Below, piece by piece: positions 1-64,000 of a DNA stretch of 64,000 nucleotides. The notes beneath the pieces were generated by a model. The model was not told the DNA's origin and made no database searches. It saw only the letters and a list, made by a program, of their open reading frames with translations. Numbering within the stretch: the first letter of the stretch is position 1; each line of letters starts with the position of its first letter. The position numbers and the translations under genes were made by a program. Source of the DNA: Clostridia bacterium (GTDB lineage: Bacteria; Bacillota; Clostridia; RGIG6154); contig JAFQQW010000059.1 of NCBI GenBank assembly GCA_017410375.1, forward strand, positions 1-64,000. Reading direction: 5' to 3'.

Positions 1-1
1 G

Positions 2-49
2 GAAGGCTTCACAACGATTTGGTTTGTATCATTCTACAATGTTGCTTAA
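2..49 (+). CDS. Possible 3' end of an unrecognised gene entering from the left
   Basis: One plus-strand frame is open from the left edge to a TAA at 47-49 and reads EGFTTIWFVSFYNVA. A hairpin with a T run lies about 60 bases further on, which would suit the end of a plus-strand gene. The fragment is too short to assign, and the frame may be open by chance. Confidence 0.2.
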   Translation, partial: EGFTTIWFVSFYNVA

Positions 50-107
50 CAATTTACGTTTGTTATATACTTTAGTTTCCTGTCTGTTCATCGGTAAACC
101 TCTATTG

Positions 108-134
108 AACCACGCGACTATCGCGTGGTTTTCG
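108..134 (+). terminator. Hairpin terminator
   Basis: AACCACGCGA (108-117) and TCGCGTGGTT (121-130) pair perfectly over 10 bp around a CTA loop, followed by TTTC. It probably ends the gene lying to the left of the window. Confidence 0.6.
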
Positions 135-145
135 TTGCACACAAT

Positions 146-177
146 AAATGCGAAAGCTTAACAAAGCTTTCGCATTT
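146..177 (-). terminator. Terminator of the oxidoreductase pair (may act both ways)
   Basis: A perfect 14-bp stem (146-159 with 164-177) closes an AACA loop four bases downstream of the stop codon at 181. The plus-strand side continues into TTA and the minus-strand side into a T-rich stretch, so it could also stop transcripts coming from the left. Confidence 0.75.
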
Positions 178-180
178 TTA

Positions 181-1137
181 TTATATTTGATTTTTGTATG
201 CCCCTTCCATCATCTGCGTCAGATGAATCGCTTCGGTCATGCCACAGCCTTCTGTCGGCTCGCCCGAAAGGAACAAATCTATGGGATACGGTTTGTCCTC
301 GGGAATTTCTAAAGGCACAATTTTGTTTTCTGTTGCCTTGGTGCATTTTACCGCGCCCTCGTTGTTTACAAAGCGCGCATAGCCCTTGTCACCGCTTACA
401 ATCAGGGTCGTCGGGTCAACGCCCGATACAAACCCCGTTTCGCTCACTGCAATACTGCCGTCCTTATAAGACATCACCGTTACCGCATTATCCTCTACCC
501 CGTCTTTGTTCTTGGGATTGGAATCCCAAAGGGTAAAGACAGAGCTGTATTTTTCGGGCAGTCCCAAAAACCAGTCGATTAAATACATCCCGTGGGCACC
601 CAAATCAATCATGGCACCGCCGCCGCATTCTTTTTTATTAAAAAAGTGTTCGGGCAACCAGTTTCCGATGCTGCCGCTGTGACAGTTTCTGAACCGCACA
701 TAATTGATTTTGCCCAGCTCTCCGCTGTCAGCAAGGGCTTTTAACGCCATCATACCGCCACGGAATTTCTGGAAGAGCGAAATAACGAATTTTACGCCAT
801 TTTTGTCCACTGCCTCTTTGACACGCAGACATTCCTCTGTGGTAAGAGCCAGCACCTTTTCGGTAAAAATGTCTTTTTTGGCTTCGGCAATGCGTACCAT
901 GTAATCTGCATGGGTGTTTGATGCAGTACAGCAAATCACGCCGTCTGCCTCGGATGTAAGCAACTCTTCAAAGCTTTTAAACGCATAAAGCTCGGGAAAC
1001 TTTTTCTGAAAGCTTTCTCTTAAAGCCTCGTTTTCCTCGTAAAAGCCAAGCATTTCCACGCCGTCGTTGGCAAGTGCTTTTTTGGTATAGTCCACGGCAT
1101 GAACGTGCCATGCACCGCAAAGAGCAACCTTCATCAT
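181..1137 (-). CDS. Gfo/Idh/MocA family oxidoreductase
   Basis: A 318-residue NAD(P)-dependent sugar or polyol dehydrogenase of the Gfo/Idh/MocA family. The N-terminal Rossmann segment reads MMKVALCGAWHVHAVDY, with the glycine-rich turn altered to GAWHVHA. The usual EKP motif appears as EKVLAL near residue 93. The middle segment GGGAMIDLGAHGMYLIDW matches the family's substrate-domain helix with its conserved histidine. Its ATG overlaps the stop of the preceding gene by 4 bases (ATGA), so the two oxidoreductases are translationally coupled. The altered nucleotide loop and EKP site mark it as a divergent member; substrate unknown. Both genes are divergent from an AraC regulator that probably controls them. 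Confidence 0.85.
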   Translation of the reverse strand: MMKVALCGAWHVHAVDYTKKALANDGVEMLGFYEENEALRESFQKKFPELYAFKSFEELLTSEADGVICCTASNTHADYMVRIAEAKKDIFTEKVLALTTEECLRVKEAVDKNGVKFVISLFQKFRGGMMALKALADSGELGKINYVRFRNCHSGSIGNWLPEHFFNKKECGGGAMIDLGAHGMYLIDWFLGLPEKYSSVFTLWDSNPKNKDGVEDNAVTVMSYKDGSIAVSETGFVSGVDPTTLIVSGDKGYARFVNNEGAVKCTKATENKIVPLEIPEDKPYPIDLFLSGEPTEGCGMTEAIHLTQMMEGAYKNQI

Positions 1138-2216
1138 TCAAAAATCACCGGCTTTCCGGTCTTGGAAGAGGTGTAGATTGCTTCCAAAATCTGGGAAACC
1201 ACATAAGCCTGCTCGGGCTTAACTACAGGATCGGTGTCCTCACGGATCGCTTTAATCCAGTTATACGCTTCCACATCCTGGGGAGCGGTGGATGCACCTT
1301 CATAAAAGTCAACGCCGCCTGCGCCTAAGTCTACATCGGTTACAACCTGCTTATTAAATTCAACCTTGTTGATTTTAAGCTCGTTGCCACGGATTGCCAA
1401 GCCTTCCTTGCTGCCGCAGAGGATACAGCTTGCCGCATCCAGGGGAGAATCCACATTTAATGCCCAGCTGGTTTCCAGCATAATGGTTGCGCCATTCTTC
1501 ATGCGGATAAATGCACATGCAGAATCTTCCAGTTCGCTGGTGCTTACGCCGTTGTCGCCCCAGATGTTACCTGCTTCGGGATGCTCAAGCTTTTTATGGG
1601 TCTTACCGATAACCAGTTCAGGCTCGTAGTTGTTCATAAGCGCCAAAGTCAAGTCTAAAGAATGGGTTGCAATGTCGATGATCGGACCGCCACCCTGCTC
1701 TTCTTCGTTCAAAAATACGCCCCAGTTGGGTGTACCGCGACGACGGATTGCGATACAGTTTGCATGATAAATTTCGCCCAGCTTGCCTGCATCAATATAC
1801 TGCTTTGCATAAAGGGTTGCCTGCTTTTGTCTGTGCTGATAGCCGATGGTAAGCTTTTTACCCGTTTCCTTTGCAGCATCTAACATTCTTTTTGCATCTG
1901 CCGCGGTCTTTGCCATGGGCTTTTCGCACATAACGTGCTTGCCTGCATGGAGCGCATCTACGGTCATGTCCGCATGCTCTCTGTTGGGGGTACAAACATG
2001 TACCACTTCAATGTCCTCGTTCTTTAAAAGTTCTTTGTAATCCAGATAGATTTTTGCATCGGGTGTGCCGAATTTTTCAGCCGCCTTTTCTGCTCTTTCC
2101 TGAATCAGATCGCAAAATGCAATCACTTCCACGCCCGGTACCTTTGTTAAGGCAGGCAAATGCTTACCCATACCGATACCGCCACAGCCGATAATACCGA
2201 TTTTTACTGTTCTCAT
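1134..2216 (-). CDS. Gfo/Idh/MocA family oxidoreductase
   Basis: A 360-residue dehydrogenase of the Gfo/Idh/MocA family, the canonical member of this pair. It begins MRTVKIGIIGCGGIGMGKH with an intact GxGxxG nucleotide loop and carries CEKPMA, the family's EKP motif whose lysine takes part in catalysis. A substrate-domain segment GGGPIIDIATHSLDLTLAL follows. The start is set at ATG 2216 because GGAGGA (2229-2224) lies 7 bases before it; an in-frame GTG at 2231 overlaps that ribosome site. It is expected to oxidise or epimerise a sugar, inositol or glycoside in the cytoplasm. It is first in a two-gene operon divergent from the AraC gene. Confidence 0.9.
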   Translation of the reverse strand: MRTVKIGIIGCGGIGMGKHLPALTKVPGVEVIAFCDLIQERAEKAAEKFGTPDAKIYLDYKELLKNEDIEVVHVCTPNREHADMTVDALHAGKHVMCEKPMAKTAADAKRMLDAAKETGKKLTIGYQHRQKQATLYAKQYIDAGKLGEIYHANCIAIRRRGTPNWGVFLNEEEQGGGPIIDIATHSLDLTLALMNNYEPELVIGKTHKKLEHPEAGNIWGDNGVSTSELEDSACAFIRMKNGATIMLETSWALNVDSPLDAASCILCGSKEGLAIRGNELKINKVEFNKQVVTDVDLGAGGVDFYEGASTAPQDVEAYNWIKAIREDTDPVVKPEQAYVVSQILEAIYTSSKTGKPVIFE

Positions 2217-2257
2217 AATGAATTCCTCCACTCTTTTTATATTCTTTAAAATAAGTG

Positions 2258-2302
2258 TAGCATTTTTGAAAAAGTTATGCTATAATATTTTTTAGAAAAA
2301 AT
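2258..2302 (+). promoter_or_regulatory. Promoter and dyad operator candidates of the AraC gene
   Basis: An extended -10 (TG-C-TATAAT, 2278-2286) faces the AraC gene; no good -35 is present, as is usual for activator-dependent or extended -10 promoters. TAGCAT (2258-2263) and ATGCTA (2277-2282) form an inverted repeat across the promoter, and a second dyad, seven A/T pairs around AG, covers 2287-2302. Either could bind the regulator and also act on the divergent dehydrogenases. Confidence 0.5.
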
Positions 2303-2330
2303 AGTAAATTTTTGCGTTTTGGAGGATTTT

Positions 2331-3200
2331 ATGAAAAAGGAATATATGGTAGAGCAGGATAATGCACACCTTTCTGCCATGGGTGCGGAAATCTTTATGA
2401 GCACATCCCGTAAGAAAGGCATTTATGTTGCGCATGCGCATATGCACACCGCTTTGGAGTTTTTATACATTTTGCACGGAAGCTTCCGCATTGAAGCAGA
2501 CGGTGAGTATTTTATTGCCAATCCAAAGGATTTTGTGTTTTTCCGCCCCAACACCATTCATCAGATTTTTTCACTGGACAGCGGTGTGACCGACTATCTG
2601 GTATTAAAAATCCGTCCGGACATGATTTTGGATTTTGCAGGACGGGACACGGGCGTTTTGTATGTAATGCAGCTTTGTCACCGGCACGACAAAACGGTCT
2701 GGACAAAGGAAGAAACGGAAAAGAATGGACTTCGTGAAATTTTAGAGCGGTTGCTGTCAGACTATACCACCCCTCTATACGCCACCGAGCTTTCCTTAAA
2801 GGCAAACAGCGTCCTGCTTTTAACCGCCCTTTTGCGCAATCAGCCCGAAAACATGCAACAAAAGGATGCCGTAACCCTCTCTGCTCTGCAACAGATTTAT
2901 CAGGCAATCAACATTATAAACAGCCGTTATGATGAGAATTTAACCGCCAAAGCCGTGGCACTGGAGGTGGACATGAGCTACACCTATTTTTCGAGGCGCT
3001 TTAAAACCATAACGGGCAAAAGCTTTACCCGTTATTTAAACGAGGTGCGCGTAAATCATGCCGAAAAAACGCTGTTACTGACCGACAAATCGGTCACTGA
3101 GGTTGCCTATGCCTCCGGCTTTAACGATGCTTCATACTTTATTTCCCAGTACAAAAAGCTTCGGGGCAAGACACCTTACAAACTAAAAACTGAGAACTAA
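2331..3200 (+). CDS. AraC family transcriptional regulator with cupin sensor domain
   Basis: A 289-residue AraC-type regulator. The N-terminal half is a cupin ligand-binding domain (HAHMHTALEFLYILHGS, then a second strand set ending FFRPNTIHQI). The C-terminal ~100 residues hold the two helix-turn-helix units, the first around AKAVALEVDMSYTYFSRRFK and the second around SVTEVAYASGFNDASYFISQ, ending KLRGKTPYKLK, the classical AraC tail. ATG 2331 is chosen because GGAGG (2321-2325) lies 5 bases upstream. It stands divergent from two sugar dehydrogenases and probably controls them in response to a sugar. Effector unknown. Confidence 0.92.
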   Translation: MKKEYMVEQDNAHLSAMGAEIFMSTSRKKGIYVAHAHMHTALEFLYILHGSFRIEADGEYFIANPKDFVFFRPNTIHQIFSLDSGVTDYLVLKIRPDMILDFAGRDTGVLYVMQLCHRHDKTVWTKEETEKNGLREILERLLSDYTTPLYATELSLKANSVLLLTALLRNQPENMQQKDAVTLSALQQIYQAINIINSRYDENLTAKAVALEVDMSYTYFSRRFKTITGKSFTRYLNEVRVNHAEKTLLLTDKSVTEVAYASGFNDASYFISQYKKLRGKTPYKLKTEN

Positions 3201-3226
3201 AAACACGCCTTTGGGCGTGTTTTCCT
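3201..3226 (+). terminator. Terminator of the AraC gene
   Basis: AAACACGCC (3201-3209) pairs with GGCGTGTTT (3214-3222) around TTTG and is followed by further T residues. It starts directly after the stop codon and, being symmetric, may also serve coaD on the other strand. Confidence 0.85.
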
Positions 3227-3248
3227 TTTGACAAATATCCTGTCTGTT

Positions 3249-3719
3249 TTATTTCATAATCATATCCTTCACAGGTGCAGGTACAAATTTGGAAACGTCT
3301 TTGCCAAAGCTGTAAAGCTCTTTAACCATAGAGGATGAAACCGCCACATTATCGGCACGGAAATAGACATATTCCAAGTTCGGATTAATCAGTTTGTTGA
3401 CCTCTGCGATGTTTTCCTCGTAGTTGTAGTCCATGTTGTTCCGAAGTCCGCGAATCATGTAGCCAATGTTGTTTTGCAGGCTGTATTCCGCAATCAAGCC
3501 CTCGTAGGCAATCACTTCACAGTTAAAAATGCCCTCTGCCTTTAAGGTTTCTTCGATTGCAAGCTTTACCGCGTTTGCATCATAGCTTCTCTTTTTCTTG
3601 GCATTGACACCGATTAAAATATGTACCTTATCAAAAAGCTTTGCGCTTTTTCGGACAATATCCAGGTGTCCGTTGGTGAACGGGTCAAACGACCCGGGAT
3701 ACATGGCAACGTTGCTCAT
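3249..3719 (-). CDS. coaD: Pantetheine-phosphate adenylyltransferase
   Basis: CoaD transfers AMP from ATP to 4'-phosphopantetheine, the penultimate step of coenzyme A synthesis. The 156-residue length is typical. Nucleotidyltransferase motifs are present: GSFDPFTNGH (residues 9-18, HxGH-type ATP site), RGLRNNMDYNYE (~90-101) and the phosphate-binding SSSMVKE (~128-134). The strand before SSS reads YFRADNVAV rather than the usual TSPEYSF-like sequence, a small divergence. GGAGGA precedes the ATG. It follows hydF by 13 bases, so it seems to be the last gene of the hydrogenase-maturation operon. Confidence 0.95.
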   Translation of the reverse strand: MSNVAMYPGSFDPFTNGHLDIVRKSAKLFDKVHILIGVNAKKKRSYDANAVKLAIEETLKAEGIFNCEVIAYEGLIAEYSLQNNIGYMIRGLRNNMDYNYEENIAEVNKLINPNLEYVYFRADNVAVSSSMVKELYSFGKDVSKFVPAPVKDMIMK

Positions 3720-3732
3720 TTTTACGTCCTCC

Positions 3733-4920
3733 TTAGTTCAGATATTTATTATATTCGGGAAATATTTCCAAACTCCTCTTTAAAATGCCGTTTAAATGTG
3801 CAATCAGCACACCGTAATTGGTCATGGCTACGCCCTTTTCCTTGGCACGCGCCATACGGGACGCCATTTCGCGGTCGTTCAGCATGCATCCTCCGCAATG
3901 CACAATCAAATCAAACGCCTCGGCATTTTCGGTAAACTCACCACCCGAAGTAAATGAAAATTCAAAATCCTTTCCCGTTTTTTTGCGAATCAGGTTGGGC
4001 AGTTTCACCGTCCCGATGTCACCGCATTGTCTGTGGTGGGTACAGCCCTCGGAAATGAGAATTTTTGCGTTTTCTTTTAAATCAAAAATTCTGTCTGCGC
4101 CCTCAACCGCGTAGTCCAGCACCCCTTTGTACCGTGCCATCAACACCGAAAAAGAGGTTAGCGGAACGTCCGCTCCCACCGTGTTTGCACAAAAAGCAAA
4201 CACCTGGGAATCACAAATGACAATTTCGGGCGGATTTTTAAGTTTTTCTAAGGTCTCCGAAAGCTCCGTTTCCTTGCAAACCACAGGAATGCAGCCGCCG
4301 TCTAACAGATCGCGGATGGTCTGCTGTTGCGGCAGAATCAGTCTGCCCTTGGGTGCGGATTCATCTATGGGACAAACCAACACCGCAACGCTTCCCCGTT
4401 CCAATTTATCCGAAATGATGCGTTTTTCTTTGGTTTCGGGTTTTAATGTGCCGATTTTTTCTTTTAATTCAAAAATACCCGTATTTTCCTTTGCGCTGAC
4501 CGCCAGTTCGTTTTCCGAAAGCTGTAAACCGGGCTTCAATTCGCATTTGTTGTACACCGTAAGATATGGAATTTCCTTTTGCCGTAAAAGCTCCAAAAAC
4601 GCCTCATCCTCGGCACTTTTACCAACTGTTGCATCCACAACCAGGATTGCAATATCTGTTTTGTAAAGCACATTTTTGGTCTTTTGCACGCGCAAATCCC
4701 CTAAATCACCCGAATCGTCAAAGCCGGGGGTATCAATCACCGTAACAGGACCTAAGGGAAGCAGCTCCATTTGCTTTTGCACCGGGTCGGTTGTGGTGCC
4801 CTTCACCTCTGAAACCACCGAAAGACTTTGTCCCGTGACACGGTTGATTAAGCTGGATTTGCCCGCATTCCGCTTTCCGAAAAAGCCGATATGCAGTCTC
4901 TCACCATTGGGTGTGTTCAT
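3733..4920 (-). CDS. hydF: [FeFe] hydrogenase H-cluster maturation GTPase HydF
   Basis: HydF is the scaffold on which the 2Fe subcluster of [FeFe] hydrogenase is assembled and delivered to HydA. The GTPase domain shows the P-loop GKRNAGKS (residues 15-22), DTPGFDD (G3) and NKCE (G4). The C-terminal cluster-binding domain has CTHH near 293 and HCGGC at 341-345, which supply the 4Fe-4S ligands. An in-frame ATG 12 bases upstream (4932) abuts the AAAGGA ribosome site, too close to use, so 4920 (protein start MNTPNGERLHIG, as usual in HydF) is preferred. It lies 19 bases after hydG. Confidence 0.95.
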   Translation of the reverse strand: MNTPNGERLHIGFFGKRNAGKSSLINRVTGQSLSVVSEVKGTTTDPVQKQMELLPLGPVTVIDTPGFDDSGDLGDLRVQKTKNVLYKTDIAILVVDATVGKSAEDEAFLELLRQKEIPYLTVYNKCELKPGLQLSENELAVSAKENTGIFELKEKIGTLKPETKEKRIISDKLERGSVAVLVCPIDESAPKGRLILPQQQTIRDLLDGGCIPVVCKETELSETLEKLKNPPEIVICDSQVFAFCANTVGADVPLTSFSVLMARYKGVLDYAVEGADRIFDLKENAKILISEGCTHHRQCGDIGTVKLPNLIRKKTGKDFEFSFTSGGEFTENAEAFDLIVHCGGCMLNDREMASRMARAKEKGVAMTNYGVLIAHLNGILKRSLEIFPEYNKYLN

Positions 4921-4939
4921 GGCTTTATCCATTCCTTTC

Positions 4940-6358
4940 TTACAGTCTGAAATCTCTAAGCCCCTTGCCGATGTTTTCTAAGTTTTCCTTGACTAAATTG
5001 CGCACCTTTTCCTTGGGCACGTTTTCGATTTCTGCTTTAATAAGCGCTTCGCCGATTTTACGGGTATCCTCGGAAGCGTAGTCCAGTAAATACTCCTTCA
5101 AAGTCATCAGTGCATTGGGATGACAGCAGTTCTGAATCTGCCCGTTTTTGCAAAGGGTCATAAAACGGTCGCCCGTTCTGCCCTCTCTGTAGCAGGCGGT
5201 ACAGAAAGACGGAATAAAGCCAAGCTCCATCAGCCATCTGACTACCTCATCTAAAGTACGGTTATCCGAAACGTCAAACTGAGCAGAATTTTCCTCTTCG
5301 GGTTCTTCTTCCGCATAACCGCCCACCGAGGTACGGGATGCACCCGAAATCTGGGACACACCAAGCTCTAACACCCGTTCTCTGCATTCCTTGCTCTCAC
5401 GGGTGGAAATAATCATGCCCGTGTACGGTACCGCAATGCGGATACAAGCCACAATTTTAGCAAAAATATCATCGTTGATGCCGTTATCAAATACGGTGGG
5501 GTCAATATCGTCTGCGCGCTTGATTCGGGGTACCGAAATGGTGTGCGGACCCACGCCATGCACCGCCTCCAAATGCTCGGCGTGCATCAAAAGCCCTGCA
5601 AATTCGTATTTATAAAGCTCTAAGCCAAACAAAACGCCAAGACCCACGTCATCAATACCGCCCTCCATGGCTCTGTCCATGGCTTCGGTGTGGTAGGCAT
5701 AATTGTGCTTCGGACCTGTGGGATGAAGCTGTTCATAGCTTTCCTTGTGATAGGTTTCCTGGAACAGAATGTAGGTCCCGATTTCCGCTTCCTTAAGCTT
5801 TCTGTAGTTTTCCACGGTGGTTGCGGCAATGTTTACGTTCACACGGCGGATTGCACCGTTTTTGTGCTTGATGCCGTAAATGGTTTTGACAGACTCGAGG
5901 ATATATTCGATGGGGTTATTTACAGGGTCTTCCCCTGCTTCTAAAGCCAAGCGCTTGTGTCCCATATCCTGCAATGCGATAACCTCTTTTTCAATTTCCG
6001 CCTGACTTAACTTTTTACGGGCAATGTGCTTGTTCTGGTGATGATACGGACAGTACACACAGCCGTTTACGCAGTAGTTGGAAAGGTAAAGGGGTGCAAA
6101 CATCACAATGCGGTTGCCGTAAAAATCCTTTTTAATCTGCTTGGCAAGTGCCTCGATTTTGTGATTGATTTCTGCATCCTCGCAAACCAGAAGCACGGAG
6201 GCTTCCCGATGGGTAAGTCCCTTTCTTTCTTCTGCTTTCTTCAAAATGCTTTCTAAAAGTTCTTTGTTGTTTTTGTTTTGTTCTGCATAGGCTAAGGTGT
6301 CTAAAATTTCCTCGTGGCTGATAAATTCTTCTGCCTTTAACGATTTGGGATTATACAT
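4940..6358 (-). CDS. hydG: [FeFe] hydrogenase maturation radical SAM tyrosine lyase HydG
   Basis: HydG cleaves tyrosine with S-adenosylmethionine, releasing p-cresol and producing the CO and cyanide ligands of the H-cluster. The radical SAM motif CVNGCVYC places Cys at 96, 100 and 103. The auxiliary cluster motif CX2CX22C is complete at Cys386, Cys389 and Cys412. Both are diagnostic for HydG as opposed to ThiH. The 472-residue length is normal. AGGAGG lies 8 bases before the ATG. It sits between a TM1266-type regulator gene and hydF. The third maturase HydE and the hydrogenase itself are not in this window. Confidence 0.97.
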   Translation of the reverse strand: MYNPKSLKAEEFISHEEILDTLAYAEQNKNNKELLESILKKAEERKGLTHREASVLLVCEDAEINHKIEALAKQIKKDFYGNRIVMFAPLYLSNYCVNGCVYCPYHHQNKHIARKKLSQAEIEKEVIALQDMGHKRLALEAGEDPVNNPIEYILESVKTIYGIKHKNGAIRRVNVNIAATTVENYRKLKEAEIGTYILFQETYHKESYEQLHPTGPKHNYAYHTEAMDRAMEGGIDDVGLGVLFGLELYKYEFAGLLMHAEHLEAVHGVGPHTISVPRIKRADDIDPTVFDNGINDDIFAKIVACIRIAVPYTGMIISTRESKECRERVLELGVSQISGASRTSVGGYAEEEPEEENSAQFDVSDNRTLDEVVRWLMELGFIPSFCTACYREGRTGDRFMTLCKNGQIQNCCHPNALMTLKEYLLDYASEDTRKIGEALIKAEIENVPKEKVRNLVKENLENIGKGLRDFRL

Positions 6359-6378
6359 ATTTGGTTCCTCCTTTGTGG

Positions 6379-6624
6379 TCAGATTTTAGAATATGCGGCT
6401 TTGCAGGTTACCCCGTTTAGGTTTCCGAGCTTACCGCTTAAAGCGCTGATTTCCTGTTGCGGTGCGTCCAGAACTAAGCTGATGACGCTGATTTTCCGTT
6501 CTCTGCACGGAATGCCCATTCTGCCGATGATAAAAGGCGCGTAATCATGCAAAATTGCATTTAACGCCTCTACCGACTCGGGTGCTTCCACAATGATGCC
6601 TAAAGTAGCAATTCTGTTTTCCAT
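6379..6624 (-). CDS. TM1266-family putative regulator of the [FeFe] hydrogenase system
   Basis: A small 81-residue ACT-like protein of the TM1266 family, which is found almost only beside hydE, hydF or hydG genes. The sequence MENRIATLGIIVEAPESVEA starts the first beta strand; RMGIPCRERKISVISLVLDA forms the following hairpin. It has no DNA-binding domain of its own, so a regulatory role is inferred from family context; it could equally be a nickel- or metabolite-responsive partner. GGAGA precedes the ATG. It appears to be the first gene of the hyd operon, ending 20 bases before hydG. Confidence 0.85.
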   Translation of the reverse strand: MENRIATLGIIVEAPESVEALNAILHDYAPFIIGRMGIPCRERKISVISLVLDAPQQEISALSGKLGNLNGVTCKAAYSKI

Positions 6625-6716
6625 TTTACGTTCTCCTTATGTATTTGTTGCGTAGCGCAATTTTCGCCATTTTAAGAAAACTTTTCTTTCGGGAATAACT
6701 TTTCTTGTCTGAAACA

Positions 6717-6743
6717 AAAAACACGCCGAGAAGGCGTGTTTTT
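6717..6743 (-). terminator. Strong symmetric terminator
   Basis: AAAAACACGCC (6717-6727) pairs with GGCGTGTTTTT (6733-6743) around GAGAA: 11 bp with flanking A and T runs. It separates the hyd operon from whatever is transcribed from the small gene at 7301 on the same strand. Confidence 0.8.
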
Positions 6744-7106
6744 GCTCTTAAAATACAATTTTACACTTCGCCTTCCATCTCAATTTTCATTTTGATGTCA
6801 GATTGGTATGTTAGATTGCCTTTACAGGCAGAGCTTTAAAACAAAACTCTTTCTGTGCAGGCAAAAAACGTTTTTTAGTGAATCGGAAAAATGTGTGCAG
6901 AATGGACGAAACAAACCCCGAAGGGGTATGCCTGCAATTATACAAAAGTATATTGCAGGTTTGTTTCGTTCATAGCTTATCGGCATTGTTTCAAAGAAAC
7001 TCTGTTCAACCGAATAGAGTTTCCTCCGATGATTCTTAAACACCAAATCCATCGCAAACTGAATTTATCATTCCCGCCGATAAGCGGTCGGTGCATATTT
7101 TTACAT
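6744..7106. other. Non-coding stretch rich in inverted repeats
   Basis: No convincing gene is visible in these 363 bases. Several dyads are: a compact three-stem element (6906-6969), an 8-bp hairpin GAAACTCT/AGAGTTTC (6996-7003 with 7016-7023), and a 10-bp long-range pair GCTTATCGGC/GCCGATAAGC (6975-6984 with 7076-7085) that encloses that hairpin. Near the left end, a minus-strand frame of about 25 codons without a start (stop at 6761) reads KGNLTYQSDIKMKIEMEGEV and could be a gene remnant. The whole could be the long 3' region of the small gene at 7107-7301, an unknown structured RNA, or a decayed mobile repeat. Confidence 0.5.
6906..6969. other. Compact three-way-junction inverted-repeat element
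   Basis: A 10-bp closing stem (ACGAAACAAA 6906-6915 with TTTGTTTCGT 6960-6969) encloses two hairpins: CCCC-GAA-GGGG (6916-6926), and a 12-bp stem with one bulged T (6931-6943 with 6948-6959) and an AAAA loop. Only the four bases TATG (6927-6930) are unpaired at the junction. The fold works on either strand. No known riboswitch or RNA family was recognised; a REP/MITE-like repeat is an alternative. Confidence 0.45.
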
Positions 7107-7301
7107 TCACTGCGGAATTATAGTTTCTTCGGGATATTTACTTTCAGGACCACCGATGCCATATACAAAACGGTCACCCTTTTTGGTTTCATACAACACT
7201 TCTTCATAGCCTTTGGGATCACCGAATTCACCAAAAGCGATTCTGCTGATTTCAATGGCAGTTTCTGTGTTATAAGTCTTTTTCTTGATAATCTTCTTCA
7301 T
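7107..7301 (-). CDS. Small protein of unknown function (64 residues)
   Basis: A 64-residue basic-start protein, MKKIIKKKTYNTETAIEIS followed by YEEVLYETKKGDRFVYGIGG and a short tail ending IIPQ. The pattern (Lys-rich start, 'YNTETA', 'YETKKG', 'YGIGG') resembles small uncharacterised proteins seen in clostridial genomes, often near mobile DNA; from memory those run on for another ~30 residues after the IIP motif, so this copy may be shortened. A strong AGGAG site and a near-consensus promoter support that it is a real, expressed gene. No domain or function can be assigned. Confidence 0.7.
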   Translation of the reverse strand: MKKIIKKKTYNTETAIEISRIAFGEFGDPKGYEEVLYETKKGDRFVYGIGGPESKYPEETIIPQ

Positions 7302-7336
7302 GAGAACGTTTCTCTCCTTCCTGTATTTCGATTTTT

Positions 7337-7365
7337 AGTATATCACAAATTTGTTTTTTTGTCAA
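7337..7365 (-). promoter_or_regulatory. Consensus sigma-A promoter of the small protein gene
   Basis: On the minus strand TTGACA (7365-7360), a 17-bp spacer and TATACT (7342-7337). This is among the best promoters in the window and reads only into the 64-residue gene and the structured region beyond it. Confidence 0.75.
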
Positions 7366-7390
7366 ATCCATTTCCCGACAGAAAAGCCAA

Positions 7391-8224
7391 TCAGATGTAT
7401 TGTGTTTCGCCGGGCTGAATCACATATTCCTTTTCTGCAGTGGCAAACCAGATGGTATGCAGGGTCGGGTTATACACAATTGTCTCGTCCGCGCTGAAAA
7501 CCAGCGACTGATACGCCGTTACATACTCGTAAATTTCGCCGTTTGTGGCATACCATACATCATCCCTGCCCGCAAACTTTTCGCAGATACGATCCAAAAG
7601 CGCCCAGTTCTGATCGTTTGTAAATTCATAGCTGTGTCCCCATATGTAAAACAATCTCGGGGTTTCGTACTTAAAGCGGCCACCCTCCACAGGTGCCAAA
7701 AATGCGTCCGCCCATTCTAAAAGGTTCGGATTTTTGTGATGACAGGTGGGCACCCAGGCATGCCAGTCAAAAGGCAGCTTAAAGCCGTCGTTATCTCCGT
7801 GCAAGGTTCTTGCATAGGTGATGCCAAGCTCACGCAGATACTGCTTAACCTGCGGATAGGTAACGCCGTTTTCAAACTTTATGATGCCCGAATCGGCATA
7901 TGCCATACCGCGCACAATACGATTATAGGTTTTTTCTAAATTCAATCTGCAATCCAAGACATCCCGTATACCTCGGGTAACAGGCGTAAGACCTGCTGCC
8001 ATATGCTCTGCACCGTGCACCGCAATTTCGTGACCGTTGTCCAAAATATGTTTTTTTGCATCCTCCACGGAAATTTTCGCCCTTGCCGTAAAGTTAAAAG
8101 TTCCCTTTAAGCCATACTTGGTTAAGGTATCAGACAGTCGGATATCATCAAGGCAGCCGTCGTCATAGCTAAACGTCAGCGCTCTCAATTTACCGCCCGG
8201 AAATCTTAAGAATCTGTAATGCAT
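7391..8224 (-). CDS. Polysaccharide deacetylase (NodB/CE4-like)
   Basis: A 277-residue cytoplasmic-looking protein (no signal peptide) of the NodB-homology superfamily. Motif 1 is TFSYDDG (residues 17-23; Asp21 base and Asp22 metal ligand) and motif 2 HEIAVHGAEH supplies the metal-binding histidines; a later RLFYIWGHSYEF segment resembles motif 5. These metal enzymes remove acetyl groups from glycans or chito-oligomers. AAGGAG lies 10 bases upstream of the ATG. It follows the terminator of rpoD on the same strand and is followed by the promoter of the small gene, so it is probably monocistronic. The lack of a secretion signal suggests an oligosaccharide rather than cell-wall substrate. Confidence 0.85.
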   Translation of the reverse strand: MHYRFLRFPGGKLRALTFSYDDGCLDDIRLSDTLTKYGLKGTFNFTARAKISVEDAKKHILDNGHEIAVHGAEHMAAGLTPVTRGIRDVLDCRLNLEKTYNRIVRGMAYADSGIIKFENGVTYPQVKQYLRELGITYARTLHGDNDGFKLPFDWHAWVPTCHHKNPNLLEWADAFLAPVEGGRFKYETPRLFYIWGHSYEFTNDQNWALLDRICEKFAGRDDVWYATNGEIYEYVTAYQSLVFSADETIVYNPTLHTIWFATAEKEYVIQPGETQYI

Positions 8225-8250
8225 ACTTTCTTTTCTCCTTTTTCAGTATG

Positions 8251-8277
8251 AAAAGGCGCATCAAATGCGCCTTTTGC
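8251..8277 (-). terminator. Terminator of the dnaG-rpoD operon
   Basis: AAAAGGCGCAT (8251-8261) and ATGCGCCTTTT (8265-8275) form a perfect 11-bp stem around CAA, directly after the rpoD stop codon; the minus-strand copy ends in TTTT. Confidence 0.85.
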
Positions 8278-9444
8278 TTATTCTAAATAATCCTTCAGTT
8301 TTTTACTTCTGGAGGGGTGACGGAGCTTTCTTAAAGCCTTTGCTTCAATCTGGCGGATACGCTCACGGGTAACGCCGAATTCCACACCCACCTCTTCTAA
8401 GGTTCTGGCTCTGCCGTCCTCTAAGCCAAAGCGCAGACGAAGCACTTTTGCTTCTCTGTCAGTGAGTGTGCCGAGCACGTTATCAAGCTGTTCCTTAAGC
8501 ATGGTAAAGGATGCCGCTTCTGCCGGTGCAGGTGCATCATCGTCAGGGATAAAGTCACCTAAGTGGCTATCCTCTTCTTCACCAATCGGGGTTTCCAACG
8601 ACACAGGTTCCTGTGCAATCTTCATGATTTCGCGCACCTTATCCAGAGACATATTCATTTCCTTTGCCACTTCCTCAGGCTGAGGCTCTCTGCCGTTTTC
8701 CTGAATGAGCTGGCGCTGGATACGCATCAGTTTATTTATGGTTTCCACCATGTGTACCGGGATACGGATGGTTCTTGCCTGGTCTGCAATGGCACGGGTG
8801 ATTGCCTGACGAATCCACCATGTGGCATAGGTCGAGAATTTATAGCCCTTGGTGTAGTCAAACTTTTCTACCGCCTTGATAAGACCCAAATTACCTTCCT
8901 GAATCAAATCCAAAAACTGCATACCGCGACCCACATAGCGCTTTGCGATGGATACAACAAGTCTCAGGTTTGCCTCTGCCAGACGTTTTTTGGATTCCTC
9001 GTCACCGGTCATCATTTTCTTGGCAAATTCAATTTCTTCGTCCAGAGAAAGGAGCGGCACCTTACCGATTTCCTTTAAGTACATTCTGACGTGGTCTTCC
9101 ACGCTCACGCCCTCGGGTACGGAAAGGTCCTCCATTTCCTCAGCGGAAATTTCTTCTGCCTCTATAGCAGCCAGATGTGCCTCGTTCGGCTCATCGATAT
9201 CGTCCTCGTCCTCTGTATCGCCCTGCTTGTCCTCTGTTTTTGCTTCCTTTTCAGGCACTCCCTTGTCCCCGACAATCTCGATGCCTAAATTTTCAAGGGC
9301 TTCGTAAATCGCCTCAATCTGGTCGGTTTCCAAATCGATTGCTTCCAAAGCATCCATAATCTCCTGATAAGAAAGAGAGCCATCCTTCTTACCCTTGTCC
9401 ATCAGCTTTTTCACAATCGTTCTTCTTGTTTCCTCTTTCGGCAT
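8278..9444 (-). CDS. rpoD: RNA polymerase primary sigma factor
   Basis: Sigma-A, the vegetative sigma factor. At 388 residues it has the Firmicute architecture: N-terminal region 1.1, an acidic linker ([16 protein letters not shown]), region 1.2 ([16 protein letters not shown]), region 2 with [20 protein letters not shown] and the -10-reading helix [14 protein letters not shown], region 3, and region 4.2 with [20 protein letters not shown] reading the -35 box. It ends [13 protein letters not shown] as in Bacillus and Clostridium. Its GGAGG site lies in the end of dnaG, and only one base separates the two genes, so the pair is cotranscribed. Confidence 0.98.
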
Positions 9445-9445
9445 A

Positions 9446-11182
9446 TTAATCCTCCTTATGTAAAGCGTTCATGACGCCTTCTACATCACCTGCTGCTGCA
9501 AGCTGTTTTAACATCTCCTGTCTGCGGAGCTGCGAAAGCTTACCGATGATTTGTTTTACGGCTTGCGTTGGTGCTTCCTCTGCACCAAGTCCCTGTACCG
9601 CACCTGCTACCTTACCGCTGTATTCCAGCGGGAATTCTGCTATAAAATCCGCCGCCTCGGGAATGGGTGTACCCGATTCCAAAAGGGCTGTCATCTGCTC
9701 GAAGCAGTAGCGGAACGCCTCTACCTCAAACAGCTCTGCCCCGCCGTTTTCCAATACTTCGGAAAAGGCGTCTTTGTAGCGGAGTGCCAGCGCAATCAGT
9801 CTGCCCTCTGCCGCCTCGTGTACCGCAGAGGTATTTAAGGCATGCTGACGGGTGATGCGCTGAATCTGGGTTGCTTCATCCCGTTGGTCGCTTTGTCGCT
9901 GACGCAGAACCGCCTTTTTGACCTGTGCAGAAAGCGCTTCCTCCGAAACCGACATGGAAAGCGCCACCTCACGGGTGTAGATTTCCTGCTCCACCGGTTC
10001 TTTCAGCCGGGCAATCTCCTCTGCCGCAGCCTTTAAAAATTCCGCTTTCTGTTCGGGAATGTGTACATCATAGTTTGCCTTTAAGGCGTTTATTTTATAC
10101 AAAACCGGCGGTTTGGCGTCCTCAATACAGCTCAAGAACTTGTCCACGCCGAATTTTTTACAGTATTCATCCGGGTCCTTTGCCCCATCTAAGGTAATGA
10201 CCTTTGCTTTCACATCTGCTTCACGCAGAAGTCCGACCGCCTTGTGCGCCGCTTTTACCCCTGCACTGTCACCGTCATAACAAAGCACTACTTCGTTGGC
10301 ATAGCGCTTTAAAAGCCGTGCATGACGGGCGGTTAATGCCGTACCCAGCGATGCCACCGCGCGTTCGATGCCGTACTGATAAAGAGTCACCACGTCCATA
10401 TAGCCTTCCACCACTAACACCTGACCGCTTTTGTCATTTTTGGCAAAGTTTAAGGCATAGAGATTGGCACTCTTATCAAAAATCGGGGTGTCTGCGGTGT
10501 TTAAATATTTGGGTTTGGAATCATCCAGAACACGTCCGCCAAAACCGATGACATTGCCCACCACATCTAAAATCGGGAACATCACACGGTTACGGAAACG
10601 GTCGTAGGTTGACCCTTTTTCGGTGCGGGAAATCAGACCCACTTGCACCAGCAGGCTTTCAGAAAAGCCTTTGGATAAGAGATGCTTTTTGAGCGCGTCC
10701 CAGGAATCGGGCGCGTAGCCGATGCCGAATTTTTTAATCATCTCGGCACTTAAATTTCTGTTTTTAAAATATTTTCTGGCTTCCTCGCCTCTCGGCTCGG
10801 TCAGGCAGGCATAGAAAAACCGTGCCGCCTCGCGGTTTGCCGTGTACATCTGCTTACGTTTTTGTTCATCCTTGTCCGAGCGGTAAGAATCCTCGGGCAC
10901 CTGTACACCGCATTCGCTGCCAAGCTTTTTGACCGCGTCCACAAAGCTTAAATTCTCCACCTGCATTAAAAAGTGGATTGGACCACCGCCCTTTTGACAG
11001 CCGAAGCAATAGTACATCCGTTTCTGGGGCGTTACCCGAAAGGACGGGGTTTTCTCGGAATGAAAAGGGCAAAGCCCCACAAAATCATTGCCCGAGCGCT
11101 TCAGGTTTACATAACGGGAAACCAGGTCGGCAATGTCAGTCCGCTCGTTAATTTCCTGTATAACACTCGACGGTATTGCCAT
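9446..11182 (-). CDS. dnaG: DNA primase
   Basis: DnaG makes RNA primers for replication. The 578-residue protein begins with the CHC2 zinc finger ([11 protein letters not shown] ... YYCFGC), followed by the catalytic core and TOPRIM fold (VVEGYMDVV, then ASLGTALT and LCYDGDSAG) and a C-terminal helicase-interaction domain. ATG 11182 ([17 protein letters not shown]) is chosen because AAAGGAGGG lies 6 bases upstream; a longer in-frame start at 11209 has no ribosome site. It is followed at once by rpoD, the conserved macromolecular-synthesis order, without rpsU or other genes upstream. Confidence 0.97.
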
Positions 11183-11588
11183 TCGTTTCCCTCCTTTACA
11201 AAAAGCCACTTAAATGTTATTCGACAACGCTTTCCATTTTCCTTTTTTGTACGACCGCGTACGAAGTTTTTTCCGACTTTACATTCTCTGCGCGCAAAAG
11301 CCGAAAGCTTTTCCCCACACAAAGCACTTTAATCTCTCGCGCGCACGCGCGCTTGTTTTGTTATTGTTATAATTGTTATATTTGTTTATATTGTTTATAT
11401 ATAATAAGAAGAAAAATTCTCAACGGACCCTCAGCGAATCCTCAACGGACTCTCAGAAATTTTCAATGCCTCTCAAAGGCGCATTACAAAAGGATTTCTC
11501 AAGGGGTGCAAATTGGACCCTCAACGGACCCTCAGCTTACGCTCAAAAGATCCTCAAATTTAAAAAACTCTTCAAAAAAATCATATGC
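11183..11588 (-). other. Long leader/intergenic region upstream of dnaG
   Basis: About 400 bases without a gene separate the hpf terminator from dnaG. From the dnaG side: ribosome site, a short inverted repeat GTACG/CGTAC (11249-11262), a hairpin-forming AAAAGC/GCTTTT (~11295-11312), a 15-base alternating C/G-A tract (11338-11352) able to form Z-DNA or a stem, then ~55 bases that are almost only A and T (likely promoter and melting region), then repeats (11419-11536). No unambiguous -35/-10 pair was found. The dnaG-rpoD promoter must lie here or further upstream. Confidence 0.5.
11419..11558. repeat. Short direct repeats CTCAACGGACCCTCAGC upstream of dnaG
   Basis: CTCAACGGACCCTCAGC occurs exactly twice (11419-11435 and 11520-11536) and once with one change (CTCAACGGACTCTCAG, 11441-11456). 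The shorter word CTCAA recurs at about 11472, 11498, 11541 and 11552, often at 21-31 base steps. On the strand of dnaG the word reads TTGAG. The spacing is too irregular for CRISPR. It may be a protein-binding array or a recombined leader; function unknown. Confidence 0.6.
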
Positions 11589-11612
11589 GGGCGGCAAAAG
11601 GACTTGCCGCCC
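11589..11612 (-). terminator. Terminator of the hpf transcript
   Basis: GGGCGGCAA (11589-11597) pairs with TTGCCGCCC (11604-11612) around AAGGAC. On the minus strand a run of seven T follows 8 bases later. Confidence 0.75.
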
Positions 11613-11628
11613 GTCTTAAATTCATGGT

Positions 11629-12147
11629 TTACGACACTTCAATCACACCGTATTTCCCGTCTTTACGGGCATATACAATGCAGGTCTGTTCGGTTTCCGC
11701 ATCTTTATACACAAAGAACTGATGGTTCAAAAGCTTCATCTGCAAAACGGCTTCTTCCGCTTGCATGGGCTTTACATAAAACTGCTTTTTCTTCACCACA
11801 TCAAATACCGTGTCCTCTTCGATTTCATATTCCAAAGGCTCGGGCACATAGGCAGTTTTGATTTTCTTTGCCAGCTTTGTTTTATATTTACGCATCTGAC
11901 CGTCAACAATTCCCACCGCACGGTCAATGGCGCATCTTGCATCGGTATCGTCCGATTCAGCACGGATGATGACATCCCCCGAACGGATGGTTACTTCCAG
12001 GAAAATGCGGTTTTTCTGTGCGTAAAAGGTTGCGGTTACAGAAGCATCTGCACCGAACACTTTTTCAAACTTGCCCAGTTTTTCCTGCAAATAAGCTTTG
12101 GTTGCATCTTTTAAATTTACTTTTCTTTCAACAATCTGAACCTTCAT
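11629..12147 (-). CDS. hpf: Ribosome hibernation promoting factor, long form
   Basis: Long-form HPF binds the 30S decoding site in stationary phase and dimerises ribosomes into 100S particles. The 172-residue protein has the S30AE domain in residues 1-~100 (MKVQIVERKVNLKDATKAYL ... TIRSGDVIIRAESDDTDARCAID) and the C-terminal dimerisation domain from ~115 (VVKKKQFYVKPMQAEEAVLQ ... ALLNHQFF-type strand, ending DGKYGVIEV). AAAGGA precedes the ATG. It lies 16 bases after the fumarase subunit and is the last gene before a terminator. Confidence 0.96.
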   Translation of the reverse strand: MKVQIVERKVNLKDATKAYLQEKLGKFEKVFGADASVTATFYAQKNRIFLEVTIRSGDVIIRAESDDTDARCAIDRAVGIVDGQMRKYKTKLAKKIKTAYVPEPLEYEIEEDTVFDVVKKKQFYVKPMQAEEAVLQMKLLNHQFFVYKDAETEQTCIVYARKDGKYGVIEVS

Positions 12148-12163
12148 ACCGATCTTCCTTTCG

Positions 12164-13003
12164 TTACAGTATCACTGTTTTGTGTCGGGTGACATGACAG
12201 CTCATGTTTACCGCCACCGGAAGCCCTGCAATATGTGTGGGATAGGTTAGTATGTTGACACCAAGTGCCGTGGTTTTTCCGCCAAGCCCCGCAGGGCCGA
12301 TGGAAAGGGCATTGATTTTTTCAAGCAGCTCCTGCTCCAGCTCTTTATAAAAGGGCTGTTCGTTTTCCGAATCCACAGGACGCATAATTGCCTGCTTGGC
12401 AAGCATCGCTGCTTTTTCCATGGTGCCGCCGATTCCGACGCCCACCACCACAGGCGGACAGGGGTTACTGCCTGCTTTTTTTACGGTGTCTACCACAAAC
12501 CGAACCACACCGTCTCTGCCGTCAGAGGGCTTTAGCATACACAAGGCACTCATGTTTTCACTGCCGAAGCCTTTCGGCCCGATTGTGAGGGTGATTTTAT
12601 CCCCCGGCACGATACGGGTATGAATCACGGCTGGGGTGTTATCCCCGGTATTTCCGCGTAAAATCGGGTCTTTTACCACCGATTTTCTTAAATACCCCTG
12701 CTCGTAGCCTTGGCGAACACCTTTTTCCACAGCCGTCTCAAAATAGTCACCGGTGATACACACCTGCTGACCGATTTCGGCAAACACCACCGCCATGCCC
12801 GTGTCCTGACAGACCGGCATGCAATCCGATTCAGCGATATTGAAATTCTCAATCAGCTGACCTAAGATTTCACGGCTTACGCCTTCCTCGTTTTCGTAGG
12901 CTGTGGTAATTGCCTGCTTGATATCCTCGGGTAAAAAGAGATTTGCCTCGATGCAGGCCTTTGCTACCGCCTCTGTGATTTGTTCCGATGTAATGGTTCT
13001 CAT
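12164..13003 (-). CDS. Class I fumarate hydratase, alpha subunit (N-terminal domain)
   Basis: A 279-residue alpha subunit of the two-subunit iron-sulfur fumarase / L-tartrate dehydratase family, which hydrates fumarate to malate with a 4Fe-4S cluster. Three candidate cluster cysteines are visible: CQDTGMAVVF, SALCMLKP and NPCPPVVVGVGIGG. The ending GLPVAVNMSCHVTRH is typical of the subunit. ATG 13003 is chosen over 13039 because AAGGGGA lies 11 bases upstream. The beta subunit, normally the next gene, is absent: hpf follows instead. The partner may be encoded elsewhere. The related tartrate dehydratase cannot be excluded. Confidence 0.88.
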   Translation of the reverse strand: MRTITSEQITEAVAKACIEANLFLPEDIKQAITTAYENEEGVSREILGQLIENFNIAESDCMPVCQDTGMAVVFAEIGQQVCITGDYFETAVEKGVRQGYEQGYLRKSVVKDPILRGNTGDNTPAVIHTRIVPGDKITLTIGPKGFGSENMSALCMLKPSDGRDGVVRFVVDTVKKAGSNPCPPVVVGVGIGGTMEKAAMLAKQAIMRPVDSENEQPFYKELEQELLEKINALSIGPAGLGGKTTALGVNILTYPTHIAGLPVAVNMSCHVTRHKTVIL

Positions 13004-13044
13004 GCTTTCATGTTCCCCTTGCTTATATATATTCGACATAAATG

Positions 13045-14907
13045 TTAAAAATCCTTTTTAAGACTCCTGCAGGTGCCAAGCACCACGTCTTTGCCGTGTA
13101 CCGCTTTTGCGGTAAACAAAATACTGTCTCCCGAAACGGCTGTTTCAGGCACATCCGCACAGAAAATCAGATTTTTATCGCAGTACACAAAGCTGTTATG
13201 CTTTGCATCGGGTGTTCTCCGGTCGCGCCCTAAGAAAATCCCCTCGTGAAGCGTTTCGTCATCCGTAAAGTGCGTTTTTTTCCAGTCCTCGGTGCGTTTT
13301 AAGGTCTTATACTCTTCAAAAAACATCCTCTGCCACATACAAATGGCTGTGCGCGAACGGATGATTTCTTTAAACTCCTCTTCGTTTTCTTTGTTCCGGT
13401 GCGGATACAGATAATGGTGTATTGACCACTGGGTAAGCACCGAAGCGAAGCTGTCAAAGGGGCATCCGAACGGAATACGAGCGTTAGCGCCTGCTTTTTT
13501 GGGCATCAGCACCCGATCGGTCAGATACGGCTCTAAACAGCTTAAAATTTCATTTTTTTCCTCAAATCGGTCTGCTTTTTTTAAAAAATCTTCAAAATAT
13601 TTGAATAATGCCGAGCAGGCAGAATTATCATACGGAAATGCGCAATCCGTGTCCCCGAAAAGCTTGCAAAGGGCAATTTCTGCCGCCGTCTGCAGGGGAT
13701 GCACCGCATGCACATCCTTCTGAAGATGCTTTACCAGCAACTGTTGTTCCTTTGTTTCTTTGTCGGTCGTGCACACAATACGGCTTCTGAAAAACGCCAC
13801 ATCTGTTAAAATACCCAAACGGTCTGCCACAAACGAAACGGTAATTGCACGGGCTTTTTCGCCTTTTATAAACCTTGTCCGATTCCGTATCGCCTCAGGC
13901 ACAAGCTTTGGCATTTCCCCTTTATAGCAAAGGGCTTTTTCCAACGGCTCGAGAGGCAGAATATCGTCCGTCAAATCCGGCACATGCACAAAAACGCGAG
14001 TCTTGTCCCCTGCTTTTTCGGTATGAAACGCCAAATCCTCCCGAATCAAACAAACCGCATGATGGGTAAAATCCTTTCGGATATAATTGGTACGGCGCGG
14101 TGCTTTTTCGAGGGTTTCTTCCGCATCAGCGGGCAAATAATCCGAAAACCGCTTTTCAATCAGAAACCGCTCAGAACGGGACGCACACACCTGCTTTAAA
14201 GCACGGCAAACCCGTTCCTGAGGCGTATAGGGCATAGAATCCCGCCAGTTTTCCTTTAAAGCCCTGGCGGACACCGTTTTAAGCTGTTGACAAGGTGACG
14301 CCATTTCAAATGCCTTTTTACGGAGGGCTTCGCCGTTTACAACCTCTGCATACACAAAGCTACCTGCAGGAAGACTGCTTTCACCCTCTGCAAAATAAAT
14401 TTTATCTCCCAGCTCCTTATCATCCGGCACCACAAAAAGGCCCTCCGCATCCTGCTCTACTCTTCCGCAGAACAAGTCGCTTAAGGGGGCGATAATTTCT
14501 TCAATTACACCGCGCAATTCAAAGGCACCCGACTCATCATAGCCGTTTAACGCCACCCGGACCCGATCATTATGCCGTGCGCCGAAGGTGTATTTGGGTT
14601 CCACCTCTATAAAGCCGAAAAAGTCATCCGGCTTTACAAAACAAGCACCTTTAATCTCCACCACTCTGCCGGTAAACCGTTTTCTGTAGTCCTTATCCAC
14701 CCCGTACCGTCCCGAGGGCAGACGCATCAAAAAACGCTTGAAAACCAGATAATTTAAGGTGTATTCCATCCGTTCTCTGGTTTCGTTGTAATAGCACATA
14801 AACCAGGAAAGCGGTTTTGGCTCATAGCACGGATGCTGGGTATATGCCTGCACCTTTTTGTACAGTGAAAAACGCGGTTTATACACTCTGTCCGGATTTT
14901 TTCCCAT
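13045..14907 (-). CDS. RNase R-like (RNB family) protein lacking the catalytic acidic motif
   Basis: A 620-residue protein in the place of rnr, directly downstream of secG. The N-terminal part fits a winged helix (LNYLVFKRFLMRLPSGRYGV) and a cold-shock domain (TGRVVEIKGACFVKPDDFFG ... GARHNDRVRVAL). The RNB domain is recognisable from RKDFTHHAVCLIREDLAFHT and VFVHVPDLTDDI, which line up with the RNase R segments R-DL...F.TIDGEDARDFDDA and LGVHIADVSHYV. The four-aspartate catalytic block is not there, nor the TSPIRRYPDL motif; the corresponding place reads WSIHHYLYPHRNK. Predicted to be unable to hydrolyse RNA, perhaps an RNA-binding or regulatory relic. It lies 41 bases before the fumarase gene. 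Confidence 0.7.
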   Translation of the reverse strand: MGKNPDRVYKPRFSLYKKVQAYTQHPCYEPKPLSWFMCYYNETRERMEYTLNYLVFKRFLMRLPSGRYGVDKDYRKRFTGRVVEIKGACFVKPDDFFGFIEVEPKYTFGARHNDRVRVALNGYDESGAFELRGVIEEIIAPLSDLFCGRVEQDAEGLFVVPDDKELGDKIYFAEGESSLPAGSFVYAEVVNGEALRKKAFEMASPCQQLKTVSARALKENWRDSMPYTPQERVCRALKQVCASRSERFLIEKRFSDYLPADAEETLEKAPRRTNYIRKDFTHHAVCLIREDLAFHTEKAGDKTRVFVHVPDLTDDILPLEPLEKALCYKGEMPKLVPEAIRNRTRFIKGEKARAITVSFVADRLGILTDVAFFRSRIVCTTDKETKEQQLLVKHLQKDVHAVHPLQTAAEIALCKLFGDTDCAFPYDNSACSALFKYFEDFLKKADRFEEKNEILSCLEPYLTDRVLMPKKAGANARIPFGCPFDSFASVLTQWSIHHYLYPHRNKENEEEFKEIIRSRTAICMWQRMFFEEYKTLKRTEDWKKTHFTDDETLHEGIFLGRDRRTPDAKHNSFVYCDKNLIFCADVPETAVSGDSILFTAKAVHGKDVVLGTCRSLKKDF

Positions 14908-14928
14908 ACCAATCCTCTTAAAAAATAC

Positions 14929-14954
14929 AAGGGTAAGGCTTTTGCCTTACCCTT
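14929..14954 (-). terminator. Hairpin between secG and the RNase R-like gene
   Basis: AAGGGTAAGGC (14929-14939) and GCCTTACCCTT (14944-14954) form a perfect 11-bp stem with a four-base loop, followed on the minus strand by GTATTTTTT. It probably ends most secG transcripts and attenuates the next gene. Confidence 0.8.
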
Positions 14955-14959
14955 TTGAA

Positions 14960-15193
14960 TTATTTCAGCAATGCCAAAGCCACCGAAGTGATGATGAACA
15001 AGACTGCTACGATAGAAGTAATCTTGCTTAAAATGCCATCAATTGTTCTGCCTTTGTTCTGACCGAAGAAAGATTCAGCACCGCCCGCAATGCTACCGGA
15101 CAAACCGGCAGATTTACCGGACTGGAGCAATACGACCAGAATCAGCACAACCGCAATAATAATATGCGCGATGGAAAGAATAGTTGTCAACAT
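14960..15193 (-). CDS. secG: Preprotein translocase subunit SecG
   Basis: SecG is the small non-essential subunit of the SecYEG channel. The 77-residue protein has two transmembrane segments (LTTILSIAHIIIAVVLILVV and ITSIVAVLFIITSVALALL) joined by the conserved loop LLQSGKSAGLSGSIAGGAES. ATG 15193 is chosen because AAAGGA lies 9 bases upstream; a longer frame to 15259 runs into the promoter. It is followed by the RNase R-like gene, the order conserved across Firmicutes. Confidence 0.96.
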   Translation of the reverse strand: MLTTILSIAHIIIAVVLILVVLLQSGKSAGLSGSIAGGAESFFGQNKGRTIDGILSKITSIVAVLFIITSVALALLK

Positions 15194-15230
15194 TTCATTC
15201 AATCCTTTCTTGTTTACAAATGTATAGTGT

Positions 15231-15259
15231 ATTATACCACAAAAATCAGTTTTTGTCAA
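15231..15259 (-). promoter_or_regulatory. Consensus promoter of secG
   Basis: Minus strand TTGACA (15259-15254), 17-bp spacer, TATAAT (15236-15231): a full consensus. The -35 box overlaps the last codons of the SGNH hydrolase gene, so secG and its followers can be transcribed apart from the glycolytic operon. Confidence 0.85.
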
Positions 15260-16337
15260 GTGTTTTTTTGATTTCCGCTAAGGTGTCGCCAATGGTTTTA
15301 CCCATGCCAAAGTAGCCGATATCATTGGGATGACAGCCGTCTGCTAAGCTGTCCTGCTCCATGCCCGGGAGAAACATTTCAAATCCTTTTACAAAATAAA
15401 GATTTTTATCCCCTTCTGCAAGACCTTTTTGGAAGTTGTCCCAAAGGGCATTAAATCGAGCCTCATCATCGCCCTGCTTAAGGTTTGCAACGGGTCTTGA
15501 GCACATCACAATAGGCAAATCGGGCTGTGCCTTACGCACCGTTTTGTAAAAACGCATCTGGGTTTCCTTCAAGTGTTCGGGGTTGGGGGAATTGTGGTCA
15601 TAATCCAGTACAAATATGCTCATTTCAAGTCCAGCCACATATTCTGCCATTTCTTTCTCGCCCTTGGCGTTGCCCGAAAAGCCAAGATTTAAAAAGTCCC
15701 AGTCAAAACGACGGGAAATAAATCCCTGATAAATGGTACCCGGTCGCCCTGCACCCATACCCATGGTAATGGATGAGCCATAATATACAACAGGTTTTAA
15801 AGGACAGGTGTATTCATCTGCCACCTCTAAAGCTGCACCCTCCGGCACACCGATATAAAGGTCTGCAACAGGGTTCGCGATGGGCATATACATGGTGATA
15901 TCACGCATTTTGGCGTTGCTCTTTTTTAAGTTTGCAACCACCTCAAAACGACCGCCCTCAAACCCTAACGGTGCACTTGTTGCGCCAACATAAATGTATT
16001 CTCCGTTTTCACGGCTGAAAAAGTCAAACCCTGTTCTGGAAAACTGCGAGCTGTTGCAACCACCGTGCCAGTCAACCATAAAGCATTTTACGGCAATCTT
16101 TTCCGCATCAGTCTTAAAACGAAGTCTGCCGCCCGAGGGATAGCGATTCATCACATAAACCGCAGAACTTACCTTTTCCGCATCTTTCGAGGGCATACGC
16201 ACCAAAGAATCTGCACCTTCTTCTTTGTGGGTACCGTACATAGTAAAGGGTGCCTTTGTTGCATCGTAAAACTGAAATCCCTCTACATTGGTTTCGGTTT
16301 TCATATTTTTGTCCAGCTTATCTACACCGACATTCAT
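15246..16337 (-). CDS. SGNH/GDSL-family hydrolase
   Basis: A 363-residue two-domain hydrolase. The N-terminal half is a beta-rich domain (to ~residue 175, containing CFMVDWHGGCNSSQFSRTGF). The C-terminal half is an SGNH fold: VVYYGSSITMG (nucleophile Ser189), LGFSGNAKGE (oxyanion Gly/Asn), and DGCHPNDIGY with Asp333 and His336. Such proteins are acyl or acetyl esterases acting on decorated sugars. There is no signal peptide, so the substrate is probably an imported oligosaccharide or glycoside. GAGGTG precedes the ATG. It lies 9 bases after gpmI, at the end of the glycolytic operon. Confidence 0.85.
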   Translation of the reverse strand: MNVGVDKLDKNMKTETNVEGFQFYDATKAPFTMYGTHKEEGADSLVRMPSKDAEKVSSAVYVMNRYPSGGRLRFKTDAEKIAVKCFMVDWHGGCNSSQFSRTGFDFFSRENGEYIYVGATSAPLGFEGGRFEVVANLKKSNAKMRDITMYMPIANPVADLYIGVPEGAALEVADEYTCPLKPVVYYGSSITMGMGAGRPGTIYQGFISRRFDWDFLNLGFSGNAKGEKEMAEYVAGLEMSIFVLDYDHNSPNPEHLKETQMRFYKTVRKAQPDLPIVMCSRPVANLKQGDDEARFNALWDNFQKGLAEGDKNLYFVKGFEMFLPGMEQDSLADGCHPNDIGYFGMGKTIGDTLAEIKKTLDKN

Positions 16338-16346
16338 GTTTTCACC

Positions 16347-17870
16347 TCATTTAAGCAAGCTTTCGCCACTCATTTCTTCCGGTTTTTCAATGCCCATAAT
16401 ATCCAAAAGTGTGGGCGCGAGGTCAGCAAGTCTGCCGTCTTTGAGTTCTTTGTCGCCGCCTGCATAAATCAACGGAACCATATTTGTGGTGTGTGCAGTA
16501 AATGCACCGCCGTCTACATCTAACATCTTGTCTGCATTACCGTGGTCTGCAGTAATGAGTGCTACACCGCCCTGATTTAAAATAGCATCTACCACTTCGC
16601 CAAGGCAGGTATCGACTGTTTCAACAGCCTTTACAGCCGCCTCAAACACGCCTGTGTGACCAACCATGTCGCAGTTTGCAAAGTTTAATACAATTAAATC
16701 GTATTCGTCAGACTTAATGCGGTTCACAACTTCATCTTTAACTTCCACAGCACTCATTTCGGGCTGCAGGTCATAGGTTGCAACCTTAGGAGACGGAATC
16801 AAGGCTCTGTCCTCTCCTTCATAAACCGCTTCCACACCGCCGTTAAAGAAGAAGGTTACATGTGCATACTTTTCGGTTTCTGCAATACGGAGCTGTTTCA
16901 AGCCCTTGTTGCTTACGATTTCACCCAAGGTGTTTGTAAGCTTTTGGGGCTTAAATGCCACTTCTACGTTGGGCATTTGCGCATCATACTGGGTCATACA
17001 AACAAAGAACGGTTTAATAAATTCTCTTTCAAAGCCGCCAAATTCGGCATCCACCAAAGTTCTTGTGATTTCTCTTGCTCTGTCGGGACGGAAGTTGAAA
17101 AATACAACCGAGTCGTCCTTTGCGATTTTTGCAACAGGTTTGCCATCCTTTTGCACTACGGTAGGCAGTACAAATTCGTCGGTTACTTCCTGTTCGTAAG
17201 AAGCTTTAACCGCTTCATAAGGACAGTCACATGCCACACCGTCACCGTTTACCATTGCATTGTATGCCTTTTCCACGCGTTCCCAACGGTTGTCGCGGTC
17301 CATCGCATAGTATCTGCCCATAACGGTTGCAATTTCGCCTACGCCGATTTCCTTGGTCTTTTCGTAGAGGTCTTTTACAAAGTCAGCACCGGAAGAGGGC
17401 GGTACGTCACGACCGTCTAAGAAACAATGCACATAAACCTTTGTAAGGCCTGCTTTTTTTGCAAGTTCTAACAAACCGTAGAGGTGCTCGTTATGGCTGT
17501 GCACGCCACCGTCCGAAAGAAGACCCATAAAATGCAACGCAGAGTCATTTTTCTTGCAGTTTTCGATAGCAGCAAGCAAGGTTTCGTTTTCAAAAAAGTC
17601 GCCGTCTTTAATGGATTTTGTGATACGGGTTAATTCCTGATACACAATTCTGCCTGCACCGATGTTGGTGTGACCAACCTCAGAGTTACCCATCTGACCC
17701 TCGGGCAGACCTACGTCCATACCGCTGGCAGACAGCTTGGAATTGGGATATTTTGCAAATAAACCGTCCATAACGGGGGTTTTTGCTTCATAAATGGCAT
17801 TTACGCCCTTTGCGGTATCGCTGTTTAAGCCATAACCGTCTAAGATAATCAAAGCAACAGGTTTTGCCAT
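16347..17870 (-). CDS. gpmI: 2,3-bisphosphoglycerate-independent phosphoglycerate mutase
   Basis: GpmI interconverts 3- and 2-phosphoglycerate through a phosphoserine intermediate using two manganese ions. The 507-residue protein has the alkaline-phosphatase-like fold with IILDGYGL (first metal Asp), MGNSEVGH holding the nucleophile Ser63, [19 protein letters not shown], and the C-terminal metal sites [12 protein letters not shown] and [13 protein letters not shown] precedes the ATG. It follows tpiA after an 82-base gap that holds a hairpin, within a pgk-tpiA-gpmI glycolytic group. Confidence 0.98.
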
Positions 17871-17908
17871 GTTTTTTCCTCCTATTATATGCCTATTTTA
17901 CGCTCAAA

Positions 17909-17933
17909 CAGAGCTATGCTGTGCATAGCTCTG
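17909..17933 (-). terminator. Hairpin between tpiA and gpmI
   Basis: CAGAGCTATGC (17909-17919) pairs perfectly with GCATAGCTCTG (17923-17933) over 11 bp. The minus-strand tail has only TTT, so it is more likely a processing or attenuation hairpin than a full terminator. Confidence 0.55.
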
Positions 17934-17952
17934 TAAGGAACATGAATTTTTC

Positions 17953-18705
17953 TTATTTCGCAGCCTTGGTGATTACTGCAAAGTCAGCAGCTACCAAAGA
18001 AGCACCGCCAATCAAGCCACCGTCGATGTTTGCCTTTGCGAGCAACCCTTCTGCATTTTTAGCATTCATGGAACCGCCGTACTGAATGGTGATTGCTGCA
18101 GCGGTATCTGCATCATAAAGCTGTGCCAATACAGCACGGATGCCTGCGCAAACCTCTTCAGCCTGGTCGTCGGTTGCGGTTTTACCGGTACCGATTGCCC
18201 AGATGGGTTCGTATGCAATAACAACTTTCGCAGCATCGGATGCTTCAATGCCTGCAAACGCCTTCTTAATCTGGATGTTGATCAAGTCCATGGTGATGCC
18301 TGCTTCTCTTTCTTCCAGAGATTCACCCACGCAAACAATCGGAATCAAGCCCTTTTCCAAAGCTTTGATGGTCTTTTTGTTTACGGTTTCGTCGGTTTCT
18401 GCAAAATACTGTCTTCTTTCGGAGTGACCGATGATAACGTATTCAACGCCCAGGTCTTTTAACATATCTGCAGAGATTTCGCCGGTGAATGCACCCTTGT
18501 CTTCAAAATGCAGGTTTTCTGCACCAATTTTAACATGTGTGCCTTTAGCCGCTTCAATAGCGGGAGCGAGGTTTACATACGGTGTGCAGCAAACCACTTC
18601 GCAGGAAGAACCCTTGGTTGCTTCCACAACTTCTTTTACATAACCAAATGTTTCGGACGGTAACTTGTTCATTTTCCAGTTACCTGCAATAATGTACTTA
18701 CCCAT
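17953..18705 (-). CDS. tpiA: Triosephosphate isomerase
   Basis: Interconverts dihydroxyacetone phosphate and glyceraldehyde 3-phosphate. The 250-residue TIM barrel has all catalytic residues: NWKMNK (Lys11), GHSERR (His94 electrophile) and AYEPIWAIGTGKTA (Glu166 base with the mobile loop 6), followed by the phosphate-binding QYGGSMNAKN. It starts 3 bases after the second CE15-like esterase, with its AGGAG site overlapping that gene's end, so it is translated as part of the same message. Confidence 0.98.
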   Translation of the reverse strand: MGKYIIAGNWKMNKLPSETFGYVKEVVEATKGSSCEVVCCTPYVNLAPAIEAAKGTHVKIGAENLHFEDKGAFTGEISADMLKDLGVEYVIIGHSERRQYFAETDETVNKKTIKALEKGLIPIVCVGESLEEREAGITMDLINIQIKKAFAGIEASDAAKVVIAYEPIWAIGTGKTATDDQAEEVCAGIRAVLAQLYDADTAAAITIQYGGSMNAKNAEGLLAKANIDGGLIGGASLVAADFAVITKAAK

Positions 18706-18708
18706 TTT

Positions 18709-19791
18709 TCATTTCTCCTTTTTCTCGTTTCGTTTTTTGTCCAGGAAATCCATATAACAATTCCAGTCCTCACGGCTTAAGAAATGTCTGCCCTTGCGGA
18801 TGTGATAGCCGATTTCACCGTCTATCAGATTTGTGCCCGGTTCAGGCATGGTTTCCTTATTATATACAAGACCTTTAAGTCCGTATTGTTTATAAGCTTC
18901 AGATGCCGCAACACAGCTTAAAAATTCGCTTTCGGGGTCTGCGCCCCAGTCTTCTTCCGCACTGCCCACGCAAAGATAACGGGGTGCAATGCACGCCAAC
19001 AGAAAATGCTGGTCGTAAGGTTTTTCGTTTTCCCTGCACATGTAGTCGGTAAATGCCGGACACATCCAGTCCTTCGAACCGTATTTATCAAACATCGCGA
19101 TACTTTCGCCTGTGCCGTATTTGGCAATCGCCGCACCACCGTAGCCCGAGCAGTTGGAAATGGTGCAATACACGCGCTCGTCCTGCGCACCGCACCAAAG
19201 GGCGGTTTTGCCAAGACGTGAATGCCCGATTACCGTAATTTCTTTGGAATTGATTTCGGGGCGGGTTTCGAGGTAGTCAATCACAAGACTTGCGGCAAAC
19301 GCCCACATACCGATTTTTCCCCATTCATCTTTCTTGCGCTCATTGTTTTTCACATACATACCTGCCATACCCTTTGTAAAATCGGAATCTATGGTGTCCG
19401 GCACCACATCCTGATAACAAATGGTACAAATGGCATAACCACGGTCTAAAATTTCCTCGGTCGGCTGATGACGGTCGGGAATATCTTTTCTGAAATTAAT
19501 ATGCAAAAATGTGGGTGCTTTTTCCACACCGTACGGAATCAACAGATAAAAGTGGAAAAAGTGCATACCGCCGGGGGTCATATAATTCATCTGAAAGCGT
19601 TGCTGTAATGCCTTGCCTGCAAAAGCAATTTTGCTTTCTTCTATCAAATCCACATTCCACACTTTCGGTCTTTCGGGTGTGAAACCATATTCATAAGTTG
19701 CAAGAATGTTAAGTAACTCTTTTCTGCGTTCTTCCCAGGATTTTTCACCGTCTGAAAGGGGCAAAAGCTCTCTGTCCTCTAACATTTTCAT
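18709..19791 (-). CDS. CE15-like alpha/beta-hydrolase esterase, second tandem copy
   Basis: A 360-residue alpha/beta hydrolase resembling glucuronoyl esterases and related acetylxylan esterases. The nucleophile elbow is GHSRLGKTALW (Ser191), the form G-x-S-R-x-G-K typical of family CE15. A candidate acid lies in SAEEDWGADPESEF and the histidine in GYHIRKGRHFLS. There is no signal peptide, so it should act on imported oligosaccharides. It is closely similar along its whole length to the preceding gene and overlaps it by 4 bases (ATGA) with no strong ribosome site of its own, implying translational coupling. tpiA follows after 3 bases. Confidence 0.8.
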   Translation of the reverse strand: MKMLEDRELLPLSDGEKSWEERRKELLNILATYEYGFTPERPKVWNVDLIEESKIAFAGKALQQRFQMNYMTPGGMHFFHFYLLIPYGVEKAPTFLHINFRKDIPDRHQPTEEILDRGYAICTICYQDVVPDTIDSDFTKGMAGMYVKNNERKKDEWGKIGMWAFAASLVIDYLETRPEINSKEITVIGHSRLGKTALWCGAQDERVYCTISNCSGYGGAAIAKYGTGESIAMFDKYGSKDWMCPAFTDYMCRENEKPYDQHFLLACIAPRYLCVGSAEEDWGADPESEFLSCVAASEAYKQYGLKGLVYNKETMPEPGTNLIDGEIGYHIRKGRHFLSREDWNCYMDFLDKKRNEKKEK

Positions 19792-20876
19792 ATTGTTTCA
19801 CACTCCCTTTCTTTGCGTTTTTTATCCAAGAAGTCCATATAATACATCCAGTCGGTTCTGCTTAAGAAATGTTTGCCTTTTCGCAAGTGGTAGCCGATTT
19901 CGCCATCCGTAAGTGCCGTACCGACTTCAACCATAGTGTCTCCGTCATATTTAAGACCTGTCTTGCCCAAAGCTTTATAAGCTTCGGAGGCTGCAACACA
20001 GCTTAAAAATTCGCTTTCAGGGTCTGCGCCCCAGTCTTCTTCGGCACTGCCGACACAAAGATAACGGGGTGCAATACAAGCAAGCAGAAAATGCTGATCG
20101 TAAGGCTTTTCATCATCTTTTCCCGAATAATCGGTAAAAGCAGGGCAAAACCAGTCTTTCGAGCCTGCATCTTCAAACATATAAATTTTTTCGCCCGTAC
20201 CGCCTTTGGCAATTGCCGCACCGCCGTAACCCGAGCAGTTGGAAATGGTGCAATATACTCTTTCATCCTGCGCACCGCACCAGAGGGCAGTTTTGCCGAG
20301 ACGGGAGTGTCCGATAACCGAAATTTCCTTGGAATTGATTTCGGGACGGGTTTCCAAATAATCCATCACGCAGCTCGCCGCATATGCCCACATCCCGATT
20401 CTTCCCCACGAATCTTTCCTGCGCTCGTTGTTTTTCTCAAACAACTGTGCAATACCTTTTGAGTAATCAGAATCTAAACTGTCAGGCACCACATCGTTAT
20501 AGCAAATGGTGCAGATTGCATACCCACGGTCTAAAATTTCTTCGGTGGGCTGATATCTGTCCGGAATGTCTTTACGGAAATTCAGATGCAAAAATGTTGG
20601 TACATTTTCTTTCTTATTGGGTGTAACCAAATAAAAATAGAAAAAGTACATACCGCCGGGCGAGGTGAAATAAAATTTCAACCATTGTTGTGTCGCCTTG
20701 CCTGCAAAGGCATTTTTATCTTCGGTTATCACATCCACATGCCAGATTTTGGGCTTTTCGGGTGTAAAACCGTACTCATAAGTCGCTAAGATGTCTAAAA
20801 GCTCTTTTCTGCGTTCTTCCCAGGATTTCTCCTCGTCCAAAAGAGGCAGTAACTCTCTGTCATCCAACATTTTCAT
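19788..20876 (-). CDS. CE15-like alpha/beta-hydrolase esterase, first tandem copy
   Basis: A 362-residue paralogue of the next gene, with the same nucleophile elbow GHSRLGK (Ser191) and the same SAEEDWGADPESEF and GYHLRKGKHFLS segments; differences cluster in the substrate-side strands (for example WLKFYFTSPGGMYFF against RFQMNYMTPGGMHFF), which suggests different ester or sugar preference. AAGGAG lies 9 bases before the ATG. Glucuronoyl esterases cut the ester between glucuronic acid of xylan and lignin; this exact activity is only an inference here. The pair has its own promoter and is inserted between pgk and tpiA. Confidence 0.8.
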   Translation of the reverse strand: MKMLDDRELLPLLDEEKSWEERRKELLDILATYEYGFTPEKPKIWHVDVITEDKNAFAGKATQQWLKFYFTSPGGMYFFYFYLVTPNKKENVPTFLHLNFRKDIPDRYQPTEEILDRGYAICTICYNDVVPDSLDSDYSKGIAQLFEKNNERRKDSWGRIGMWAYAASCVMDYLETRPEINSKEISVIGHSRLGKTALWCGAQDERVYCTISNCSGYGGAAIAKGGTGEKIYMFEDAGSKDWFCPAFTDYSGKDDEKPYDQHFLLACIAPRYLCVGSAEEDWGADPESEFLSCVAASEAYKALGKTGLKYDGDTMVEVGTALTDGEIGYHLRKGKHFLSRTDWMYYMDFLDKKRKERECETI

Positions 20877-20905
20877 ATCAATCAGCTCCTTTGTATATTT
20901 ACATC

Positions 20906-20935
20906 AATATACAACACGGCATCCGCCTCTGTCAA
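20906..20935 (-). promoter_or_regulatory. Promoter of the esterase-tpiA-gpmI transcript
   Basis: Minus strand TTGACA (20935-20930), an 18-bp spacer and TATATT (20911-20906). It would make the esterases, tpiA, gpmI and the SGNH gene transcribable independently of pgk. Confidence 0.6.
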
Positions 20936-20956
20936 CAATAGCAAAGACGGATGTCG
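20917..20956 (-). terminator. Imperfect hairpin after pgk
   Basis: 20917-20931 pairs with 20942-20956 on the minus strand through 15 positions including G-U pairs. It lacks a T run and overlaps the -35 box of the esterase promoter, so it may reduce rather than stop readthrough from pgk. Confidence 0.4.
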
Positions 20957-20969
20957 GAAAACGCATCAA

Positions 20970-22166
20970 TTATTTATCGTTGAGTGCAACGATACCGGGC
21001 AATTCCTTACCTTCCAAGAATTCGAGGGATGCACCGCCACCTGTGGAAATGTGGCTCATCTTTTCACCAAGACCTGCCTGGTTTACAGCTGAAACAGAGT
21101 CGCCGCCGCCGATGATGGTGGTTGCATCGATTTCAGCAAGTACTTTTGCGATTGCATTGGTACCCTTTGCAAAGGTAGGCATTTCAAATACGCCCATCGG
21201 TCCGTTCCAAACAACGGTCTTTGCCTTTTTAACTGCATCGGAATACAGTTCGATGGTCTTTTCACCAATGTCAAGACCCTGCCAGCCTGCTTCAATACCG
21301 CCACGGGCTACAGTTTTGTGTTCTGCATCGTTTGCAAAATCGGTTGCTACAACTGTATCGATCGGAAGCAAGAGTTCAACGCCCTTGTCTTTTGCCTTCT
21401 GAACCATTTCGTTTGCATAGTCGAGGTAATCAGCTTCCAGCAAGGAATCGCCAACTTCTTCGCCTGCAGCCTTCATGAAGGTGTAAGCCATACCGCCGCC
21501 GATGATTAAGGTGTCAACCTTTTCGAGCAGGTTGTTGATAACAGAAATCTTGGAAGAAACCTTAGAACCGCCTAAGATTGCAACGCAGGGACGAACGGGG
21601 TTGTTTACCGCATTGCCCAAAAATTCGATTTCTTTTTCAATGAGGAAACCGCATACGCAATCGCCTTCGATATAGTCGGTAACACCAACGGTAGAGCAAT
21701 GTGCTCTGTGTGCAGTACCGAATGCATCGTTTACAAATACTTCAGCTAAAGACGCGAGGTCTTTGGAGAAGGTTTCAATGTTCTTGGTTTCTTCTGCTCT
21801 GTAACGGGTGTTTTCCAAAAGAACAACATCGCCGTCCTTCATTGCTGCAACTGCTGCCTTTGCATTGTCGCCAACAACGTTTGCATCTGCTGCAAATACA
21901 ATTTCTTTACCGAGCTTTTCGGAAAGCTTCTTTGCAACGGGTGCTAAAGAGAATTTCGGAATTGCTTCACCCTTGGGCTTGCCAAGATGCGAGCAAAGGA
22001 TTACTTTTGCATTATTGTCTACCAAATACTTAATGGTAGGAAGTGCACCGTCGATACGGGTTTCGTCGGTGATTTCGAGATTTTCATTGAGCGGTACGTT
22101 AAAATCGCAACGAACCAGCACTTTTTTGCCTGCTACGGCAATGTCTTTAATGGACTTTTTGTTCAT
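20970..22166 (-). CDS. pgk: Phosphoglycerate kinase
   Basis: Transfers phosphate from 1,3-bisphosphoglycerate to ADP. The 398-residue protein shows [11 protein letters not shown], the substrate Arg/His segment [20 protein letters not shown], the hinge [11 protein letters not shown] with the catalytic lysine, [11 protein letters not shown], and the nucleotide-binding GGGDSV ... [22 protein letters not shown] precedes the ATG. It has its own promoter and heads the lower-glycolysis group. gapA, its usual neighbour, is not in front of it. Confidence 0.98.
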
Positions 22167-22219
22167 GATTTTTCCCTCCGAAAAAATAAATTTAAAATGT
22201 TTTTATTACTATCTAATCT

Positions 22220-22248
22220 ATTGTACACTACTTTTAAAAATTTTTCAA
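22220..22248 (-). promoter_or_regulatory. Promoter of pgk
   Basis: Minus strand TTGAAA (22248-22243), 17-bp spacer, TACAAT (22225-22220), 54 bases before the pgk ATG. Confidence 0.75.
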
Positions 22249-22255
22249 GTGTTTT

Positions 22256-23128
22256 TTAGAATTTTTTATCTACGATACAAAGACCCAAAACCCCCGGACC
22301 TGCATGCGCACCGATGGTGATACCTACGTCATGACGCATATCCACGGGTCTGCCGATTTCTTCTTCAATTCGTTTAGCCAGTGCGGATGCCTGTTCTTCT
22401 GCATCCCCGTCCAAAACAAAGAACATCGCCTCGTCGGGATTGGGTGCTTTCTGATGTAAAATTTCGATAAATTTAGGCAATACCTTTTTCGCACCGCGTA
22501 CCTTATCGAGGGATTCCACCACCCCGTTGTTTACATAAAGGATGGGACGGATATCCAGCACACCGCCGATAACTGCGGTTGCAGACTTGATTCTGCCGCC
22601 GCGACGGAGATATTCCAAAGTTTCCACCACGAAAAAGCTCTGGGTGTGCGACAATACCTCACGGATGCGGTCTGCCACATCCTTTGCGGAAGCATCTGGA
22701 TTTTCGGCTAAATATTTTGCACCGCAGATGGTCGCATGTCCCGTGCCGAAGGCTAAGTGCAGAGAATCCACGATTTCTACATTCACAATCCCCTCGTCCT
22801 CCACAACGCCTTTTGCAATGGTCGCAGACTGGTTTGTACCGCTGGCAGTCGAGCCGATGGTAACCATAACAATATCGGTATACCCTTCCGCTGCAGCCTT
22901 TTTATATTCGTCTTCAAATTCAGCAGGGGTAATCTGCACGGTTTTGGGTGCTTCATTCCCCTCACGCATTCTTTTATAGAATTCTTCCGTCGTGATATCC
23001 ACACGGTCGCGGTATTCGATGCCGTCACCAAAATTGGTCTTAAAGGGAAGCACACGGATACCGTATTCTTTTGCTTCTTCGGGACGGATATCGCCCGAGC
23101 TGTCTGCCATAATCAAAATTTTGCTCAT
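22256..23128 (-). CDS. DegV family fatty-acid-binding protein
   Basis: A 290-residue DegV protein. Members bind a fatty acid and present it to the FakA kinase for entry into phospholipids. The sequence begins MSKILIMADSSGD, with the characteristic TDSSxD-like start, then VRVLPFKTNFGDGIEYRD, VTIGSTASGTNQSA (ligand-binding Ser/Thr loop), and GRIKSATAVIGGVLDIRPIL. ATG 23128 is chosen since AAAGGA lies 9 bases upstream; a TTG at 23134 overlaps the leader. It is transcribed from its own promoter, divergent from the thiamine transporter. FakA itself is not nearby. Confidence 0.93.
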   Translation of the reverse strand: MSKILIMADSSGDIRPEEAKEYGIRVLPFKTNFGDGIEYRDRVDITTEEFYKRMREGNEAPKTVQITPAEFEDEYKKAAAEGYTDIVMVTIGSTASGTNQSATIAKGVVEDEGIVNVEIVDSLHLAFGTGHATICGAKYLAENPDASAKDVADRIREVLSHTQSFFVVETLEYLRRGGRIKSATAVIGGVLDIRPILYVNNGVVESLDKVRGAKKVLPKFIEILHQKAPNPDEAMFFVLDGDAEEQASALAKRIEEEIGRPVDMRHDVGITIGAHAGPGVLGLCIVDKKF

Positions 23129-23184
23129 GTTCAAAATTCCTTTCTGTAATGTTTTTTGTGCGATTCACATAATCTATCAGGATA

Positions 23185-23213
23185 AGTATACTATAAATTC
23201 CCGTAATTTTCAA
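23185..23213 (-). promoter_or_regulatory. Promoter of the degV gene
   Basis: Minus strand TTGAAA (23213-23208), 17-bp spacer, TATACT (23190-23185). Its -35 box is 16 bases from the -35 box of the divergent thiT promoter. Confidence 0.75.
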
Positions 23214-23228
23214 GTTTTATTTTTGCAC

Positions 23229-23279
23229 TTGACAAATTTTCCCTGTTGTGCTATATTAAAGCTGTAATTGCGCAATTAC
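23229..23279 (+). promoter_or_regulatory. Promoter of the TPP riboswitch-thiT unit, with a 16-bp palindrome
   Basis: TTGACA (23229-23234), 17-bp spacer, TATATT (23252-23257). The transcript should begin about 23264, where a perfect palindrome GTAATTGCGCAATTAC (23264-23279) lies. This could be an operator or a 5' stabilising stem of the leader RNA. A further hairpin GCCGACC/GGTCGGC (23294-23310) precedes the riboswitch core. Confidence 0.7.
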
Positions 23280-23310
23280 ACTTAAACTGAATAGCCGACC
23301 AAAGGTCGGC

Positions 23311-23397
23311 AACGGGGAGTTGCTGTTTGCGACTGAGAGTAGAACTTAAAGTTCTTGACCCTTTAACCTGATTTGGGTAATGCCAACGTAGGAAAAC
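23311..23397 (+). ncRNA. TPP (THI-box) riboswitch
   Basis: The thiamine pyrophosphate aptamer is recognised from its invariant blocks: GGGGAG (23314-23319), CTGAGA (23333-23338), ACCCTTTAACCTGAT (from ~23358) and GGGTAATGCCAACGTAGGAA (23375-23394). These are the pyrimidine-sensing and pyrophosphate-sensing arms. The variable P3 hairpin AGAACTTAAAGTTCT lies between them (23341-23355). A strong intrinsic terminator follows, so bound TPP should stop transcription before thiT when thiamine is plentiful. Confidence 0.97.
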
Positions 23398-23410
23398 TAA
23401 CTAATGTACT

Positions 23411-23440
23411 AAACACGCATCCCAAGGATGCGTGTTTTTT
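23411..23440 (+). terminator. Terminator forming the riboswitch expression platform
   Basis: AAACACGCATCC (23411-23422) and GGATGCGTGTTT (23426-23437) give a 12-bp stem with a CAA loop and a T run, 14 bases after the aptamer and 43 before thiT. Confidence 0.9.
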
Positions 23441-23482
23441 ATTGGTATTCCCTTTTCACACAACAGAAAAGGAGGAAAAAAC

Positions 23483-24043
23483 ATGAATCAAAAAACAAAA
23501 AACTTAACCTTAAGCGCTATTTTAATCGCGCTGGCAACGGTGCTTGCCGTTATTTCCAACATCCTGCCCATCCGCCTGCCCTATGGCGGGTCGGTCACAT
23601 TGGCATCCATGGTGCCTATTATTCTGATCGGTATCCTGTGCGGTACAAAATGGGGCTTGCTTTCGGGCGTTGTATACGGTGTAATCCAAATGCTTTTCGG
23701 CTTTTATCCTGCCCCGACCCAAACCCTGTTTGACAACATCTTAGTGGTGCTTTTGGACTACATTCTGGCGTTTGGCGTGCTGGGTCTTTCGGACGTATTT
23801 TTCTGTCTTACGGGCAAAAAAGTGTATTCGGTTGCCTTCAGCGCCTTTGCAGTTACCACTCTTCGGTATATCTGTCACATTTTATCGGGCGTGATTATCT
23901 GGAGCGTATACAAGGAAGCTGAACAAACTGCCCTTGCATATTCCCTGATTTATAACGGAAGCTACATGATTCCCGAAATCATCTTAAGCACCGCGGTTAC
24001 AGCCCTTTTGTTCCCGCTGATTCAAAAGCAAAAAGCAAGATAA
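23483..24043 (+). CDS. thiT: Thiamine transporter ThiT (ECF transporter S component)
   Basis: A 186-residue membrane protein that binds thiamine with high affinity and works with the shared EcfAA'T energising module. Hydrophobic segments of an S component are clear: LTLSAILIALATVLAVISNI, VTLASMVPIILIGILCGTKWGLLSG, the cytoplasmic-loop-flanked LVVLLDYILAFGVLGLSD, YICHILSGVIIWSVY and MIPEIILSTAVTALLF. The start is ATG 23483 with GGAGG 7 bases upstream. The TPP riboswitch in its leader supports thiamine as substrate. No ECF module genes lie nearby, as expected for a group II ECF transporter. Confidence 0.93.
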   Translation: MNQKTKNLTLSAILIALATVLAVISNILPIRLPYGGSVTLASMVPIILIGILCGTKWGLLSGVVYGVIQMLFGFYPAPTQTLFDNILVVLLDYILAFGVLGLSDVFFCLTGKKVYSVAFSAFAVTTLRYICHILSGVIIWSVYKEAEQTALAYSLIYNGSYMIPEIILSTAVTALLFPLIQKQKAR

Positions 24044-24103
24044 TTTCAAAATACCCTTTGTGCAATTTTATTGATAGAAAGTGCAAGACTTTTTTTGTCC
24101 CGG

Positions 24104-24114
24104 TATGCTATACT
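24104..24114 (+). promoter_or_regulatory. Extended -10 promoter of the glycosidase-like gene
   Basis: TG-C-TATACT (24106-24114) lies 20 bases before the ATG at 24134. No consensus -35 box is seen, so the extended -10 probably carries recognition. The leader would be very short. Confidence 0.55.
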
Positions 24115-24133
24115 GAAAGCAGGAGGGATATTT

Positions 24134-26149
24134 ATGAAACACACACGAAAAGACAATACTGCGTTGGATTTCCTTGTCCCGGTTGCCATAGACGGCGACT
24201 GGCCAACCACCGATGAAATTATACAAAATCTTTTGGAAATGAAAGAAAAATTCGGACAAAAACGCTTTTTGTTATGCGGTCCGTCTGGCGGCTGGCGCGC
24301 AAAAGGGCTTCCGCCCATCTCCTTTTATGAGGAGCTTGCACATTTTTTTAAAACCGTAAAGGACGCGGTTGCACCATACGGCATTCAATGCGGCTGGTGG
24401 AACTGTCTTACATTAAAAGCAGGCACAGACAAAGCTTATCAGCATGTGGTTAAAAGCGACGGCACCGAGCATCCCTTTGGCTGTTGCCCTTTAGACCCGG
24501 CTTTTCAGAAAGCATTTGCCGAGAGAAATGCACGGTTTTGTGAAATCGCAAAGCCTGCTTTTGTAGCCTTTGAGGATGACTACGCATTAGGCGCCTCGGC
24601 AGGTAGCTTTGGATGTTTTTGCAAATTCCATTTGGACGAATTTGCAAAACGCGAAGGCAAATACTATACACGCGAGGAACTGGTTGAAATTTTTAACCAA
24701 AGAACTCCCGAGAGCTATGCCTTAATGAAAAGATGGCGCGATTTTCGGGCAGATTCCATGGTCAGCATTTCGGAAGCCGTGCGCAAAGCGGTTGACGTAA
24801 AAAGCCCCGAAATTCCGTTCGGGCTTATGCAATCGGGTGCTTGTGATGTAGACGGCAACTGCACCGAACGGGTCTGCCGGGCACTTGCAGGACCCAATCA
24901 TACCCCCTTTGCAAGATTACACGGCACCGCTTACTGCGATGTAACGGGTGCAAAAAACATTCCCACAATATTATATCATGCTCTTTACGCAAGAGAGCAT
25001 ATCAAAGGCGATTTTGCCTACTACCATGAATCGGACGTATTTCCGCACACAAGATTTTTTATGCCTGCGGTAAAAATGCGTGCATTGGAATCGGTTGTAT
25101 TTTCCAACGGCTTTGACGGAGCCATTTTCTACAATTGCCAGATTTTAGACGACCGACTGGAAGAGCCTGCATACAGCGATATGCTCGCCTGCGAACGGGA
25201 ACGCTTCAACGAAATCAACCGCATCAGCAAAAAGTGCAAAAGAGAGGGCGTTGAAATTCCGTACGACCCCTTCTGGAACACCGCTGAAGACATTACATTT
25301 GTGCCGTTCTGGACAGAGAGTGTAGCACGGTTCGGCATTCCGTTTATCACCGCCGAATCGAATGTGGCATTCTGGGATTCCCGACAAGCCAAATACTATT
25401 CCCACGAGCAGATTATGCACGGTCTGCAAAAAGGTCTGTTTTTAGATGCTGCTGCCGCCAAAGCTCTATGCGATCGCGGTTACGGCAAGTATTTAGGTGT
25501 TCAGATTGGTGATGCTGTTATAAAAGGAAACATGCAATACGATATTGCCGCAAAAGAAGTGATAAAAGCGCCCTTTGATATCTACAGCAAAGGAAAGGAT
25601 ATGCCCATTTCCTATTTCTATTCTCCCCTCGGTACAGGAACATCTCTCGAAATTCAAATAACCGACCCCAAAACAGAGGTTATTTCGGAAAACTACACCT
25701 ACCAGAAAGAGCTGATTTCCCCTGCCATGGTGCGGTTTGAAAACGAGCTTGGCGGTCGCATTGTTATTTATGGTACGACCATGCAGGGCAACCGTTCCCA
25801 CTCTTTGTTAAACTACCGCCGTCAAAGACTGTTTCATGCCCTTTTGAAGTGGTGTGATGATGCCTATATTTTTGCAGAAAATCAGCCCAACATCTATACG
25901 GTTGTCAACAGAGCGGAACATCCTGAGCAAGACGGCTTTTACGGCATGCTTACCCTGAACAATCTCGGGGAGGATAAAATTGAAAGTGTCACCTTTAATC
26001 TGCCCGAAAAATGGCAGAACGCAACCGAGTTTTTGGTGTTGAATCGGGAGGCAGCCTGGGTAAAAGGAAATATTGAAAAATGCAAAAATAAGCTTACCGT
26101 AAACCACACCTTTAATTACTGTGACCCGATATACATACTTATAAAGTAA
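24134..26149 (+). CDS. Glycoside hydrolase-like protein, family not assigned
   Basis: A 671-residue cytoplasmic protein (no signal peptide). The N-terminal ~430 residues look like a TIM barrel: RFLLCGPSGGWRAKGLPP, GIQCGWWNCLTLKAG, the acidic strand end FVAFEDDYALGA and FAYYHESDVFPHTR. The C-terminal third (from ~430) looks beta-rich, with ISYFYSPLGTGTSLEIQITD and GRIVIYGTTMQGNRSH, as in beta-galactosidase-like or GHL-type enzymes with a glutaminase-like and a beta domain. EDD at ~180 and ES at ~315 are candidate catalytic acids. Neither family nor substrate is recognised. AGGAGG sits before ATG 24134. A single-gene unit ended by a terminator. Confidence 0.6.
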   Translation: MKHTRKDNTALDFLVPVAIDGDWPTTDEIIQNLLEMKEKFGQKRFLLCGPSGGWRAKGLPPISFYEELAHFFKTVKDAVAPYGIQCGWWNCLTLKAGTDKAYQHVVKSDGTEHPFGCCPLDPAFQKAFAERNARFCEIAKPAFVAFEDDYALGASAGSFGCFCKFHLDEFAKREGKYYTREELVEIFNQRTPESYALMKRWRDFRADSMVSISEAVRKAVDVKSPEIPFGLMQSGACDVDGNCTERVCRALAGPNHTPFARLHGTAYCDVTGAKNIPTILYHALYAREHIKGDFAYYHESDVFPHTRFFMPAVKMRALESVVFSNGFDGAIFYNCQILDDRLEEPAYSDMLACERERFNEINRISKKCKREGVEIPYDPFWNTAEDITFVPFWTESVARFGIPFITAESNVAFWDSRQAKYYSHEQIMHGLQKGLFLDAAAAKALCDRGYGKYLGVQIGDAVIKGNMQYDIAAKEVIKAPFDIYSKGKDMPISYFYSPLGTGTSLEIQITDPKTEVISENYTYQKELISPAMVRFENELGGRIVIYGTTMQGNRSHSLLNYRRQRLFHALLKWCDDAYIFAENQPNIYTVVNRAEHPEQDGFYGMLTLNNLGEDKIESVTFNLPEKWQNATEFLVLNREAAWVKGNIEKCKNKLTVNHTFNYCDPIYILIK

Positions 26150-26175
26150 AAAAAGACTCCCGAGGGAGTCTTTTT
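26150..26175. terminator. Bidirectional terminator between convergent genes
   Basis: AAAAAGACTCC (26150-26160) pairs with GGAGTCTTTTT (26165-26175) around CGAG. A and T runs on both sides serve the plus-strand glycosidase and the minus-strand ATPase gene. Confidence 0.9.
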
Positions 26176-28090
26176 ATTTTTTCATATTCAGAAGTCTGCA
26201 GGAATTTAGGACCACCAACACCGAAACGCCGTTATGCAACAGCGCACCGCCCACGGGGCTTAAGTACCCTAAAAAGCTTAGAATCACCGCAATAACATTC
26301 ACCGTCATGGCAAATATAATGTTGGTTTTGATGGTGAACAACACCCTTTTTGCGCTTTGGATAAGCCACGGAAGCACCGTCAAATCCTCGGTGAATAAAC
26401 AGATGTCTGCGTTTTGTGTGGCAATGTCACTGCCAAGCACGCTCATGGAAATGCCCACATCCGCGGTTGCAAGGGCAGGCGTGTCATTGATGCCGTCCCC
26501 CACATACACCGTTTTGCCTATATCCTTTAAAAATGATACAATTTCGGTTTTCTTCTCGGGCATAAGGGAATGCTCTACTTTTGAAATACCCGCCTGATTT
26601 GCAATAAATTCCGCTGTACCGCCATTGTCCCCTGTCAGCATCACAGGTTCAATCTGCATGCCTTTCAACGCTGTGGCAGTATTTTTCGCTTCTGCTCTTA
26701 AGGTATCTGCCAACGCACAAAGCCCGATTGTTTCGTTGTCCACCGTCAGAGTGATAACCGTTTTGCCCTGCTGTTGCCAGGTCTGCACCACAGCATCCGC
26801 ATCTGCTTTGGCACGCATTGCCTTTACCGCCTTACCGTCTATCACACAGCTGACACCCATGCCCCGATGCACCGCCTGCTGTTCACAAGGGAGTACGCTT
26901 CCCCGTTCATCTTTTAATATTGCCTTGGCAATGGGATGCTCCGAAATGCTTTCAGCGGTTTTCAGCAGGCTGAAAAAAGTCTCCTCTTCTACGGTTAACA
27001 ACTTGATATCGGTTACCGCAAGCATGCCTTTCGTAAGGGTTCCCGTTTTATCGAACGCCACATATTTTGTATCGGCAAGTGCTTCCACCGCACCGCCCGA
27101 CTTTGCCAGTACGCCTTGCTTTGAAAAAGCACCAAAGCTTGCGGAAATGGCTGTGGGGGTTGCAAGGGTTAACGCGCAGGGACAAAAGACCACCAGCACC
27201 GAAACACCGCGCACCAGCGCATCAATCAGGCTTACCTGCAAAACAAAATATGCAGTCAGAAAAATCAGCACCGCGATCAATGCCGCAACAGGCACTAACA
27301 CCGATGCCCAACGGTCTGCCGTACGGGCAATGGGCGCTTTTTTGCCCTGTGCCTCTTCAGTCAGCCGAATCATGCGCGAAAGTGCCATATCCTCACACTT
27401 TTGCGTAATCTGTACTTCCAATACACCGTACACATTCCGTGCACCACCGTAAACAAAATCGCCCTTTGCGACGTCTGCGTGTACCGACTCGCCCGTCATG
27501 TGACTGTTGTCCACTGCACTTTCACCTTTTATAACCACACCGTCTGCAGGCACGGTTTCTTCGGGGTTAACCAAAATCACATCCCCGATATGCAATTTAG
27601 AAACCGCAATTTCTGTCCATTCGCCGTCCCGCATCGCTTTTGCAGTATGCGGCAGAAGCTTTGCCAGCTTCTGTACACCGCTTTTGCTCTTTTTAACGGT
27701 CTTTTCCTCTAAAAATTCGCCTAAACACATCAGAAAGGCAATTTCCCCTGCAGCAAACAGATAGCTTTCCCCATGATGTCCCCCCGCAAAGCCGAGTAAA
27801 CAGAAAATCTCCAGCGCCACCGATGCCAGAATCGCCACCGACACCAGCAGGGATGAGGTGATTTTCTTTTGGCGGATGGCTTTAAATGCCCCGATAAATA
27901 TATCCTTACCGCAAAGCAGAATGGCAATCCAGGCAGGGTCTATGTAGGGTACAAGTTTAAAAAAGCTCAGCACCAGCCCAACCAGAGACAATCCTAAAAC
28001 CAAATACTCCAAAACAGCTGCCTTTTCTTTATGGTCATGACCGCAGCCGCAGTCACAACCGCAGTGCGCGTGTTCATGCTCGTGTGCCAT
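26174..28090 (-). CDS. Heavy-metal P1B-type ATPase, probably copper efflux
   Basis: A 638-residue metal-exporting P-type ATPase. The first 20 residues are a His/Cys metal-binding tail (HEHEHAHCGCDCGCGHDH) instead of a CxxC ferredoxin-like domain. Core motifs are complete: TGES actuator loop, the transmembrane metal site FCPCALTLATP near residue 304, DKTGTLT with the phosphorylated Asp, the nucleotide-site SEHPIAKAI, and GDGINDTPAL. The last membrane helix reads LLHNGVSVLVVLNSCRLL, not the MxxSS of typical CopA nor the D of ZntA. The upstream csoR gene argues for copper(I); zinc or other soft metals remain possible. It follows csoR by 15 bases. Confidence 0.85.
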   Translation of the reverse strand: MAHEHEHAHCGCDCGCGHDHKEKAAVLEYLVLGLSLVGLVLSFFKLVPYIDPAWIAILLCGKDIFIGAFKAIRQKKITSSLLVSVAILASVALEIFCLLGFAGGHHGESYLFAAGEIAFLMCLGEFLEEKTVKKSKSGVQKLAKLLPHTAKAMRDGEWTEIAVSKLHIGDVILVNPEETVPADGVVIKGESAVDNSHMTGESVHADVAKGDFVYGGARNVYGVLEVQITQKCEDMALSRMIRLTEEAQGKKAPIARTADRWASVLVPVAALIAVLIFLTAYFVLQVSLIDALVRGVSVLVVFCPCALTLATPTAISASFGAFSKQGVLAKSGGAVEALADTKYVAFDKTGTLTKGMLAVTDIKLLTVEEETFFSLLKTAESISEHPIAKAILKDERGSVLPCEQQAVHRGMGVSCVIDGKAVKAMRAKADADAVVQTWQQQGKTVITLTVDNETIGLCALADTLRAEAKNTATALKGMQIEPVMLTGDNGGTAEFIANQAGISKVEHSLMPEKKTEIVSFLKDIGKTVYVGDGINDTPALATADVGISMSVLGSDIATQNADICLFTEDLTVLPWLIQSAKRVLFTIKTNIIFAMTVNVIAVILSFLGYLSPVGGALLHNGVSVLVVLNSCRLLNMKK

Positions 28091-28105
28091 GTATAACGCC
28101 TCCCT

Positions 28106-28366
28106 TTAAAGATAACTTTCCAGCACTTTATTAAAACGGTCTAAAATATCCCCGTCTCCGTTTTCAACACCCTCTTTGACACAATGGTTCAGATGATGCT
28201 TTAAAATCAGTGTGCCTGCATTATGCATCGCACTTTCTACTGCACGGATTTGGGTCATCACTTCTTCGCATTCCCGACCGTCCGACAGCATTTTGCGGAT
28301 GGCACGGACGTGACCTTCAATGTTTGCAAGCCGTCTGTCCGCCTGCTCATACACTTCATTACACAT
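28106..28366 (-). CDS. csoR: Copper-sensing repressor of the CsoR family
   Basis: An 86-residue all-helical repressor. The copper(I) ligands fit the CsoR fingerprint C-x24-H-x3-C: Cys33 (GRECEE), His58 and Cys62 (KHHLNHCV). RcnR and FrmR have other ligand patterns, so copper is the best call. ATG 28366 is preferred because AAGGAG lies 9 bases upstream; an ATG at 28375 directly abuts that site. It is the first gene of a two-gene operon with the metal ATPase, and a palindrome overlapping the start of the transcript is its probable operator, giving autoregulation relieved by copper. Confidence 0.93.
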   Translation of the reverse strand: MCNEVYEQADRRLANIEGHVRAIRKMLSDGRECEEVMTQIRAVESAMHNAGTLILKHHLNHCVKEGVENGDGDILDRFNKVLESYL

Positions 28367-28390
28367 ACTATGCATCTCCTTTTTTCTTAT

Positions 28391-28407
28391 ACCCCCTCCC
28401 AGGGGGT
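28391..28407 (-). promoter_or_regulatory. CsoR operator
   Basis: ACCCCCT-CCC-AGGGGGT, a perfect 7-bp inverted repeat. G/C-tract palindromes of this kind are the known targets of CsoR. It lies between the -10 box and the csoR gene, covering the expected transcript start. Confidence 0.8.
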
Positions 28408-28415
28408 GCGGATAA

Positions 28416-28444
28416 AGTATAACACAGTTTCTTTATTTTGTCAA
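28416..28444 (-). promoter_or_regulatory. Consensus promoter of csoR-ATPase
   Basis: Minus strand TTGACA (28444-28439), 17-bp spacer, TATACT (28421-28416). The operator begins 9 bases downstream of the -10 box. Confidence 0.85.
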
Positions 28445-28472
28445 CAAAAAAAGCACCGCGATGCGATGCTTT
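28444..28472 (-). terminator. Terminator of spoVG
   Basis: On the minus strand AAAGCATCGC and GCGGTGCTTT (28472-28463 with 28459-28450) form a 10-bp stem with one G-U pair and an ATC loop, followed by a T run that ends at the csoR -35 box. Confidence 0.85.
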
Positions 28473-28487
28473 TGCTTTGCTTGGTTT

Positions 28488-28760
28488 TTATTCTTCTTCC
28501 GGCTCGTTCATAGCCTCTTCATATTTTGCCAAGACAGCTTTCTGAAGCGATTCTCTCATATCCGCATGAATGGGATGTGCGATGTCTTTGAATTCACCGT
28601 CAGCAGTTTTGCGGCTGGGCATTGCGATAAACAATTTGTCCTGACCTTCGATAACTTTAATGTCGTGTACAACAAAAGCATCGTCGAAGGTTACGGAAAC
28701 AACCGCCTTCATTCTTCCTTCCGAATTGATTTTTCTTACTCTGATATCAGTGATTACCAT
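28488..28760 (-). CDS. spoVG: SpoVG family regulator
   Basis: SpoVG is a small conserved nucleic-acid-binding protein that affects septation, sporulation and cell-envelope functions in Firmicutes. The 90-residue protein starts [19 protein letters not shown] and carries the characteristic [38 protein letters not shown] and [23 protein letters not shown] precedes the ATG. Monocistronic, with its own promoter and terminator. Confidence 0.98.
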
Positions 28761-28804
28761 GATGTTACTTCCCTTCTCTTTTTAAATATTCTCCCGGCAA
28801 ACAT

Positions 28805-28856
28805 GTAAATTTATTTACCTTATGTTGATTTTAGTCCTTTCGCCCGCATTTGTCAA
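28805..28856 (-). promoter_or_regulatory. Promoter of spoVG with downstream palindrome
   Basis: Minus strand TTGACA (28856-28851), 17-bp spacer, TAAAAT (28833-28828). A near-palindrome GTAAATTTATTTAC (28805-28818) lies just after the expected start and could be an operator. No clear sigma-H type box was recognised. Confidence 0.7.
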
Positions 28857-28870
28857 GAGATTTGACGGCA

Positions 28871-28904
28871 TTTGGTCATTTTGCACAATAATTTTGGTCA
28901 TTTT
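28871..28904 (+). repeat. Direct repeat TTTGGTCATTTT upstream of the beta-helix gene
   Basis: TTTGGTCATTTT occurs at 28871-28882 and 28893-28904, 22 bases apart, that is two turns of the helix, and ends 12 bases before the -35 box of the downstream promoter. Spacing and placement suit tandem binding of an activator such as an AraC-type protein. Confidence 0.55.
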
Positions 28905-28915
28905 CTACATTTGTG

Positions 28916-28944
28916 TTGAAAAGTGCCATAATCCGTGTTATAAT
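28916..28944 (+). promoter_or_regulatory. Promoter of the beta-helix gene
   Basis: TTGAAA (28916-28921), 17-bp spacer, TATAAT (28939-28944), also with a TGT extension before the -10 box. The start codon lies 26 bases downstream. Confidence 0.8.
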
Positions 28945-28970
28945 AAGGAAAAAAAGGAAAGGGTGCTGAT

Positions 28971-30611
28971 ATGCAACACACAATTTGTGTAAAAGAATTT
29001 GTCGCTTTACCCACAAACGATGCCACACCCGGCATTTTAAAAGCCATACAGAAAGCAAAACAGGAGCAGGCGTCGGTTTTAGAATTCGAGGCAGGCATTT
29101 ATCCGTTAAAATCCCACAACCCATTCAAAACGGATTTAACCGCACACGATGCAGGCGCAGAGCTTCTGCCCGAAAAGGATGTACACATTCTCCTTTGCGG
29201 TTTAAAAAACATCACGATACGCGGTGCAGTTGACAAAGAGGGCAATCCCGCAACCGTCTTATCTGCAGACAACAACTTAGAACTTCACAGCCTTCTCCCC
29301 TCTTTGCTCTGGATGACCGACTGTGAAAATATCACCGTCGAAAATTTCAAATTCAAGCGCGACCCGGAATTCTGTTCGGCAGGACGCGTGACCAAAATCG
29401 AAAACGATACCCTTTTCTTAGAGGTTTTCGAGGGCAATCCCTGCTATGATAATATGGGTACCCATTGCATGAACCGCTTCACCCCCGAAGGGGAATTAAA
29501 CGGCGAAAGCCTTTCCTACGGACCGGGGCTTGCGGAAAAATTCAGACTGGTGGGCGACCGTCTGCTTTCGTTAAAGGACGAAAAAGTTGCCTCCCGCGTA
29601 GAAACCGGTGATATCATAACCTTCCACCAGGGAGCAAAAACCGACTTTCAATGCTACTTTGGTGCAAGCAAAAACGTAACCTTGAAAAATTTACACACCG
29701 TAAATGCCAACGGCTTTGCCTTTCTTGCCTTTGACATTCGCAATCTCACCATTGAAAATGTAAAATTCAAACCGGAGGGCAACCAGTATTTCACCGCCCC
29801 CAGAGATGCTTTTAAACTGCACAAGTGTCAGGGCGATATCTTTGTAAATCAAATGTATATCGAGGGTGTGCGCATGGACGGGCAGAATATGCACTCCAAT
29901 TTTCTGTTCCCCGTGGCACAGAAGGATAAAAACACCCTTGTTCTGTTTTCCCGCTATGCCTACCTCAAGCTTCCCGAAAACACAGAAATGGAATGCTATG
30001 CAAAGGGCGAAGAATCGCTTTTTAACATCCTTAGCGTAAAGAACGCAGAGCCTGCAACCTTAGATGACTATCCCGGCTACAACTACACCGTTACCTTTAA
30101 AGAATCTCTTGAAGGCATGGATATAAGTGAAGCTCTGTTTTTAGCCCGTGCCTGGGAGCCTGATAGCTATGTTTGCGAAAATTCCGTATTTACAAACATT
30201 GCAGGTGCAGGTCACCTTTCCAGAATTGACCATATGCGTATCCGCAACTGCACCTACAAAAATTTAATGAACAGCGGTATCTGGCTGGGTGTGGAATTCC
30301 CGAGCCATGTGGAGGGCGGAAATGCAACCGATATCGAAATCGAGGGCTGTACCTTTATCCATTGCGGAAACACCTCCCGTTGCGGTGCCGGAGGCTGTAT
30401 CGGTATGAATTCTTATCAGTTCGATGCATATCACAACAGAGATATCCGCATCCGCGACTGCATTTTCAAAGACAGCGACATCGGTATAGACGTTCAGAAC
30501 GCACAGGATGTACATATTGAAAATTGTACTTTTTCGGGCGTAAAAAACGAAATCTGTACAAATAATTGCAATTCGGGAAAAATTTATGTTGATTTGCAAC
30601 AGATTTTGTGA
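28971..30611 (+). CDS. Right-handed beta-helix protein, probable glycosidase (GH110-like)
   Basis: A 546-residue protein without signal peptide. Many rungs of a parallel beta-helix are visible: NITIRGAVD, WMTDCENITVENFKFKRD, ASKNVTLKNLHTV, IRNLTIENVKF, DHMRIRNCTYKN, TDIEIEGCTFIHCG, RDIRIRDCIFKD and DVHIENCTFSGVK. The order, with a beta insertion at about 310-390 and the segment FCSAGRVTKIENDTLFLEV, resembles GH110 alpha-1,3-galactosidases, but the assignment is by eye. Such enzymes use acidic residues of the helix face to release terminal sugars. It has a strong promoter with two upstream direct repeats. murA follows, from a promoter inside this gene's 3' end. Confidence 0.65.
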   Translation: MQHTICVKEFVALPTNDATPGILKAIQKAKQEQASVLEFEAGIYPLKSHNPFKTDLTAHDAGAELLPEKDVHILLCGLKNITIRGAVDKEGNPATVLSADNNLELHSLLPSLLWMTDCENITVENFKFKRDPEFCSAGRVTKIENDTLFLEVFEGNPCYDNMGTHCMNRFTPEGELNGESLSYGPGLAEKFRLVGDRLLSLKDEKVASRVETGDIITFHQGAKTDFQCYFGASKNVTLKNLHTVNANGFAFLAFDIRNLTIENVKFKPEGNQYFTAPRDAFKLHKCQGDIFVNQMYIEGVRMDGQNMHSNFLFPVAQKDKNTLVLFSRYAYLKLPENTEMECYAKGEESLFNILSVKNAEPATLDDYPGYNYTVTFKESLEGMDISEALFLARAWEPDSYVCENSVFTNIAGAGHLSRIDHMRIRNCTYKNLMNSGIWLGVEFPSHVEGGNATDIEIEGCTFIHCGNTSRCGAGGCIGMNSYQFDAYHNRDIRIRDCIFKDSDIGIDVQNAQDVHIENCTFSGVKNEICTNNCNSGKIYVDLQQIL

Positions 30612-30617
30612 TATACT
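30589..30617 (+). promoter_or_regulatory. Promoter of murA
   Basis: TTGATT (30589-30594), 17-bp spacer, TATACT (30612-30617), overlapping the last codons of the beta-helix gene and 52 bases before the murA ATG. Confidence 0.65.
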
Positions 30618-30669
30618 ATATTATCATATAGAATGCAAAATTTGAATCATATATACTGGAGATTTCGAA

Positions 30670-31968
30670 ATGGAAAAACTACTGATAACCGGCGGAACGC
30701 CTTTAAAGGGTGATGTAACCATCGGCGGAGCAAAAAATGCCATTGTGGCAATCATTCCCGCAACCCTTTTGGTTGAAGGTAAGTGCGTGATTGAAAACGT
30801 ACCTGCCATTAACGACGTTTCTGTCATTATGGGCATATTGTCCCAGCTGGGTGCCGAAACCCGCTGGATTGATGAAACCACCATTGAAATAGACTGTTCT
30901 TGCGTAAACTCCTGCCGTGCTACCTTTGACCTGGTTAAGAAAATGCGTGCCTCTTATTATCTGATGGGCGCACTTCTGGGTCGGTTCAAGCACGCAGTTG
31001 TATCCTCACCCGGTGGCTGTAATTTCGGCTCAAGACCTGTGGATCAGCACTTAAAAGGCTTCCGTGCTTTGGGCGCTGAAGTCAGCGAGCATCACAGCTA
31101 CTTTGATGCAAGCCTGAACAAAATGATGGATGATTACTATGAACTGGAAACCGACCAGCTGGTAGGCGGTCAGATTTTCTTTGACGTGGTATCGGTGGGC
31201 GCAACCATCAACGTAATACTGGCAGCTGTCCGTGCCGATGGTATTACCATCATTGAAAATGCTGCAAAGGAGCCCCACATTGTAGACCTTGCCAATTTTT
31301 TAAACTCCATGGGTGCACAAATCAAGGGTGCAGGTACAGATGTCATTAAAATTAAGGGTGTGGACAGCTTACACGGTGGTACATACTCGGCAATTCCTGA
31401 CTATGTGGAAGCCGGTACCTACATGCTGATGGCGGCAGCCACCAAAGGCGAAGTGATGATTAACAATGTCATCCCCAAACACTTAGAGTCCATCACCTCC
31501 AAAATCCGCGACGTAGGCGGTCAGGTGGTTGAATATGACGACGCGGTATTTGTAAAAGGACCGCAAAAAGTGCGTTCTGCCCGTGTTAAAACCCTGCCCT
31601 ATCCGGGCTTTCCTACAGACCTTCAGCCCCTGGTCGGCACATTGCTTGCCATCGGTCAGGGCACAAGCTTTTTAACCGAAGCTGTATGGGACAACCGTTT
31701 CCAGTATGTGGAGGAATTAAACCGCTTTGGCTCTAAAATCACCGTCAGCGGTAGCACGGCGGTTATTGAAGGTGTTGAAAAGCTCCACAGTGCAAGAGCA
31801 CGCTGTACCGACCTTCGCGGCGGTGCGGCAATGGTTATGGCAGCACTGATGGCAGACGGCACTTCGGAAATCAACAACCTGATTCATGTAGACCGCGGTT
31901 ATGAAAATTTTGAAGAAAAGCTTCGGGCTCTGGGCGCAGACATCCGTCGCGTGAATTCAGACGACTAA
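30670..31968 (+). CDS. murA: UDP-N-acetylglucosamine 1-carboxyvinyltransferase
   Basis: MurA transfers enolpyruvate from PEP to UDP-GlcNAc, the first committed step of peptidoglycan synthesis. The 432-residue protein shows the inside-out alpha/beta barrel repeats, GGAKNA with Lys22, KKMRASYYLMGALLGRF, and the catalytic, fosfomycin-target Cys117 in SSPGGCNFGSRPVDQHLKGF (usually GGCAIGxRPxDLHL). PYPGFPTDLQP and the C-terminal DLRGGAAMVMAALMADG are also present. GGAG lies 8 bases before the ATG. A terminator follows. Confidence 0.96.
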   Translation: MEKLLITGGTPLKGDVTIGGAKNAIVAIIPATLLVEGKCVIENVPAINDVSVIMGILSQLGAETRWIDETTIEIDCSCVNSCRATFDLVKKMRASYYLMGALLGRFKHAVVSSPGGCNFGSRPVDQHLKGFRALGAEVSEHHSYFDASLNKMMDDYYELETDQLVGGQIFFDVVSVGATINVILAAVRADGITIIENAAKEPHIVDLANFLNSMGAQIKGAGTDVIKIKGVDSLHGGTYSAIPDYVEAGTYMLMAAATKGEVMINNVIPKHLESITSKIRDVGGQVVEYDDAVFVKGPQKVRSARVKTLPYPGFPTDLQPLVGTLLAIGQGTSFLTEAVWDNRFQYVEELNRFGSKITVSGSTAVIEGVEKLHSARARCTDLRGGAAMVMAALMADGTSEINNLIHVDRGYENFEEKLRALGADIRRVNSDD

Positions 31969-31978
31969 AAACTTTTTT

Positions 31979-32006
31979 GGGGGTAGCAATGGCTACCCCT
32001 TTTTTC
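31979..32006 (+). terminator. Terminator of murA
   Basis: GGGGTAGC (31980-31987) pairs with GCTACCCC (31992-31999) around AATG, with a run of T after it. Confidence 0.85.
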
Positions 32007-32027
32007 AAAACAGAAAGGAGATAAAAA

Positions 32028-33611
32028 ATGAAACGGACATTTTTCTTACTTGCACTCTGTTTCGTACTGCTCCTGTCCCTTTTGCCCGTACAGGCATTGA
32101 ACGTGGGCGATGTAGTCGGTACCATTTACAACACAGATATTCTGGCCTTTGTGGACGGTGAACCGATCCGCTCTTTCGCATTGGACGGCAAAACCGCAAT
32201 TTTAGTGGAAGACCTTGCCCGTTTCGGCTTTGTGGTGGGCTACGACGATGCCTCCCGTACCCTTTATGCCTATGTTAAGCCCAATACCTTTCCGCACCGT
32301 CCCGAAGAAAACATCACGCGTGGCACAGTCGGCGGCACAGCAGGCAATATTTATCATTCGGACATTCAAACCTACATAAACGGTGTTTTAGTCCCCTCCT
32401 TTGCACTGAACGGCGTATCCGCTGTTGCCATTGAGGACATCGCAACCGACAGCACCACCGACAAAAGCTCTCACACCTGCATGACCTATACCTGGGACGG
32501 AGAAAACCGCACCATCCGTTTAAATCCCGTGTATGACAACACCGCAAAGGTGGCAGGCGCAGGCAATTTCTATATTGAAAACAGCGAAATTCATTTCGTG
32601 CAGGACGGACGCGTGCCGGAAGGTGTTTTTGCTTCCATCCCCGACAACGCCTATGCCCTGCCCTTGACCTATGAAAATCAGGTAGTTGCCCATGCGTATC
32701 AGACCTATATTACTGTGCCCGACCAGAACAATTCGGACACTCACCATCTTCGCACCGACAAGCGTTTTATTATCGACTGGGATTACGAGGCATTTCTGCA
32801 GCGAATCGCAGAAAGAGAAAATCCCGTTTACACCCATGCTCAGCTTTTCGCGCAGGAAAGTGCAAAACTGACCGACCCCAAAACCATGGAATTTGAAGAA
32901 TACACCTTGCTGTATGACACCCAAAGCATTCTTTCGGTTTCCAAATCAGAACCCTCTTACGTTACCGATTTTTCCGAGCTGATTGCGCTTGACGGCATGG
33001 TGGACGTTGTAACAACCTATCAAAAACCGAATTTCACCGTAAAAACTGCTCAAAAAAATGAGAATTTCGGTATATTCTTCATTGAAAGCGATAAAGGGCT
33101 TTTCATGCTCCGGGCAGAAAACGGCTATGGCTTTCTTTCAAGATTTGAGCCTGCCCAAAGCGATATCGGCACGGTATATACCAGAAAATCCACGCGCACG
33201 GTGCAAATGCAAAAGGGCGCGGTAACGATAGACGGAAACCAAACGCCCATTACCGAGATTGTGTACTACGGTATGTGGCGGTATCTGCCCTTAAAAGAGC
33301 TGACCGATGCCATCGGCGGTACGGTTACTACCGACGGGCTTTCGGTTTCGGTTACTGCAGAAGGCAACCACACCTATTTTTGCGAAACAGAGGATGTAAA
33401 CCACTTCCCCGAGGTTTATCCCCTTGCGGATAACGGCTATCATCCCGTATTTTTGGTAAACAATACACCAAAACAGCTTACCACTCAAATCACCACGGGA
33501 CATTTTGAAAACACATCCCTCCAGACTGTGGAGTTGCCTCTTATTTGTATGAACGGCAAAATCTATGTTCCCGTAGCACCCCTAGACTTTTTAGAATACA
33601 AGGAGAATTAA
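32028..33611 (+). CDS. Secreted protein with copper-amine-oxidase-like stalk repeats
   Basis: A 527-residue exported protein with a signal peptide (KR, a hydrophobic core FFLLALCFVLLLSLLP, cleavage after VQA at about residue 23). Two related ~75-residue repeats follow: VVGTIYNTDILAFVDGEPI ... and AGNIYHSDIQTYINGVLVPS ..., both ending in a strand like YDDASRTLYAY or WDGENRTIRL, the pattern of copper-amine-oxidase N-terminal (stalk) domains common in clostridial cell-wall proteins. A third such unit seems present near residue 400-450 (VTIDGNQTPITEIVYYGMWR). No catalytic domain or anchor is recognised. AAGGAG precedes the ATG. walJ begins 3 bases after the stop, so the two are cotranscribed. Confidence 0.75.
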   Translation: MKRTFFLLALCFVLLLSLLPVQALNVGDVVGTIYNTDILAFVDGEPIRSFALDGKTAILVEDLARFGFVVGYDDASRTLYAYVKPNTFPHRPEENITRGTVGGTAGNIYHSDIQTYINGVLVPSFALNGVSAVAIEDIATDSTTDKSSHTCMTYTWDGENRTIRLNPVYDNTAKVAGAGNFYIENSEIHFVQDGRVPEGVFASIPDNAYALPLTYENQVVAHAYQTYITVPDQNNSDTHHLRTDKRFIIDWDYEAFLQRIAERENPVYTHAQLFAQESAKLTDPKTMEFEEYTLLYDTQSILSVSKSEPSYVTDFSELIALDGMVDVVTTYQKPNFTVKTAQKNENFGIFFIESDKGLFMLRAENGYGFLSRFEPAQSDIGTVYTRKSTRTVQMQKGAVTIDGNQTPITEIVYYGMWRYLPLKELTDAIGGTVTTDGLSVSVTAEGNHTYFCETEDVNHFPEVYPLADNGYHPVFLVNNTPKQLTTQITTGHFENTSLQTVELPLICMNGKIYVPVAPLDFLEYKEN

Positions 33612-33614
33612 CCT

Positions 33615-34397
33615 ATGCAATTTTGTTCGGTAGTCAGCGGCAGCAGCGGAAACTGCTTATATGTCCGGGAAAAGGATACCCGTCTTTTGATTGACTGCGG
33701 TTTAAGCGGAAAAAGCACCAAAAGCGGACTTTTCTTCAACGGCATAGACATAAATGACATTGATGGGGTTTTAATCACCCACGAGCATATTGACCATGTA
33801 AAAGGCATCGGCGTGCTGGCAAGGCAGTATAAGATTGATATTTACCTTACCAAGCGTACCTATCAGGCGATGCCGTTGTCGGTAGGCGTGATTCCGTCTG
33901 AGAAGCTTCATTTTATCTCGGACACCCCTTTTCGGATTAAAGACATTTCGATTGAGCCATTCCCCATCCCGCACGATGCGGCAGACCCCCACGGCTTTCA
34001 GCTCTGGGGCGAAAAAAAGGTGTGTATCGCAACCGATACAGGTAAAATCACCCCCGAGCTTTTAAGTGCTGTAAAGGGTGCGGATTTTGCGTTGCTCGAG
34101 TCCAATCACGATGTGCATATGCTAACCCACGGTCCTTATCCATGGAGCTTACAGCAACGTATTTTGTCAGACTTCGGGCATCTGCCCAACAGCGATGCTG
34201 CACAGCTTTGTGTGTGGGCGGCACAAAACGGCACCAAACGCATTATGCTGGGTCATTTAAGCGGTGAAAACAACACCCCCGAGCTTGCTTACAAAACCAC
34301 CCACACAGCGCTTTGCAACGCAGGCTTTACAAATGTTGCCAAAACCTTAGAGGTTGCCTCCCGCTCGTTCCCCTCGGAGTTATTTGAAATCCTGTAA
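33615..34397 (+). CDS. MBL-fold metallohydrolase of the YycJ/WalJ type
   Basis: A 260-residue metallo-beta-lactamase-fold hydrolase. It starts MQFCSVVSGSSGNCLYV, the signature SSGN start of YycJ/WalJ, and carries THEHIDH (His56, His58, Asp60, His61), HD in PIPHDAADPHGF, the metal-bridging DTG, and LLESNHD. The Bacillus homologue sits in the walRK operon and acts as a 5'-3' DNA exonuclease in mismatch repair; no walRK genes are here. AAGGAG lies 9 bases before the ATG. It follows the stalk-repeat protein by 3 bases. Confidence 0.9.
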   Translation: MQFCSVVSGSSGNCLYVREKDTRLLIDCGLSGKSTKSGLFFNGIDINDIDGVLITHEHIDHVKGIGVLARQYKIDIYLTKRTYQAMPLSVGVIPSEKLHFISDTPFRIKDISIEPFPIPHDAADPHGFQLWGEKKVCIATDTGKITPELLSAVKGADFALLESNHDVHMLTHGPYPWSLQQRILSDFGHLPNSDAAQLCVWAAQNGTKRIMLGHLSGENNTPELAYKTTHTALCNAGFTNVAKTLEVASRSFPSELFEIL

Positions 34398-34421
34398 AGG
34401 TACAGAATAAGGAGTGAATTT

Positions 34422-34946
34422 ATGAAAAAAATACTGATTGTTGTGGATATGCAAAAGGATTTTGTGGACGGTGCACTCGGTACAAAAGAGGCGGTTGCCA
34501 TTTTGGACAATGTGGTACGCAAAATCGAGCAGTTCGACGGAGATATTATTGCAACCTATGACACACATCCCGAAAGCTATATGGAAACGCAGGAGGGCAA
34601 AAATCTGCCTGTCCCCCATTGTATCAAAGGCACAGACGGCTGGCAACTTGACCGAAGAGTACAGACCGCGCTGAACAAAAGAACTTACAAAGCCATTGAA
34701 AAGCCTACCTTTGGTGCAACCGCACTTCCCGAATACATCAGGCAAAGCTACAACCCAAATGAAATCGAAATTGAATTAATCGGACTTTGTACCGACATCT
34801 GTGTGGTATCCAATGCGCTGTTACTCAAAGCCAACTTTTTGGAAACAAAGGTAAGCGTAGATGCTTCCTGCTGTGCCGGGGTAACCCCAAAAAGTCACGA
34901 GGCGGCACTTTGCACCATGAAAATGTGTCAGGTGCATATTCTTTAA
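34422..34946 (+). CDS. Cysteine hydrolase, probable nicotinamidase
   Basis: A 174-residue isochorismatase-fold hydrolase. The catalytic triad is Asp9 (VVDMQKDF), Lys94 (EKPTFGA) and Cys127 (LCTDICVVSNA). Metal-ligand residues of nicotinamidases are also seen (YDTHPESY with Asp47 and His49, and PHC with His66), favouring hydrolysis of nicotinamide to nicotinate over other isochorismatase-like reactions. Next to nadE, 18 bases downstream, this fits NAD salvage. AAGGAG precedes the ATG. Confidence 0.88.
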   Translation: MKKILIVVDMQKDFVDGALGTKEAVAILDNVVRKIEQFDGDIIATYDTHPESYMETQEGKNLPVPHCIKGTDGWQLDRRVQTALNKRTYKAIEKPTFGATALPEYIRQSYNPNEIEIELIGLCTDICVVSNALLLKANFLETKVSVDASCCAGVTPKSHEAALCTMKMCQVHIL

Positions 34947-34964
34947 AAACGGAGGAATTTTATC

Positions 34965-35696
34965 ATGTTCAATGCAGAAAAAGTAAAAAACGACTGTGTT
35001 TTATGGATTCGGGATTTTTTTGAAAAGAACGGCCCCGGTTGTAATGCAGTGGTCGGCATCTCAGGCGGTAAAGACAGCTCGATTGCCGCGGCACTTTGTG
35101 TGGAGGCTTTGGGAAAAGACAGAGTTTACGGTGTTTTAATGCCCCAGGGCAATCAGCACGATATCGACATGGCATATCTTCTTGTCAACCACCTAGGCAT
35201 CCGCCACTTCGAAGTCAATATCAAAGACGCCGTAGACGGCATTTTAAAAGGTATGCCTGAAAATCTTGAAATCACGGCACAGACCGTACAGAACATTCCG
35301 CCCCGCATCCGCATGACTACGCTTTATGCAGTCTCCCAGAGCGTAAACGGCAGAGTTTGTAACACCTGCAATCTCTCGGAGGACTGGGTGGGTTATTCTA
35401 CCCGTTACGGCGATTCTGTGGGTGATTTTTCTCCCCTTTCACATCTTACCGTAACCGAGGTCAAGCAAATCGGACATCTTCTCGGCTTACCCAAAGAGCT
35501 GGTGGAAAAAACGCCCATCGACGGACTTTGCGGTAAAACCGATGAGGAAAACTTAGGCTTTACCTACGCAGAGCTTGATGTATACATTCGTCAGGGCATC
35601 ATGGAGGATGCCGATAAAAAAGCACTTATCGACCGCAAGCACAAAATGAATCTTTTTAAGCTGGAGCTTATGCCCGCCTTCAAGCCCGAGCTTTAA
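34965..35696 (+). CDS. nadE: NAD synthetase, ammonia-dependent
   Basis: NadE amidates nicotinate adenine dinucleotide to NAD with ATP. The 243-residue protein has the PP-loop SGGKDS (residues 33-38), the YGVLMPQGNQHDIDMA segment, RIRMTTLYAVSQSVNG, and NLSEDWVGYSTRYGDSVGDFSPL, the NaAD-binding segment. The absence of a nitrilase domain means ammonia, not glutamine, is the amide donor. GGAGGA lies 8 bases before the ATG. With the nicotinamidase it forms a small NAD recycling unit. Confidence 0.96.
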   Translation: MFNAEKVKNDCVLWIRDFFEKNGPGCNAVVGISGGKDSSIAAALCVEALGKDRVYGVLMPQGNQHDIDMAYLLVNHLGIRHFEVNIKDAVDGILKGMPENLEITAQTVQNIPPRIRMTTLYAVSQSVNGRVCNTCNLSEDWVGYSTRYGDSVGDFSPLSHLTVTEVKQIGHLLGLPKELVEKTPIDGLCGKTDEENLGFTYAELDVYIRQGIMEDADKKALIDRKHKMNLFKLELMPAFKPEL

Positions 35697-35714
35697 AAGA
35701 GAATGTAAAAAAAA

Positions 35715-35752
35715 AGACTGTAAAATTCACTTGAATTTACAGTCTTTTTTTT
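35715..35752. terminator. Bidirectional terminator between nadE and the giant gene
   Basis: AGACTGTAAA (35715-35724) and TTTACAGTCT (35736-35745), with further pairing of ATTCA against TTGAAT, form a long stem flanked by nine A and nine T. Confidence 0.9.
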
Positions 35753-35753
35753 A

Positions 35754-38700
35754 TTACTCAATTATATCACCGAGTGGCGTAAAGCTTCCGTTTCCGTACA
35801 TGGAACGGTTCCACAAGAATGCTTTCTGATTTTCTTCTAAAGTCAGCTCATAGCCGTCAAAGAAGCTTGCGTAGCCGTTTTCCACATGGTCAACGCCTAA
35901 GAATGCACCGTTTTCGTCATAGTTTGCCACAACGATTCGAATCAGGCTTGCGCCGTTTGCCAGAAGCAGGAATTTGCCCTCCTGCATCTTAAAGTCAAAC
36001 ACCTTGCCGTCGGCATTTTTGTTTGCCAGATACAGGTTGCTGTGGTCATACACCTCATTTACGAATACGCCTTCTTTGTGGAGGTTGCCGTTTTCGGTTG
36101 CATATACCCAGTCATCGCTTTCCTTGCTCACATTCAGCATACTCTGTATATGCAAATCGGTTCTGTCATCCGCACGCACAACCGCATCCACCGGCACGCC
36201 CTGCATAAACAGCTTTTCGCCCTTTTTAACCGTATACCCGCCGTTGGTGGTTACATTGGTTTTCAGCGAAACAAAGCCTGTAAGCTTTGCACCCTTAAAG
36301 AATGCCGTTGCACTGTCGGTATCGCCAAACTGCATCAAGCCGGGAAGCTTAGAAGTTGTCAGGCAATATTTAAGCTTATTGTCCAACGTACCTGTCGCAC
36401 TCAGCACCTCGGACGCGCGAATGGGTGCAAAGTTTTCTGCCGTTTCCGCTTCCTTTTCAGCGGTTGTAATCACTGCATTTTGCGGAATGGGCAGCATGGA
36501 TGCCGCATATACCCGCTTACCGTTTACAAAAATATCGTTTGCGGTCACATCAAAGTCGGCATCTGCCGTTATCACCGCATCCAAAACGGTCGCTTCTTTC
36601 TGTATACCGCCCAAAACGCTGTTTATATCGCTTGTTTTTCCGTTCACCTCTGCCGTATACGGCTTTGCGGTAACAGAAACACCGTTTACGGTAGCTGTGC
36701 CTTCTGTAAGCGTAACCTTTTCAAAATGATTCTGACACAGTTGGTCAAGCAAGGAATGGTTAAACAGATTCTGCTCATAAAGCAATGCTGAAGGACTTTC
36801 GTTCACCGGAACAAACGCAAAAGCTTCTACTCTCGCATGTCCCGAAGAACTGTTGTCTATCTGTACAAAAATCGGTTCACCTGTCTTTACATCCACCGTT
36901 GCAATCGCACCGCTTACTGTCATGCCATCATCCCAGAACCAGCTGTTGATATTAAAATCATCACTTGCTTTTGTCGGTGCTGTGTCGAATCTGAAAGTTT
37001 GTCCGTTGATATTGGCTTTGAGTGGCCGACTGCCTGCGTTTGTATCCTTGCGAAGCGCATACACCTTATATTTTCCTGTCATGTCGGACGTAAATACCCC
37101 GAACGGACCTTTCAGTATCGAAATGGTGGCATTATTATAATAGAATGTAAAGTTACCCTCGCCTGCACCGCCATTGACTAACTTATAGGCGTTTGCTTCA
37201 TAGCCGTATTCGCCACGGTCAAGGGCTTCTGCCGTTAAGAATTTTGTGCCCGTGGGGAACGAACCTATCTGTATGGTCCCCTCGCCACGTTCTGCAGTAA
37301 TCTTACCCCCCAAAACGGTCATAGCCGGTACAGAAACCAGCTGACTTGCCGTAAGGCTTTCAACCTCTGCAGGCTGTGCCACCCCGTTTGCATCATACAC
37401 CGTTGCAGAAACAGCATGCTCTGCAATATCCGCAAACGCAAGCTCTAAACACAGCATGGTTTGGGCAGAATTGAGTCTTACATACCGAACCGGAACATCC
37501 GCAAAGGTAATTTCTGCTACTCTTCCCTCTTCCACAAGACCTGTGTTTTTCAGGGTTGCACGCACGGTCATGCCCTTAAGGTCTGTATTTTCGATACTGC
37601 CTGCGGTAAAGTTGTCAAAGCTCTCATAGCCGAGGGCTTTTTCCTGACCTGCCTTAAGAACAACCGCAACGCCTTTTTGTCCCACATAGCTTGCAGAGCC
37701 TGTGCCGTTTGTGGTAAGCTCTACACCGTTTTTCGGAATGCTTGTGGGTGCTGTAACCGTTATTTCGTTATTCACCGTTTCGGTTGCAACAGGTTCAACT
37801 GTAGCCGTTTCGGCAAGAGTTTTCACCGAGCCGTCTCCAAAGGTGGTTTCTACGTTAAATTCAATGCCCTTTGCAGTGTTTTCCGCAGGAATAAAGAATT
37901 CATACGGGAATGCAGTATCGGTCACCTCATTAAAATTCTCTTCGCCTGCAAAGCGCCATTTCAAAGTGGTGCTTACAATACCCTCATCGGCACCGTCACC
38001 GCCACCTACTGCACTGTTTCCGTCTTCATCCACAAATGCAACCTGCTCGGTGGAACGACCGCCCACAAAGATATAACCCATATAATTTTCGGGGTCGAGT
38101 GCCAAAGCATACGCCTTTACATCATATCCGGTATTCGCACTGTAAATATGACTACTGTTTACAGGTGTATAGGTTTCGCCCTCATACATCAAACCGATGG
38201 CAGAATTGCCCATATCCATCTGCGCACCGTCGGAGGACGCATCAAAATCAATGGAGGCATAAGCAGGCTCCGTAATGCCCGTACCGTTTACCGCAACAGT
38301 TACAAGACCTTTTTTCGGAACGGTTACCGTCAGCGCGTTGTTTTTAACGGTGGCCTCGGTCACGTTGCCCTCTGCATCGTAAATGGTTGCTGTACCTTTT
38401 ACATTTAAGTCTGCGTTAAAGGTAAGGGTTACCGTTTCATTGTTGTCCCCTGCGTTGGAAAGGGCAAAAGCCGCTCTGCCGTTCTTTCTGCCTGCAATCC
38501 AGTCGATTTGCTTGTTATCTACCGTTACCGTGCCTTCCTTCAGCCACGGCCACATATCGGTTTCATCATACATTTTGCCCGCTTCTGCGCCGTATGTACG
38601 GTTATTAAACCAGGCATAGCCTTCTGAACGGACATACGGGAAATCAATCGCACCGTCTGATTTTACATAGGCATTGGAGAACAGATAATCCTGTACAGAA

Positions 38701-41700
38701 GCCAGCAAAACAGGGATGTGATGGAAATAGAACTGTGTGGTGTCATATCCTTTATAGGGGTAATCCGCAAGACCCGGAGTCGGATTATAATTGAAGATAT
38801 AATAACCCGGATAGTTTGCAAATCTGCCTACCAGCGAGGATCTTGCAAGGTCCATCATCAGCTGATCGTCCGAATGGTAACCCAGTCTTAACAGCTCAGG
38901 TGCAAAGGTAGACATATAAATGTTATCATTTCGGCTGCCGCAAGTGCTGAACTGTTCCAAAGAAAGACCAACCCTTGCCGTTACCCATTCAGGATATACT
39001 GCCGCACTGCCGTCTGCACTTAAGGCGCCGGGCGCATACGCACCTTCACCCAAAGCATTGGCAGGCACCTTTCTGTAATACTCGGAATCGTTTTTGTAGG
39101 TGGGATTTGCATAATCCTTCAGCACCGCACCGCGTCTGTAGCCTGTATTTCCGTACCACCAGCAACCGTTTCTGAACAGTCTGGTTTCCAGCCACAGTTC
39201 TTCGGTATCTGCGGTACGCATAACCTCTTTGCTTTCGGACATATCGGTCGCACGAAGGGTTGGAAGTAATCTTCTCGCGCCCTCGATTGCCGCATCTAAA
39301 TATTTGGTTTCGCCCGTTGCCTCATACACATCCATCATAGACGGGAAATGCGGGAAATAGCTGATGTTTATAAAGGTTGATTCATCCACAAAATTGCTTG
39401 CAGAGCTGAATGCTCGTTTGCTGTAATATTCATCCGCCAACGCTTTTGCATTGGTTAAGTCGGAATTTCCCATGGCATAATCGTAAAAGAGCGCTTCAGC
39501 CGGACTTTTTAAGGAATTCACACCGCCCTTTTCAATATTGGAGTTTTTAATGCCGTCCTGCGCTAAGTTGCGGAATACGGGCATCAACCCACGCGACAAG
39601 CGGTATGCACCTTCAAAGGTTGTGTTGCCGGCCGGTGTATCGCTGGTAACCAGAGATTTGTTGATGGGACCCTCCGAACGGTATTCGTAGGTGTATTCTC
39701 CACTCATATGCGGACCGCTTCGGGTGAGCATGGTTGCCATCATGGGAAGCGTTCTGTCCATCAGCAAATCCTTATCCTCGGTTAACAGATAATACTGCAA
39801 ATACGCATGGGGATTGGAATTGGTAACGGTGTAGGTATCTTCAATGTTATAATGGCCAATCAAATCCTTGTCCCAACCGCTGGCAGAATCGTCTTTTAAG
39901 AGATTTAACAGATTGAATGCGGTATCGGTCATGGAGGCATAGAAATTGTCACGGTAATCGTAAACGCCTCTTAAATCGGTCGCCACATGCGCATACATTT
40001 TATACCAGCCCTGATTTTCACCCTCAGACGAAACGGATGCCAACGGACGGTAGGTAAAGGTATAGGTTGTACCCACCTCAAAATCTGCATCGGTTGTACC
40101 GAAAAGGGGTGCAAAAATGGAGGGCTGTACGCCGCCGTTATAACCGACCGTACCCATACCAAAGCCCGAAACTCTGTCATACATATCAATGTAGATCGCT
40201 TCTCTGTCCGCGGTTTCCTTGTTGTCATAAAATTCGCGGTTCTGATGCCATACGTTGTCAATCTCTGCTTCATCCGCCGCAACACCCAAGGAAATCTCCT
40301 GCCCTGCCTCATTCATCTTATAGGTCATCTGGGTGTGGTTGGTGGTAGAAGTTGCCTCACGGATTAACACACCGGGGTCGGGATATCTGCTTTCCTGATA
40401 ACGGAACGGATTTAAGATGTAGCCCACTTCTTCTTTATCAATTTCATTGACATTGTTAAACATACCAAAGGAATACACGCCTGTTTTTTTAGCGGTGTAG
40501 GTTACCGCAACCTTTGGTTCTTCATCGCCTTCTGCCAAAGACCAGATGGCTTCTGCTTTGGCATATTCGCCCTCGGCAGTCATTTTCACACTGCCGTCAG
40601 AAAGCTTTTCCATGCTGCTTGGTACTAACCATTCGGGTATACCTGCACGGAACACGTTCTCGGTTACAATTTCGTAATTGCTTCCGCTGGGGATGGTAAA
40701 TACGTTTCTGAAGTTTGCGTAATACGCGGTGGTCTGGTCATCGGTGGTTTTATTTGCAAACAGGGATAAAAAGCCAAAGCCCTCTTCAAAGGTATTGGTT
40801 GTAACCCCGTCGGTTACGGTTTGGCGCTGTACGGTTTTTGTGCCGTCTGAAAGCGTACCCTCTTTAAAGGTAACCGAAACTTTAGCATTGGAAAGGGTGA
40901 TTTCTTCTTCTACAGAAGAAAGCGCAGCCTGATATTTTTCGGGAAACTTTACTTTATCATCATACGGCGAACGCGCATCAAAGTTCAGACCAAACTGCAT
41001 TGCGGTTTCCATATCGTTGCTCGGCACATAATAGGGATCACGGGTCAGCACAATAGCATCCACTCTTGCGTACTGACTCTTTGCTTTAAGCTCGATTTTA
41101 AGCTTGCCGTCGGTTACCGCCACGGTATCACCGGGGTACCCCATCTTTTCCCATGCCCACAAAACCTTTGTTTCATCCTCGGGCTTAGAGGTATCCTGGG
41201 GATAGCAATGGGTACCGAACTGAGATAAATACACACTGCTGTCACCCGTCTTTTTAAATTCATTGCCGTTAAGCTTTAAAACAAAACGGCGTGAGCCTGT
41301 TCTGTAATAGGGATAGTCACCGGTATGTACATACACATAATAGTTGCCGTTTGCAACCTCAAACTCCTGATATGCTGTGGTACTGTCGGTATCTACAGCG
41401 GTCGAGCGAAGCATCAGCTCCTTATATGACTCAGGGGACGAATCGCGAAGCCAGCTTCCCAACTCATGAAAATTATCGGGCGAAATTGCATAGGATTCAT
41501 AGGCATTCGGCACCAGTTTAATTGCAGAAAAACGAGTCACTCCCGTATGCGCGTCACCGGTTACCTGAACGGTTTTTGCACTGCCGTCTAAATAAACCGT
41601 ACCAATTTTAAGCCAGGAATGCGCCTGTCTGTATGCCGATGCATGACAAAAGCTTTCTTCTGTTTCGGACTTGGCATTCAAAAGATTCACTTTCACGCCC

Positions 41701-42323
41701 ATCTCTGTGGTTTCAGCATTGCCGACAGAGGGGATATAGTAATAAATATCCACCGCGCCGTTTAAAGCGGTCGGCACATCCCAACGCATATTGATGGTAG
41801 TGCCTGCACCGTACCAGTTGACGCTTTGCTTATAGCCTGCAACGGTCGTGCCCGATTTGGTCACACCTGCAGAAACCGAAGCATCCGCCTGATAGAAAAT
41901 ATATTCTTCTCTTTCGGTGATGCGGAGTGCACCCACACATCTGTTTGTATTGTTTGCGGTAATTGTTACCGTTCCGCCTGCCGTAAAATCGAATCTGCCA
42001 AGGGCATAATAGCCGTTACTGCTTGCAGTAACAGATGTTTCCTGTTCTCCGACTTTTGCGGTAATGTGCATCCCGTCATACAGATAAATTTCTGCATCCG
42101 AGGTGGCAGAGGTGGTGTTACCCACCGTAAAAGTCAGGGTTGCCCCTACCTCGTTGGCGGTTGCCTTGTTATCGCTTACCGTAAACTTTGAAGCCACAGC
42201 CTGCGATACCTCGTAAACCGTTTCAATTGCCTGTGCGGGCACAATCTCCGCGCCAAATGCCGAAACCGGAAACAGCGCCAGACATAAACTGCACACAAGC
42301 AATACGCTTAACATCCTTTTCAT
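35754..42323 (-). CDS. Giant secreted multidomain protein, probable glycan-degrading enzyme
   Basis: A 2189-residue exported protein with a signal peptide (MKRMLSVLLVCSLCLALF, cleavage after FGA near residue 25). Residues ~30-430 contain two or three beta-sandwich units that look like carbohydrate-binding modules (YYVYVHTGDYPYYRTGSRRF; SQYARVDAIVLTRDPYY). Residues ~435-800 are beta-rich, followed by an alpha-helical, aromatic-rich region at ~800-1260 (DYTYEYRSEGPINK, CWWYGNTGYRRGA, PGLADYPYKGYDTTQFYFHH). The beta-supersandwich plus helical toroid order is that of several glycosidase and lyase families, but none was recognised. Residues ~1270-2189 are further beta domains. No LPxTG, SLH or dockerin was found. 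Confidence 0.7.
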   Translation of the reverse strand: MKRMLSVLLVCSLCLALFPVSAFGAEIVPAQAIETVYEVSQAVASKFTVSDNKATANEVGATLTFTVGNTTSATSDAEIYLYDGMHITAKVGEQETSVTASSNGYYALGRFDFTAGGTVTITANNTNRCVGALRITEREEYIFYQADASVSAGVTKSGTTVAGYKQSVNWYGAGTTINMRWDVPTALNGAVDIYYYIPSVGNAETTEMGVKVNLLNAKSETEESFCHASAYRQAHSWLKIGTVYLDGSAKTVQVTGDAHTGVTRFSAIKLVPNAYESYAISPDNFHELGSWLRDSSPESYKELMLRSTAVDTDSTTAYQEFEVANGNYYVYVHTGDYPYYRTGSRRFVLKLNGNEFKKTGDSSVYLSQFGTHCYPQDTSKPEDETKVLWAWEKMGYPGDTVAVTDGKLKIELKAKSQYARVDAIVLTRDPYYVPSNDMETAMQFGLNFDARSPYDDKVKFPEKYQAALSSVEEEITLSNAKVSVTFKEGTLSDGTKTVQRQTVTDGVTTNTFEEGFGFLSLFANKTTDDQTTAYYANFRNVFTIPSGSNYEIVTENVFRAGIPEWLVPSSMEKLSDGSVKMTAEGEYAKAEAIWSLAEGDEEPKVAVTYTAKKTGVYSFGMFNNVNEIDKEEVGYILNPFRYQESRYPDPGVLIREATSTTNHTQMTYKMNEAGQEISLGVAADEAEIDNVWHQNREFYDNKETADREAIYIDMYDRVSGFGMGTVGYNGGVQPSIFAPLFGTTDADFEVGTTYTFTYRPLASVSSEGENQGWYKMYAHVATDLRGVYDYRDNFYASMTDTAFNLLNLLKDDSASGWDKDLIGHYNIEDTYTVTNSNPHAYLQYYLLTEDKDLLMDRTLPMMATMLTRSGPHMSGEYTYEYRSEGPINKSLVTSDTPAGNTTFEGAYRLSRGLMPVFRNLAQDGIKNSNIEKGGVNSLKSPAEALFYDYAMGNSDLTNAKALADEYYSKRAFSSASNFVDESTFINISYFPHFPSMMDVYEATGETKYLDAAIEGARRLLPTLRATDMSESKEVMRTADTEELWLETRLFRNGCWWYGNTGYRRGAVLKDYANPTYKNDSEYYRKVPANALGEGAYAPGALSADGSAAVYPEWVTARVGLSLEQFSTCGSRNDNIYMSTFAPELLRLGYHSDDQLMMDLARSSLVGRFANYPGYYIFNYNPTPGLADYPYKGYDTTQFYFHHIPVLLASVQDYLFSNAYVKSDGAIDFPYVRSEGYAWFNNRTYGAEAGKMYDETDMWPWLKEGTVTVDNKQIDWIAGRKNGRAAFALSNAGDNNETVTLTFNADLNVKGTATIYDAEGNVTEATVKNNALTVTVPKKGLVTVAVNGTGITEPAYASIDFDASSDGAQMDMGNSAIGLMYEGETYTPVNSSHIYSANTGYDVKAYALALDPENYMGYIFVGGRSTEQVAFVDEDGNSAVGGGDGADEGIVSTTLKWRFAGEENFNEVTDTAFPYEFFIPAENTAKGIEFNVETTFGDGSVKTLAETATVEPVATETVNNEITVTAPTSIPKNGVELTTNGTGSASYVGQKGVAVVLKAGQEKALGYESFDNFTAGSIENTDLKGMTVRATLKNTGLVEEGRVAEITFADVPVRYVRLNSAQTMLCLELAFADIAEHAVSATVYDANGVAQPAEVESLTASQLVSVPAMTVLGGKITAERGEGTIQIGSFPTGTKFLTAEALDRGEYGYEANAYKLVNGGAGEGNFTFYYNNATISILKGPFGVFTSDMTGKYKVYALRKDTNAGSRPLKANINGQTFRFDTAPTKASDDFNINSWFWDDGMTVSGAIATVDVKTGEPIFVQIDNSSSGHARVEAFAFVPVNESPSALLYEQNLFNHSLLDQLCQNHFEKVTLTEGTATVNGVSVTAKPYTAEVNGKTSDINSVLGGIQKEATVLDAVITADADFDVTANDIFVNGKRVYAASMLPIPQNAVITTAEKEAETAENFAPIRASEVLSATGTLDNKLKYCLTTSKLPGLMQFGDTDSATAFFKGAKLTGFVSLKTNVTTNGGYTVKKGEKLFMQGVPVDAVVRADDRTDLHIQSMLNVSKESDDWVYATENGNLHKEGVFVNEVYDHSNLYLANKNADGKVFDFKMQEGKFLLLANGASLIRIVVANYDENGAFLGVDHVENGYASFFDGYELTLEENQKAFLWNRSMYGNGSFTPLGDIIE

Positions 42324-42439
42324 AATGTATCCCCTTTCAATTTAAATGCATATCTCTATTTTCCATTATATCACAAATCTTAAAATTTTATAGTAAAAAC
42401 GTATCTTTTAATTGTAAATGCGTTCCATTTTTACATTTA

Positions 42440-42468
42440 AGTATATCATAAAAATAAAATACAGTCAA
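42440..42468 (-). promoter_or_regulatory. Promoter of the giant gene
   Basis: Minus strand TTGACT (42468-42463), 17-bp spacer, TATACT (42445-42440). A second TATAAT on the same strand occurs nearer the gene (~42363-42368) without a good -35. Confidence 0.7.
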
Positions 42469-42472
42469 TTGC

Positions 42473-42500
42473 TTGACATATAAAAATTTGGTGCTATAAT
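42473..42500 (+). promoter_or_regulatory. Promoter of the GHL6-like glycosidase gene
   Basis: TTGACA (42473-42478), 16-bp spacer, TATAAT (42495-42500) with a TGC extension. Its -35 box is only 4 bases from the -35 box of the divergent giant gene. Confidence 0.8.
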
Positions 42501-42522
42501 GAAAACAAAAAAGGTGATTTTT

Positions 42523-44361
42523 ATGAAACACGAGCGTTATTTCGGTTTGCATTTCGACTTTCACGCAGGCAATACCGCAGAAATTGGTTTAAACACCATC
42601 CCCGAAGATATTGAAAAATATATTACAGACAGCGGAATTGATTTTATTCAATGCGATTGCAAAGGGCATCCGGGCAACACTTGTTATCCGTCTGCTTTGG
42701 GTAATTCTGCCGATAATTTAAAGGCAGACAATTTAAAAGTGTGGGTAGATACCGCCAAAAAGCATAATCTCCCTATTTACATGCACTATTCGGGCGTAAT
42801 GGATACCCGATATCTGGAAAAACATCCCGAACAACAGGCAACCCCCGGCAACCACAGCAATGCCGTTACTTTGTTTGGTCCTTATGCAGACGACCTGCTT
42901 ATTCCGCAGCTTAAAGAATTATCCGATAAATACGGCGTGGCAGGGGTCTGGATTGACGGGGACTGCTGGGCAGTAGAGCGCGATTCTTCCGCATACGCAA
43001 AACCGCACTTAAAAGAAAATATGACCGAGCAGGAACACAACGAAATGATGCGGGAAGCGTACACAAAATATTTAAAGCATTATGTGGATGCCCTACATGC
43101 CCATAACCCCGATTTTGTTGTGGCAAGCAACTGGGCTTACACCTCTTATATGCCCGAATCCATCAAAGCGGATGTGGACTTTTTATCGGGCGATTACCCC
43201 AACTATAACAGTGTACATATCGCCCGCTACGAGGCGCGCTGTATTGCAAACCGCGGAAAACCCTGGGATTTGATGGCATGGGGGTTTGAATGGACACACG
43301 GAACCGAAAAACCGGCACCGCAACTGATGCAGGAAGCCGCTATGACACTGTCTTTAGGCGGTGGTTTTCAGGTTTATGTAACCCAAAACAAAGACGGCAG
43401 TGCCAAACGCAGTTTAAATCCGCGCTTTATTCCTTTGGGCAAATTTATGAAAGAGCGCAAAGCATTAAACTTCAAAAAAGAACCCTTTGCAGAGGTTGCC
43501 CTTTACTGTGACGAGCATTCCCGTTATGCAAACAGCAATATTTATAATGCCGCAGGTGCTACAAACGCTTTAATCGGCGGTCTGGAATGTGTATTGGACG
43601 CACAATACACCGCAGGCATTTTGTATACCTATCAGTTAGACGAACAGCTTAAAAATTACAAAGCAGTTTATGTGCCCGAATGGGAAGAAATCCTGCCCGA
43701 AAACAAGCAAAAACTGCTTGAATTTGCCAAAACGGGCGGTCACTTAATTGTAAGCGGTGCCAAAACCTGTATGCAATTTTCCGCCTCTCCTTTGGGCGAT
43801 TTGGTTGAAAACACGCGGGTAAATCTATTGGGCAACGACCAAAGCTTTGCGTTGCTGAACGAAGGGGACACCATTAAACTTACCGAAGGAAATGGTGCAC
43901 TCTGCGCTTTAGCCGATTTACGGTATCCCTTCGGCAAAGCTTACCGTACCGATTCGCTTGAAAAGGGTAAAATTACCTATATTCCTTTTGCTCTCGGCTT
44001 GAATTATTATGACCATAAAAACTATATGTTTACTGACCTGATTCGAAACATTTTAGGTACACCTGTCGTTGAAATCAACCAAAAATACATAGACATCACC
44101 TTGCAGAAGGATGCTGACGGCGTGACCGTGAACCTGATTAATCTCCTGCAGGGCAGACACAGCTTAAACTATACCGTTTACGATTTTGTGCCCGAGCGGT
44201 ACGGTGTAAAGGTTAAAATCCACGGTTCTTTCACCGATGTAAATCTGCCTCTCGGCGAAGCCCACACCGTAAAAATCCACAGAGATTACGTAGAAATCGC
44301 GTTAGAAAAACTTGAAATTCATTCTTTGATTCAACTGAAAGGAGACCTAAAATTATGTTAA
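42523..44361 (+). CDS. GHL6-like glycoside hydrolase
   Basis: A 612-residue cytoplasmic protein (no signal peptide). The start RYFGLHFDFHAGNTAEIG is typical of the hypothetical glycosyl hydrolase 6 (GHL6) TIM barrels. A candidate acid strand GVAGVWIDGDCWAVERD lies near residue 145 and DFLSGDYPNYNSVH near 220. From ~330 a beta-galactosidase trimerisation-like (glutaminase-fold) domain follows (YKAVYVPEWEEILPENKQ, GGHLIVSGAKT), then a beta domain. Fucosidase-like or galactosidase-like activity is possible. ATG 42523 is used since AAGGTG lies 6 bases before it and an earlier ATG at 42499 is at the promoter. It overlaps the next gene by 7 bases. Confidence 0.75.
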   Translation: MKHERYFGLHFDFHAGNTAEIGLNTIPEDIEKYITDSGIDFIQCDCKGHPGNTCYPSALGNSADNLKADNLKVWVDTAKKHNLPIYMHYSGVMDTRYLEKHPEQQATPGNHSNAVTLFGPYADDLLIPQLKELSDKYGVAGVWIDGDCWAVERDSSAYAKPHLKENMTEQEHNEMMREAYTKYLKHYVDALHAHNPDFVVASNWAYTSYMPESIKADVDFLSGDYPNYNSVHIARYEARCIANRGKPWDLMAWGFEWTHGTEKPAPQLMQEAAMTLSLGGGFQVYVTQNKDGSAKRSLNPRFIPLGKFMKERKALNFKKEPFAEVALYCDEHSRYANSNIYNAAGATNALIGGLECVLDAQYTAGILYTYQLDEQLKNYKAVYVPEWEEILPENKQKLLEFAKTGGHLIVSGAKTCMQFSASPLGDLVENTRVNLLGNDQSFALLNEGDTIKLTEGNGALCALADLRYPFGKAYRTDSLEKGKITYIPFALGLNYYDHKNYMFTDLIRNILGTPVVEINQKYIDITLQKDADGVTVNLINLLQGRHSLNYTVYDFVPERYGVKVKIHGSFTDVNLPLGEAHTVKIHRDYVEIALEKLEIHSLIQLKGDLKLC

Positions 44362-45206
44362 TTTCAACCGAAATTGCTTCCGCCGCAAGGCTTGTGGGCG
44401 AAGAAAAAGCCATTGAATTTTACGCAAAGGCAGGCTTTGATGCCTGGGATTTTCCCACACATCTCATGCTTCCCTTTGATTGGGATACCATGAAATTTAC
44501 CAAAACCAATCACCCTCTTGCAGGCAAGGATTATCTGAAGCATGCAAGAAGGCTTAAAAAAATCGGTGAAGACAACGGCATACATTGCAATCAGTCCCAC
44601 GCACCAGCTCCGTCCTCACTCGGTATTTGTGACCATTTAAAACGTGCCATTGAATGTACCGCAGAGGTTGGTGCGGAAATTTGTGTTTTCCATCCGGACA
44701 TCTACACGGATGTGGCAGGCAACACCGAGTTATTTTCAGCTCTTTTGCCCTTTGCCAAAGAGCATGGGGTGAAAATCGCCATTGAAAACCTGTTTGCCTG
44801 GGAAAAAGGAAGCCCCGATGCCTCCCCGACCGCCTGCTCAACCCCCGAAAGCTTTGACGCCCACTTAAATGCGATAAACGACCCGGATTTTGTGGCGTGT
44901 CTGGATGTGGGACATGCAGAAATGCTAAAGGATGCAACCTCTGCCACCCGATTGATTTACACTTTAGGCAATCGGTTGCAGGCCCTGCACATTCATGACA
45001 ATGACCGCCATGGTGACAAACATCAGATCCCCTTTTCCATGCAAATTGATTTTGATGCCATCGTTAAAGCCCTGAAGGACATCGGCTATACCGGCTACCT
45101 CACCTTAGAAGCCGACCGTTATCTTGCTGATTTTACCCCTGAAACCGCTTTTGAGGGCTGTAAAAACTTAGCTGCCTCCGCAAGAAAACTCGCCGGCATG
45201 TTTTAA
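44355..45206 (+). CDS. Sugar phosphate isomerase/epimerase-like TIM barrel
   Basis: A 283-residue member of the xylose-isomerase-like TIM barrel superfamily (AP endonuclease 2 fold). Metal-ligand patterns are present: Glu in IAIENLF, Asp/His in CLDVGHAEM, His in LHIHDNDRHGDKH and Glu in TLEADRY. Members are tagatose or psicose epimerases, inosose dehydratases and sugar isomerases. Its gene overlaps the GHL6-like gene by 7 bases, and AAAGGAG lies 10 bases before the ATG, so it probably processes the sugar that the glycosidase releases. The substrate cannot be read from sequence. Confidence 0.88.
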   Translation: MLISTEIASAARLVGEEKAIEFYAKAGFDAWDFPTHLMLPFDWDTMKFTKTNHPLAGKDYLKHARRLKKIGEDNGIHCNQSHAPAPSSLGICDHLKRAIECTAEVGAEICVFHPDIYTDVAGNTELFSALLPFAKEHGVKIAIENLFAWEKGSPDASPTACSTPESFDAHLNAINDPDFVACLDVGHAEMLKDATSATRLIYTLGNRLQALHIHDNDRHGDKHQIPFSMQIDFDAIVKALKDIGYTGYLTLEADRYLADFTPETAFEGCKNLAASARKLAGMF

Positions 45207-45211
45207 AAAGC

Positions 45212-45247
45212 AAAAAGACTTTCGCGAATTGCGCGAAAGTCTTTTTT
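45212..45247. terminator. Bidirectional terminator
   Basis: AAAAAGACTTTCGCG (45212-45226) pairs with CGCGAAAGTCTTTTT (45232-45246) around AATTG, a 15-bp stem between convergent genes. Confidence 0.92.
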
Positions 45248-45255
45248 TATCTACT

Positions 45256-46647
45256 TTAACTCCATTCTCTGTCGTTTGCCCATTCATCATTCCATTGGTC
45301 GGTGGGTTCAAACACACCCGGATATTTGTCATGAATGTGCTCCGCAATCAGTTCTTCGTTGAGTGCATCAATGCCAAGACCCGGCTTATCGGGCACATCC
45401 ACAAACCCGTCTTTGAACAGCGGATTTTCAATGCCAATTGCCAAGTCATTCCACCAGGGCACGTCCACAGAATGGAATTCAACCGCCATCACATTCTGGA
45501 TTGCCGCCGCAGTATGGATTGCCGCCATGCAGGCAATGGGGCTTTCTGCCATGTGAATCGCCATACCCACGCCATACTGCTCGCACAGATCTCCAAGCTT
45601 TTTGGTTTCCAATGCGCCACCGATGGTGAGCAAATCGGGATGCGCCACCGAAATACCGCCACAAGCCATCAGAGGTTCAAAATTCTTTGCCAAATAGATG
45701 TCCTCGCCCGTTGCCAGCGGTACGTTACAGCTGTTTGCAATTTTTTGGTAGTGTCCTGCCAAGTGCCAAGGCTGAATATCCTCAAGCCACGCAATATTAT
45801 ACTTTTCAAGGCGCTTTGCAAACTTGATGCAGTCCTCAATTGCCACATGCCCGAAATGGTCAATGGCAAGGGGCACTTCATAGCCTGCCACCTCACGCAC
45901 CTGACGCACATACTCTTCTAAGTAATCCATCCCCTTTTCGGTAATATGTATACCTGTTGCATAATGGGGAATGGTAAAAATCTCATAGTTTTTGCCCAGC
46001 ATCAGCTCTCTGTCAATGGAACCGCTCTGATGCTGAATGGCTTTTGCGGAGTATTTCTGAAAATCCCGAATCATCCCTAAGGGCGCATTGATACACCCCG
46101 GCTCATCATACAAAAGCTCAATTCCAAGGTCCATTTTCACAATGGTAAAGCCCATATCCATTCGTTTTTTTATGGCATGCCCCATATCGGTCCCGGTGTG
46201 CTTACCGTCCACATCGGTATCCCCGTACACACGCACCTTGTCACGGAATTTACCGCCCAGCATCTGCCAGAGCGGAACACCCCACGCCTTACCTGCCAAA
46301 TCCCACAGCGCAATTTCAATCCCCGACACACCGCCACCCTGACGGGACGGACCGCCGAATTGTTTGATTCTGCGGAACAATTTGTCTACATTGCAGGGAT
46401 TTTCGCCAATCAGACGGGACTTTAGCATCAGCGCATAGGTCGCACTCGAAGCATCACGCACCTCTCCATAGCCCACCAAGCCCTGATTGGTATAAATTTT
46501 AATGAGCGGACAATGCTTGGGCGCACCGTTTAAGTTTGCCACACGAATGTCTGTTATCCTAAGCGCGGACGGATTCGAACATACATTCACGTTTTCTGAA
46601 ATCATTTCATTTAAATTCAGATTTTTTTCATTGGAATTCAGATTCAT
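45256..46647 (-). CDS. Mandelate racemase/muconate lactonizing enzyme family protein (sugar-acid dehydratase)
   Basis: A 463-residue enolase-superfamily enzyme. The capping domain begins LRITDIRVANLNGAPKHCPL; the barrel carries the three magnesium ligands in AIDHFGH (Asp), WLEDIQPW (Glu) and ATGEDIYL (Glu), and the general acid-base candidates Lys in TIVKMDLG and His in MAIHMAES. This set resembles sugar-acid dehydratases (galactonate, mannonate or RspA-like). ATG 46647 has AAGGAG 10 bases upstream. The first 15 residues contain a 21-base tandem duplication (NLNSNEK/NLNLNEM). The gene is divergent from an AraC regulator with overlapping promoters. Confidence 0.88.
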   Translation of the reverse strand: MNLNSNEKNLNLNEMISENVNVCSNPSALRITDIRVANLNGAPKHCPLIKIYTNQGLVGYGEVRDASSATYALMLKSRLIGENPCNVDKLFRRIKQFGGPSRQGGGVSGIEIALWDLAGKAWGVPLWQMLGGKFRDKVRVYGDTDVDGKHTGTDMGHAIKKRMDMGFTIVKMDLGIELLYDEPGCINAPLGMIRDFQKYSAKAIQHQSGSIDRELMLGKNYEIFTIPHYATGIHITEKGMDYLEEYVRQVREVAGYEVPLAIDHFGHVAIEDCIKFAKRLEKYNIAWLEDIQPWHLAGHYQKIANSCNVPLATGEDIYLAKNFEPLMACGGISVAHPDLLTIGGALETKKLGDLCEQYGVGMAIHMAESPIACMAAIHTAAAIQNVMAVEFHSVDVPWWNDLAIGIENPLFKDGFVDVPDKPGLGIDALNEELIAEHIHDKYPGVFEPTDQWNDEWANDREWS

Positions 46648-46661
46648 TTTGCATCTTCTCC

Positions 46662-46690
46662 TTGACATTTTCGTTTGATTTTACTATAAT
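46662..46690 (+). promoter_or_regulatory. Consensus promoter of the AraC-glycosidase operon
   Basis: TTGACA (46662-46667), 17-bp spacer, TATAAT (46685-46690). The -35 box lies within the leader of the divergent dehydratase gene, and the leader RNA is about 60 bases. Confidence 0.75.
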
Positions 46691-46750
46691 ATAAATAATA
46701 AGGCAAATCATCAAATTTATTTCGTAATTTGCAAAATATATTTCGATTTG
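46669..46750. repeat. Repeated ATTTCG half-sites between the AraC and dehydratase genes
   Basis: ATTTCG-TAATTTG (46719-46731) and ATTTCG-ATTTG (46740-46750) are direct repeats exactly 21 bases apart, with a third TTTCG at 46669-46673 followed by TTTG. AraC-type activators bind direct half-sites at such two-turn spacing. Confidence 0.5.
46686..46714 (-). promoter_or_regulatory. Promoter of the dehydratase gene, overlapping the AraC promoter
   Basis: Minus strand TTGATG (46714-46709), 17-bp spacer, TATTAT (46691-46686). Its -10 box lies on top of the -10 box of the opposite promoter, so the two should exclude each other. Confidence 0.6.
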
Positions 46751-46760
46751 AGGTGAGTGC

Positions 46761-47621
46761 TTGCATCAGATTGTCACCGACAACACCGTTTTGCTCAAAT
46801 GCTTTTACGCAAGGGTAAAAAAGGGCATCCGTTTAAACCGGATGCACCGCCACACCGAATTTGAAATTTCGATGGTTTTAAAAGGAAAAGGCGAATACAC
46901 CACCGAAAAGGCTGTTTATCCCATGCAGGAGGGGGATATTTTCCTCTTTTCCACCGACGAACAGCATTGCATCACCAAAACCGAAAGCGAAGAGATGGAG
47001 CTTTTAACGTTGCAGTTTTCGCCCCGTTTTATCTGGGCAACCGGCAACCGCATGTTAGATTTTAAATTCTTAAAAATATTTTTTGACCGGAACGAAAATT
47101 TCAGCAACCGCCTCTTGGGCGATGCGCCGGAAGTACAGGCACTCCACCCTTTGCTTCGCACCATTGAAGAGGAGTTTTTAACCCGGAAGCCCGAATACGA
47201 GCTGATGGTCAAAGCCACCCTTTTATCGCTTTTGGTACACCTGATACGGGATTTTGACTATGTAAAGGATTCGGAGTATGCTTCACCCCGAAAGCAAAGC
47301 ATTGAAAACATGGAAAAGGTAATGGTTTATATAGACAGTCACATCACAGACGTCTTAACCTTAGACGCGCTTTCTAAAATTGCCATGATGAGCAAAACCT
47401 ACTTTTCCACAACTTTTAAGCACTTAAACGGCATCAGTCTCTGGGACTACATCACCGTAAAACGCATTGAGCTTGCCGTGGAATATTTAAAGCAAACCAA
47501 CAAAACCATGCTGGAAATCGCAACCCTTTGCGGGTATAACAACACCGCAAATTTCAACCGAGCCTTCCGCAAGGTGACGGGCAAAACGCCCAAAACATAC
47601 AGAAAGGATAAAGAATTATGA
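46761..47621 (+). CDS. AraC family transcriptional regulator
   Basis: A 286-residue AraC-type regulator. The N-terminal cupin holds RMHRHTEFEISMVLKGKGEY and YPMQEGDIFLFSTDEQHCI. The C-terminal DNA-binding part has the first helix-turn-helix at LDALSKIAMMSKTYFSTTFK and the second at TMLEIATLCGYNNTANFNRA, closing with FRKVTGKTPKTYRK. The start is a TTG at 46761, with GAGGTGA just upstream; no in-frame ATG is available near it. It overlaps the next gene by 4 bases (ATGA). It probably controls itself, the beta-propeller glycosidase and the divergent dehydratase. Confidence 0.92.
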   Translation: MHQIVTDNTVLLKCFYARVKKGIRLNRMHRHTEFEISMVLKGKGEYTTEKAVYPMQEGDIFLFSTDEQHCITKTESEEMELLTLQFSPRFIWATGNRMLDFKFLKIFFDRNENFSNRLLGDAPEVQALHPLLRTIEEEFLTRKPEYELMVKATLLSLLVHLIRDFDYVKDSEYASPRKQSIENMEKVMVYIDSHITDVLTLDALSKIAMMSKTYFSTTFKHLNGISLWDYITVKRIELAVEYLKQTNKTMLEIATLCGYNNTANFNRAFRKVTGKTPKTYRKDKEL

Positions 47622-48604
47622 ATTTCCAAGAAAAAATGTTACCCGTAAACAAAGAAGTCGGTACCTTTAGAGACCGCGGTTATTATACCTGGTGCGGTGC
47701 TATGACCAAGGAAGGTGACAAATACGGACTTTTGTATTCCAGATGGCCGTACAAAACCGGCATGAACGGCTGGGTTGTATGGTCTGAAATCTGCCTTGCA
47801 ACCTCCGACTCTGCCACAGGCCCCTTTAAATTTGAAAAAGTTCTTTTAACCCGCGAAGAGGGTGACGAAGCCTGGGACAGAGACTGCTTCCACAACCCCT
47901 GCATTCTCTGCCACGAGGGTAAATATTATCTGTATTACATGGGCAACCACGGCAACGGCGAGTTCTGGCCCCACAGAAACAACCAGAGAATCGGCTTAGC
48001 TGTAGCCGACAGCATGTACGGTCCCTACAAGCGTATGGATAAGCCTGTTTTGGACGTTGGTGAAGAAGGCTTTGACAGCCTGATGACCTCCAACCCCACC
48101 GTGGTAAAACGTCCCGACGGCAAATTCCTTATGATGTACAAAGCGGTAAATAAAGAAGGCAATCCCCCCTGGGGCGGTGCTGTACTGGTGGGCACTGCAC
48201 TGGCAGACAAGCCTGAGGGTCCTTTTGTAAAGGCAAATGTACCGCTGATGTACAACCCCAACAATTTCTTCTCTATTGAAGACCCGGGTCTTTTCTATTA
48301 CAACGACACCTGCTACTGCTTGGTTAAAGATATGCATGGCTTTTTCACCAAAACCAACGAAAAATCCATGGCTCTCTTTACCGCAGAGGACGGTCTTTAT
48401 AAATTTGAACCCTGTGAAGATTTTCCGCTGGCATCCGACAGAACGGTTAAATTTACAGACGGCACAACCATGAAAATGTGCAATTTGGAAAGACCGCAGG
48501 TTTATATTGAAGACGGCAAGCCGAAAGTGCTTTGCTGTGCCGTTGCGGAGGACCCGGAATGGAAAATAACCTACAACATCCAGATTCCGCTGGATTTTGA
48601 ATAA
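47618..48604 (+). CDS. Five-bladed beta-propeller glycoside hydrolase-like protein (GH43/GH117-like)
   Basis: A 328-residue protein without signal peptide and with blade-like repeats: YYTWCGAMTKEGDKYGLLYS, DCFHNPCILCHEGKYYLYYM, LMTSNPTVVKRPDGKFLMMY, SIEDPGLFYYNDTCYCLVKD and LERPQVYIEDGKPKVLCC. This W/D-x-N-P and P-x-y...D-G-k/Y-Y-L pattern is that of clan GH-F/GH-J five-bladed propellers such as GH43 and GH117. Candidate acids are Asp in AWDRDCFHNP and Glu in FSIEDPG. The precise family is not certain. It is cotranscribed with the AraC gene and followed 18 bases later by lepA. Confidence 0.75.
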   Translation: MNFQEKMLPVNKEVGTFRDRGYYTWCGAMTKEGDKYGLLYSRWPYKTGMNGWVVWSEICLATSDSATGPFKFEKVLLTREEGDEAWDRDCFHNPCILCHEGKYYLYYMGNHGNGEFWPHRNNQRIGLAVADSMYGPYKRMDKPVLDVGEEGFDSLMTSNPTVVKRPDGKFLMMYKAVNKEGNPPWGGAVLVGTALADKPEGPFVKANVPLMYNPNNFFSIEDPGLFYYNDTCYCLVKDMHGFFTKTNEKSMALFTAEDGLYKFEPCEDFPLASDRTVKFTDGTTMKMCNLERPQVYIEDGKPKVLCCAVAEDPEWKITYNIQIPLDFE

Positions 48605-48622
48605 TACTTTTGGAGGAACCGA

Positions 48623-50428
48623 ATGGCAAACGGACAGGAAAACATCAGAAATTTTTGCATCATTGCCCACATCGACCATGGCAAATCCACGCTGGCTGAC
48701 CGCCTGCTGGAAGAAACGGGTGTGTTAACCGCCCGTGAAATGGAAGAGCAAATCTTAGACAATATGGATTTAGAGCGAGAGCGCGGGATTACCATCAAGG
48801 CCCGCGCTGTTCGGCTTGTTTATAAGGCGGATGACGGCAAAGAATATCTTTTAAACTTAATCGACACCCCCGGACATGTGGACTTCGGCTACGAAGTATC
48901 CCGTTCTCTTGCGGCATGCGAAGGAGCAATTTTAGTCGTGGATGCGGCTCAGGGAATTGAAGCGCAAACCCTTGCCAACACCTATCTTGCTTTGGAACAC
49001 GATTTGGAATTGGTGCCGGTTATCAACAAAATAGACTTACCCTCGGCACGTCCCGATTATGTAAAAAATGAAATTGAGGACATCATCGGCATTGAAGCCC
49101 AGGACGCACCGCTCATTTCCGCAAAGCAGGGCATCAACATCCATGAGGTGTTGGAAAAGGTGGTGTCGGGCATCCCTGCCCCAAAAGGCGACCCCGAAAA
49201 GCCTTTGCAGGCGTTGATTTTTGACTCGTATTACGATTCATACAAAGGCGTAATTGTGTATGTCCGCGTAAAAGAAGGCTCTGTAAAGCCGGGCATGAAA
49301 ATCCGCTTTATGGCAACCAATAAAGAGTTTGAAGTGGTGGAAACAGGCTACATGAAGCCTCAGGGCTTAGTGCCTGCAGACAGCCTTTCCTGCGGTGAGG
49401 TAGGTTATATTGCTGCCTCTATCAAAAACGTAAAGGATACCCAGGTAGGCGACACCGTAACCAACGCAAACAAGCCTGCATCCGAGCCGCTTCCCGGCTA
49501 TCGCAAGGTTAACCCGATGGTTTTTTGCGGTATCTATCCTGCAGACGGCGCCAAGTACGGTGACCTGCGCGATGCTTTGGAAAAACTGCAGTTAAACGAT
49601 GCGGCACTCATTTTTGAAGCCGAAACCTCCCAGGCATTAGGCTTTGGTTTCCGATGCGGTTTCTTGGGACTTTTGCATATGGAAATCATTCAGGAGCGGT
49701 TAGAGCGTGAGTTCAACTTAGACTTAGTGACCACCGCCCCCAGTGTAATTTATAAAATCATCAAAACCAACGGTGAGGTTATGAATCTGGATAACCCCAC
49801 AAACATGCCCTCACCCACCGAAATTGAGTATATGGAAGAGCCCATTGTAACCGCCTCCATTATGATGCCTGCCGAATACATGGGCAACATCATGGAGCTT
49901 TGTCAGGAGCGCAGAGGCGTGTATTTAAACACCGAATACATTGACTCCGACCGTGTAACCCTGACCTATGAGATGCCCCTCAACGAAATCATTTACGACT
50001 TTTTCGATGCATTAAAATCCCGCACCAAGGGCTATGCGTCCTTTGACTATGAATGGAAGGGCTATCAGCGCTCCAATCTGGTAAAACTGGATATCTGGTT
50101 AAACGGTGAGGTGGTAGACGCTCTCTCGTTTATCATCCATTCCGAAAAGGCTTATGCAAGAGCCAGAAAAATTGCAGAAAAATTAAAGGAAGAAATCCCG
50201 CGCCAGCTGTTTGAAATTCCCATTCAGGCAGCAATCGGCAACAAAATCATCGCCAGAGAGACCGTTAAAGCCATGCGCAAAGACGTATTGGCAAAATGCT
50301 ACGGCGGTGACATTACCCGTAAGAAAAAACTGCTTGAAAAGCAGAAAGAGGGTAAAAAGAGAATGCGTCAGGTCGGCTCTGTAGAAGTGCCTCAGGAAGC
50401 ATTCATGGCAGTACTGAAATTAGATTAA
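48623..50428 (+). CDS. lepA: Elongation factor 4 (back-translocating ribosomal GTPase)
   Basis: LepA/EF4 acts on stalled or misassembled ribosomes. The 601-residue protein has the translational GTPase domain with AHIDHGKST (P-loop), [17 protein letters not shown] and NKIDLP, domain II, two EF-G-like alpha/beta domains ([15 protein letters not shown]), and the LepA-specific C-terminal domain ending [20 protein letters not shown] lies 7 bases before the ATG. hemW follows after 15 bases, a conserved Firmicute pair. Confidence 0.98.
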
Positions 50429-50443
50429 AAAAGGAGGCGTACC

Positions 50444-51565
50444 ATGCAGGACATTGGTTTATACATTCATATTCCCTTTTGCTTGCAAAAGTGCGCCTAC
50501 TGCGATTTTTTGTCCTTTGGCGACCACACCCAAAAGGAAACTTATATGAAAGCTCTTTACAAAGAGCTTTCTTCTTTACAAGACCTTTGTAAAGACAAAA
50601 CCGTTTCTACCGTCTATATCGGAGGCGGCACGCCTACGGTGCTTGAAACTTCCGAATTGGAACAGCTTTTGGAAGCGGTACACGCCTTTCCTTTAACTCC
50701 CGATGCGGAAATTACCGTTGAAGCCAATCCCGAAACGGTAAGCCTGCCTAAAATGCGTGCCTTAAAGAAAGGCGGTGTCAACCGCATCAGCCTTGGCGTG
50801 CAGGCAATGGACGACGAAATTTTACAGAAAATCAACCGTCCGCACAACGTGCTTAAAGTACTGGAAAGCTATGCAGCCCTTACCATCGCAGGCTTTACCA
50901 ACATCAGCTACGATTTGATTTTCAACCTGCCCGACCAGTCCCAAGAATGCTTTTTAAACGGTCTGCAGATGCTTTTAAAGCTAAATCCTAAGCACATTTC
51001 GCTCTACAGCCTGCAGTTGGAAGAAGGCACACCCCTTTTTGAAAAGCAGGACAGCTACCTCTTTTTAGAAGAGGATGCCGAGCGGGAAACCTATCATAAA
51101 GCCCGTGCCATTTTAGCTGAAAACGGCATTTTTCAGTACGAAACCTCGAATTTTTCATTGCCGGGCTTTGAATCCAAGCACAACAACCGCTACTGGGAGG
51201 GCAAAGAATATTTGGGCGCAGGACTTGGCGCGTCCTCGTATTTTGAGGGTGTCCGCTATGAAAATCCTTTGGATTTTGATGCCTATTTTGCCCATTGCGA
51301 ACATTTTTTCCCCCTGCACACAAAAGGCACTCCCCTTTCGGATGCCGAACGGCAAAGCGAGTTTTTCTTCTTAGGCTTACGCAAAACAAAAGGCGTGTCC
51401 CTTTCGGATTTTGAGAAAAGGTTTGGGCAGAGCGCCGAATCGGTATACGGAAACGCGATTGAAAAGCACTTAAAAAACGGACTATTAGAGCAAACGGACG
51501 ACAACCTCCGCTTAACTGAAAAAGGCATAGACCTTGCGAATCAAGTCTTTCAGGACTTCATATAA
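50444..51565 (+). CDS. hemW: Radical SAM family heme chaperone HemW
   Basis: HemW binds heme and one radical SAM cluster and is thought to deliver heme to membrane targets. The CX3CX2C motif is Cys13, Cys17 and Cys20 in HIPFCLQKCAYCDF. GGGTPTVL, the SAM-binding NPETV and GVQAMDDEIL follow. The extra cysteine of true coproporphyrinogen dehydrogenase HemN is lacking, so HemW rather than HemN. The 373-residue length is normal, and HemN_C-like helices (GLRKTKGVSLSDFEKRFG) end the protein. AGGAGG precedes the ATG. Confidence 0.94.
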   Translation: MQDIGLYIHIPFCLQKCAYCDFLSFGDHTQKETYMKALYKELSSLQDLCKDKTVSTVYIGGGTPTVLETSELEQLLEAVHAFPLTPDAEITVEANPETVSLPKMRALKKGGVNRISLGVQAMDDEILQKINRPHNVLKVLESYAALTIAGFTNISYDLIFNLPDQSQECFLNGLQMLLKLNPKHISLYSLQLEEGTPLFEKQDSYLFLEEDAERETYHKARAILAENGIFQYETSNFSLPGFESKHNNRYWEGKEYLGAGLGASSYFEGVRYENPLDFDAYFAHCEHFFPLHTKGTPLSDAERQSEFFFLGLRKTKGVSLSDFEKRFGQSAESVYGNAIEKHLKNGLLEQTDDNLRLTEKGIDLANQVFQDFI

Positions 51566-51569
51566 AAGC

Positions 51570-51600
51570 AACACCGTGTCAATGACACGGTGTTATTTTT
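51570..51600. terminator. Bidirectional terminator after hemW
   Basis: AACACCGTGTC (51570-51580) and GACACGGTGTT (51584-51594) form a perfect 11-bp stem with an AAT loop, followed by ATTTTT. It lies between convergent transcripts. Confidence 0.88.
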
Positions 51601-51611
51601 ATATGTTGTTT

Positions 51612-52316
51612 TTATTCTGCTGTTTGTTCTGTTGTTTCGGTCGCTTCGTGCTTTGGCTCTTCCGTCTTTAAGGAAGAAATCATCTGCACCGAATATTTGC
51701 CGTCCTCGCACAAAAGCTCCAAAACTGCCTTGTCGCTTAAATAAAATGCACCCGAAAAGGAAATTTCCTTTTCTGCTTCGTCTGTTGCTACCACCGTGAA
51801 TTTTTCGTTTGCAGGGGCTTGTAATGCCACCGAAACCTCTGCACTCGGCATCAGCTCACCGGCTAAAGCCACAGGCATATCGTAATCACCACTGCCCGAC
51901 TTCAATTCAACGGTATAAAAAGGCATCTGGGTTTCATTCTGAATGCGAAGTGCATAGGTCTTTTTGTCCGCATCCTTTTTCGGTTTCACTTTCTTTACCG
52001 GCTCCTGTGCCAGAGAATCCAGAATGCGGATTTGCTCGTCCATCTGCTGAATCAGCTTCTTCACGTCCTTTTTGCTGTAATCATCAAATTTCGCATCTAT
52101 CACTCTGCCTGCAGAACGGTACACCTTCCCCGCCTCTTCATAAAGCTTTACCGCAGAATCATCAGACACCGCCACAAACGGTGCCGCTTCATCATACACC
52201 TGTTCAAGCTCCTCAAATGTTTTAATTGCATCGGCAATCGTGCCATCATCTGCGTTACATCCCATAACCCAAAATGCCATAGCGACACAAAACAGTATAA
52301 GTACAATTTTTTTCAT
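51612..52316 (-). CDS. Putative lipoprotein of unknown function
   Basis: A 234-residue protein with a lipoprotein signal: KK, hydrophobic core IVLILFCVAMAFWVM and Cys20 after MG. A helical segment follows (residues ~25-110, EELEQVYDEAAPF ... LIQQMDEQIRILDSLAQEP), then a Lys-rich linker (VKPKKDADKK) and a beta-rich domain (~118-210, YALRIQNETQMPFYTVEL ... KFTVVATDEAEKE). No family was recognised. GGAGG precedes the ATG. It is 18 bases downstream of the AEC transporter and is probably the last gene of the GH16 operon. Confidence 0.65.
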   Translation of the reverse strand: MKKIVLILFCVAMAFWVMGCNADDGTIADAIKTFEELEQVYDEAAPFVAVSDDSAVKLYEEAGKVYRSAGRVIDAKFDDYSKKDVKKLIQQMDEQIRILDSLAQEPVKKVKPKKDADKKTYALRIQNETQMPFYTVELKSGSGDYDMPVALAGELMPSAEVSVALQAPANEKFTVVATDEAEKEISFSGAFYLSDKAVLELLCEDGKYSVQMISSLKTEEPKHEATETTEQTAE

Positions 52317-52334
52317 TTCATAATCCTCCCTTTT

Positions 52335-53303
52335 TTAAATACCGACAATCAGAAGCAGATACATCAGGGGCAACGTAACAACCGAAAGAGCATGGGAAAT
52401 CATCGCCATGGACGCACCCGTTTTGGTGTCTCCGCCATATGCCGCAGGATACACAATGGTATTTAAGCCCAAAGGTGTCGCAAAGGCAACCAGAGCCATG
52501 ATAATAATTTCCCTGCTTGTCCCGAGGGCATAAAGCGCAAGCACCAGCACCGCAGGAATCAAAATCAAGCGGAACGCCGTTACCGCATACACCTTTTTGT
52601 TTTGTATCAGCTCTTTAAAATTGTATCCGCCAATCACAACGCCTGCCAGAAGCATAGCAACAGGCCCCTGACATTTGCTGGCATTTCCAAAAGCATTCAT
52701 TAAAAAGTCCGGCATATACTGCTTTGCATTCATAAGACCTAAAAGGATGCCCAGCACCAACGAAATCATAGGGGGTGTCAGCAAGCCTTTTTTTAAGCTT
52801 TGAAGCAAGCCTGCATTCTGTTCCTTAGGCACAAGCACGAACATGCCCCAGCTGTACCCCACCGCAAGCAACGGAAAGGTAAACAGCGAATAGCGGAAGA
52901 AAAACGCCTCACCAAACACACCTAAAATAATGAAATTCCCCATAAACCCATAGTTGCCGAAGGTTAAGGCGTATTTAAAAATGTTTCGCTGATAATTGTC
53001 CGCCGGGCTGTTTAACCGCTTTGGGATAAACAGACGGGACAGCGGATAGGCAATCAGCACCGCCACCAACACAATCCCGAGTCCGTATAAAAATAAGCTT
53101 GCGTTTTCCTTAAAGGTTTCGGGTGTACACTGGGTCATCTGATTGAAAAGAGATAACGCAGGCACAAACGCAAAGGTCTCCAGGCGTGCTAAGGTGATGT
53201 GTGCATTATCCGGCACAATCTGCTTTTTCCGAAGCACAAAGCCCACCAGAATCATGGTAAACATCATCAGCATTTGTTTGAGTGTAAGATAAAAAATTTC
53301 CAT
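52335..53303 (-). CDS. AEC family transporter
   Basis: A 322-residue integral membrane protein of the auxin efflux carrier family, which exports or exchanges small organic acids such as malate. Ten hydrophobic helices can be counted, including MLMMFTMILVGFVLRKKQIV, the family signature at the second and sixth to seventh helices (ALTFGNYGFMGNFIILGVFG and CQGPVAMLLAGVVIGG) and the final FATPLGLNTIVYPAAYGGD ... SVVTLPLMYLLL. AAGGA lies 10 bases before the ATG. It lies 20 bases after the GH16 gene. Substrate unknown. Confidence 0.88.
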   Translation of the reverse strand: MEIFYLTLKQMLMMFTMILVGFVLRKKQIVPDNAHITLARLETFAFVPALSLFNQMTQCTPETFKENASLFLYGLGIVLVAVLIAYPLSRLFIPKRLNSPADNYQRNIFKYALTFGNYGFMGNFIILGVFGEAFFFRYSLFTFPLLAVGYSWGMFVLVPKEQNAGLLQSLKKGLLTPPMISLVLGILLGLMNAKQYMPDFLMNAFGNASKCQGPVAMLLAGVVIGGYNFKELIQNKKVYAVTAFRLILIPAVLVLALYALGTSREIIIMALVAFATPLGLNTIVYPAAYGGDTKTGASMAMISHALSVVTLPLMYLLLIVGI

Positions 53304-53323
53304 AGATTGTCATTCCTTAACAG

Positions 53324-56110
53324 TTATTGATCTTTATAAAGCGGTTTAAAGCTTGTCATGTTCTGCCAGAAGAACAAGCGATAGGGATTTTCTGCATCCT
53401 GCAAAGGAAGCTCGGTTACTGCCTCTTCAGGGGTGATAAACTGATAATTTACACCGTTTTCTGTGTTTTCTGCCAGAATAATTTTGCCCACATAGTACAT
53501 GGCATGTCCTAAATCCACCGAAAGCTTGCCGTCGGTTTTGGTAACCTTCGGGGCATCGTAAAGGGGTACGAGCCGAACGCCCACAATACGCATAAATCTC
53601 TCTGTGGAGGAAATTTCCATATTCACCGTTTCATTGGCATCCATATCCAGCACACAAAGCTTGTGCCAGCCGAGCGGTGCGGTTTTCTGATTTAACAGAT
53701 ACTCTGTAATTTTGCCCTGTGCATAAACCTCTATCGTCATATTTGCAGAGGCGGTTGTATAGGACGCCGAATAAAATTCAACTGCATATTTACCTTGCTC
53801 AGGCGCCTGCAAAGTATATTTCACCTTCACATCTTCCCATTTGATGTTTTCTGAGCCGGTGCCGTCCAGATACGTGTTCTTTACAGGTGTGTTGGAATCC
53901 TTCCACACACCGCCTGCATATTCTGCTTTTGTTCTGTCCAGCATAATCTGTCCGCTTACATTTTCATTATTTACAAAAATCGCATGCTTTGCATTCTGGG
54001 GTAGTGCAAAAGACGTCATGTCTTTTAACGCCCGTTGCAGAACACTTTCGTTTATCAGCGCATCGGTGTCGTGAATCATAATTAAAGAATCGGAAACTGT
54101 TACCCCGTATCCTGCCTTTTTCAGGTCGTCCGCGGTTATATACACAGCATCCTCTTCCACATCCGCCACAATGCCTGCATCTATCTTTAACGCCTGATAC
54201 GGAATGTAATACACCCCATCCTCATAATACGGCACCACTTGCTCATTGTTTTTTTCAAAGATGTAGGGGCTGTTTTTATACATAAAAATGCAGTTGCTGA
54301 GCATAACGCTTACCGCCTCATACACCGCATGTACCTCTTCATCATTGAGACGGAATCTGGATACGCGAAAATGCCCCGTCTGTCCTTCAACAGATTTTAA
54401 GGTCACCTTAAGCACTTCTCCTGCGTTTAGACTGTACCGTCCCAAAGAAAGCCACGCATCTGCAGAATTTACCGAGGTATCCAGCTCAACGGTTTTTTGC
54501 GTACCGTCGGGCAATTCGATAAGATAGGTTTGCTTTGAAACGTTACCGCCTGAGGGGAGATTCCGCCATTCCAGACGATACTGCCCCGTAAGCTCTGCCG
54601 GGATTTCCCAGTAAACCTCTATCGGCTCGCTGTCTTTTGTCAGCGTGGTATAGTAGGCATTCTCCAACAAACCGGATGTTTTCCATCTGCTTTCATCATA
54701 CCGCACCGCATCGGTCAGAATAAAGTGCGGACCGTTTAAGGGGTCAACACCTCTGTAATTTTCGTATTTACGCACCCCTTCGCTTTCGGGTAGCACCAAT
54801 CCTTCCTGTCTGTAAAATTCCAGACAATCTATCGAAAGAATTGTCTCTCCGTTCGACGCGGATTCCACCGCCACATAGGCGTAATCTGAAATCTCAATAT
54901 CGGTAAGCGCAACTTCTGTCCACTTTCCGCCTGCCGAAATGGCTTTATAAGCAATTTCATCACCGTTTTTATCATAAACCACAAGGCGTGCCTTGTTCAA
55001 TACGCCCGAAGTTTTAAATTTGCCCTTAAAAGTGTATTTGCCGGGCAGCAGATAGTTAAATTCCTGACCTGTAGACAAGCTGTATGGCTCTGCACTCTGG
55101 TGAATGTGATAACATATACCTTCCTCGGCACGAGGTGTTTTCTGTACTCCCGAAGCCTCTAAATCCCCTTTCACTTCAAAGCCCGAGGGATATTTGCTCG
55201 CTACAGGACGATTGTTCTCAAAATTGCCGTTGCTTAAAAGATTTGTATCCTGAATGGGCAACTGATAATAACGGAAATAATCAAACTGTGAACTGCCGAA
55301 CAAGCCGTTTTCATCCGCTTTATCAAAATCTACATCGTATGTCCCATCTTCATTTAAAAGCTTTTCCGGTTGTGCAAGCGCAGTCAGCCACATATAAGCC
55401 TGACCATACTCCTGCAGGTTTTCCACAGTTCCCCAAAGCTCACCGTTTAAATAGTAATTAATTCTGTCGGGCAACCATTCCATACCCATAACAAACCATT
55501 CTTCCGAGCAGTCAAAGGTAAGCTCTTTGCCATTATTTATAATTTCGCCTCTGGTGTGGTCACCCACAAAATAGTGTACGCATTGCGGTATTTTAGGATA
55601 CTCCCCGTCATCTCTGGAATCAATTTCAAATATGTCAATTTCCATAAAGGTATTATTTACAGGCGCATAGGCAGGTTTAGGTGTCAACGCACCATACCCG
55701 TAACCCGAATTCCAGAACGAGGTGTGCAATCCCCTTACACCGCTGTAGGCTTTTGCACGCACTTCATAGTAGCCGTAACGCAGAGTGTGATTGGTAATGA
55801 TACCACCGCCCGTAAACGCATACTGCTTCGGCGGTTCAGTTTGCTCTGTGTCTGCTTCCGCATTTGTTTCTTCAGCGGGAATTTCCGCATATTTATAATC
55901 AATATGCAAAATACCGTTTTCTACGCGGACATTTTCTTTGCGGTTTGTATCACCGCCCCGATAACCCCAGATTTCGGTATTTAACGCATCTCCGTCAAAC
56001 TCGTCTGCTAAAACCAGCTGATAATCCTCGCGCGGCGGTGCCGCAAAACAATGTGCAGCACAAAAAAGCATCGTACACAATATTAAACTGCAGAAAAAAA
56101 CTTTTTTCAT
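53324..56110 (-). CDS. Secreted GH16-family glycoside hydrolase with accessory domains
   Basis: A 928-residue exported enzyme with a signal peptide (KKVFFCSLILCTMLFCAAHC, cleavage near FAA). The GH16 catalytic domain spans ~28-285 and contains EIDIFE (nucleophile Glu157, acid/base Glu162), the beta-glucanase family motif; the enzyme should cut a beta-1,3, beta-1,4-mixed or galactan backbone. A carbohydrate-binding-like domain follows (~290-440, NLLSNGNFENN), a second beta domain (~460-600), a stalk-type copper-amine-oxidase-like unit (~605-720, FMYKNSPYIFEKNNEQ) and a C-terminal sandwich. No anchor motif was seen. It heads the operon with the AEC transporter and lipoprotein. Confidence 0.9.
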   Translation of the reverse strand: MKKVFFCSLILCTMLFCAAHCFAAPPREDYQLVLADEFDGDALNTEIWGYRGGDTNRKENVRVENGILHIDYKYAEIPAEETNAEADTEQTEPPKQYAFTGGGIITNHTLRYGYYEVRAKAYSGVRGLHTSFWNSGYGYGALTPKPAYAPVNNTFMEIDIFEIDSRDDGEYPKIPQCVHYFVGDHTRGEIINNGKELTFDCSEEWFVMGMEWLPDRINYYLNGELWGTVENLQEYGQAYMWLTALAQPEKLLNEDGTYDVDFDKADENGLFGSSQFDYFRYYQLPIQDTNLLSNGNFENNRPVASKYPSGFEVKGDLEASGVQKTPRAEEGICYHIHQSAEPYSLSTGQEFNYLLPGKYTFKGKFKTSGVLNKARLVVYDKNGDEIAYKAISAGGKWTEVALTDIEISDYAYVAVESASNGETILSIDCLEFYRQEGLVLPESEGVRKYENYRGVDPLNGPHFILTDAVRYDESRWKTSGLLENAYYTTLTKDSEPIEVYWEIPAELTGQYRLEWRNLPSGGNVSKQTYLIELPDGTQKTVELDTSVNSADAWLSLGRYSLNAGEVLKVTLKSVEGQTGHFRVSRFRLNDEEVHAVYEAVSVMLSNCIFMYKNSPYIFEKNNEQVVPYYEDGVYYIPYQALKIDAGIVADVEEDAVYITADDLKKAGYGVTVSDSLIMIHDTDALINESVLQRALKDMTSFALPQNAKHAIFVNNENVSGQIMLDRTKAEYAGGVWKDSNTPVKNTYLDGTGSENIKWEDVKVKYTLQAPEQGKYAVEFYSASYTTASANMTIEVYAQGKITEYLLNQKTAPLGWHKLCVLDMDANETVNMEISSTERFMRIVGVRLVPLYDAPKVTKTDGKLSVDLGHAMYYVGKIILAENTENGVNYQFITPEEAVTELPLQDAENPYRLFFWQNMTSFKPLYKDQ

Positions 56111-56149
56111 AAATTCATTCCTTATTACCCCATATATTTCCTCATTTTA

Positions 56150-56178
56150 ATTTTACCAAAATTTCCGAAAAAAGTCAA
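56150..56178 (-). promoter_or_regulatory. Promoter of the GH16 operon
   Basis: Minus strand TTGACT (56178-56173), 17-bp spacer, TAAAAT (56155-56150), 40 bases before the ATG. Confidence 0.75.
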
Positions 56179-56185
56179 TAAAAAA

Positions 56186-56218
56186 CAAGTCTGAAAACTT
56201 TGCATTTTCAGACTTGCT
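56186..56218 (-). terminator. Terminator of the amino-acid ABC transporter operon
   Basis: CAAGTCTGAAAA (56186-56197) pairs with TTTTCAGACTTG (56205-56216) over 12 bp; the minus-strand copy continues as TTTTTTATT into the GH16 promoter. Confidence 0.9.
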
Positions 56219-56231
56219 TTCTTGTCTTTCA

Positions 56232-57014
56232 TTAAATTTTCGTATTTTGCAGAAATTCCTGCAACCGCTCGGTTTTGGGATTGGTAAAAATTTCTTCTGC
56301 CGTACCCTCTTCCGCAATAACACCCTGGTCCATAAAAATAACTCTGTCCGAAATATTTCTGGCAAACAACATTTCGTGGGTTACAATAATCATGGTAATG
56401 CCCTCGTCCGCTAAAGACTTAATAACCTTTAACACTTCATTGGTAATTTCGGGATCAAGTGCAGAGGTCGGCTCGTCAAAAAACAGAATTCTCGGCTTTA
56501 ATGCCAGCGCACGCGCAATGGATACACGCTGTTTTTGACCGCCCGACAATTCCCAGGGGTAGTTTTTCAGCTTATCCGCAACCCCGACCTTGGTTAAAAG
56601 CTCGGTTGCAGTCTTTTCAATCTCTTCAAAAATTTCTTTTTTGTTTTGCTTAAAATCAGGTCTTTCCTTCGCCAGAAGCTTGGGCGCCAACATAACGTTA
56701 TCTAACACATTATACTGGGGAAACAGATTAAAGTCCTGAAACACCAGACCGAAATTTAACTGTTTTTTACGGATTTCCGCAGGCTTTGCATGCAGTTGAT
56801 TTTCGCCGTCAAACAGTTCTTCACCGTCTAAGTAAATTTTACCCTTGTCTGCCTTTTCCAAAAAATTGATGCACCGCAAAAGGGTTGTTTTACCGCTTCC
56901 CGAAGAACCGATAATAGACAAAACCTCCCCCTCTTCCATAGAAAAGCTTACGTTTTTCAGTACAGAGGTTTTGTCAAAGGATTTCTGTAAATTTTTAATT
57001 TCCAATATTTTCAT
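56232..57014 (-). CDS. Amino acid ABC transporter ATP-binding protein
   Basis: A 260-residue ATPase of the polar amino acid (HisP/GlnQ-like) ABC importers. Motifs: Walker [11 protein letters not shown]-loop [10 protein letters not shown], signature LSGGQKQR, Walker [16 protein letters not shown] and the switch THEM. A 17-residue insertion ([17 protein letters not shown]) extends the helical domain slightly. It lies 10 bases after the permease gene and ends the operon. Confidence 0.95.
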
Positions 57015-57024
57015 AACACACCTC

Positions 57025-57663
57025 TTACTTAAAGTAACTGAGTTTCTTTTCTATGTAGCCGAACAACAAGGTTAAAATGCCGCAGAATGCTAAGTAAAAT
57101 ACGCCTGAATAGAACAACGGCCACAAAATATGCTCGCTGTTCATAAAGCGTTTTGCGTTCCAGGTGATTTCGTAAATCATAATGGTGTTTGCAAGGGATG
57201 TATCTTTAACAAGGGTTAAAAACTCGTTGCTCATGGGCGGAATGATGCGTTTAACCACCTGCAACAGAATAACCTTAAAAAACACCTGGGTCTTGGTCAT
57301 GCCCAACACCTGTCCCGCTTCATACTGCCCTTTCGGAATACCCTCAATACCGCCACGGTAAATTTCCGAAAAATAGCAGGAATAGTTTAACACAAACGCC
57401 ATCATAACCGCAACGAACGTGTCCATGCCGTCAATTCCCAAAAGCCCGGGACCGAAGCCGAACACCACCAGCTGTAACATCAGGGGCGTACCGCGGATAA
57501 TCCAGATTAAAATTTTAATAGGCCACTTGATTACCGCAATCTTGCTCATAGAGCCAAAAGCGATTAAAAGGCCTAACGGGATTGCCATAAGCAACGTCAG
57601 CCCGAATATTTTCAGTGTCATCATCAAGCCTTCCAGCAGGCTGAGTGTAACTGTTATAAACAT
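57025..57663 (-). CDS. Amino acid ABC transporter permease
   Basis: A 212-residue inner-membrane permease of the HisM/GlnP type. Membrane helices include [20 protein letters not shown] and [22 protein letters not shown]; the EAA loop reads [23 protein letters not shown], contacting the ATPase. ATG 57663 is chosen because AGGA lies 7 bases upstream; the ATG at 57669 is only 1 base from it. Between this gene and the binding-protein gene lies a hairpin. Confidence 0.93.
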
Positions 57664-57698
57664 TGACATTTCCTGTTCTTCCTTTTGTTTTACTTTTT

Positions 57699-57726
57699 AA
57701 AAAGGCAGAATTGCTTCTGCCTTTTT
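57699..57726 (-). terminator. Intra-operon hairpin after the binding-protein gene
   Basis: AAAAAGGCAGAA (57699-57710) and TTCTGCCTTTTT (57715-57726) form a 12-bp stem with a TTGC loop. On the minus strand it ends with TTTTTAAAAAG, and would let the binding protein be made in excess over the membrane parts. Confidence 0.8.
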
Positions 57727-57757
57727 CAATCACTTACTATTCAAGCTTTCTGTTCAA

Positions 57758-58534
57758 TTACAGAGCAAGGTTCAGGCCGTACTTTTCAGCCAATGCATCC
57801 AAAGTGCCGTCAGCCTTAAGCTCGTCGATGATGCCGTCAACCTTAGCAGTCAGGTCGGAATCACTTCTGAAGCCGATACCATATTCTTCAGAGGTCAGTT
57901 CTACAGCATAGCCCATATCTTCATAAGAAGTACCGTCAGCTGTCATGGATTTAGCCATGGTAATATCAATTACGCAAGCATCAGCCTGACCGCCTGCAAC
58001 CGCCAGCAATGCATCAGACTGCAAAGCAACGGGCGCATAGTTTGCATCTAAGCCGTTTTCCTTGATTGCGGTTTCACCTGCAGAGCCTGCTTCAGCCGCA
58101 AATTTCAGATCCTTCATGCTTTCAGCATCCTTGTACTGTTCAAGCATATCTTCTTTCATAACAACAACCTGTGCATTCTTAACGTATGCCTTGGATACAG
58201 CGCAGTTTTTCTTAACTTCGTCCGAAATGGTCATACCGTTCCAGATGCAGTCGATTTTGTTGGAATCTAAGGTTACAAACTTTGTATCCCAGTTGATTTC
58301 AATAAATTCCGCTTCAACACCGAGCTTTTCGCAAACTGCTTCAGCAAATTCGGTATCAAAACCGGTGAGCTTGCCGTCTTCCATGTAGTTCATGGGTTCA
58401 TAAATGGTGTAACCGATGAGCATTTTGCCGTTTTCTTCAATTCTTGCGGTATCGGTTAATTCTTCATTGCCTCCGCAAGCAACAAGACCCAGCATCATGA
58501 TTGCTGCCAGAGCCAGTACGAGTAATTTTTTCAT
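57758..58534 (-). CDS. Amino acid ABC transporter substrate-binding lipoprotein
   Basis: A 258-residue lipid-anchored binding protein (signal with lipobox LVAC, Cys20). The family 3 solute-binding fold is recognised from GYTIYEPMNYMEDGKLTGFD, the first-lobe strand FAEAVCEKLG, DCIWNGMTISDEVKK, and GGQADACVIDITMA. The ligand-binding residues suggest a polar amino acid, but not which one. ATG 58534 has AAGGA 10 bases upstream. It heads the operon with permease and ATPase. Confidence 0.93.
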   Translation of the reverse strand: MKKLLVLALAAIMMLGLVACGGNEELTDTARIEENGKMLIGYTIYEPMNYMEDGKLTGFDTEFAEAVCEKLGVEAEFIEINWDTKFVTLDSNKIDCIWNGMTISDEVKKNCAVSKAYVKNAQVVVMKEDMLEQYKDAESMKDLKFAAEAGSAGETAIKENGLDANYAPVALQSDALLAVAGGQADACVIDITMAKSMTADGTSYEDMGYAVELTSEEYGIGFRSDSDLTAKVDGIIDELKADGTLDALAEKYGLNLAL

Positions 58535-58569
58535 AATTTTCAAATCCTTTCTGATTTTAGTCTATTGCC

Positions 58570-58598
58570 ATTTTAGCATATTAGCGGACTAAAGTCAA
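58570..58598 (-). promoter_or_regulatory. Promoter of the amino-acid transporter operon
   Basis: Minus strand TTGACT (58598-58593), 17-bp spacer, TAAAAT (58575-58570). The -35 box overlaps a dyad GACT-AA-AGTC (58588-58597), a possible operator half of the divergent regulator. Confidence 0.7.
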
Positions 58599-58648
58599 TA
58601 CCTTTTAAAGATTTTTTTCTTAACGAAAATTTTTCGTGCAGATAAAGG

Positions 58649-58677
58649 TTGCTTTTCATGCCAAAAAAGTGTATAAT
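58649..58677 (+). promoter_or_regulatory. Promoter of the LacI-family gene
   Basis: TTGCTT (58649-58654), 17-bp spacer, TATAAT (58672-58677). The start codon at 58697 lies 20 bases downstream, which rules out longer translation starts. Confidence 0.7.
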
Positions 58678-58696
58678 CATTGTCGGTGGTGATGAA

Positions 58697-59659
58697 ATGA
58701 TAACCTTATCCAAAATTGCAAAGCTGGCACACGTTTCGGTTTCAACCGTTTCCAAGGCGTTTTCCATGAGTGCCGAGGTCAGCGAAGAAACCCGTGATGC
58801 TGTTTTTGATATTGCAAAGCAGTACGGTGTTTTCAAAAAATATTACAGAGCAAAATATCCAAAGCATATTATTGCGGTTATCTGTCCCGAATTTGAGGGC
58901 AGAGACTACTCTACCGCACTGACCGCTCTGCAAAAGTATCTTTCGGCGCACAACTGTGAAATCTGTGTTGCCTCCACCAACTTTTCATCCGAAACCGAAA
59001 AAGAGCTTTTGGATTACTACAACAGCTATGCCACGGTAGACGGCATTATTTGTATCGGCTCAAGCGGTGCTGTTTCGTACAGCGGTGAAATTCCCGTCGC
59101 CCATATTTGCCACAGCTTAAGCGATGCTGAAATTTCCGTCAATGCCTCTTATGATGACGGATATAAACAAGCAATCGCCCACCTGAAGGAAAGCGGCGTA
59201 CAAACCATCGGTCTTTTAATTGAACCGCATACCGTATCCACACTCGAAACACTTACAAATCTTTGTCTGGAAACAGGCTATACCGAAAAAGATCTTTTCA
59301 AAAGCACCTCCCATGCCCGTTTTAACGAAGGCGGATATGAGGCGATGGAACAGCTTTTTAAAAAGAATCAGATTCCCGAAGCCATCATCTGTGCTTATGA
59401 TAACATTGCCATCGGTGCCATGCGGTGTATTTTAGACCACGGCTTAAAAATTCCCGAGGACATTTTAGTCATCGGCAAGAACAACAACCTTGAAACCGCC
59501 TATTTAAATCCGCCGTTGGCATCTGTGGACACAAACTTAGAGCTTGCCTGCGAAAAAGCTGCAAGCGCATTGCTTGCACACCTCAACGGAAAACCCTACG
59601 ACAGACACATGACCGTAAAATCGGAATTCATCCTCAGAGAATCCGCAATAAAAAAGTGA
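58697..59659 (+). CDS. LacI family transcriptional regulator
   Basis: A 320-residue regulator. The N-terminal LacI helix-turn-helix reads ITLSKIAKLAHVSVSTVSKA (residues 2-21), and a periplasmic-binding-protein-like sensor follows (HIIAVICPEFEGRDYSTA; DGIICIGSSG; ASYDDGYKQAIAHLKESG; EAIICAYDNIAIGAM). The hinge helix of LacI is weak: GVFKKYYRAKYPKH. ATG 58697 has GGTGGTGAT upstream. It is divergent from an amino-acid ABC operon, which is an unusual partner for a family that mostly senses sugars or nucleosides. Confidence 0.92.
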   Translation: MITLSKIAKLAHVSVSTVSKAFSMSAEVSEETRDAVFDIAKQYGVFKKYYRAKYPKHIIAVICPEFEGRDYSTALTALQKYLSAHNCEICVASTNFSSETEKELLDYYNSYATVDGIICIGSSGAVSYSGEIPVAHICHSLSDAEISVNASYDDGYKQAIAHLKESGVQTIGLLIEPHTVSTLETLTNLCLETGYTEKDLFKSTSHARFNEGGYEAMEQLFKKNQIPEAIICAYDNIAIGAMRCILDHGLKIPEDILVIGKNNNLETAYLNPPLASVDTNLELACEKAASALLAHLNGKPYDRHMTVKSEFILRESAIKK

Positions 59660-59695
59660 GTCGCCTTATTTTTTCTTGCTTTTTATCAAAAAAAC

Positions 59696-59724
59696 TTTAC
59701 ATTAGTCTTTTTTTGTAGTATAAT
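59696..59724 (+). promoter_or_regulatory. Promoter of iorAB
   Basis: TTTACA (59696-59701), 17-bp spacer, TATAAT (59719-59724), 37 bases before the ATG. Confidence 0.75.
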
Positions 59725-59761
59725 ATAGATTAAATTCTAAAAAGAACAGGAGTTTTCGTTC

Positions 59762-61480
59762 ATGAAAAAAATGATGTTAGGTAACGAAGCAATCGCACGC
59801 GGGCTTTATGAAAGCGGCGTAAAGGTTGTTTCCTCATATCCCGGCACCCCCAGTACCGAAATCACCGAATTTGTTGCCAAATACGATGAAGTGTACGCAG
59901 AATGGGCGCCCAATGAAAAGGTTGCGGCAGAAGTTGCAATCGGTTCGGCTATCGCAGGTGCGCGCTCTGCTGCCTGCATGAAGCATGTTGGCTTTAACGT
60001 TGCGGCAGACCCTGCATTTACCGCATCCTACACCGGCACAAACGCAGGCTTGGTGTTCTTTGTGGCGGATGACCCGGGACTGCATTCCAGCCAGAACGAG
60101 CAGGACACACGCCGGCTTGCCATCGGTGCAAAGATTCCGGTTTTAGAACCCTCTGACAGCACCGAATGTAAAGAATTCACAAAACTTGCCTTTGAGCTTT
60201 CCGAGAAATTTGACACCCCCATTATTCTCCGTCTTTCCACCCGTGTGGCGCACTCCCAGAGCCTGGTTGAGCTGTGTGACAGAGAAGAGCTTTCAAACAA
60301 GCCCTATAACAAAGACCCCATGAAGTATGTTATGATGCCCGGTATGGCAAAGGTACGTCATACATATGTGGAAAAGCGCTTGAAGGATATGGCAGAATAT
60401 GCAAAAACTGCATCCTTTAACCGTGTGGAAGAGGGCGATCCGGAAATGGGTATCATCGCTTCGGGTATTGCGTATGAATATGCAAAAGAAGCAATCCCCT
60501 CCGCTTCCTTCTTAAAGCTTGGCTTAACCTATCCCCTTTGCGCAGAGCAAATCAAAGCCTTTGCCGCATCGGTTAAAAAGGTATATGTAATAGAAGAATT
60601 AGAACCCGTTACCGAAGAATTCTGCAAAGAAAACGGCATTGAAGTGATTGGTAAGGACATTTTGAGTGTGGAAGGCGAATACAGCACCGAGCTGATTAAA
60701 AAAGCAATCCTTGGCATAGACGACACCGTTTACACCCAGGACGAACAGCTTCCCAACCGTCCGCCCATCATGTGCCCGGGTTGCCCCCACAGAGGTGCGC
60801 ATTATGTGCTTAAAAAGCTAGGCGTTACCGTTACCGGTGACATTGGTTGCTACACCTTAGGTGCGCTTCCGCCCATGCAGAGCATGGACACCTGTATTTG
60901 TATGGGTGCAAGTGTCAGCATGGTACACGGCTTTGGCTTGGCTGACGAATCCTTTAAAAACAAGACGGTCGGCATCATCGGTGACTCTACCTTTATTCAC
61001 AGCGGTATCACCGGATTGATTAACATGATTTACAACAAGGGTGCAGGTACTGTGATTATCTTAGATAACTCCATCACAGGTATGACCGGTCACCAGCAGA
61101 ACCCCACCACCGGCTACACCTTAAAGGGCGAGCCTACCAACATGATTAACTTGGAAAAGCTTTGTGAAGCCCTCGGCATCAACCGCGTTCGTGTGGAAGA
61201 TCCCTTTGACTTAGTCGGCTTTGAAAAGGCTGTTAAAGAAGAAATTGCGGCAGATGAACCGTCTGTTATTATTTCCAGACGTCCCTGTGCATTGCTTAAA
61301 GAAGTTAAATTCCCCGGTCCCATTGCAATTGATCCCGCAAAATGCGTAAACTGCAAGATGTGTATGAAGATTGGTTGCCCGGCTATCGTATTAAAGGACG
61401 GCAAGCCCAGCATCGACAGCACCCTTTGCAACGGCTGCGGACTTTGCACCAGAGTATGTAAGCCCGGTGCGATTGGATAA
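59762..61480 (+). CDS. iorA: Indolepyruvate:ferredoxin oxidoreductase, alpha subunit
   Basis: IorA carries the TPP- and iron-sulfur-dependent oxidation of indolepyruvate and other aryl pyruvates to aryl-acetyl-CoA, reducing ferredoxin. The 572-residue protein has the pyruvate-binding domain (SSYPGTPSTEI; ARSAACMKHVGFNVAADP), the TPP domain (MCPGCPHRGAHY, GDIGCYTLG, GDSTFIHSGITGLINMIYN), and two C-terminal 4Fe-4S motifs at Cys528-531-534-539 and Cys556-559-562-566. AGGAG lies 9 bases before the ATG. iorB follows 13 bases later. Confidence 0.97.
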   Translation: MKKMMLGNEAIARGLYESGVKVVSSYPGTPSTEITEFVAKYDEVYAEWAPNEKVAAEVAIGSAIAGARSAACMKHVGFNVAADPAFTASYTGTNAGLVFFVADDPGLHSSQNEQDTRRLAIGAKIPVLEPSDSTECKEFTKLAFELSEKFDTPIILRLSTRVAHSQSLVELCDREELSNKPYNKDPMKYVMMPGMAKVRHTYVEKRLKDMAEYAKTASFNRVEEGDPEMGIIASGIAYEYAKEAIPSASFLKLGLTYPLCAEQIKAFAASVKKVYVIEELEPVTEEFCKENGIEVIGKDILSVEGEYSTELIKKAILGIDDTVYTQDEQLPNRPPIMCPGCPHRGAHYVLKKLGVTVTGDIGCYTLGALPPMQSMDTCICMGASVSMVHGFGLADESFKNKTVGIIGDSTFIHSGITGLINMIYNKGAGTVIILDNSITGMTGHQQNPTTGYTLKGEPTNMINLEKLCEALGINRVRVEDPFDLVGFEKAVKEEIAADEPSVIISRRPCALLKEVKFPGPIAIDPAKCVNCKMCMKIGCPAIVLKDGKPSIDSTLCNGCGLCTRVCKPGAIG

Positions 61481-61493
61481 GGAGGCGTTTAAA

Positions 61494-62063
61494 ATGACAA
61501 AAAATATTATTATTGTTGGTGTAGGCGGTCAGGGCACCTTGCTTGCAAGCCGTATCTTAGGTGCTGCCGCAACCATTAAGGGGTATGACGTAAAGGTGTC
61601 CGAGGTGCATGGTATGGCACAGCGTGGCGGCAGTGTTATTACCTATGTAAAATACGGTGAAAAGGTACACTCGCCCATCGTGGCACAGGGCACTGCAGAT
61701 ATTATCTTGGCATTCGAAATGTTGGAAGGCTTCCGTTATCTGCCCTATCTTAAAAAGGACGGCGTGCTTATTGTAAACCGCCAGACCATCGACCCCATGC
61801 CGGTTATTACGGGCGCAATGGAATATCCGAAGGATATTTTAGAAAAAATTCAGGAAAAGAACATTAAGATTATTTGCGTAGATGCACTCGCTAAAGCATT
61901 GGAAGCGGGCAACGCAAAGGCTGTAAACGTGGCACTCATCGGCTCGCTCGCAGCCTCCTCGCCCATTGAAAAGGACGTTTTCATTGAAGCTTTGGAACAA
62001 ACCGTTCCGCCTAAGTTCTTAGATTTAAATAAAAAAGCCTTTGAGCTTGGCTACAACGGCTAA
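61494..62063 (+). CDS. iorB: Indolepyruvate:ferredoxin oxidoreductase, beta subunit
   Basis: A 189-residue gamma-type subunit of 2-oxoacid:ferredoxin oxidoreductases. It starts MTKNIIIVGVGGQGTLLASR and carries VKVSEVHGMAQRGGSVITYVK, the conserved substrate-gating segment, and the C-terminal PPKFLDLNKKAFELGY. ATG 61494 is chosen since AAGGAGG lies 7 bases upstream; a longer frame starts inside iorA. Terminator follows. Confidence 0.95.
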   Translation: MTKNIIIVGVGGQGTLLASRILGAAATIKGYDVKVSEVHGMAQRGGSVITYVKYGEKVHSPIVAQGTADIILAFEMLEGFRYLPYLKKDGVLIVNRQTIDPMPVITGAMEYPKDILEKIQEKNIKIICVDALAKALEAGNAKAVNVALIGSLAASSPIEKDVFIEALEQTVPPKFLDLNKKAFELGYNG

Positions 62064-62077
62064 TTCATAAACCATTC

Positions 62078-62114
62078 AGTCTGCTGAAACAAAATGTTTC
62101 AGCAGGCTTTTTTT
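62078..62114 (+). terminator. Terminator of iorAB
   Basis: AGTCTGCTGAAAC (62078-62090) pairs with GTTTCAGCAGGCT (62096-62108; one G-U) around AAAAT, followed by seven T. Confidence 0.9.
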
Positions 62115-62161
62115 ATGCATATTTTTCTAAAAGTGGGCTAAACTACTCGCAGGTGAAAACA

Positions 62162-62659
62162 ATGAAATCCAAAAATCCACGCATTCTGTACCTGTCTTTT
62201 CTCCTGCTCTGTCTGCTGGTTTGTGGCATATTTTTAGCAAGGACAGTTGTACAATTTAAGAATCAAAGTGCAAAGCTTTTGGCAGAACGAAAGCCCTACA
62301 CCTTTGAATTTAACACCCTTTATTCCCTTTGCGGACATACCGACACCCATACTTACCCGAACAAGCAGGCAGTTACCGACCTTACAGAGGTTAAAAATCA
62401 CTTTCCCGACTGGCGCGTAAGTCAGGGAACAGATAAAATCATATTAAACCGAACGGTTAAAAGCTACTGCAATCTGCACTATTTTGCCGTTTTATCGGAG
62501 GACACCATTCGCATCACCTATCGGGACGGCACCTTAAAAGAAGAAATTGACGCCCGTTCCCTTTCCCTTTCCGAGGAAGAAACAGCATGGCTGAAAAACG
62601 GTGTCTATTTAGACGGCAAAGAAGCACTAAACGCATTTATCGAAGACTTTAACAGCTAA
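62162..62659 (+). CDS. BofC-like protein with membrane anchor
   Basis: A 165-residue protein with an uncleaved N-terminal membrane segment (ILYLSFLLLCLLVCGIFLA). The rest resembles the BofC C-terminal domain: CGHTDTH, LTEVKNHFPDWRVSQGTDKI, SYCNLHYFAVLSEDTIRITY and LSEEETAWLKNGVYLDGKEA ending AFIEDFNS. BofC is a forespore protein that controls SpoIVB signalling in sporulating Bacillus; in clostridia such proteins are less understood. ATG 62162 has AGGTG upstream; an in-frame GTG 9 bases earlier overlaps that site. It stands between iorAB and the alcohol dehydrogenase, with no other sporulation gene around. Confidence 0.7.
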   Translation: MKSKNPRILYLSFLLLCLLVCGIFLARTVVQFKNQSAKLLAERKPYTFEFNTLYSLCGHTDTHTYPNKQAVTDLTEVKNHFPDWRVSQGTDKIILNRTVKSYCNLHYFAVLSEDTIRITYRDGTLKEEIDARSLSLSEEETAWLKNGVYLDGKEALNAFIEDFNS

Positions 62660-62676
62660 AGGAGATTGATCAAATC

Positions 62677-63735
62677 ATGCATTTTTCTGTTCCTACCTCC
62701 ATTCACTTCGGCAACAAATCAGAAACCGCGCTTCAAAGCTACGAAAATCCTTTCGTGGTGGCAGATGCTTTTTTTAAAGACACACCCATGTTAAATGCAT
62801 TACTGCAAAACTTTAAAAGCTACACGCTGTTTACCGATTTTACCCCCGACCCTACTTTGGAATCGGTGGCAAAGGGTGTACACGCATTTCAGAACGCAAA
62901 TTGTAAAAGCTTGCTCGCAATCGGCGGCGGTTCTGCCATTGACACCGCCAAAGCCATTTTGTTTTTTTCCGAATCGGATGCAAAGCTTGCAGTCATTCCC
63001 ACCACCAGCGGTACAGGCTCTGAAGTGACCGCCTTTTCGGTGGTTACCGACACAAACACACGCACCAAATACCCTTTAATTTCCGACCGCATGCTTCCCC
63101 ATACCGCCATTTTGGATTTTGATTTTATTCGCTCTCTCCCCCCTGCCATCACCGCAGACACGGGTGCAGATGCCCTTTGTCACGCTTTGGAAAGCTATGT
63201 TTCTTTAAATCACAATCCCTTTTCGGACGCGTTGGCAGAAAAGGCTGTTTTAATGATTATGCAGTCCCTTTTTAAGGCGTTTAACGGTGACCAAGAAGCG
63301 AAAGAAGCCATGCACTATGCCTCCACCATGGCAGGCATTGCCTTTAACAGCGCAGGCCTCGGGCTTTGTCACGGGCTTGCCCACGCCTTAGGCGCCCGTT
63401 TTAAAATTCCTCACGGCAGAGCCAATGCCCTTTTAATCCTGCCCACCATTGCCTTTAACACCCGGGACGCAAAAACCGAGGCAAGGTATGCAACCCTTTC
63501 CCGCCTTTTGGGCAACGAGGGCGGTCAGGCAATCCTGGTCCGAAAGCTGATTGCAGACATCCGCCGACTGTTTTTAAAAATCGGCATTCCTCAGCATCTT
63601 GACATAGACAAAACCGCCTTTGAAAAAGAGCAAAACACCATTGCATCGGCAGTTTTGCAGGATGCCTGTACTCAATCCAATCCGCACCCCGTAACCGAAC
63701 GGGACATCTTAAATCTTTACATGGAAGTGATGTAA
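62677..63735 (+). CDS. Iron-containing (type III) alcohol dehydrogenase
   Basis: A 352-residue NAD(P)-dependent alcohol dehydrogenase. The nucleotide-binding loop is GGGSAID (residues 83-89); the metal site is complete with Asp165, His169, His232 and His246 (DALCH, CHGLAH, IPHGRAN). SGTGSEVTAF is the family signature. Members include EutG and PduQ, which regenerate NAD inside microcompartments by reducing aldehydes. The next gene, starting right after its stop, encodes a shell protein, so a microcompartment role is likely. AAGGAG lies 12 bases before the ATG. Confidence 0.92.
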   Translation: MHFSVPTSIHFGNKSETALQSYENPFVVADAFFKDTPMLNALLQNFKSYTLFTDFTPDPTLESVAKGVHAFQNANCKSLLAIGGGSAIDTAKAILFFSESDAKLAVIPTTSGTGSEVTAFSVVTDTNTRTKYPLISDRMLPHTAILDFDFIRSLPPAITADTGADALCHALESYVSLNHNPFSDALAEKAVLMIMQSLFKAFNGDQEAKEAMHYASTMAGIAFNSAGLGLCHGLAHALGARFKIPHGRANALLILPTIAFNTRDAKTEARYATLSRLLGNEGGQAILVRKLIADIRRLFLKIGIPQHLDIDKTAFEKEQNTIASAVLQDACTQSNPHPVTERDILNLYMEVM

Positions 63736-64000
63736 ATGGAAGACAAGCAAAGAATCATTCAGGAATTTGTACCCGGCAAGCAAATCACTCTTGCCCACCT
63801 GATTGCAAGCCCCACAGACGAAATTTTTCAAAAGCTGGGCTTGGATGCAGACAGCTTTAATGCCATCGGTGTTTTAACCATCACCCCATCTGAGGGCGCA
63901 ATCATCGCTGCAGATGTTGCCACCAAAGCATCAGACGTACACATCGGCTTTATTGACCGCTTTAACGGTGCACTGGTTTTAACGGGAGATGTCAGTTCGG
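63736..64000 (+). CDS. Bacterial microcompartment shell protein, EutS/PduU type (truncated by window end)
   Basis: The first 88 residues of a BMC-domain shell protein. It begins [20 protein letters not shown] and continues [15 protein letters not shown], then [20 protein letters not shown] and [20 protein letters not shown], the pattern of EutS and PduU (permuted BMC domain, about 111-116 residues in full). These hexamers form part of the polyhedral shell for ethanolamine, propanediol or related aldehyde metabolism. The start codon directly follows the alcohol dehydrogenase stop. About 25 residues lie beyond the window. Confidence 0.93.

Follow-up and report, generated by a model that had tools for sequence, protein, structure and literature searches.

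A 2189-residue secreted protein of an unnamed, probably carbohydrate-active family present in forty copies in a Clostridia genome

The focal gene of the window, the 64-kb stretch of DNA analysed here, encodes a secreted multi-domain protein that, judging from its sequence and modelled structure, is likely a carbohydrate-active enzyme, one of 40 copies that would serve in glycan breakdown. Its core (residues ~470-1347) represents a family unnamed in Pfam, NCBIfam and PDB sequences. A sequence-only reading had proposed a secreted protein of the polysaccharide-degrading type, encoded by the largest gene in the window and sharing a control region with an intracellular glycosidase gene. That interpretation stands in part: the protein type, the lack of a recognised catalytic family in the libraries searched and the divergent promoter are supported, the 40 paralogues were unanticipated, and its suggestion of a pathway dedicated to one glycan stays a conjecture. 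The polysaccharide-degrading type draws its support from the predicted fold, the invariant Glu, Tyr and His residues, and the SusC/SusD-like and transporter context of relatives.

The gene, its control region and family searches

The 2189-residue ORF is real and is the longest in the window, and its ATG is followed by a typical signal peptide, in agreement with the secretion proposed earlier (Table 1). The shared control region is likewise real in sequence. Sigma-70-type sites scoring 12/12 on the forward strand (42473-42500) and 10/12 on the reverse strand (42468-42440) stand back to back, although the site count alone is not significant, since three were found against 1.8 ± 1.1 in shuffles. 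The divergent partner is a GH29-like gene without a visible signal peptide, consistent with the intracellular glycosidase described before. Its ORF runs from an ATG at 42499, and AAAGGTG precedes an alternative start at 42523; because the −10 box of the forward site overlaps the ATG at 42499, the gene more likely starts at 42523.

Table 1. Coordinates of the focal gene, its domains and residues, and adjacent features
Feature	Position	Strand	Basis or remark
2189-aa secreted protein gene	35754..42323	-	ATG start; focal gene
Signal peptide, residues 1-25, typical MKRMLSVLLVCSLCLALFPVSAFGA	42249..42323	-	read directly
CBM6/golvesin-like beta domain, residues 273-432	41028..41507	-	5fui CBM6, TMt 0.67
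Beta super-sandwich, residues ~470-765	40029..40916	-	model m26c409d240eb
(alpha/alpha) toroid, residues ~772-1221, carries invariant residues	38661..40010	-	model
C-terminal beta-sandwich of core, residues ~1230-1347	38283..38636	-	model
Glu1123, invariant 80/80	38955..38957	-	alignment
Tyr1174, invariant 80/80	38802..38804	-	alignment
His1202, invariant 80/80	38718..38720	-	alignment
Asp1212, acidic 80/80 (D 76, E 4)	38688..38690	-	alignment
Back-to-back divergent sigma-70-like sites, common to focal gene and GH29-like gene	42440..42500	.	sequence
GH29-like glycosidase without visible signal peptide	42523..44361	+	PF01120, 44.7 bits (cut-off 25.2)
Xylose-isomerase-like TIM barrel protein	44355..45206	+	overlaps GH29-like gene by 7 bases

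Searches with the window protein return nothing over the cut-off in Pfam-A, no NCBIfam family and no PDB sequence at E ≤ 1. The four Pfam matches are all sub-threshold, the best being bPH_5 (19.1 bits, cut-off 22.5) and the next DUF5077 (15.3 bits, cut-off 24.6). The absence of a recognised catalytic family thus holds for the window protein in these three collections, where residues 430-1270 give no confident match to a known glycoside hydrolase (GH) or polysaccharide lyase (PL) family. The cores of seven relatives from Bacillota, Bacteroidota, Armatimonadota and Opitutales are also without a Pfam-A or NCBIfam family over its cut-off. Against the PDB, profiles A1 and A3 match nothing beyond brief helical segments of (alpha/alpha) enzymes, with a best E of 1.8e-6. 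Where the profiles weakly match GH76, GH88 and GH127-type structures, the matched segments are helical hairpins within the toroid, and weak sequence matches to (alpha/alpha) enzymes centre on a YExTGxxKYLDAA hairpin.

The window core has no match to GH127 (PF07944), and 24 of the 40 paralogues match this model at E ≤ 0.1 (best 5.9e-7). For the 39 paralogues other than the window protein the Pfam comparison consists of E-values, and some of the 24 may pass the GH127 cut-off. These 24 matches may reflect kinship to a known family. Three relatives match GH127 at 19.1-21.1 bits, below the cut-off of 24.9, over 67-98 residues of the 376-position model. For GH88/GH105 (PF07470; cut-off 26.6 bits) nothing in the genome passes; its three sub-threshold matches (18.5-19.1 bits) all lie inside paralogues, and one relative reaches 23.2 bits. 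DUF5695, a Pfam name used as a lead to the family's identity, was rejected: no such match appeared, and the one paper containing the name deals with fungal regulators. Literature searches, mostly with narrow term sets and therefore weak evidence of absence, found no description of this protein family.

Predicted fold and invariant residues

AlphaFold models residues 252-1410 with a pTM of 0.82 and the core (436-1352) confidently, with a pTM of 0.93. The predicted core consists of a beta super-sandwich, an (alpha/alpha) toroid and a beta-sandwich, in that order. The layout sketched from the sequence fits the model of residues 252-1410, which shows CBM-like, super-sandwich, helical toroid and beta-sandwich parts; the CBM6/golvesin-like domain varies from 0 to 4 copies per paralogue. 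Every domain of the core has a known fold, and the whole core is unmatched among the solved structures listed. Foldseek TM values reach at most 0.42 among the 50 matches listed, the top value being for a single domain. The beta part aligns with galactosaminidase 9ayu (Z 16.9, 228 aa, 3.3 Å).

In an alignment of 80 rows from four named phyla, with 17-54% identity to the window protein, Glu1123, Tyr1174 and His1202 are the sole invariant columns. A further set of 42 matching ORFs outside this alignment, among which 8 duplicate rows already in it, agrees wherever the sites are covered (Glu in 32/33, the remaining one being an unreadable X; Tyr in 32/32; His in 31/31). The invariance of these toroid residues in four named phyla points to a putative active site formed by the three.

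Copies, relatives and genomic context

The organism's own 2.77-Mb genome carries 40 full-length copies of 1231-2307 aa plus one partial core. Together the 40 total 205.7 kb, which is 7.4% of the assembly, and all of them (40/40) have a hydrophobic N-terminus. Opitutales and 'bin.579' MAGs likewise have many copies, whereas next to none occur in the relatives searched; two query cores found no plasmid homologues. The chances are about even that this family of carbohydrate-active enzymes, unnamed in the catalogues searched and with a catalytic Glu/Tyr/His arrangement of its own, was separately expanded to ~20-40 large enzymes in three unrelated lineages (Clostridia, Opitutales and bin.579, which is unplaced) and became a main extracellular tool of each. 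By analogy, and with comparable reserve, such an expansion might resemble that of SusC/SusD loci or cellulosome parts in other bacteria.

An AraC helix-turn-helix (HTH) gene lies within 2 kb of 20/40 copies against ~15% expected, and for 12 of those 20 copies it is upstream and divergent; some AraC genes were counted for two copies, which makes the binomial p too small, and AraC is abundant genome-wide (115 matches). A regulator for every copy was rejected, as the other 20 copies are without an AraC HTH within 2 kb, three of them on contigs lacking any AraC match. For the window copy the nearest AraC gene is 5.0 kb away. A GFO/IDH/MocA gene adjoins three copies and lies within 1.5 kb of a fourth, and other neighbours include GH106, RhaA, heparinase II/III, GH2, GH95, GDSL and sugar MFS genes. 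Because the neighbours belong to diverse families, housekeeping genes among them, they fix no substrate. A marine sulfated glycan is disfavoured as the substrate because the genome has only two sulfatase matches. SLH-domain genes also occur near copies.

Relatives in Bacteroidota sit in SusC/SusD-like loci. A Pedobacter locus contains GH97, GDSL and SusC/SusD-like ORFs (the latter read from translation), and a Paenibacillus locus contains an SBP_bac_1 binding protein. An FAD oxidoreductase (PF12831 in L061) adjoins relatives or stands one gene away in 8/38 loci; in the organism's own genome one copy (L017) has such a gene as its direct neighbour, and for another (L019) the distance is ~4 kb. 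None of the four FAD oxidoreductase N-termini examined (L061, L071, L073, L074) has a signal peptide, and one scanned Opitutales GFO/IDH/MocA gene carries a TAT signal. Oxidation before cleavage (a 3-keto route) is rated low because signal-less FAD oxidoreductases would act after uptake, although the GFO/IDH/MocA neighbours leave room for such a route.

Reaction type and biological role

With respect to reaction type, hydrolysis is evenly poised, a lyase reaction has an appreciable but clearly smaller prospect, and any other chemistry is unlikely. A glycoside hydrolase of a family absent from Pfam and NCBIfam, in which Glu1123 would be the acid and the base would be Asp/Glu1212 or some other acidic residue, is plausible, if somewhat short of probable. 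It is favoured by the presence of Glu1123 and of an acid at 1212 in 80/80 rows, by glycosidase genes in several copies' neighbourhoods, and by GH94-, GH36-, GH76- and GH127-type likeness in fold or weak sequence; it also needs no GH88/105. However, the second acid sits 10 residues past His1202 and may be structural, and a plain inverting hydrolase would not typically show an invariant Tyr and His. In structure, GH76 alpha-1,6-mannanase 6shd (Z 14.4, 266 aa, 3.8 Å) and the cellobiose 2-epimerase-type sugar epimerase 3vw5 (Z 14.4, 286 aa, 4.2 Å) resemble the toroid; only the toroid aligns, and sequence matches cover short helical stretches. Among the GH94-type phosphorylases (4zle, 8bou), which are intracellular, cellobionic acid phosphorylase 4zle aligns with all three core domains, super-sandwich through C-terminal sandwich (Z 14.3, 489 residues; model 33-917), with an rmsd of 22.5 Å.

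A polysaccharide lyase, in which the Tyr/His pair would abstract the proton at C5 from a uronic acid, for example next to rhamnose, as PL27 and PL26 do, is rather unlikely. Its appeal lies in the invariance of Tyr and His, in the GH106 and RhaA genes adjoining copies, and in structural likeness across both domains. In PL27 an (alpha/alpha)6 barrel comes after an N-terminal beta-sandwich, and in metal-independent syn-eliminating lyases a single Tyr or His is often both base and acid (PMC8377490). PL27 L-rhamnose-alpha-1,4-D-glucuronate lyase BACCELL_00875 (5no8/5nok) aligns in both domains (VIA Z 14.6, 456 residues), and the rmsd of 5no8, 8.5 Å, is the lowest among the listed matches aligning >400 residues; still, that deviation, Foldseek TM values of 0.23/0.29 and 8-10% identity set it apart from the window core. 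PL26 exo-rhamnogalacturonan lyase (5xq3, 5xqg) also aligns in both domains (Z 15.6, 488 residues) at ~10% identity, but its domains stand differently, given an rmsd of 25.6 Å. The Z values of PL27, PL26, GH94 and the epimerase lie within ~1.3 of one another, and the fold therefore leaves the choice among them undecided. What weighs further against a lyase is a genome without a GH88/GH105-type gene over the cut-off, as enzymes of this type usually clear unsaturated uronides. An enzyme-derived, non-catalytic adhesin or glycan-binding protein would suit the large size, the many beta domains, the lineage-specific expansion and the nearby SLH-domain genes, but is very improbable, since the only invariant columns over four named phyla are the toroid Glu, Tyr and His, which makes a decayed site unlikely.

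In the favoured reading of a secreted carbohydrate-active enzyme, the super-sandwich, toroid and beta-sandwich (residues ~470-1347) would form the catalytic unit, with a putative active site around Glu1123, Tyr1174 and His1202, and the CBM6-like and other beta domains would hold the substrate. The 40 copies in this Clostridia genus would act on different linkages or decorations within a complex, probably plant-type glycan, and the last steps in processing its breakdown products would take place inside the cell, here through the GH29-like glycosidase and the isomerase-like protein. If this is true, one enzyme family unnamed in the searched libraries takes up 7.4% of a 2.8-Mb genome, and library-based annotation would therefore overlook a large part of what this bacterium can digest. 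Comparison among the forty natural variants, which share one invariant site, would allow specificity to be mapped, and the high copy numbers of three distant lineages would suggest that a common but poorly known glycan is driving them.

Forty large paralogs in one genome

The genome carrying the window (2.77 Mb, 69 contigs, 96.4% complete) contains 40 full-length paralogs, identified among 60 matches in a search with the window protein. Together, the 40 genes take up 205,704 bases, or 7.4% of the assembly, and encode proteins of 1231-2307 aa. A profile search of the same genome returned 82 matches, comprising the same 40 paralogs, one partial core, and copies of an N-terminal CBM-like domain; these additional domain matches lie mostly within the 40 paralogs, and some fall in other ORFs. 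All 40 possess a strongly hydrophobic N-terminus, as judged by a simple score rather than a signal-peptide predictor. CBM-like domains range from zero to four per paralog (one in 17, two in 13, three in six, four in three, none in one), and the other 39 cores share 21-51% identity with the window core. Cu_amine_oxidN1 is matched within the aligned stretch by 13 of the 40, in their N-terminal parts (best 1.8e-12), and SLH by one (7.6e-12), indicating that the parts flanking the core vary among copies.

The sequence-only reading had described the largest gene in the window as encoding a secreted protein of no recognizable catalytic family. Consistent with this, the gene is the longest ORF found there, is uninterrupted, and begins with a typical signal peptide. 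The protein has only four sub-threshold matches in Pfam-A, the top being bPH_5 (19.1 bits, cut-off 22.5), and zero matches in NCBIfam and PDB sequences. Three ORFs elsewhere in the genome resemble only parts of these proteins (see table), of which the 765-aa ORF appears from its sequence to be a truncated or remodeled copy.

Coordinates of the window gene, other carbohydrate-type genes of the window, and selected ORFs in fetched loci (L) or contigs (C) of the same genome
Location	Feature	Details
Window 35754-42323 (-)	window protein	2189 aa
Window 42499	GH29-like gene, divergent	PF01120, 44.7 bits, cut-off 25.2
Window 28971-30611	beta-helix	weak GH28 match
Window 45256-46668	mandelate-racemase-like gene	
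Window 47618-48604	GH43 gene	
Window 53324-56110	GH16 gene	golvesin-type domains
L014:5755-8052 (C53:73754-76051)	ORF with CBM-like domains	765 aa; core profile matched only at 12-197 of 861, roughly its first fifth
L022:5120-7426	ORF resembling the C-terminal tail only	768 aa; ~1520-2183 of window protein
L011:10888-13101	ORF resembling the C-terminal tail only	737 aa; ~1520-2183 of window protein; no Pfam match at E<=1e-4
C16:1959-2162	AraC HTH match with internal stop codon	778 bases from copy L037:2940-7973
L030:10976	GH106-like gene below cut-off in genome search	38.1 bits, cut-off 29, when scanned as whole protein
L026:6145-7014	site-specific recombinase gene near a copy	
L031:16497-18101	site-specific recombinase gene near a copy	

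Predicted fold and invariant residues

A model of residues 252-1410 has a pLDDT of 83 and a pTM of 0.82, and a model of the core (residues 436-1352), built from 80 sequences, reaches 91.5 and 0.93. The predicted domain order is a beta super-sandwich, an (alpha/alpha) toroid, and a beta-sandwich. Foldseek with the core model gave a top E-value of 3.1e-6 with low TM-scores (at most 0.42 among the 50 matches listed, that maximum coming from a single-domain match). In structural alignments (all VIA-align 2), the galactosaminidase 9ayu, a GH36 enzyme, is similar to the beta part (Z 16.9, 228 aa, 3.3 A). The toroid aligns with the sugar epimerase 3vw5 (Z 14.4, 286 aa, 4.2 A) and with the GH76 protein 6shd (Z 14.4, 266 aa, 3.8 A). 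Alignments that span the two domains jointly are with PL27 5no8 (Z 14.6, 456 aa, 8.5 A), with PL26 5xqg (Z 15.6, 488 aa, 25.6 A), and with the phosphorylase 4zle (Z 14.3, 489 aa, 22.5 A). As the Z values of these three and of the epimerase differ by no more than ~1.3, the fold alone singles out no family.

The 80-row alignment combines the 40 copies with 40 relatives from Bacillota, Bacteroidota, Verrucomicrobiota, Armatimonadota, and the unplaced MAG bin.579. Its only invariant columns are E1123, Y1174, and H1202, all within the predicted toroid. Near-invariant columns are Y1000 and T1003 (78 rows each), R1167 and D1212 (76 each, the remaining four at 1212 being Glu), N1290 (74), and R868 and N804 (72 each). 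Among 42 further matching ORFs (L039-L090), eight of them re-fetched copies of alignment rows, those covering the sites have E in 32 of 33 cases (the exception is an X), and Y and H are present in all 32 and all 31 cases, respectively. One ORF with the sites comes from a Pyrinomonadaceae MAG, adding a fifth phylum, Acidobacteriota.

Gene neighborhoods and putative mechanism

The GH29-like product has no visible signal peptide, and its gene shares 7 bases with an AP_endonuc_2 (xylose-isomerase-like) gene. Between the 2189-aa gene and the GH29-like gene are two back-to-back promoter-like sites (12/12 on the + strand, 10/12 on the -), in keeping with the control region that had been proposed to be shared with an intracellular glycosidase, in an intergenic search whose site count showed no excess over shuffles. 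Because the ATG at 42499 coincides in part with the -10 of the + site, the GH29-like gene more likely starts at 42523.

The genome has 115 HTH_18 (AraC) matches, a high number for 2.77 Mb. One lies within 2 kb of 20 of the 40 copies, against ~15% expected from density (binomial p ~3e-7, a value that takes no account of some AraC genes being counted for two copies). The match on C16 with an internal stop codon is possibly a broken regulator, judging from sequence. Among 113 neighbor genes, the commonest families (25 of 147 listed) include AraC (19), GFO/IDH/MocA (4), and AP_endonuc_2 and SLH (3 each). Selected neighbors scanned singly include GH106, heparinase II/III, GH2, GH95, GDSL, BNR_2, SLH, and a sugar MFS transporter, along with housekeeping or mobile genes (SHMT, ClpB-like AAA, PFL-like, recombinases); the recombinases may have a part in how these loci spread. 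An L-rhamnose isomerase gene immediately follows a pair of copies. All three GH106-like genes found, two of them below the family cut-off in the genome search, have a copy no more than 5 kb away; ~11% of the remaining genome is that close, giving a chance of ~0.001 in a test chosen after the association was seen. In other genomes, a Pedobacter locus combines relatives with SusC/SusD-like ORFs (read from translation), GH97, and GDSL; FAD oxidoreductases adjoin relatives in several Bacteroidota loci and one Paenibacillus locus, and another Paenibacillus relative adjoins a sugar-binding-protein gene.

In this carbohydrate context, the toroid of the multi-domain, secreted-type window protein would be the catalytic part, CBM-like domains would retain the glycan, and breakdown products would be imported and finished intracellularly. 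A hydrolase is suggested by Glu1123 together with an acid at position 1212, both present in 80 of 80 rows. The invariant Tyr and His and the structural match to PL27 suggest instead a lyase, against which stands the lack of GH88/105 above cut-off in this genome. We lean slightly toward a hydrolase. Only two sulfatases are found in the genome. GH106 and the rhamnose isomerase (RhaA) allow a weak guess that the substrate is a rhamnose-containing plant glycan.

Distribution and scale of the family

Counts across genomes are of matches, some of which are pieces of one gene. Within the genus, two fragmented assemblies have 21 (G001) and four (G002) matches; the 6306 identical bases of loci L043 and L078 identify G001 as the public MAG 'uncultured Clostridia bacterium E27__bin387'. 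No match occurs in the three genomes that represent other genera of the same taxonomic family, and among 398 genomes drawn from the phylum, the window's own included, two others have one match each, with two candidates scored per genome. A scan of genome contigs found at least 38 loci with relatives. In the Opitutales MAGs E27 bin281 and bin309, 2.3 Mb hold 20 and 19 matches, respectively, or 18 places each once adjacent same-frame pieces are joined, and 'bacterium bin.579' has 41 in 4.3 Mb, 27 of which cover at least 700 of 861 profile positions. Whole-genome matches number 1-5 in Paenibacillaceae, 4-5 in Bacteroidota, and two in Capsulimonadaceae. Of 54 genomes taken as relatives of bin281, with that MAG counted in, only bin281, bin309, and one other (one match) were positive, and of 61 taken likewise as relatives of bin.579, again with the MAG counted in, only bin.579 was, indicating that high copy number is isolated within its lineages.

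In a quick maximum-likelihood tree (80 rows, several of odd composition; SH-aLRT only), one starred 48-row branch takes 39 of the 40 copies along with four rows from the same genus, three from Paenibacillaceae, and two from bin.579, and all seven Opitutales rows form another starred branch. The Clostridia and Opitutales expansions were thus separate. The remaining copy, L016:4560, is placed with a Bacteroidota subfamily. For bin.579, represented by only four rows in two places, a separate expansion is inferred. As the root is a midpoint, transfer directions are not claimed.

The component folds are already known, and the mode of action is likewise of a familiar type; the family appears to lie outside Pfam-A, NCBIfam, and PDB sequences, and CAZy may already include it. 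What is unusual is the scale, with 40 large members of a family that the searched catalogs seem not to contain in one 2.8-Mb genome, and many copies in two further lineages.
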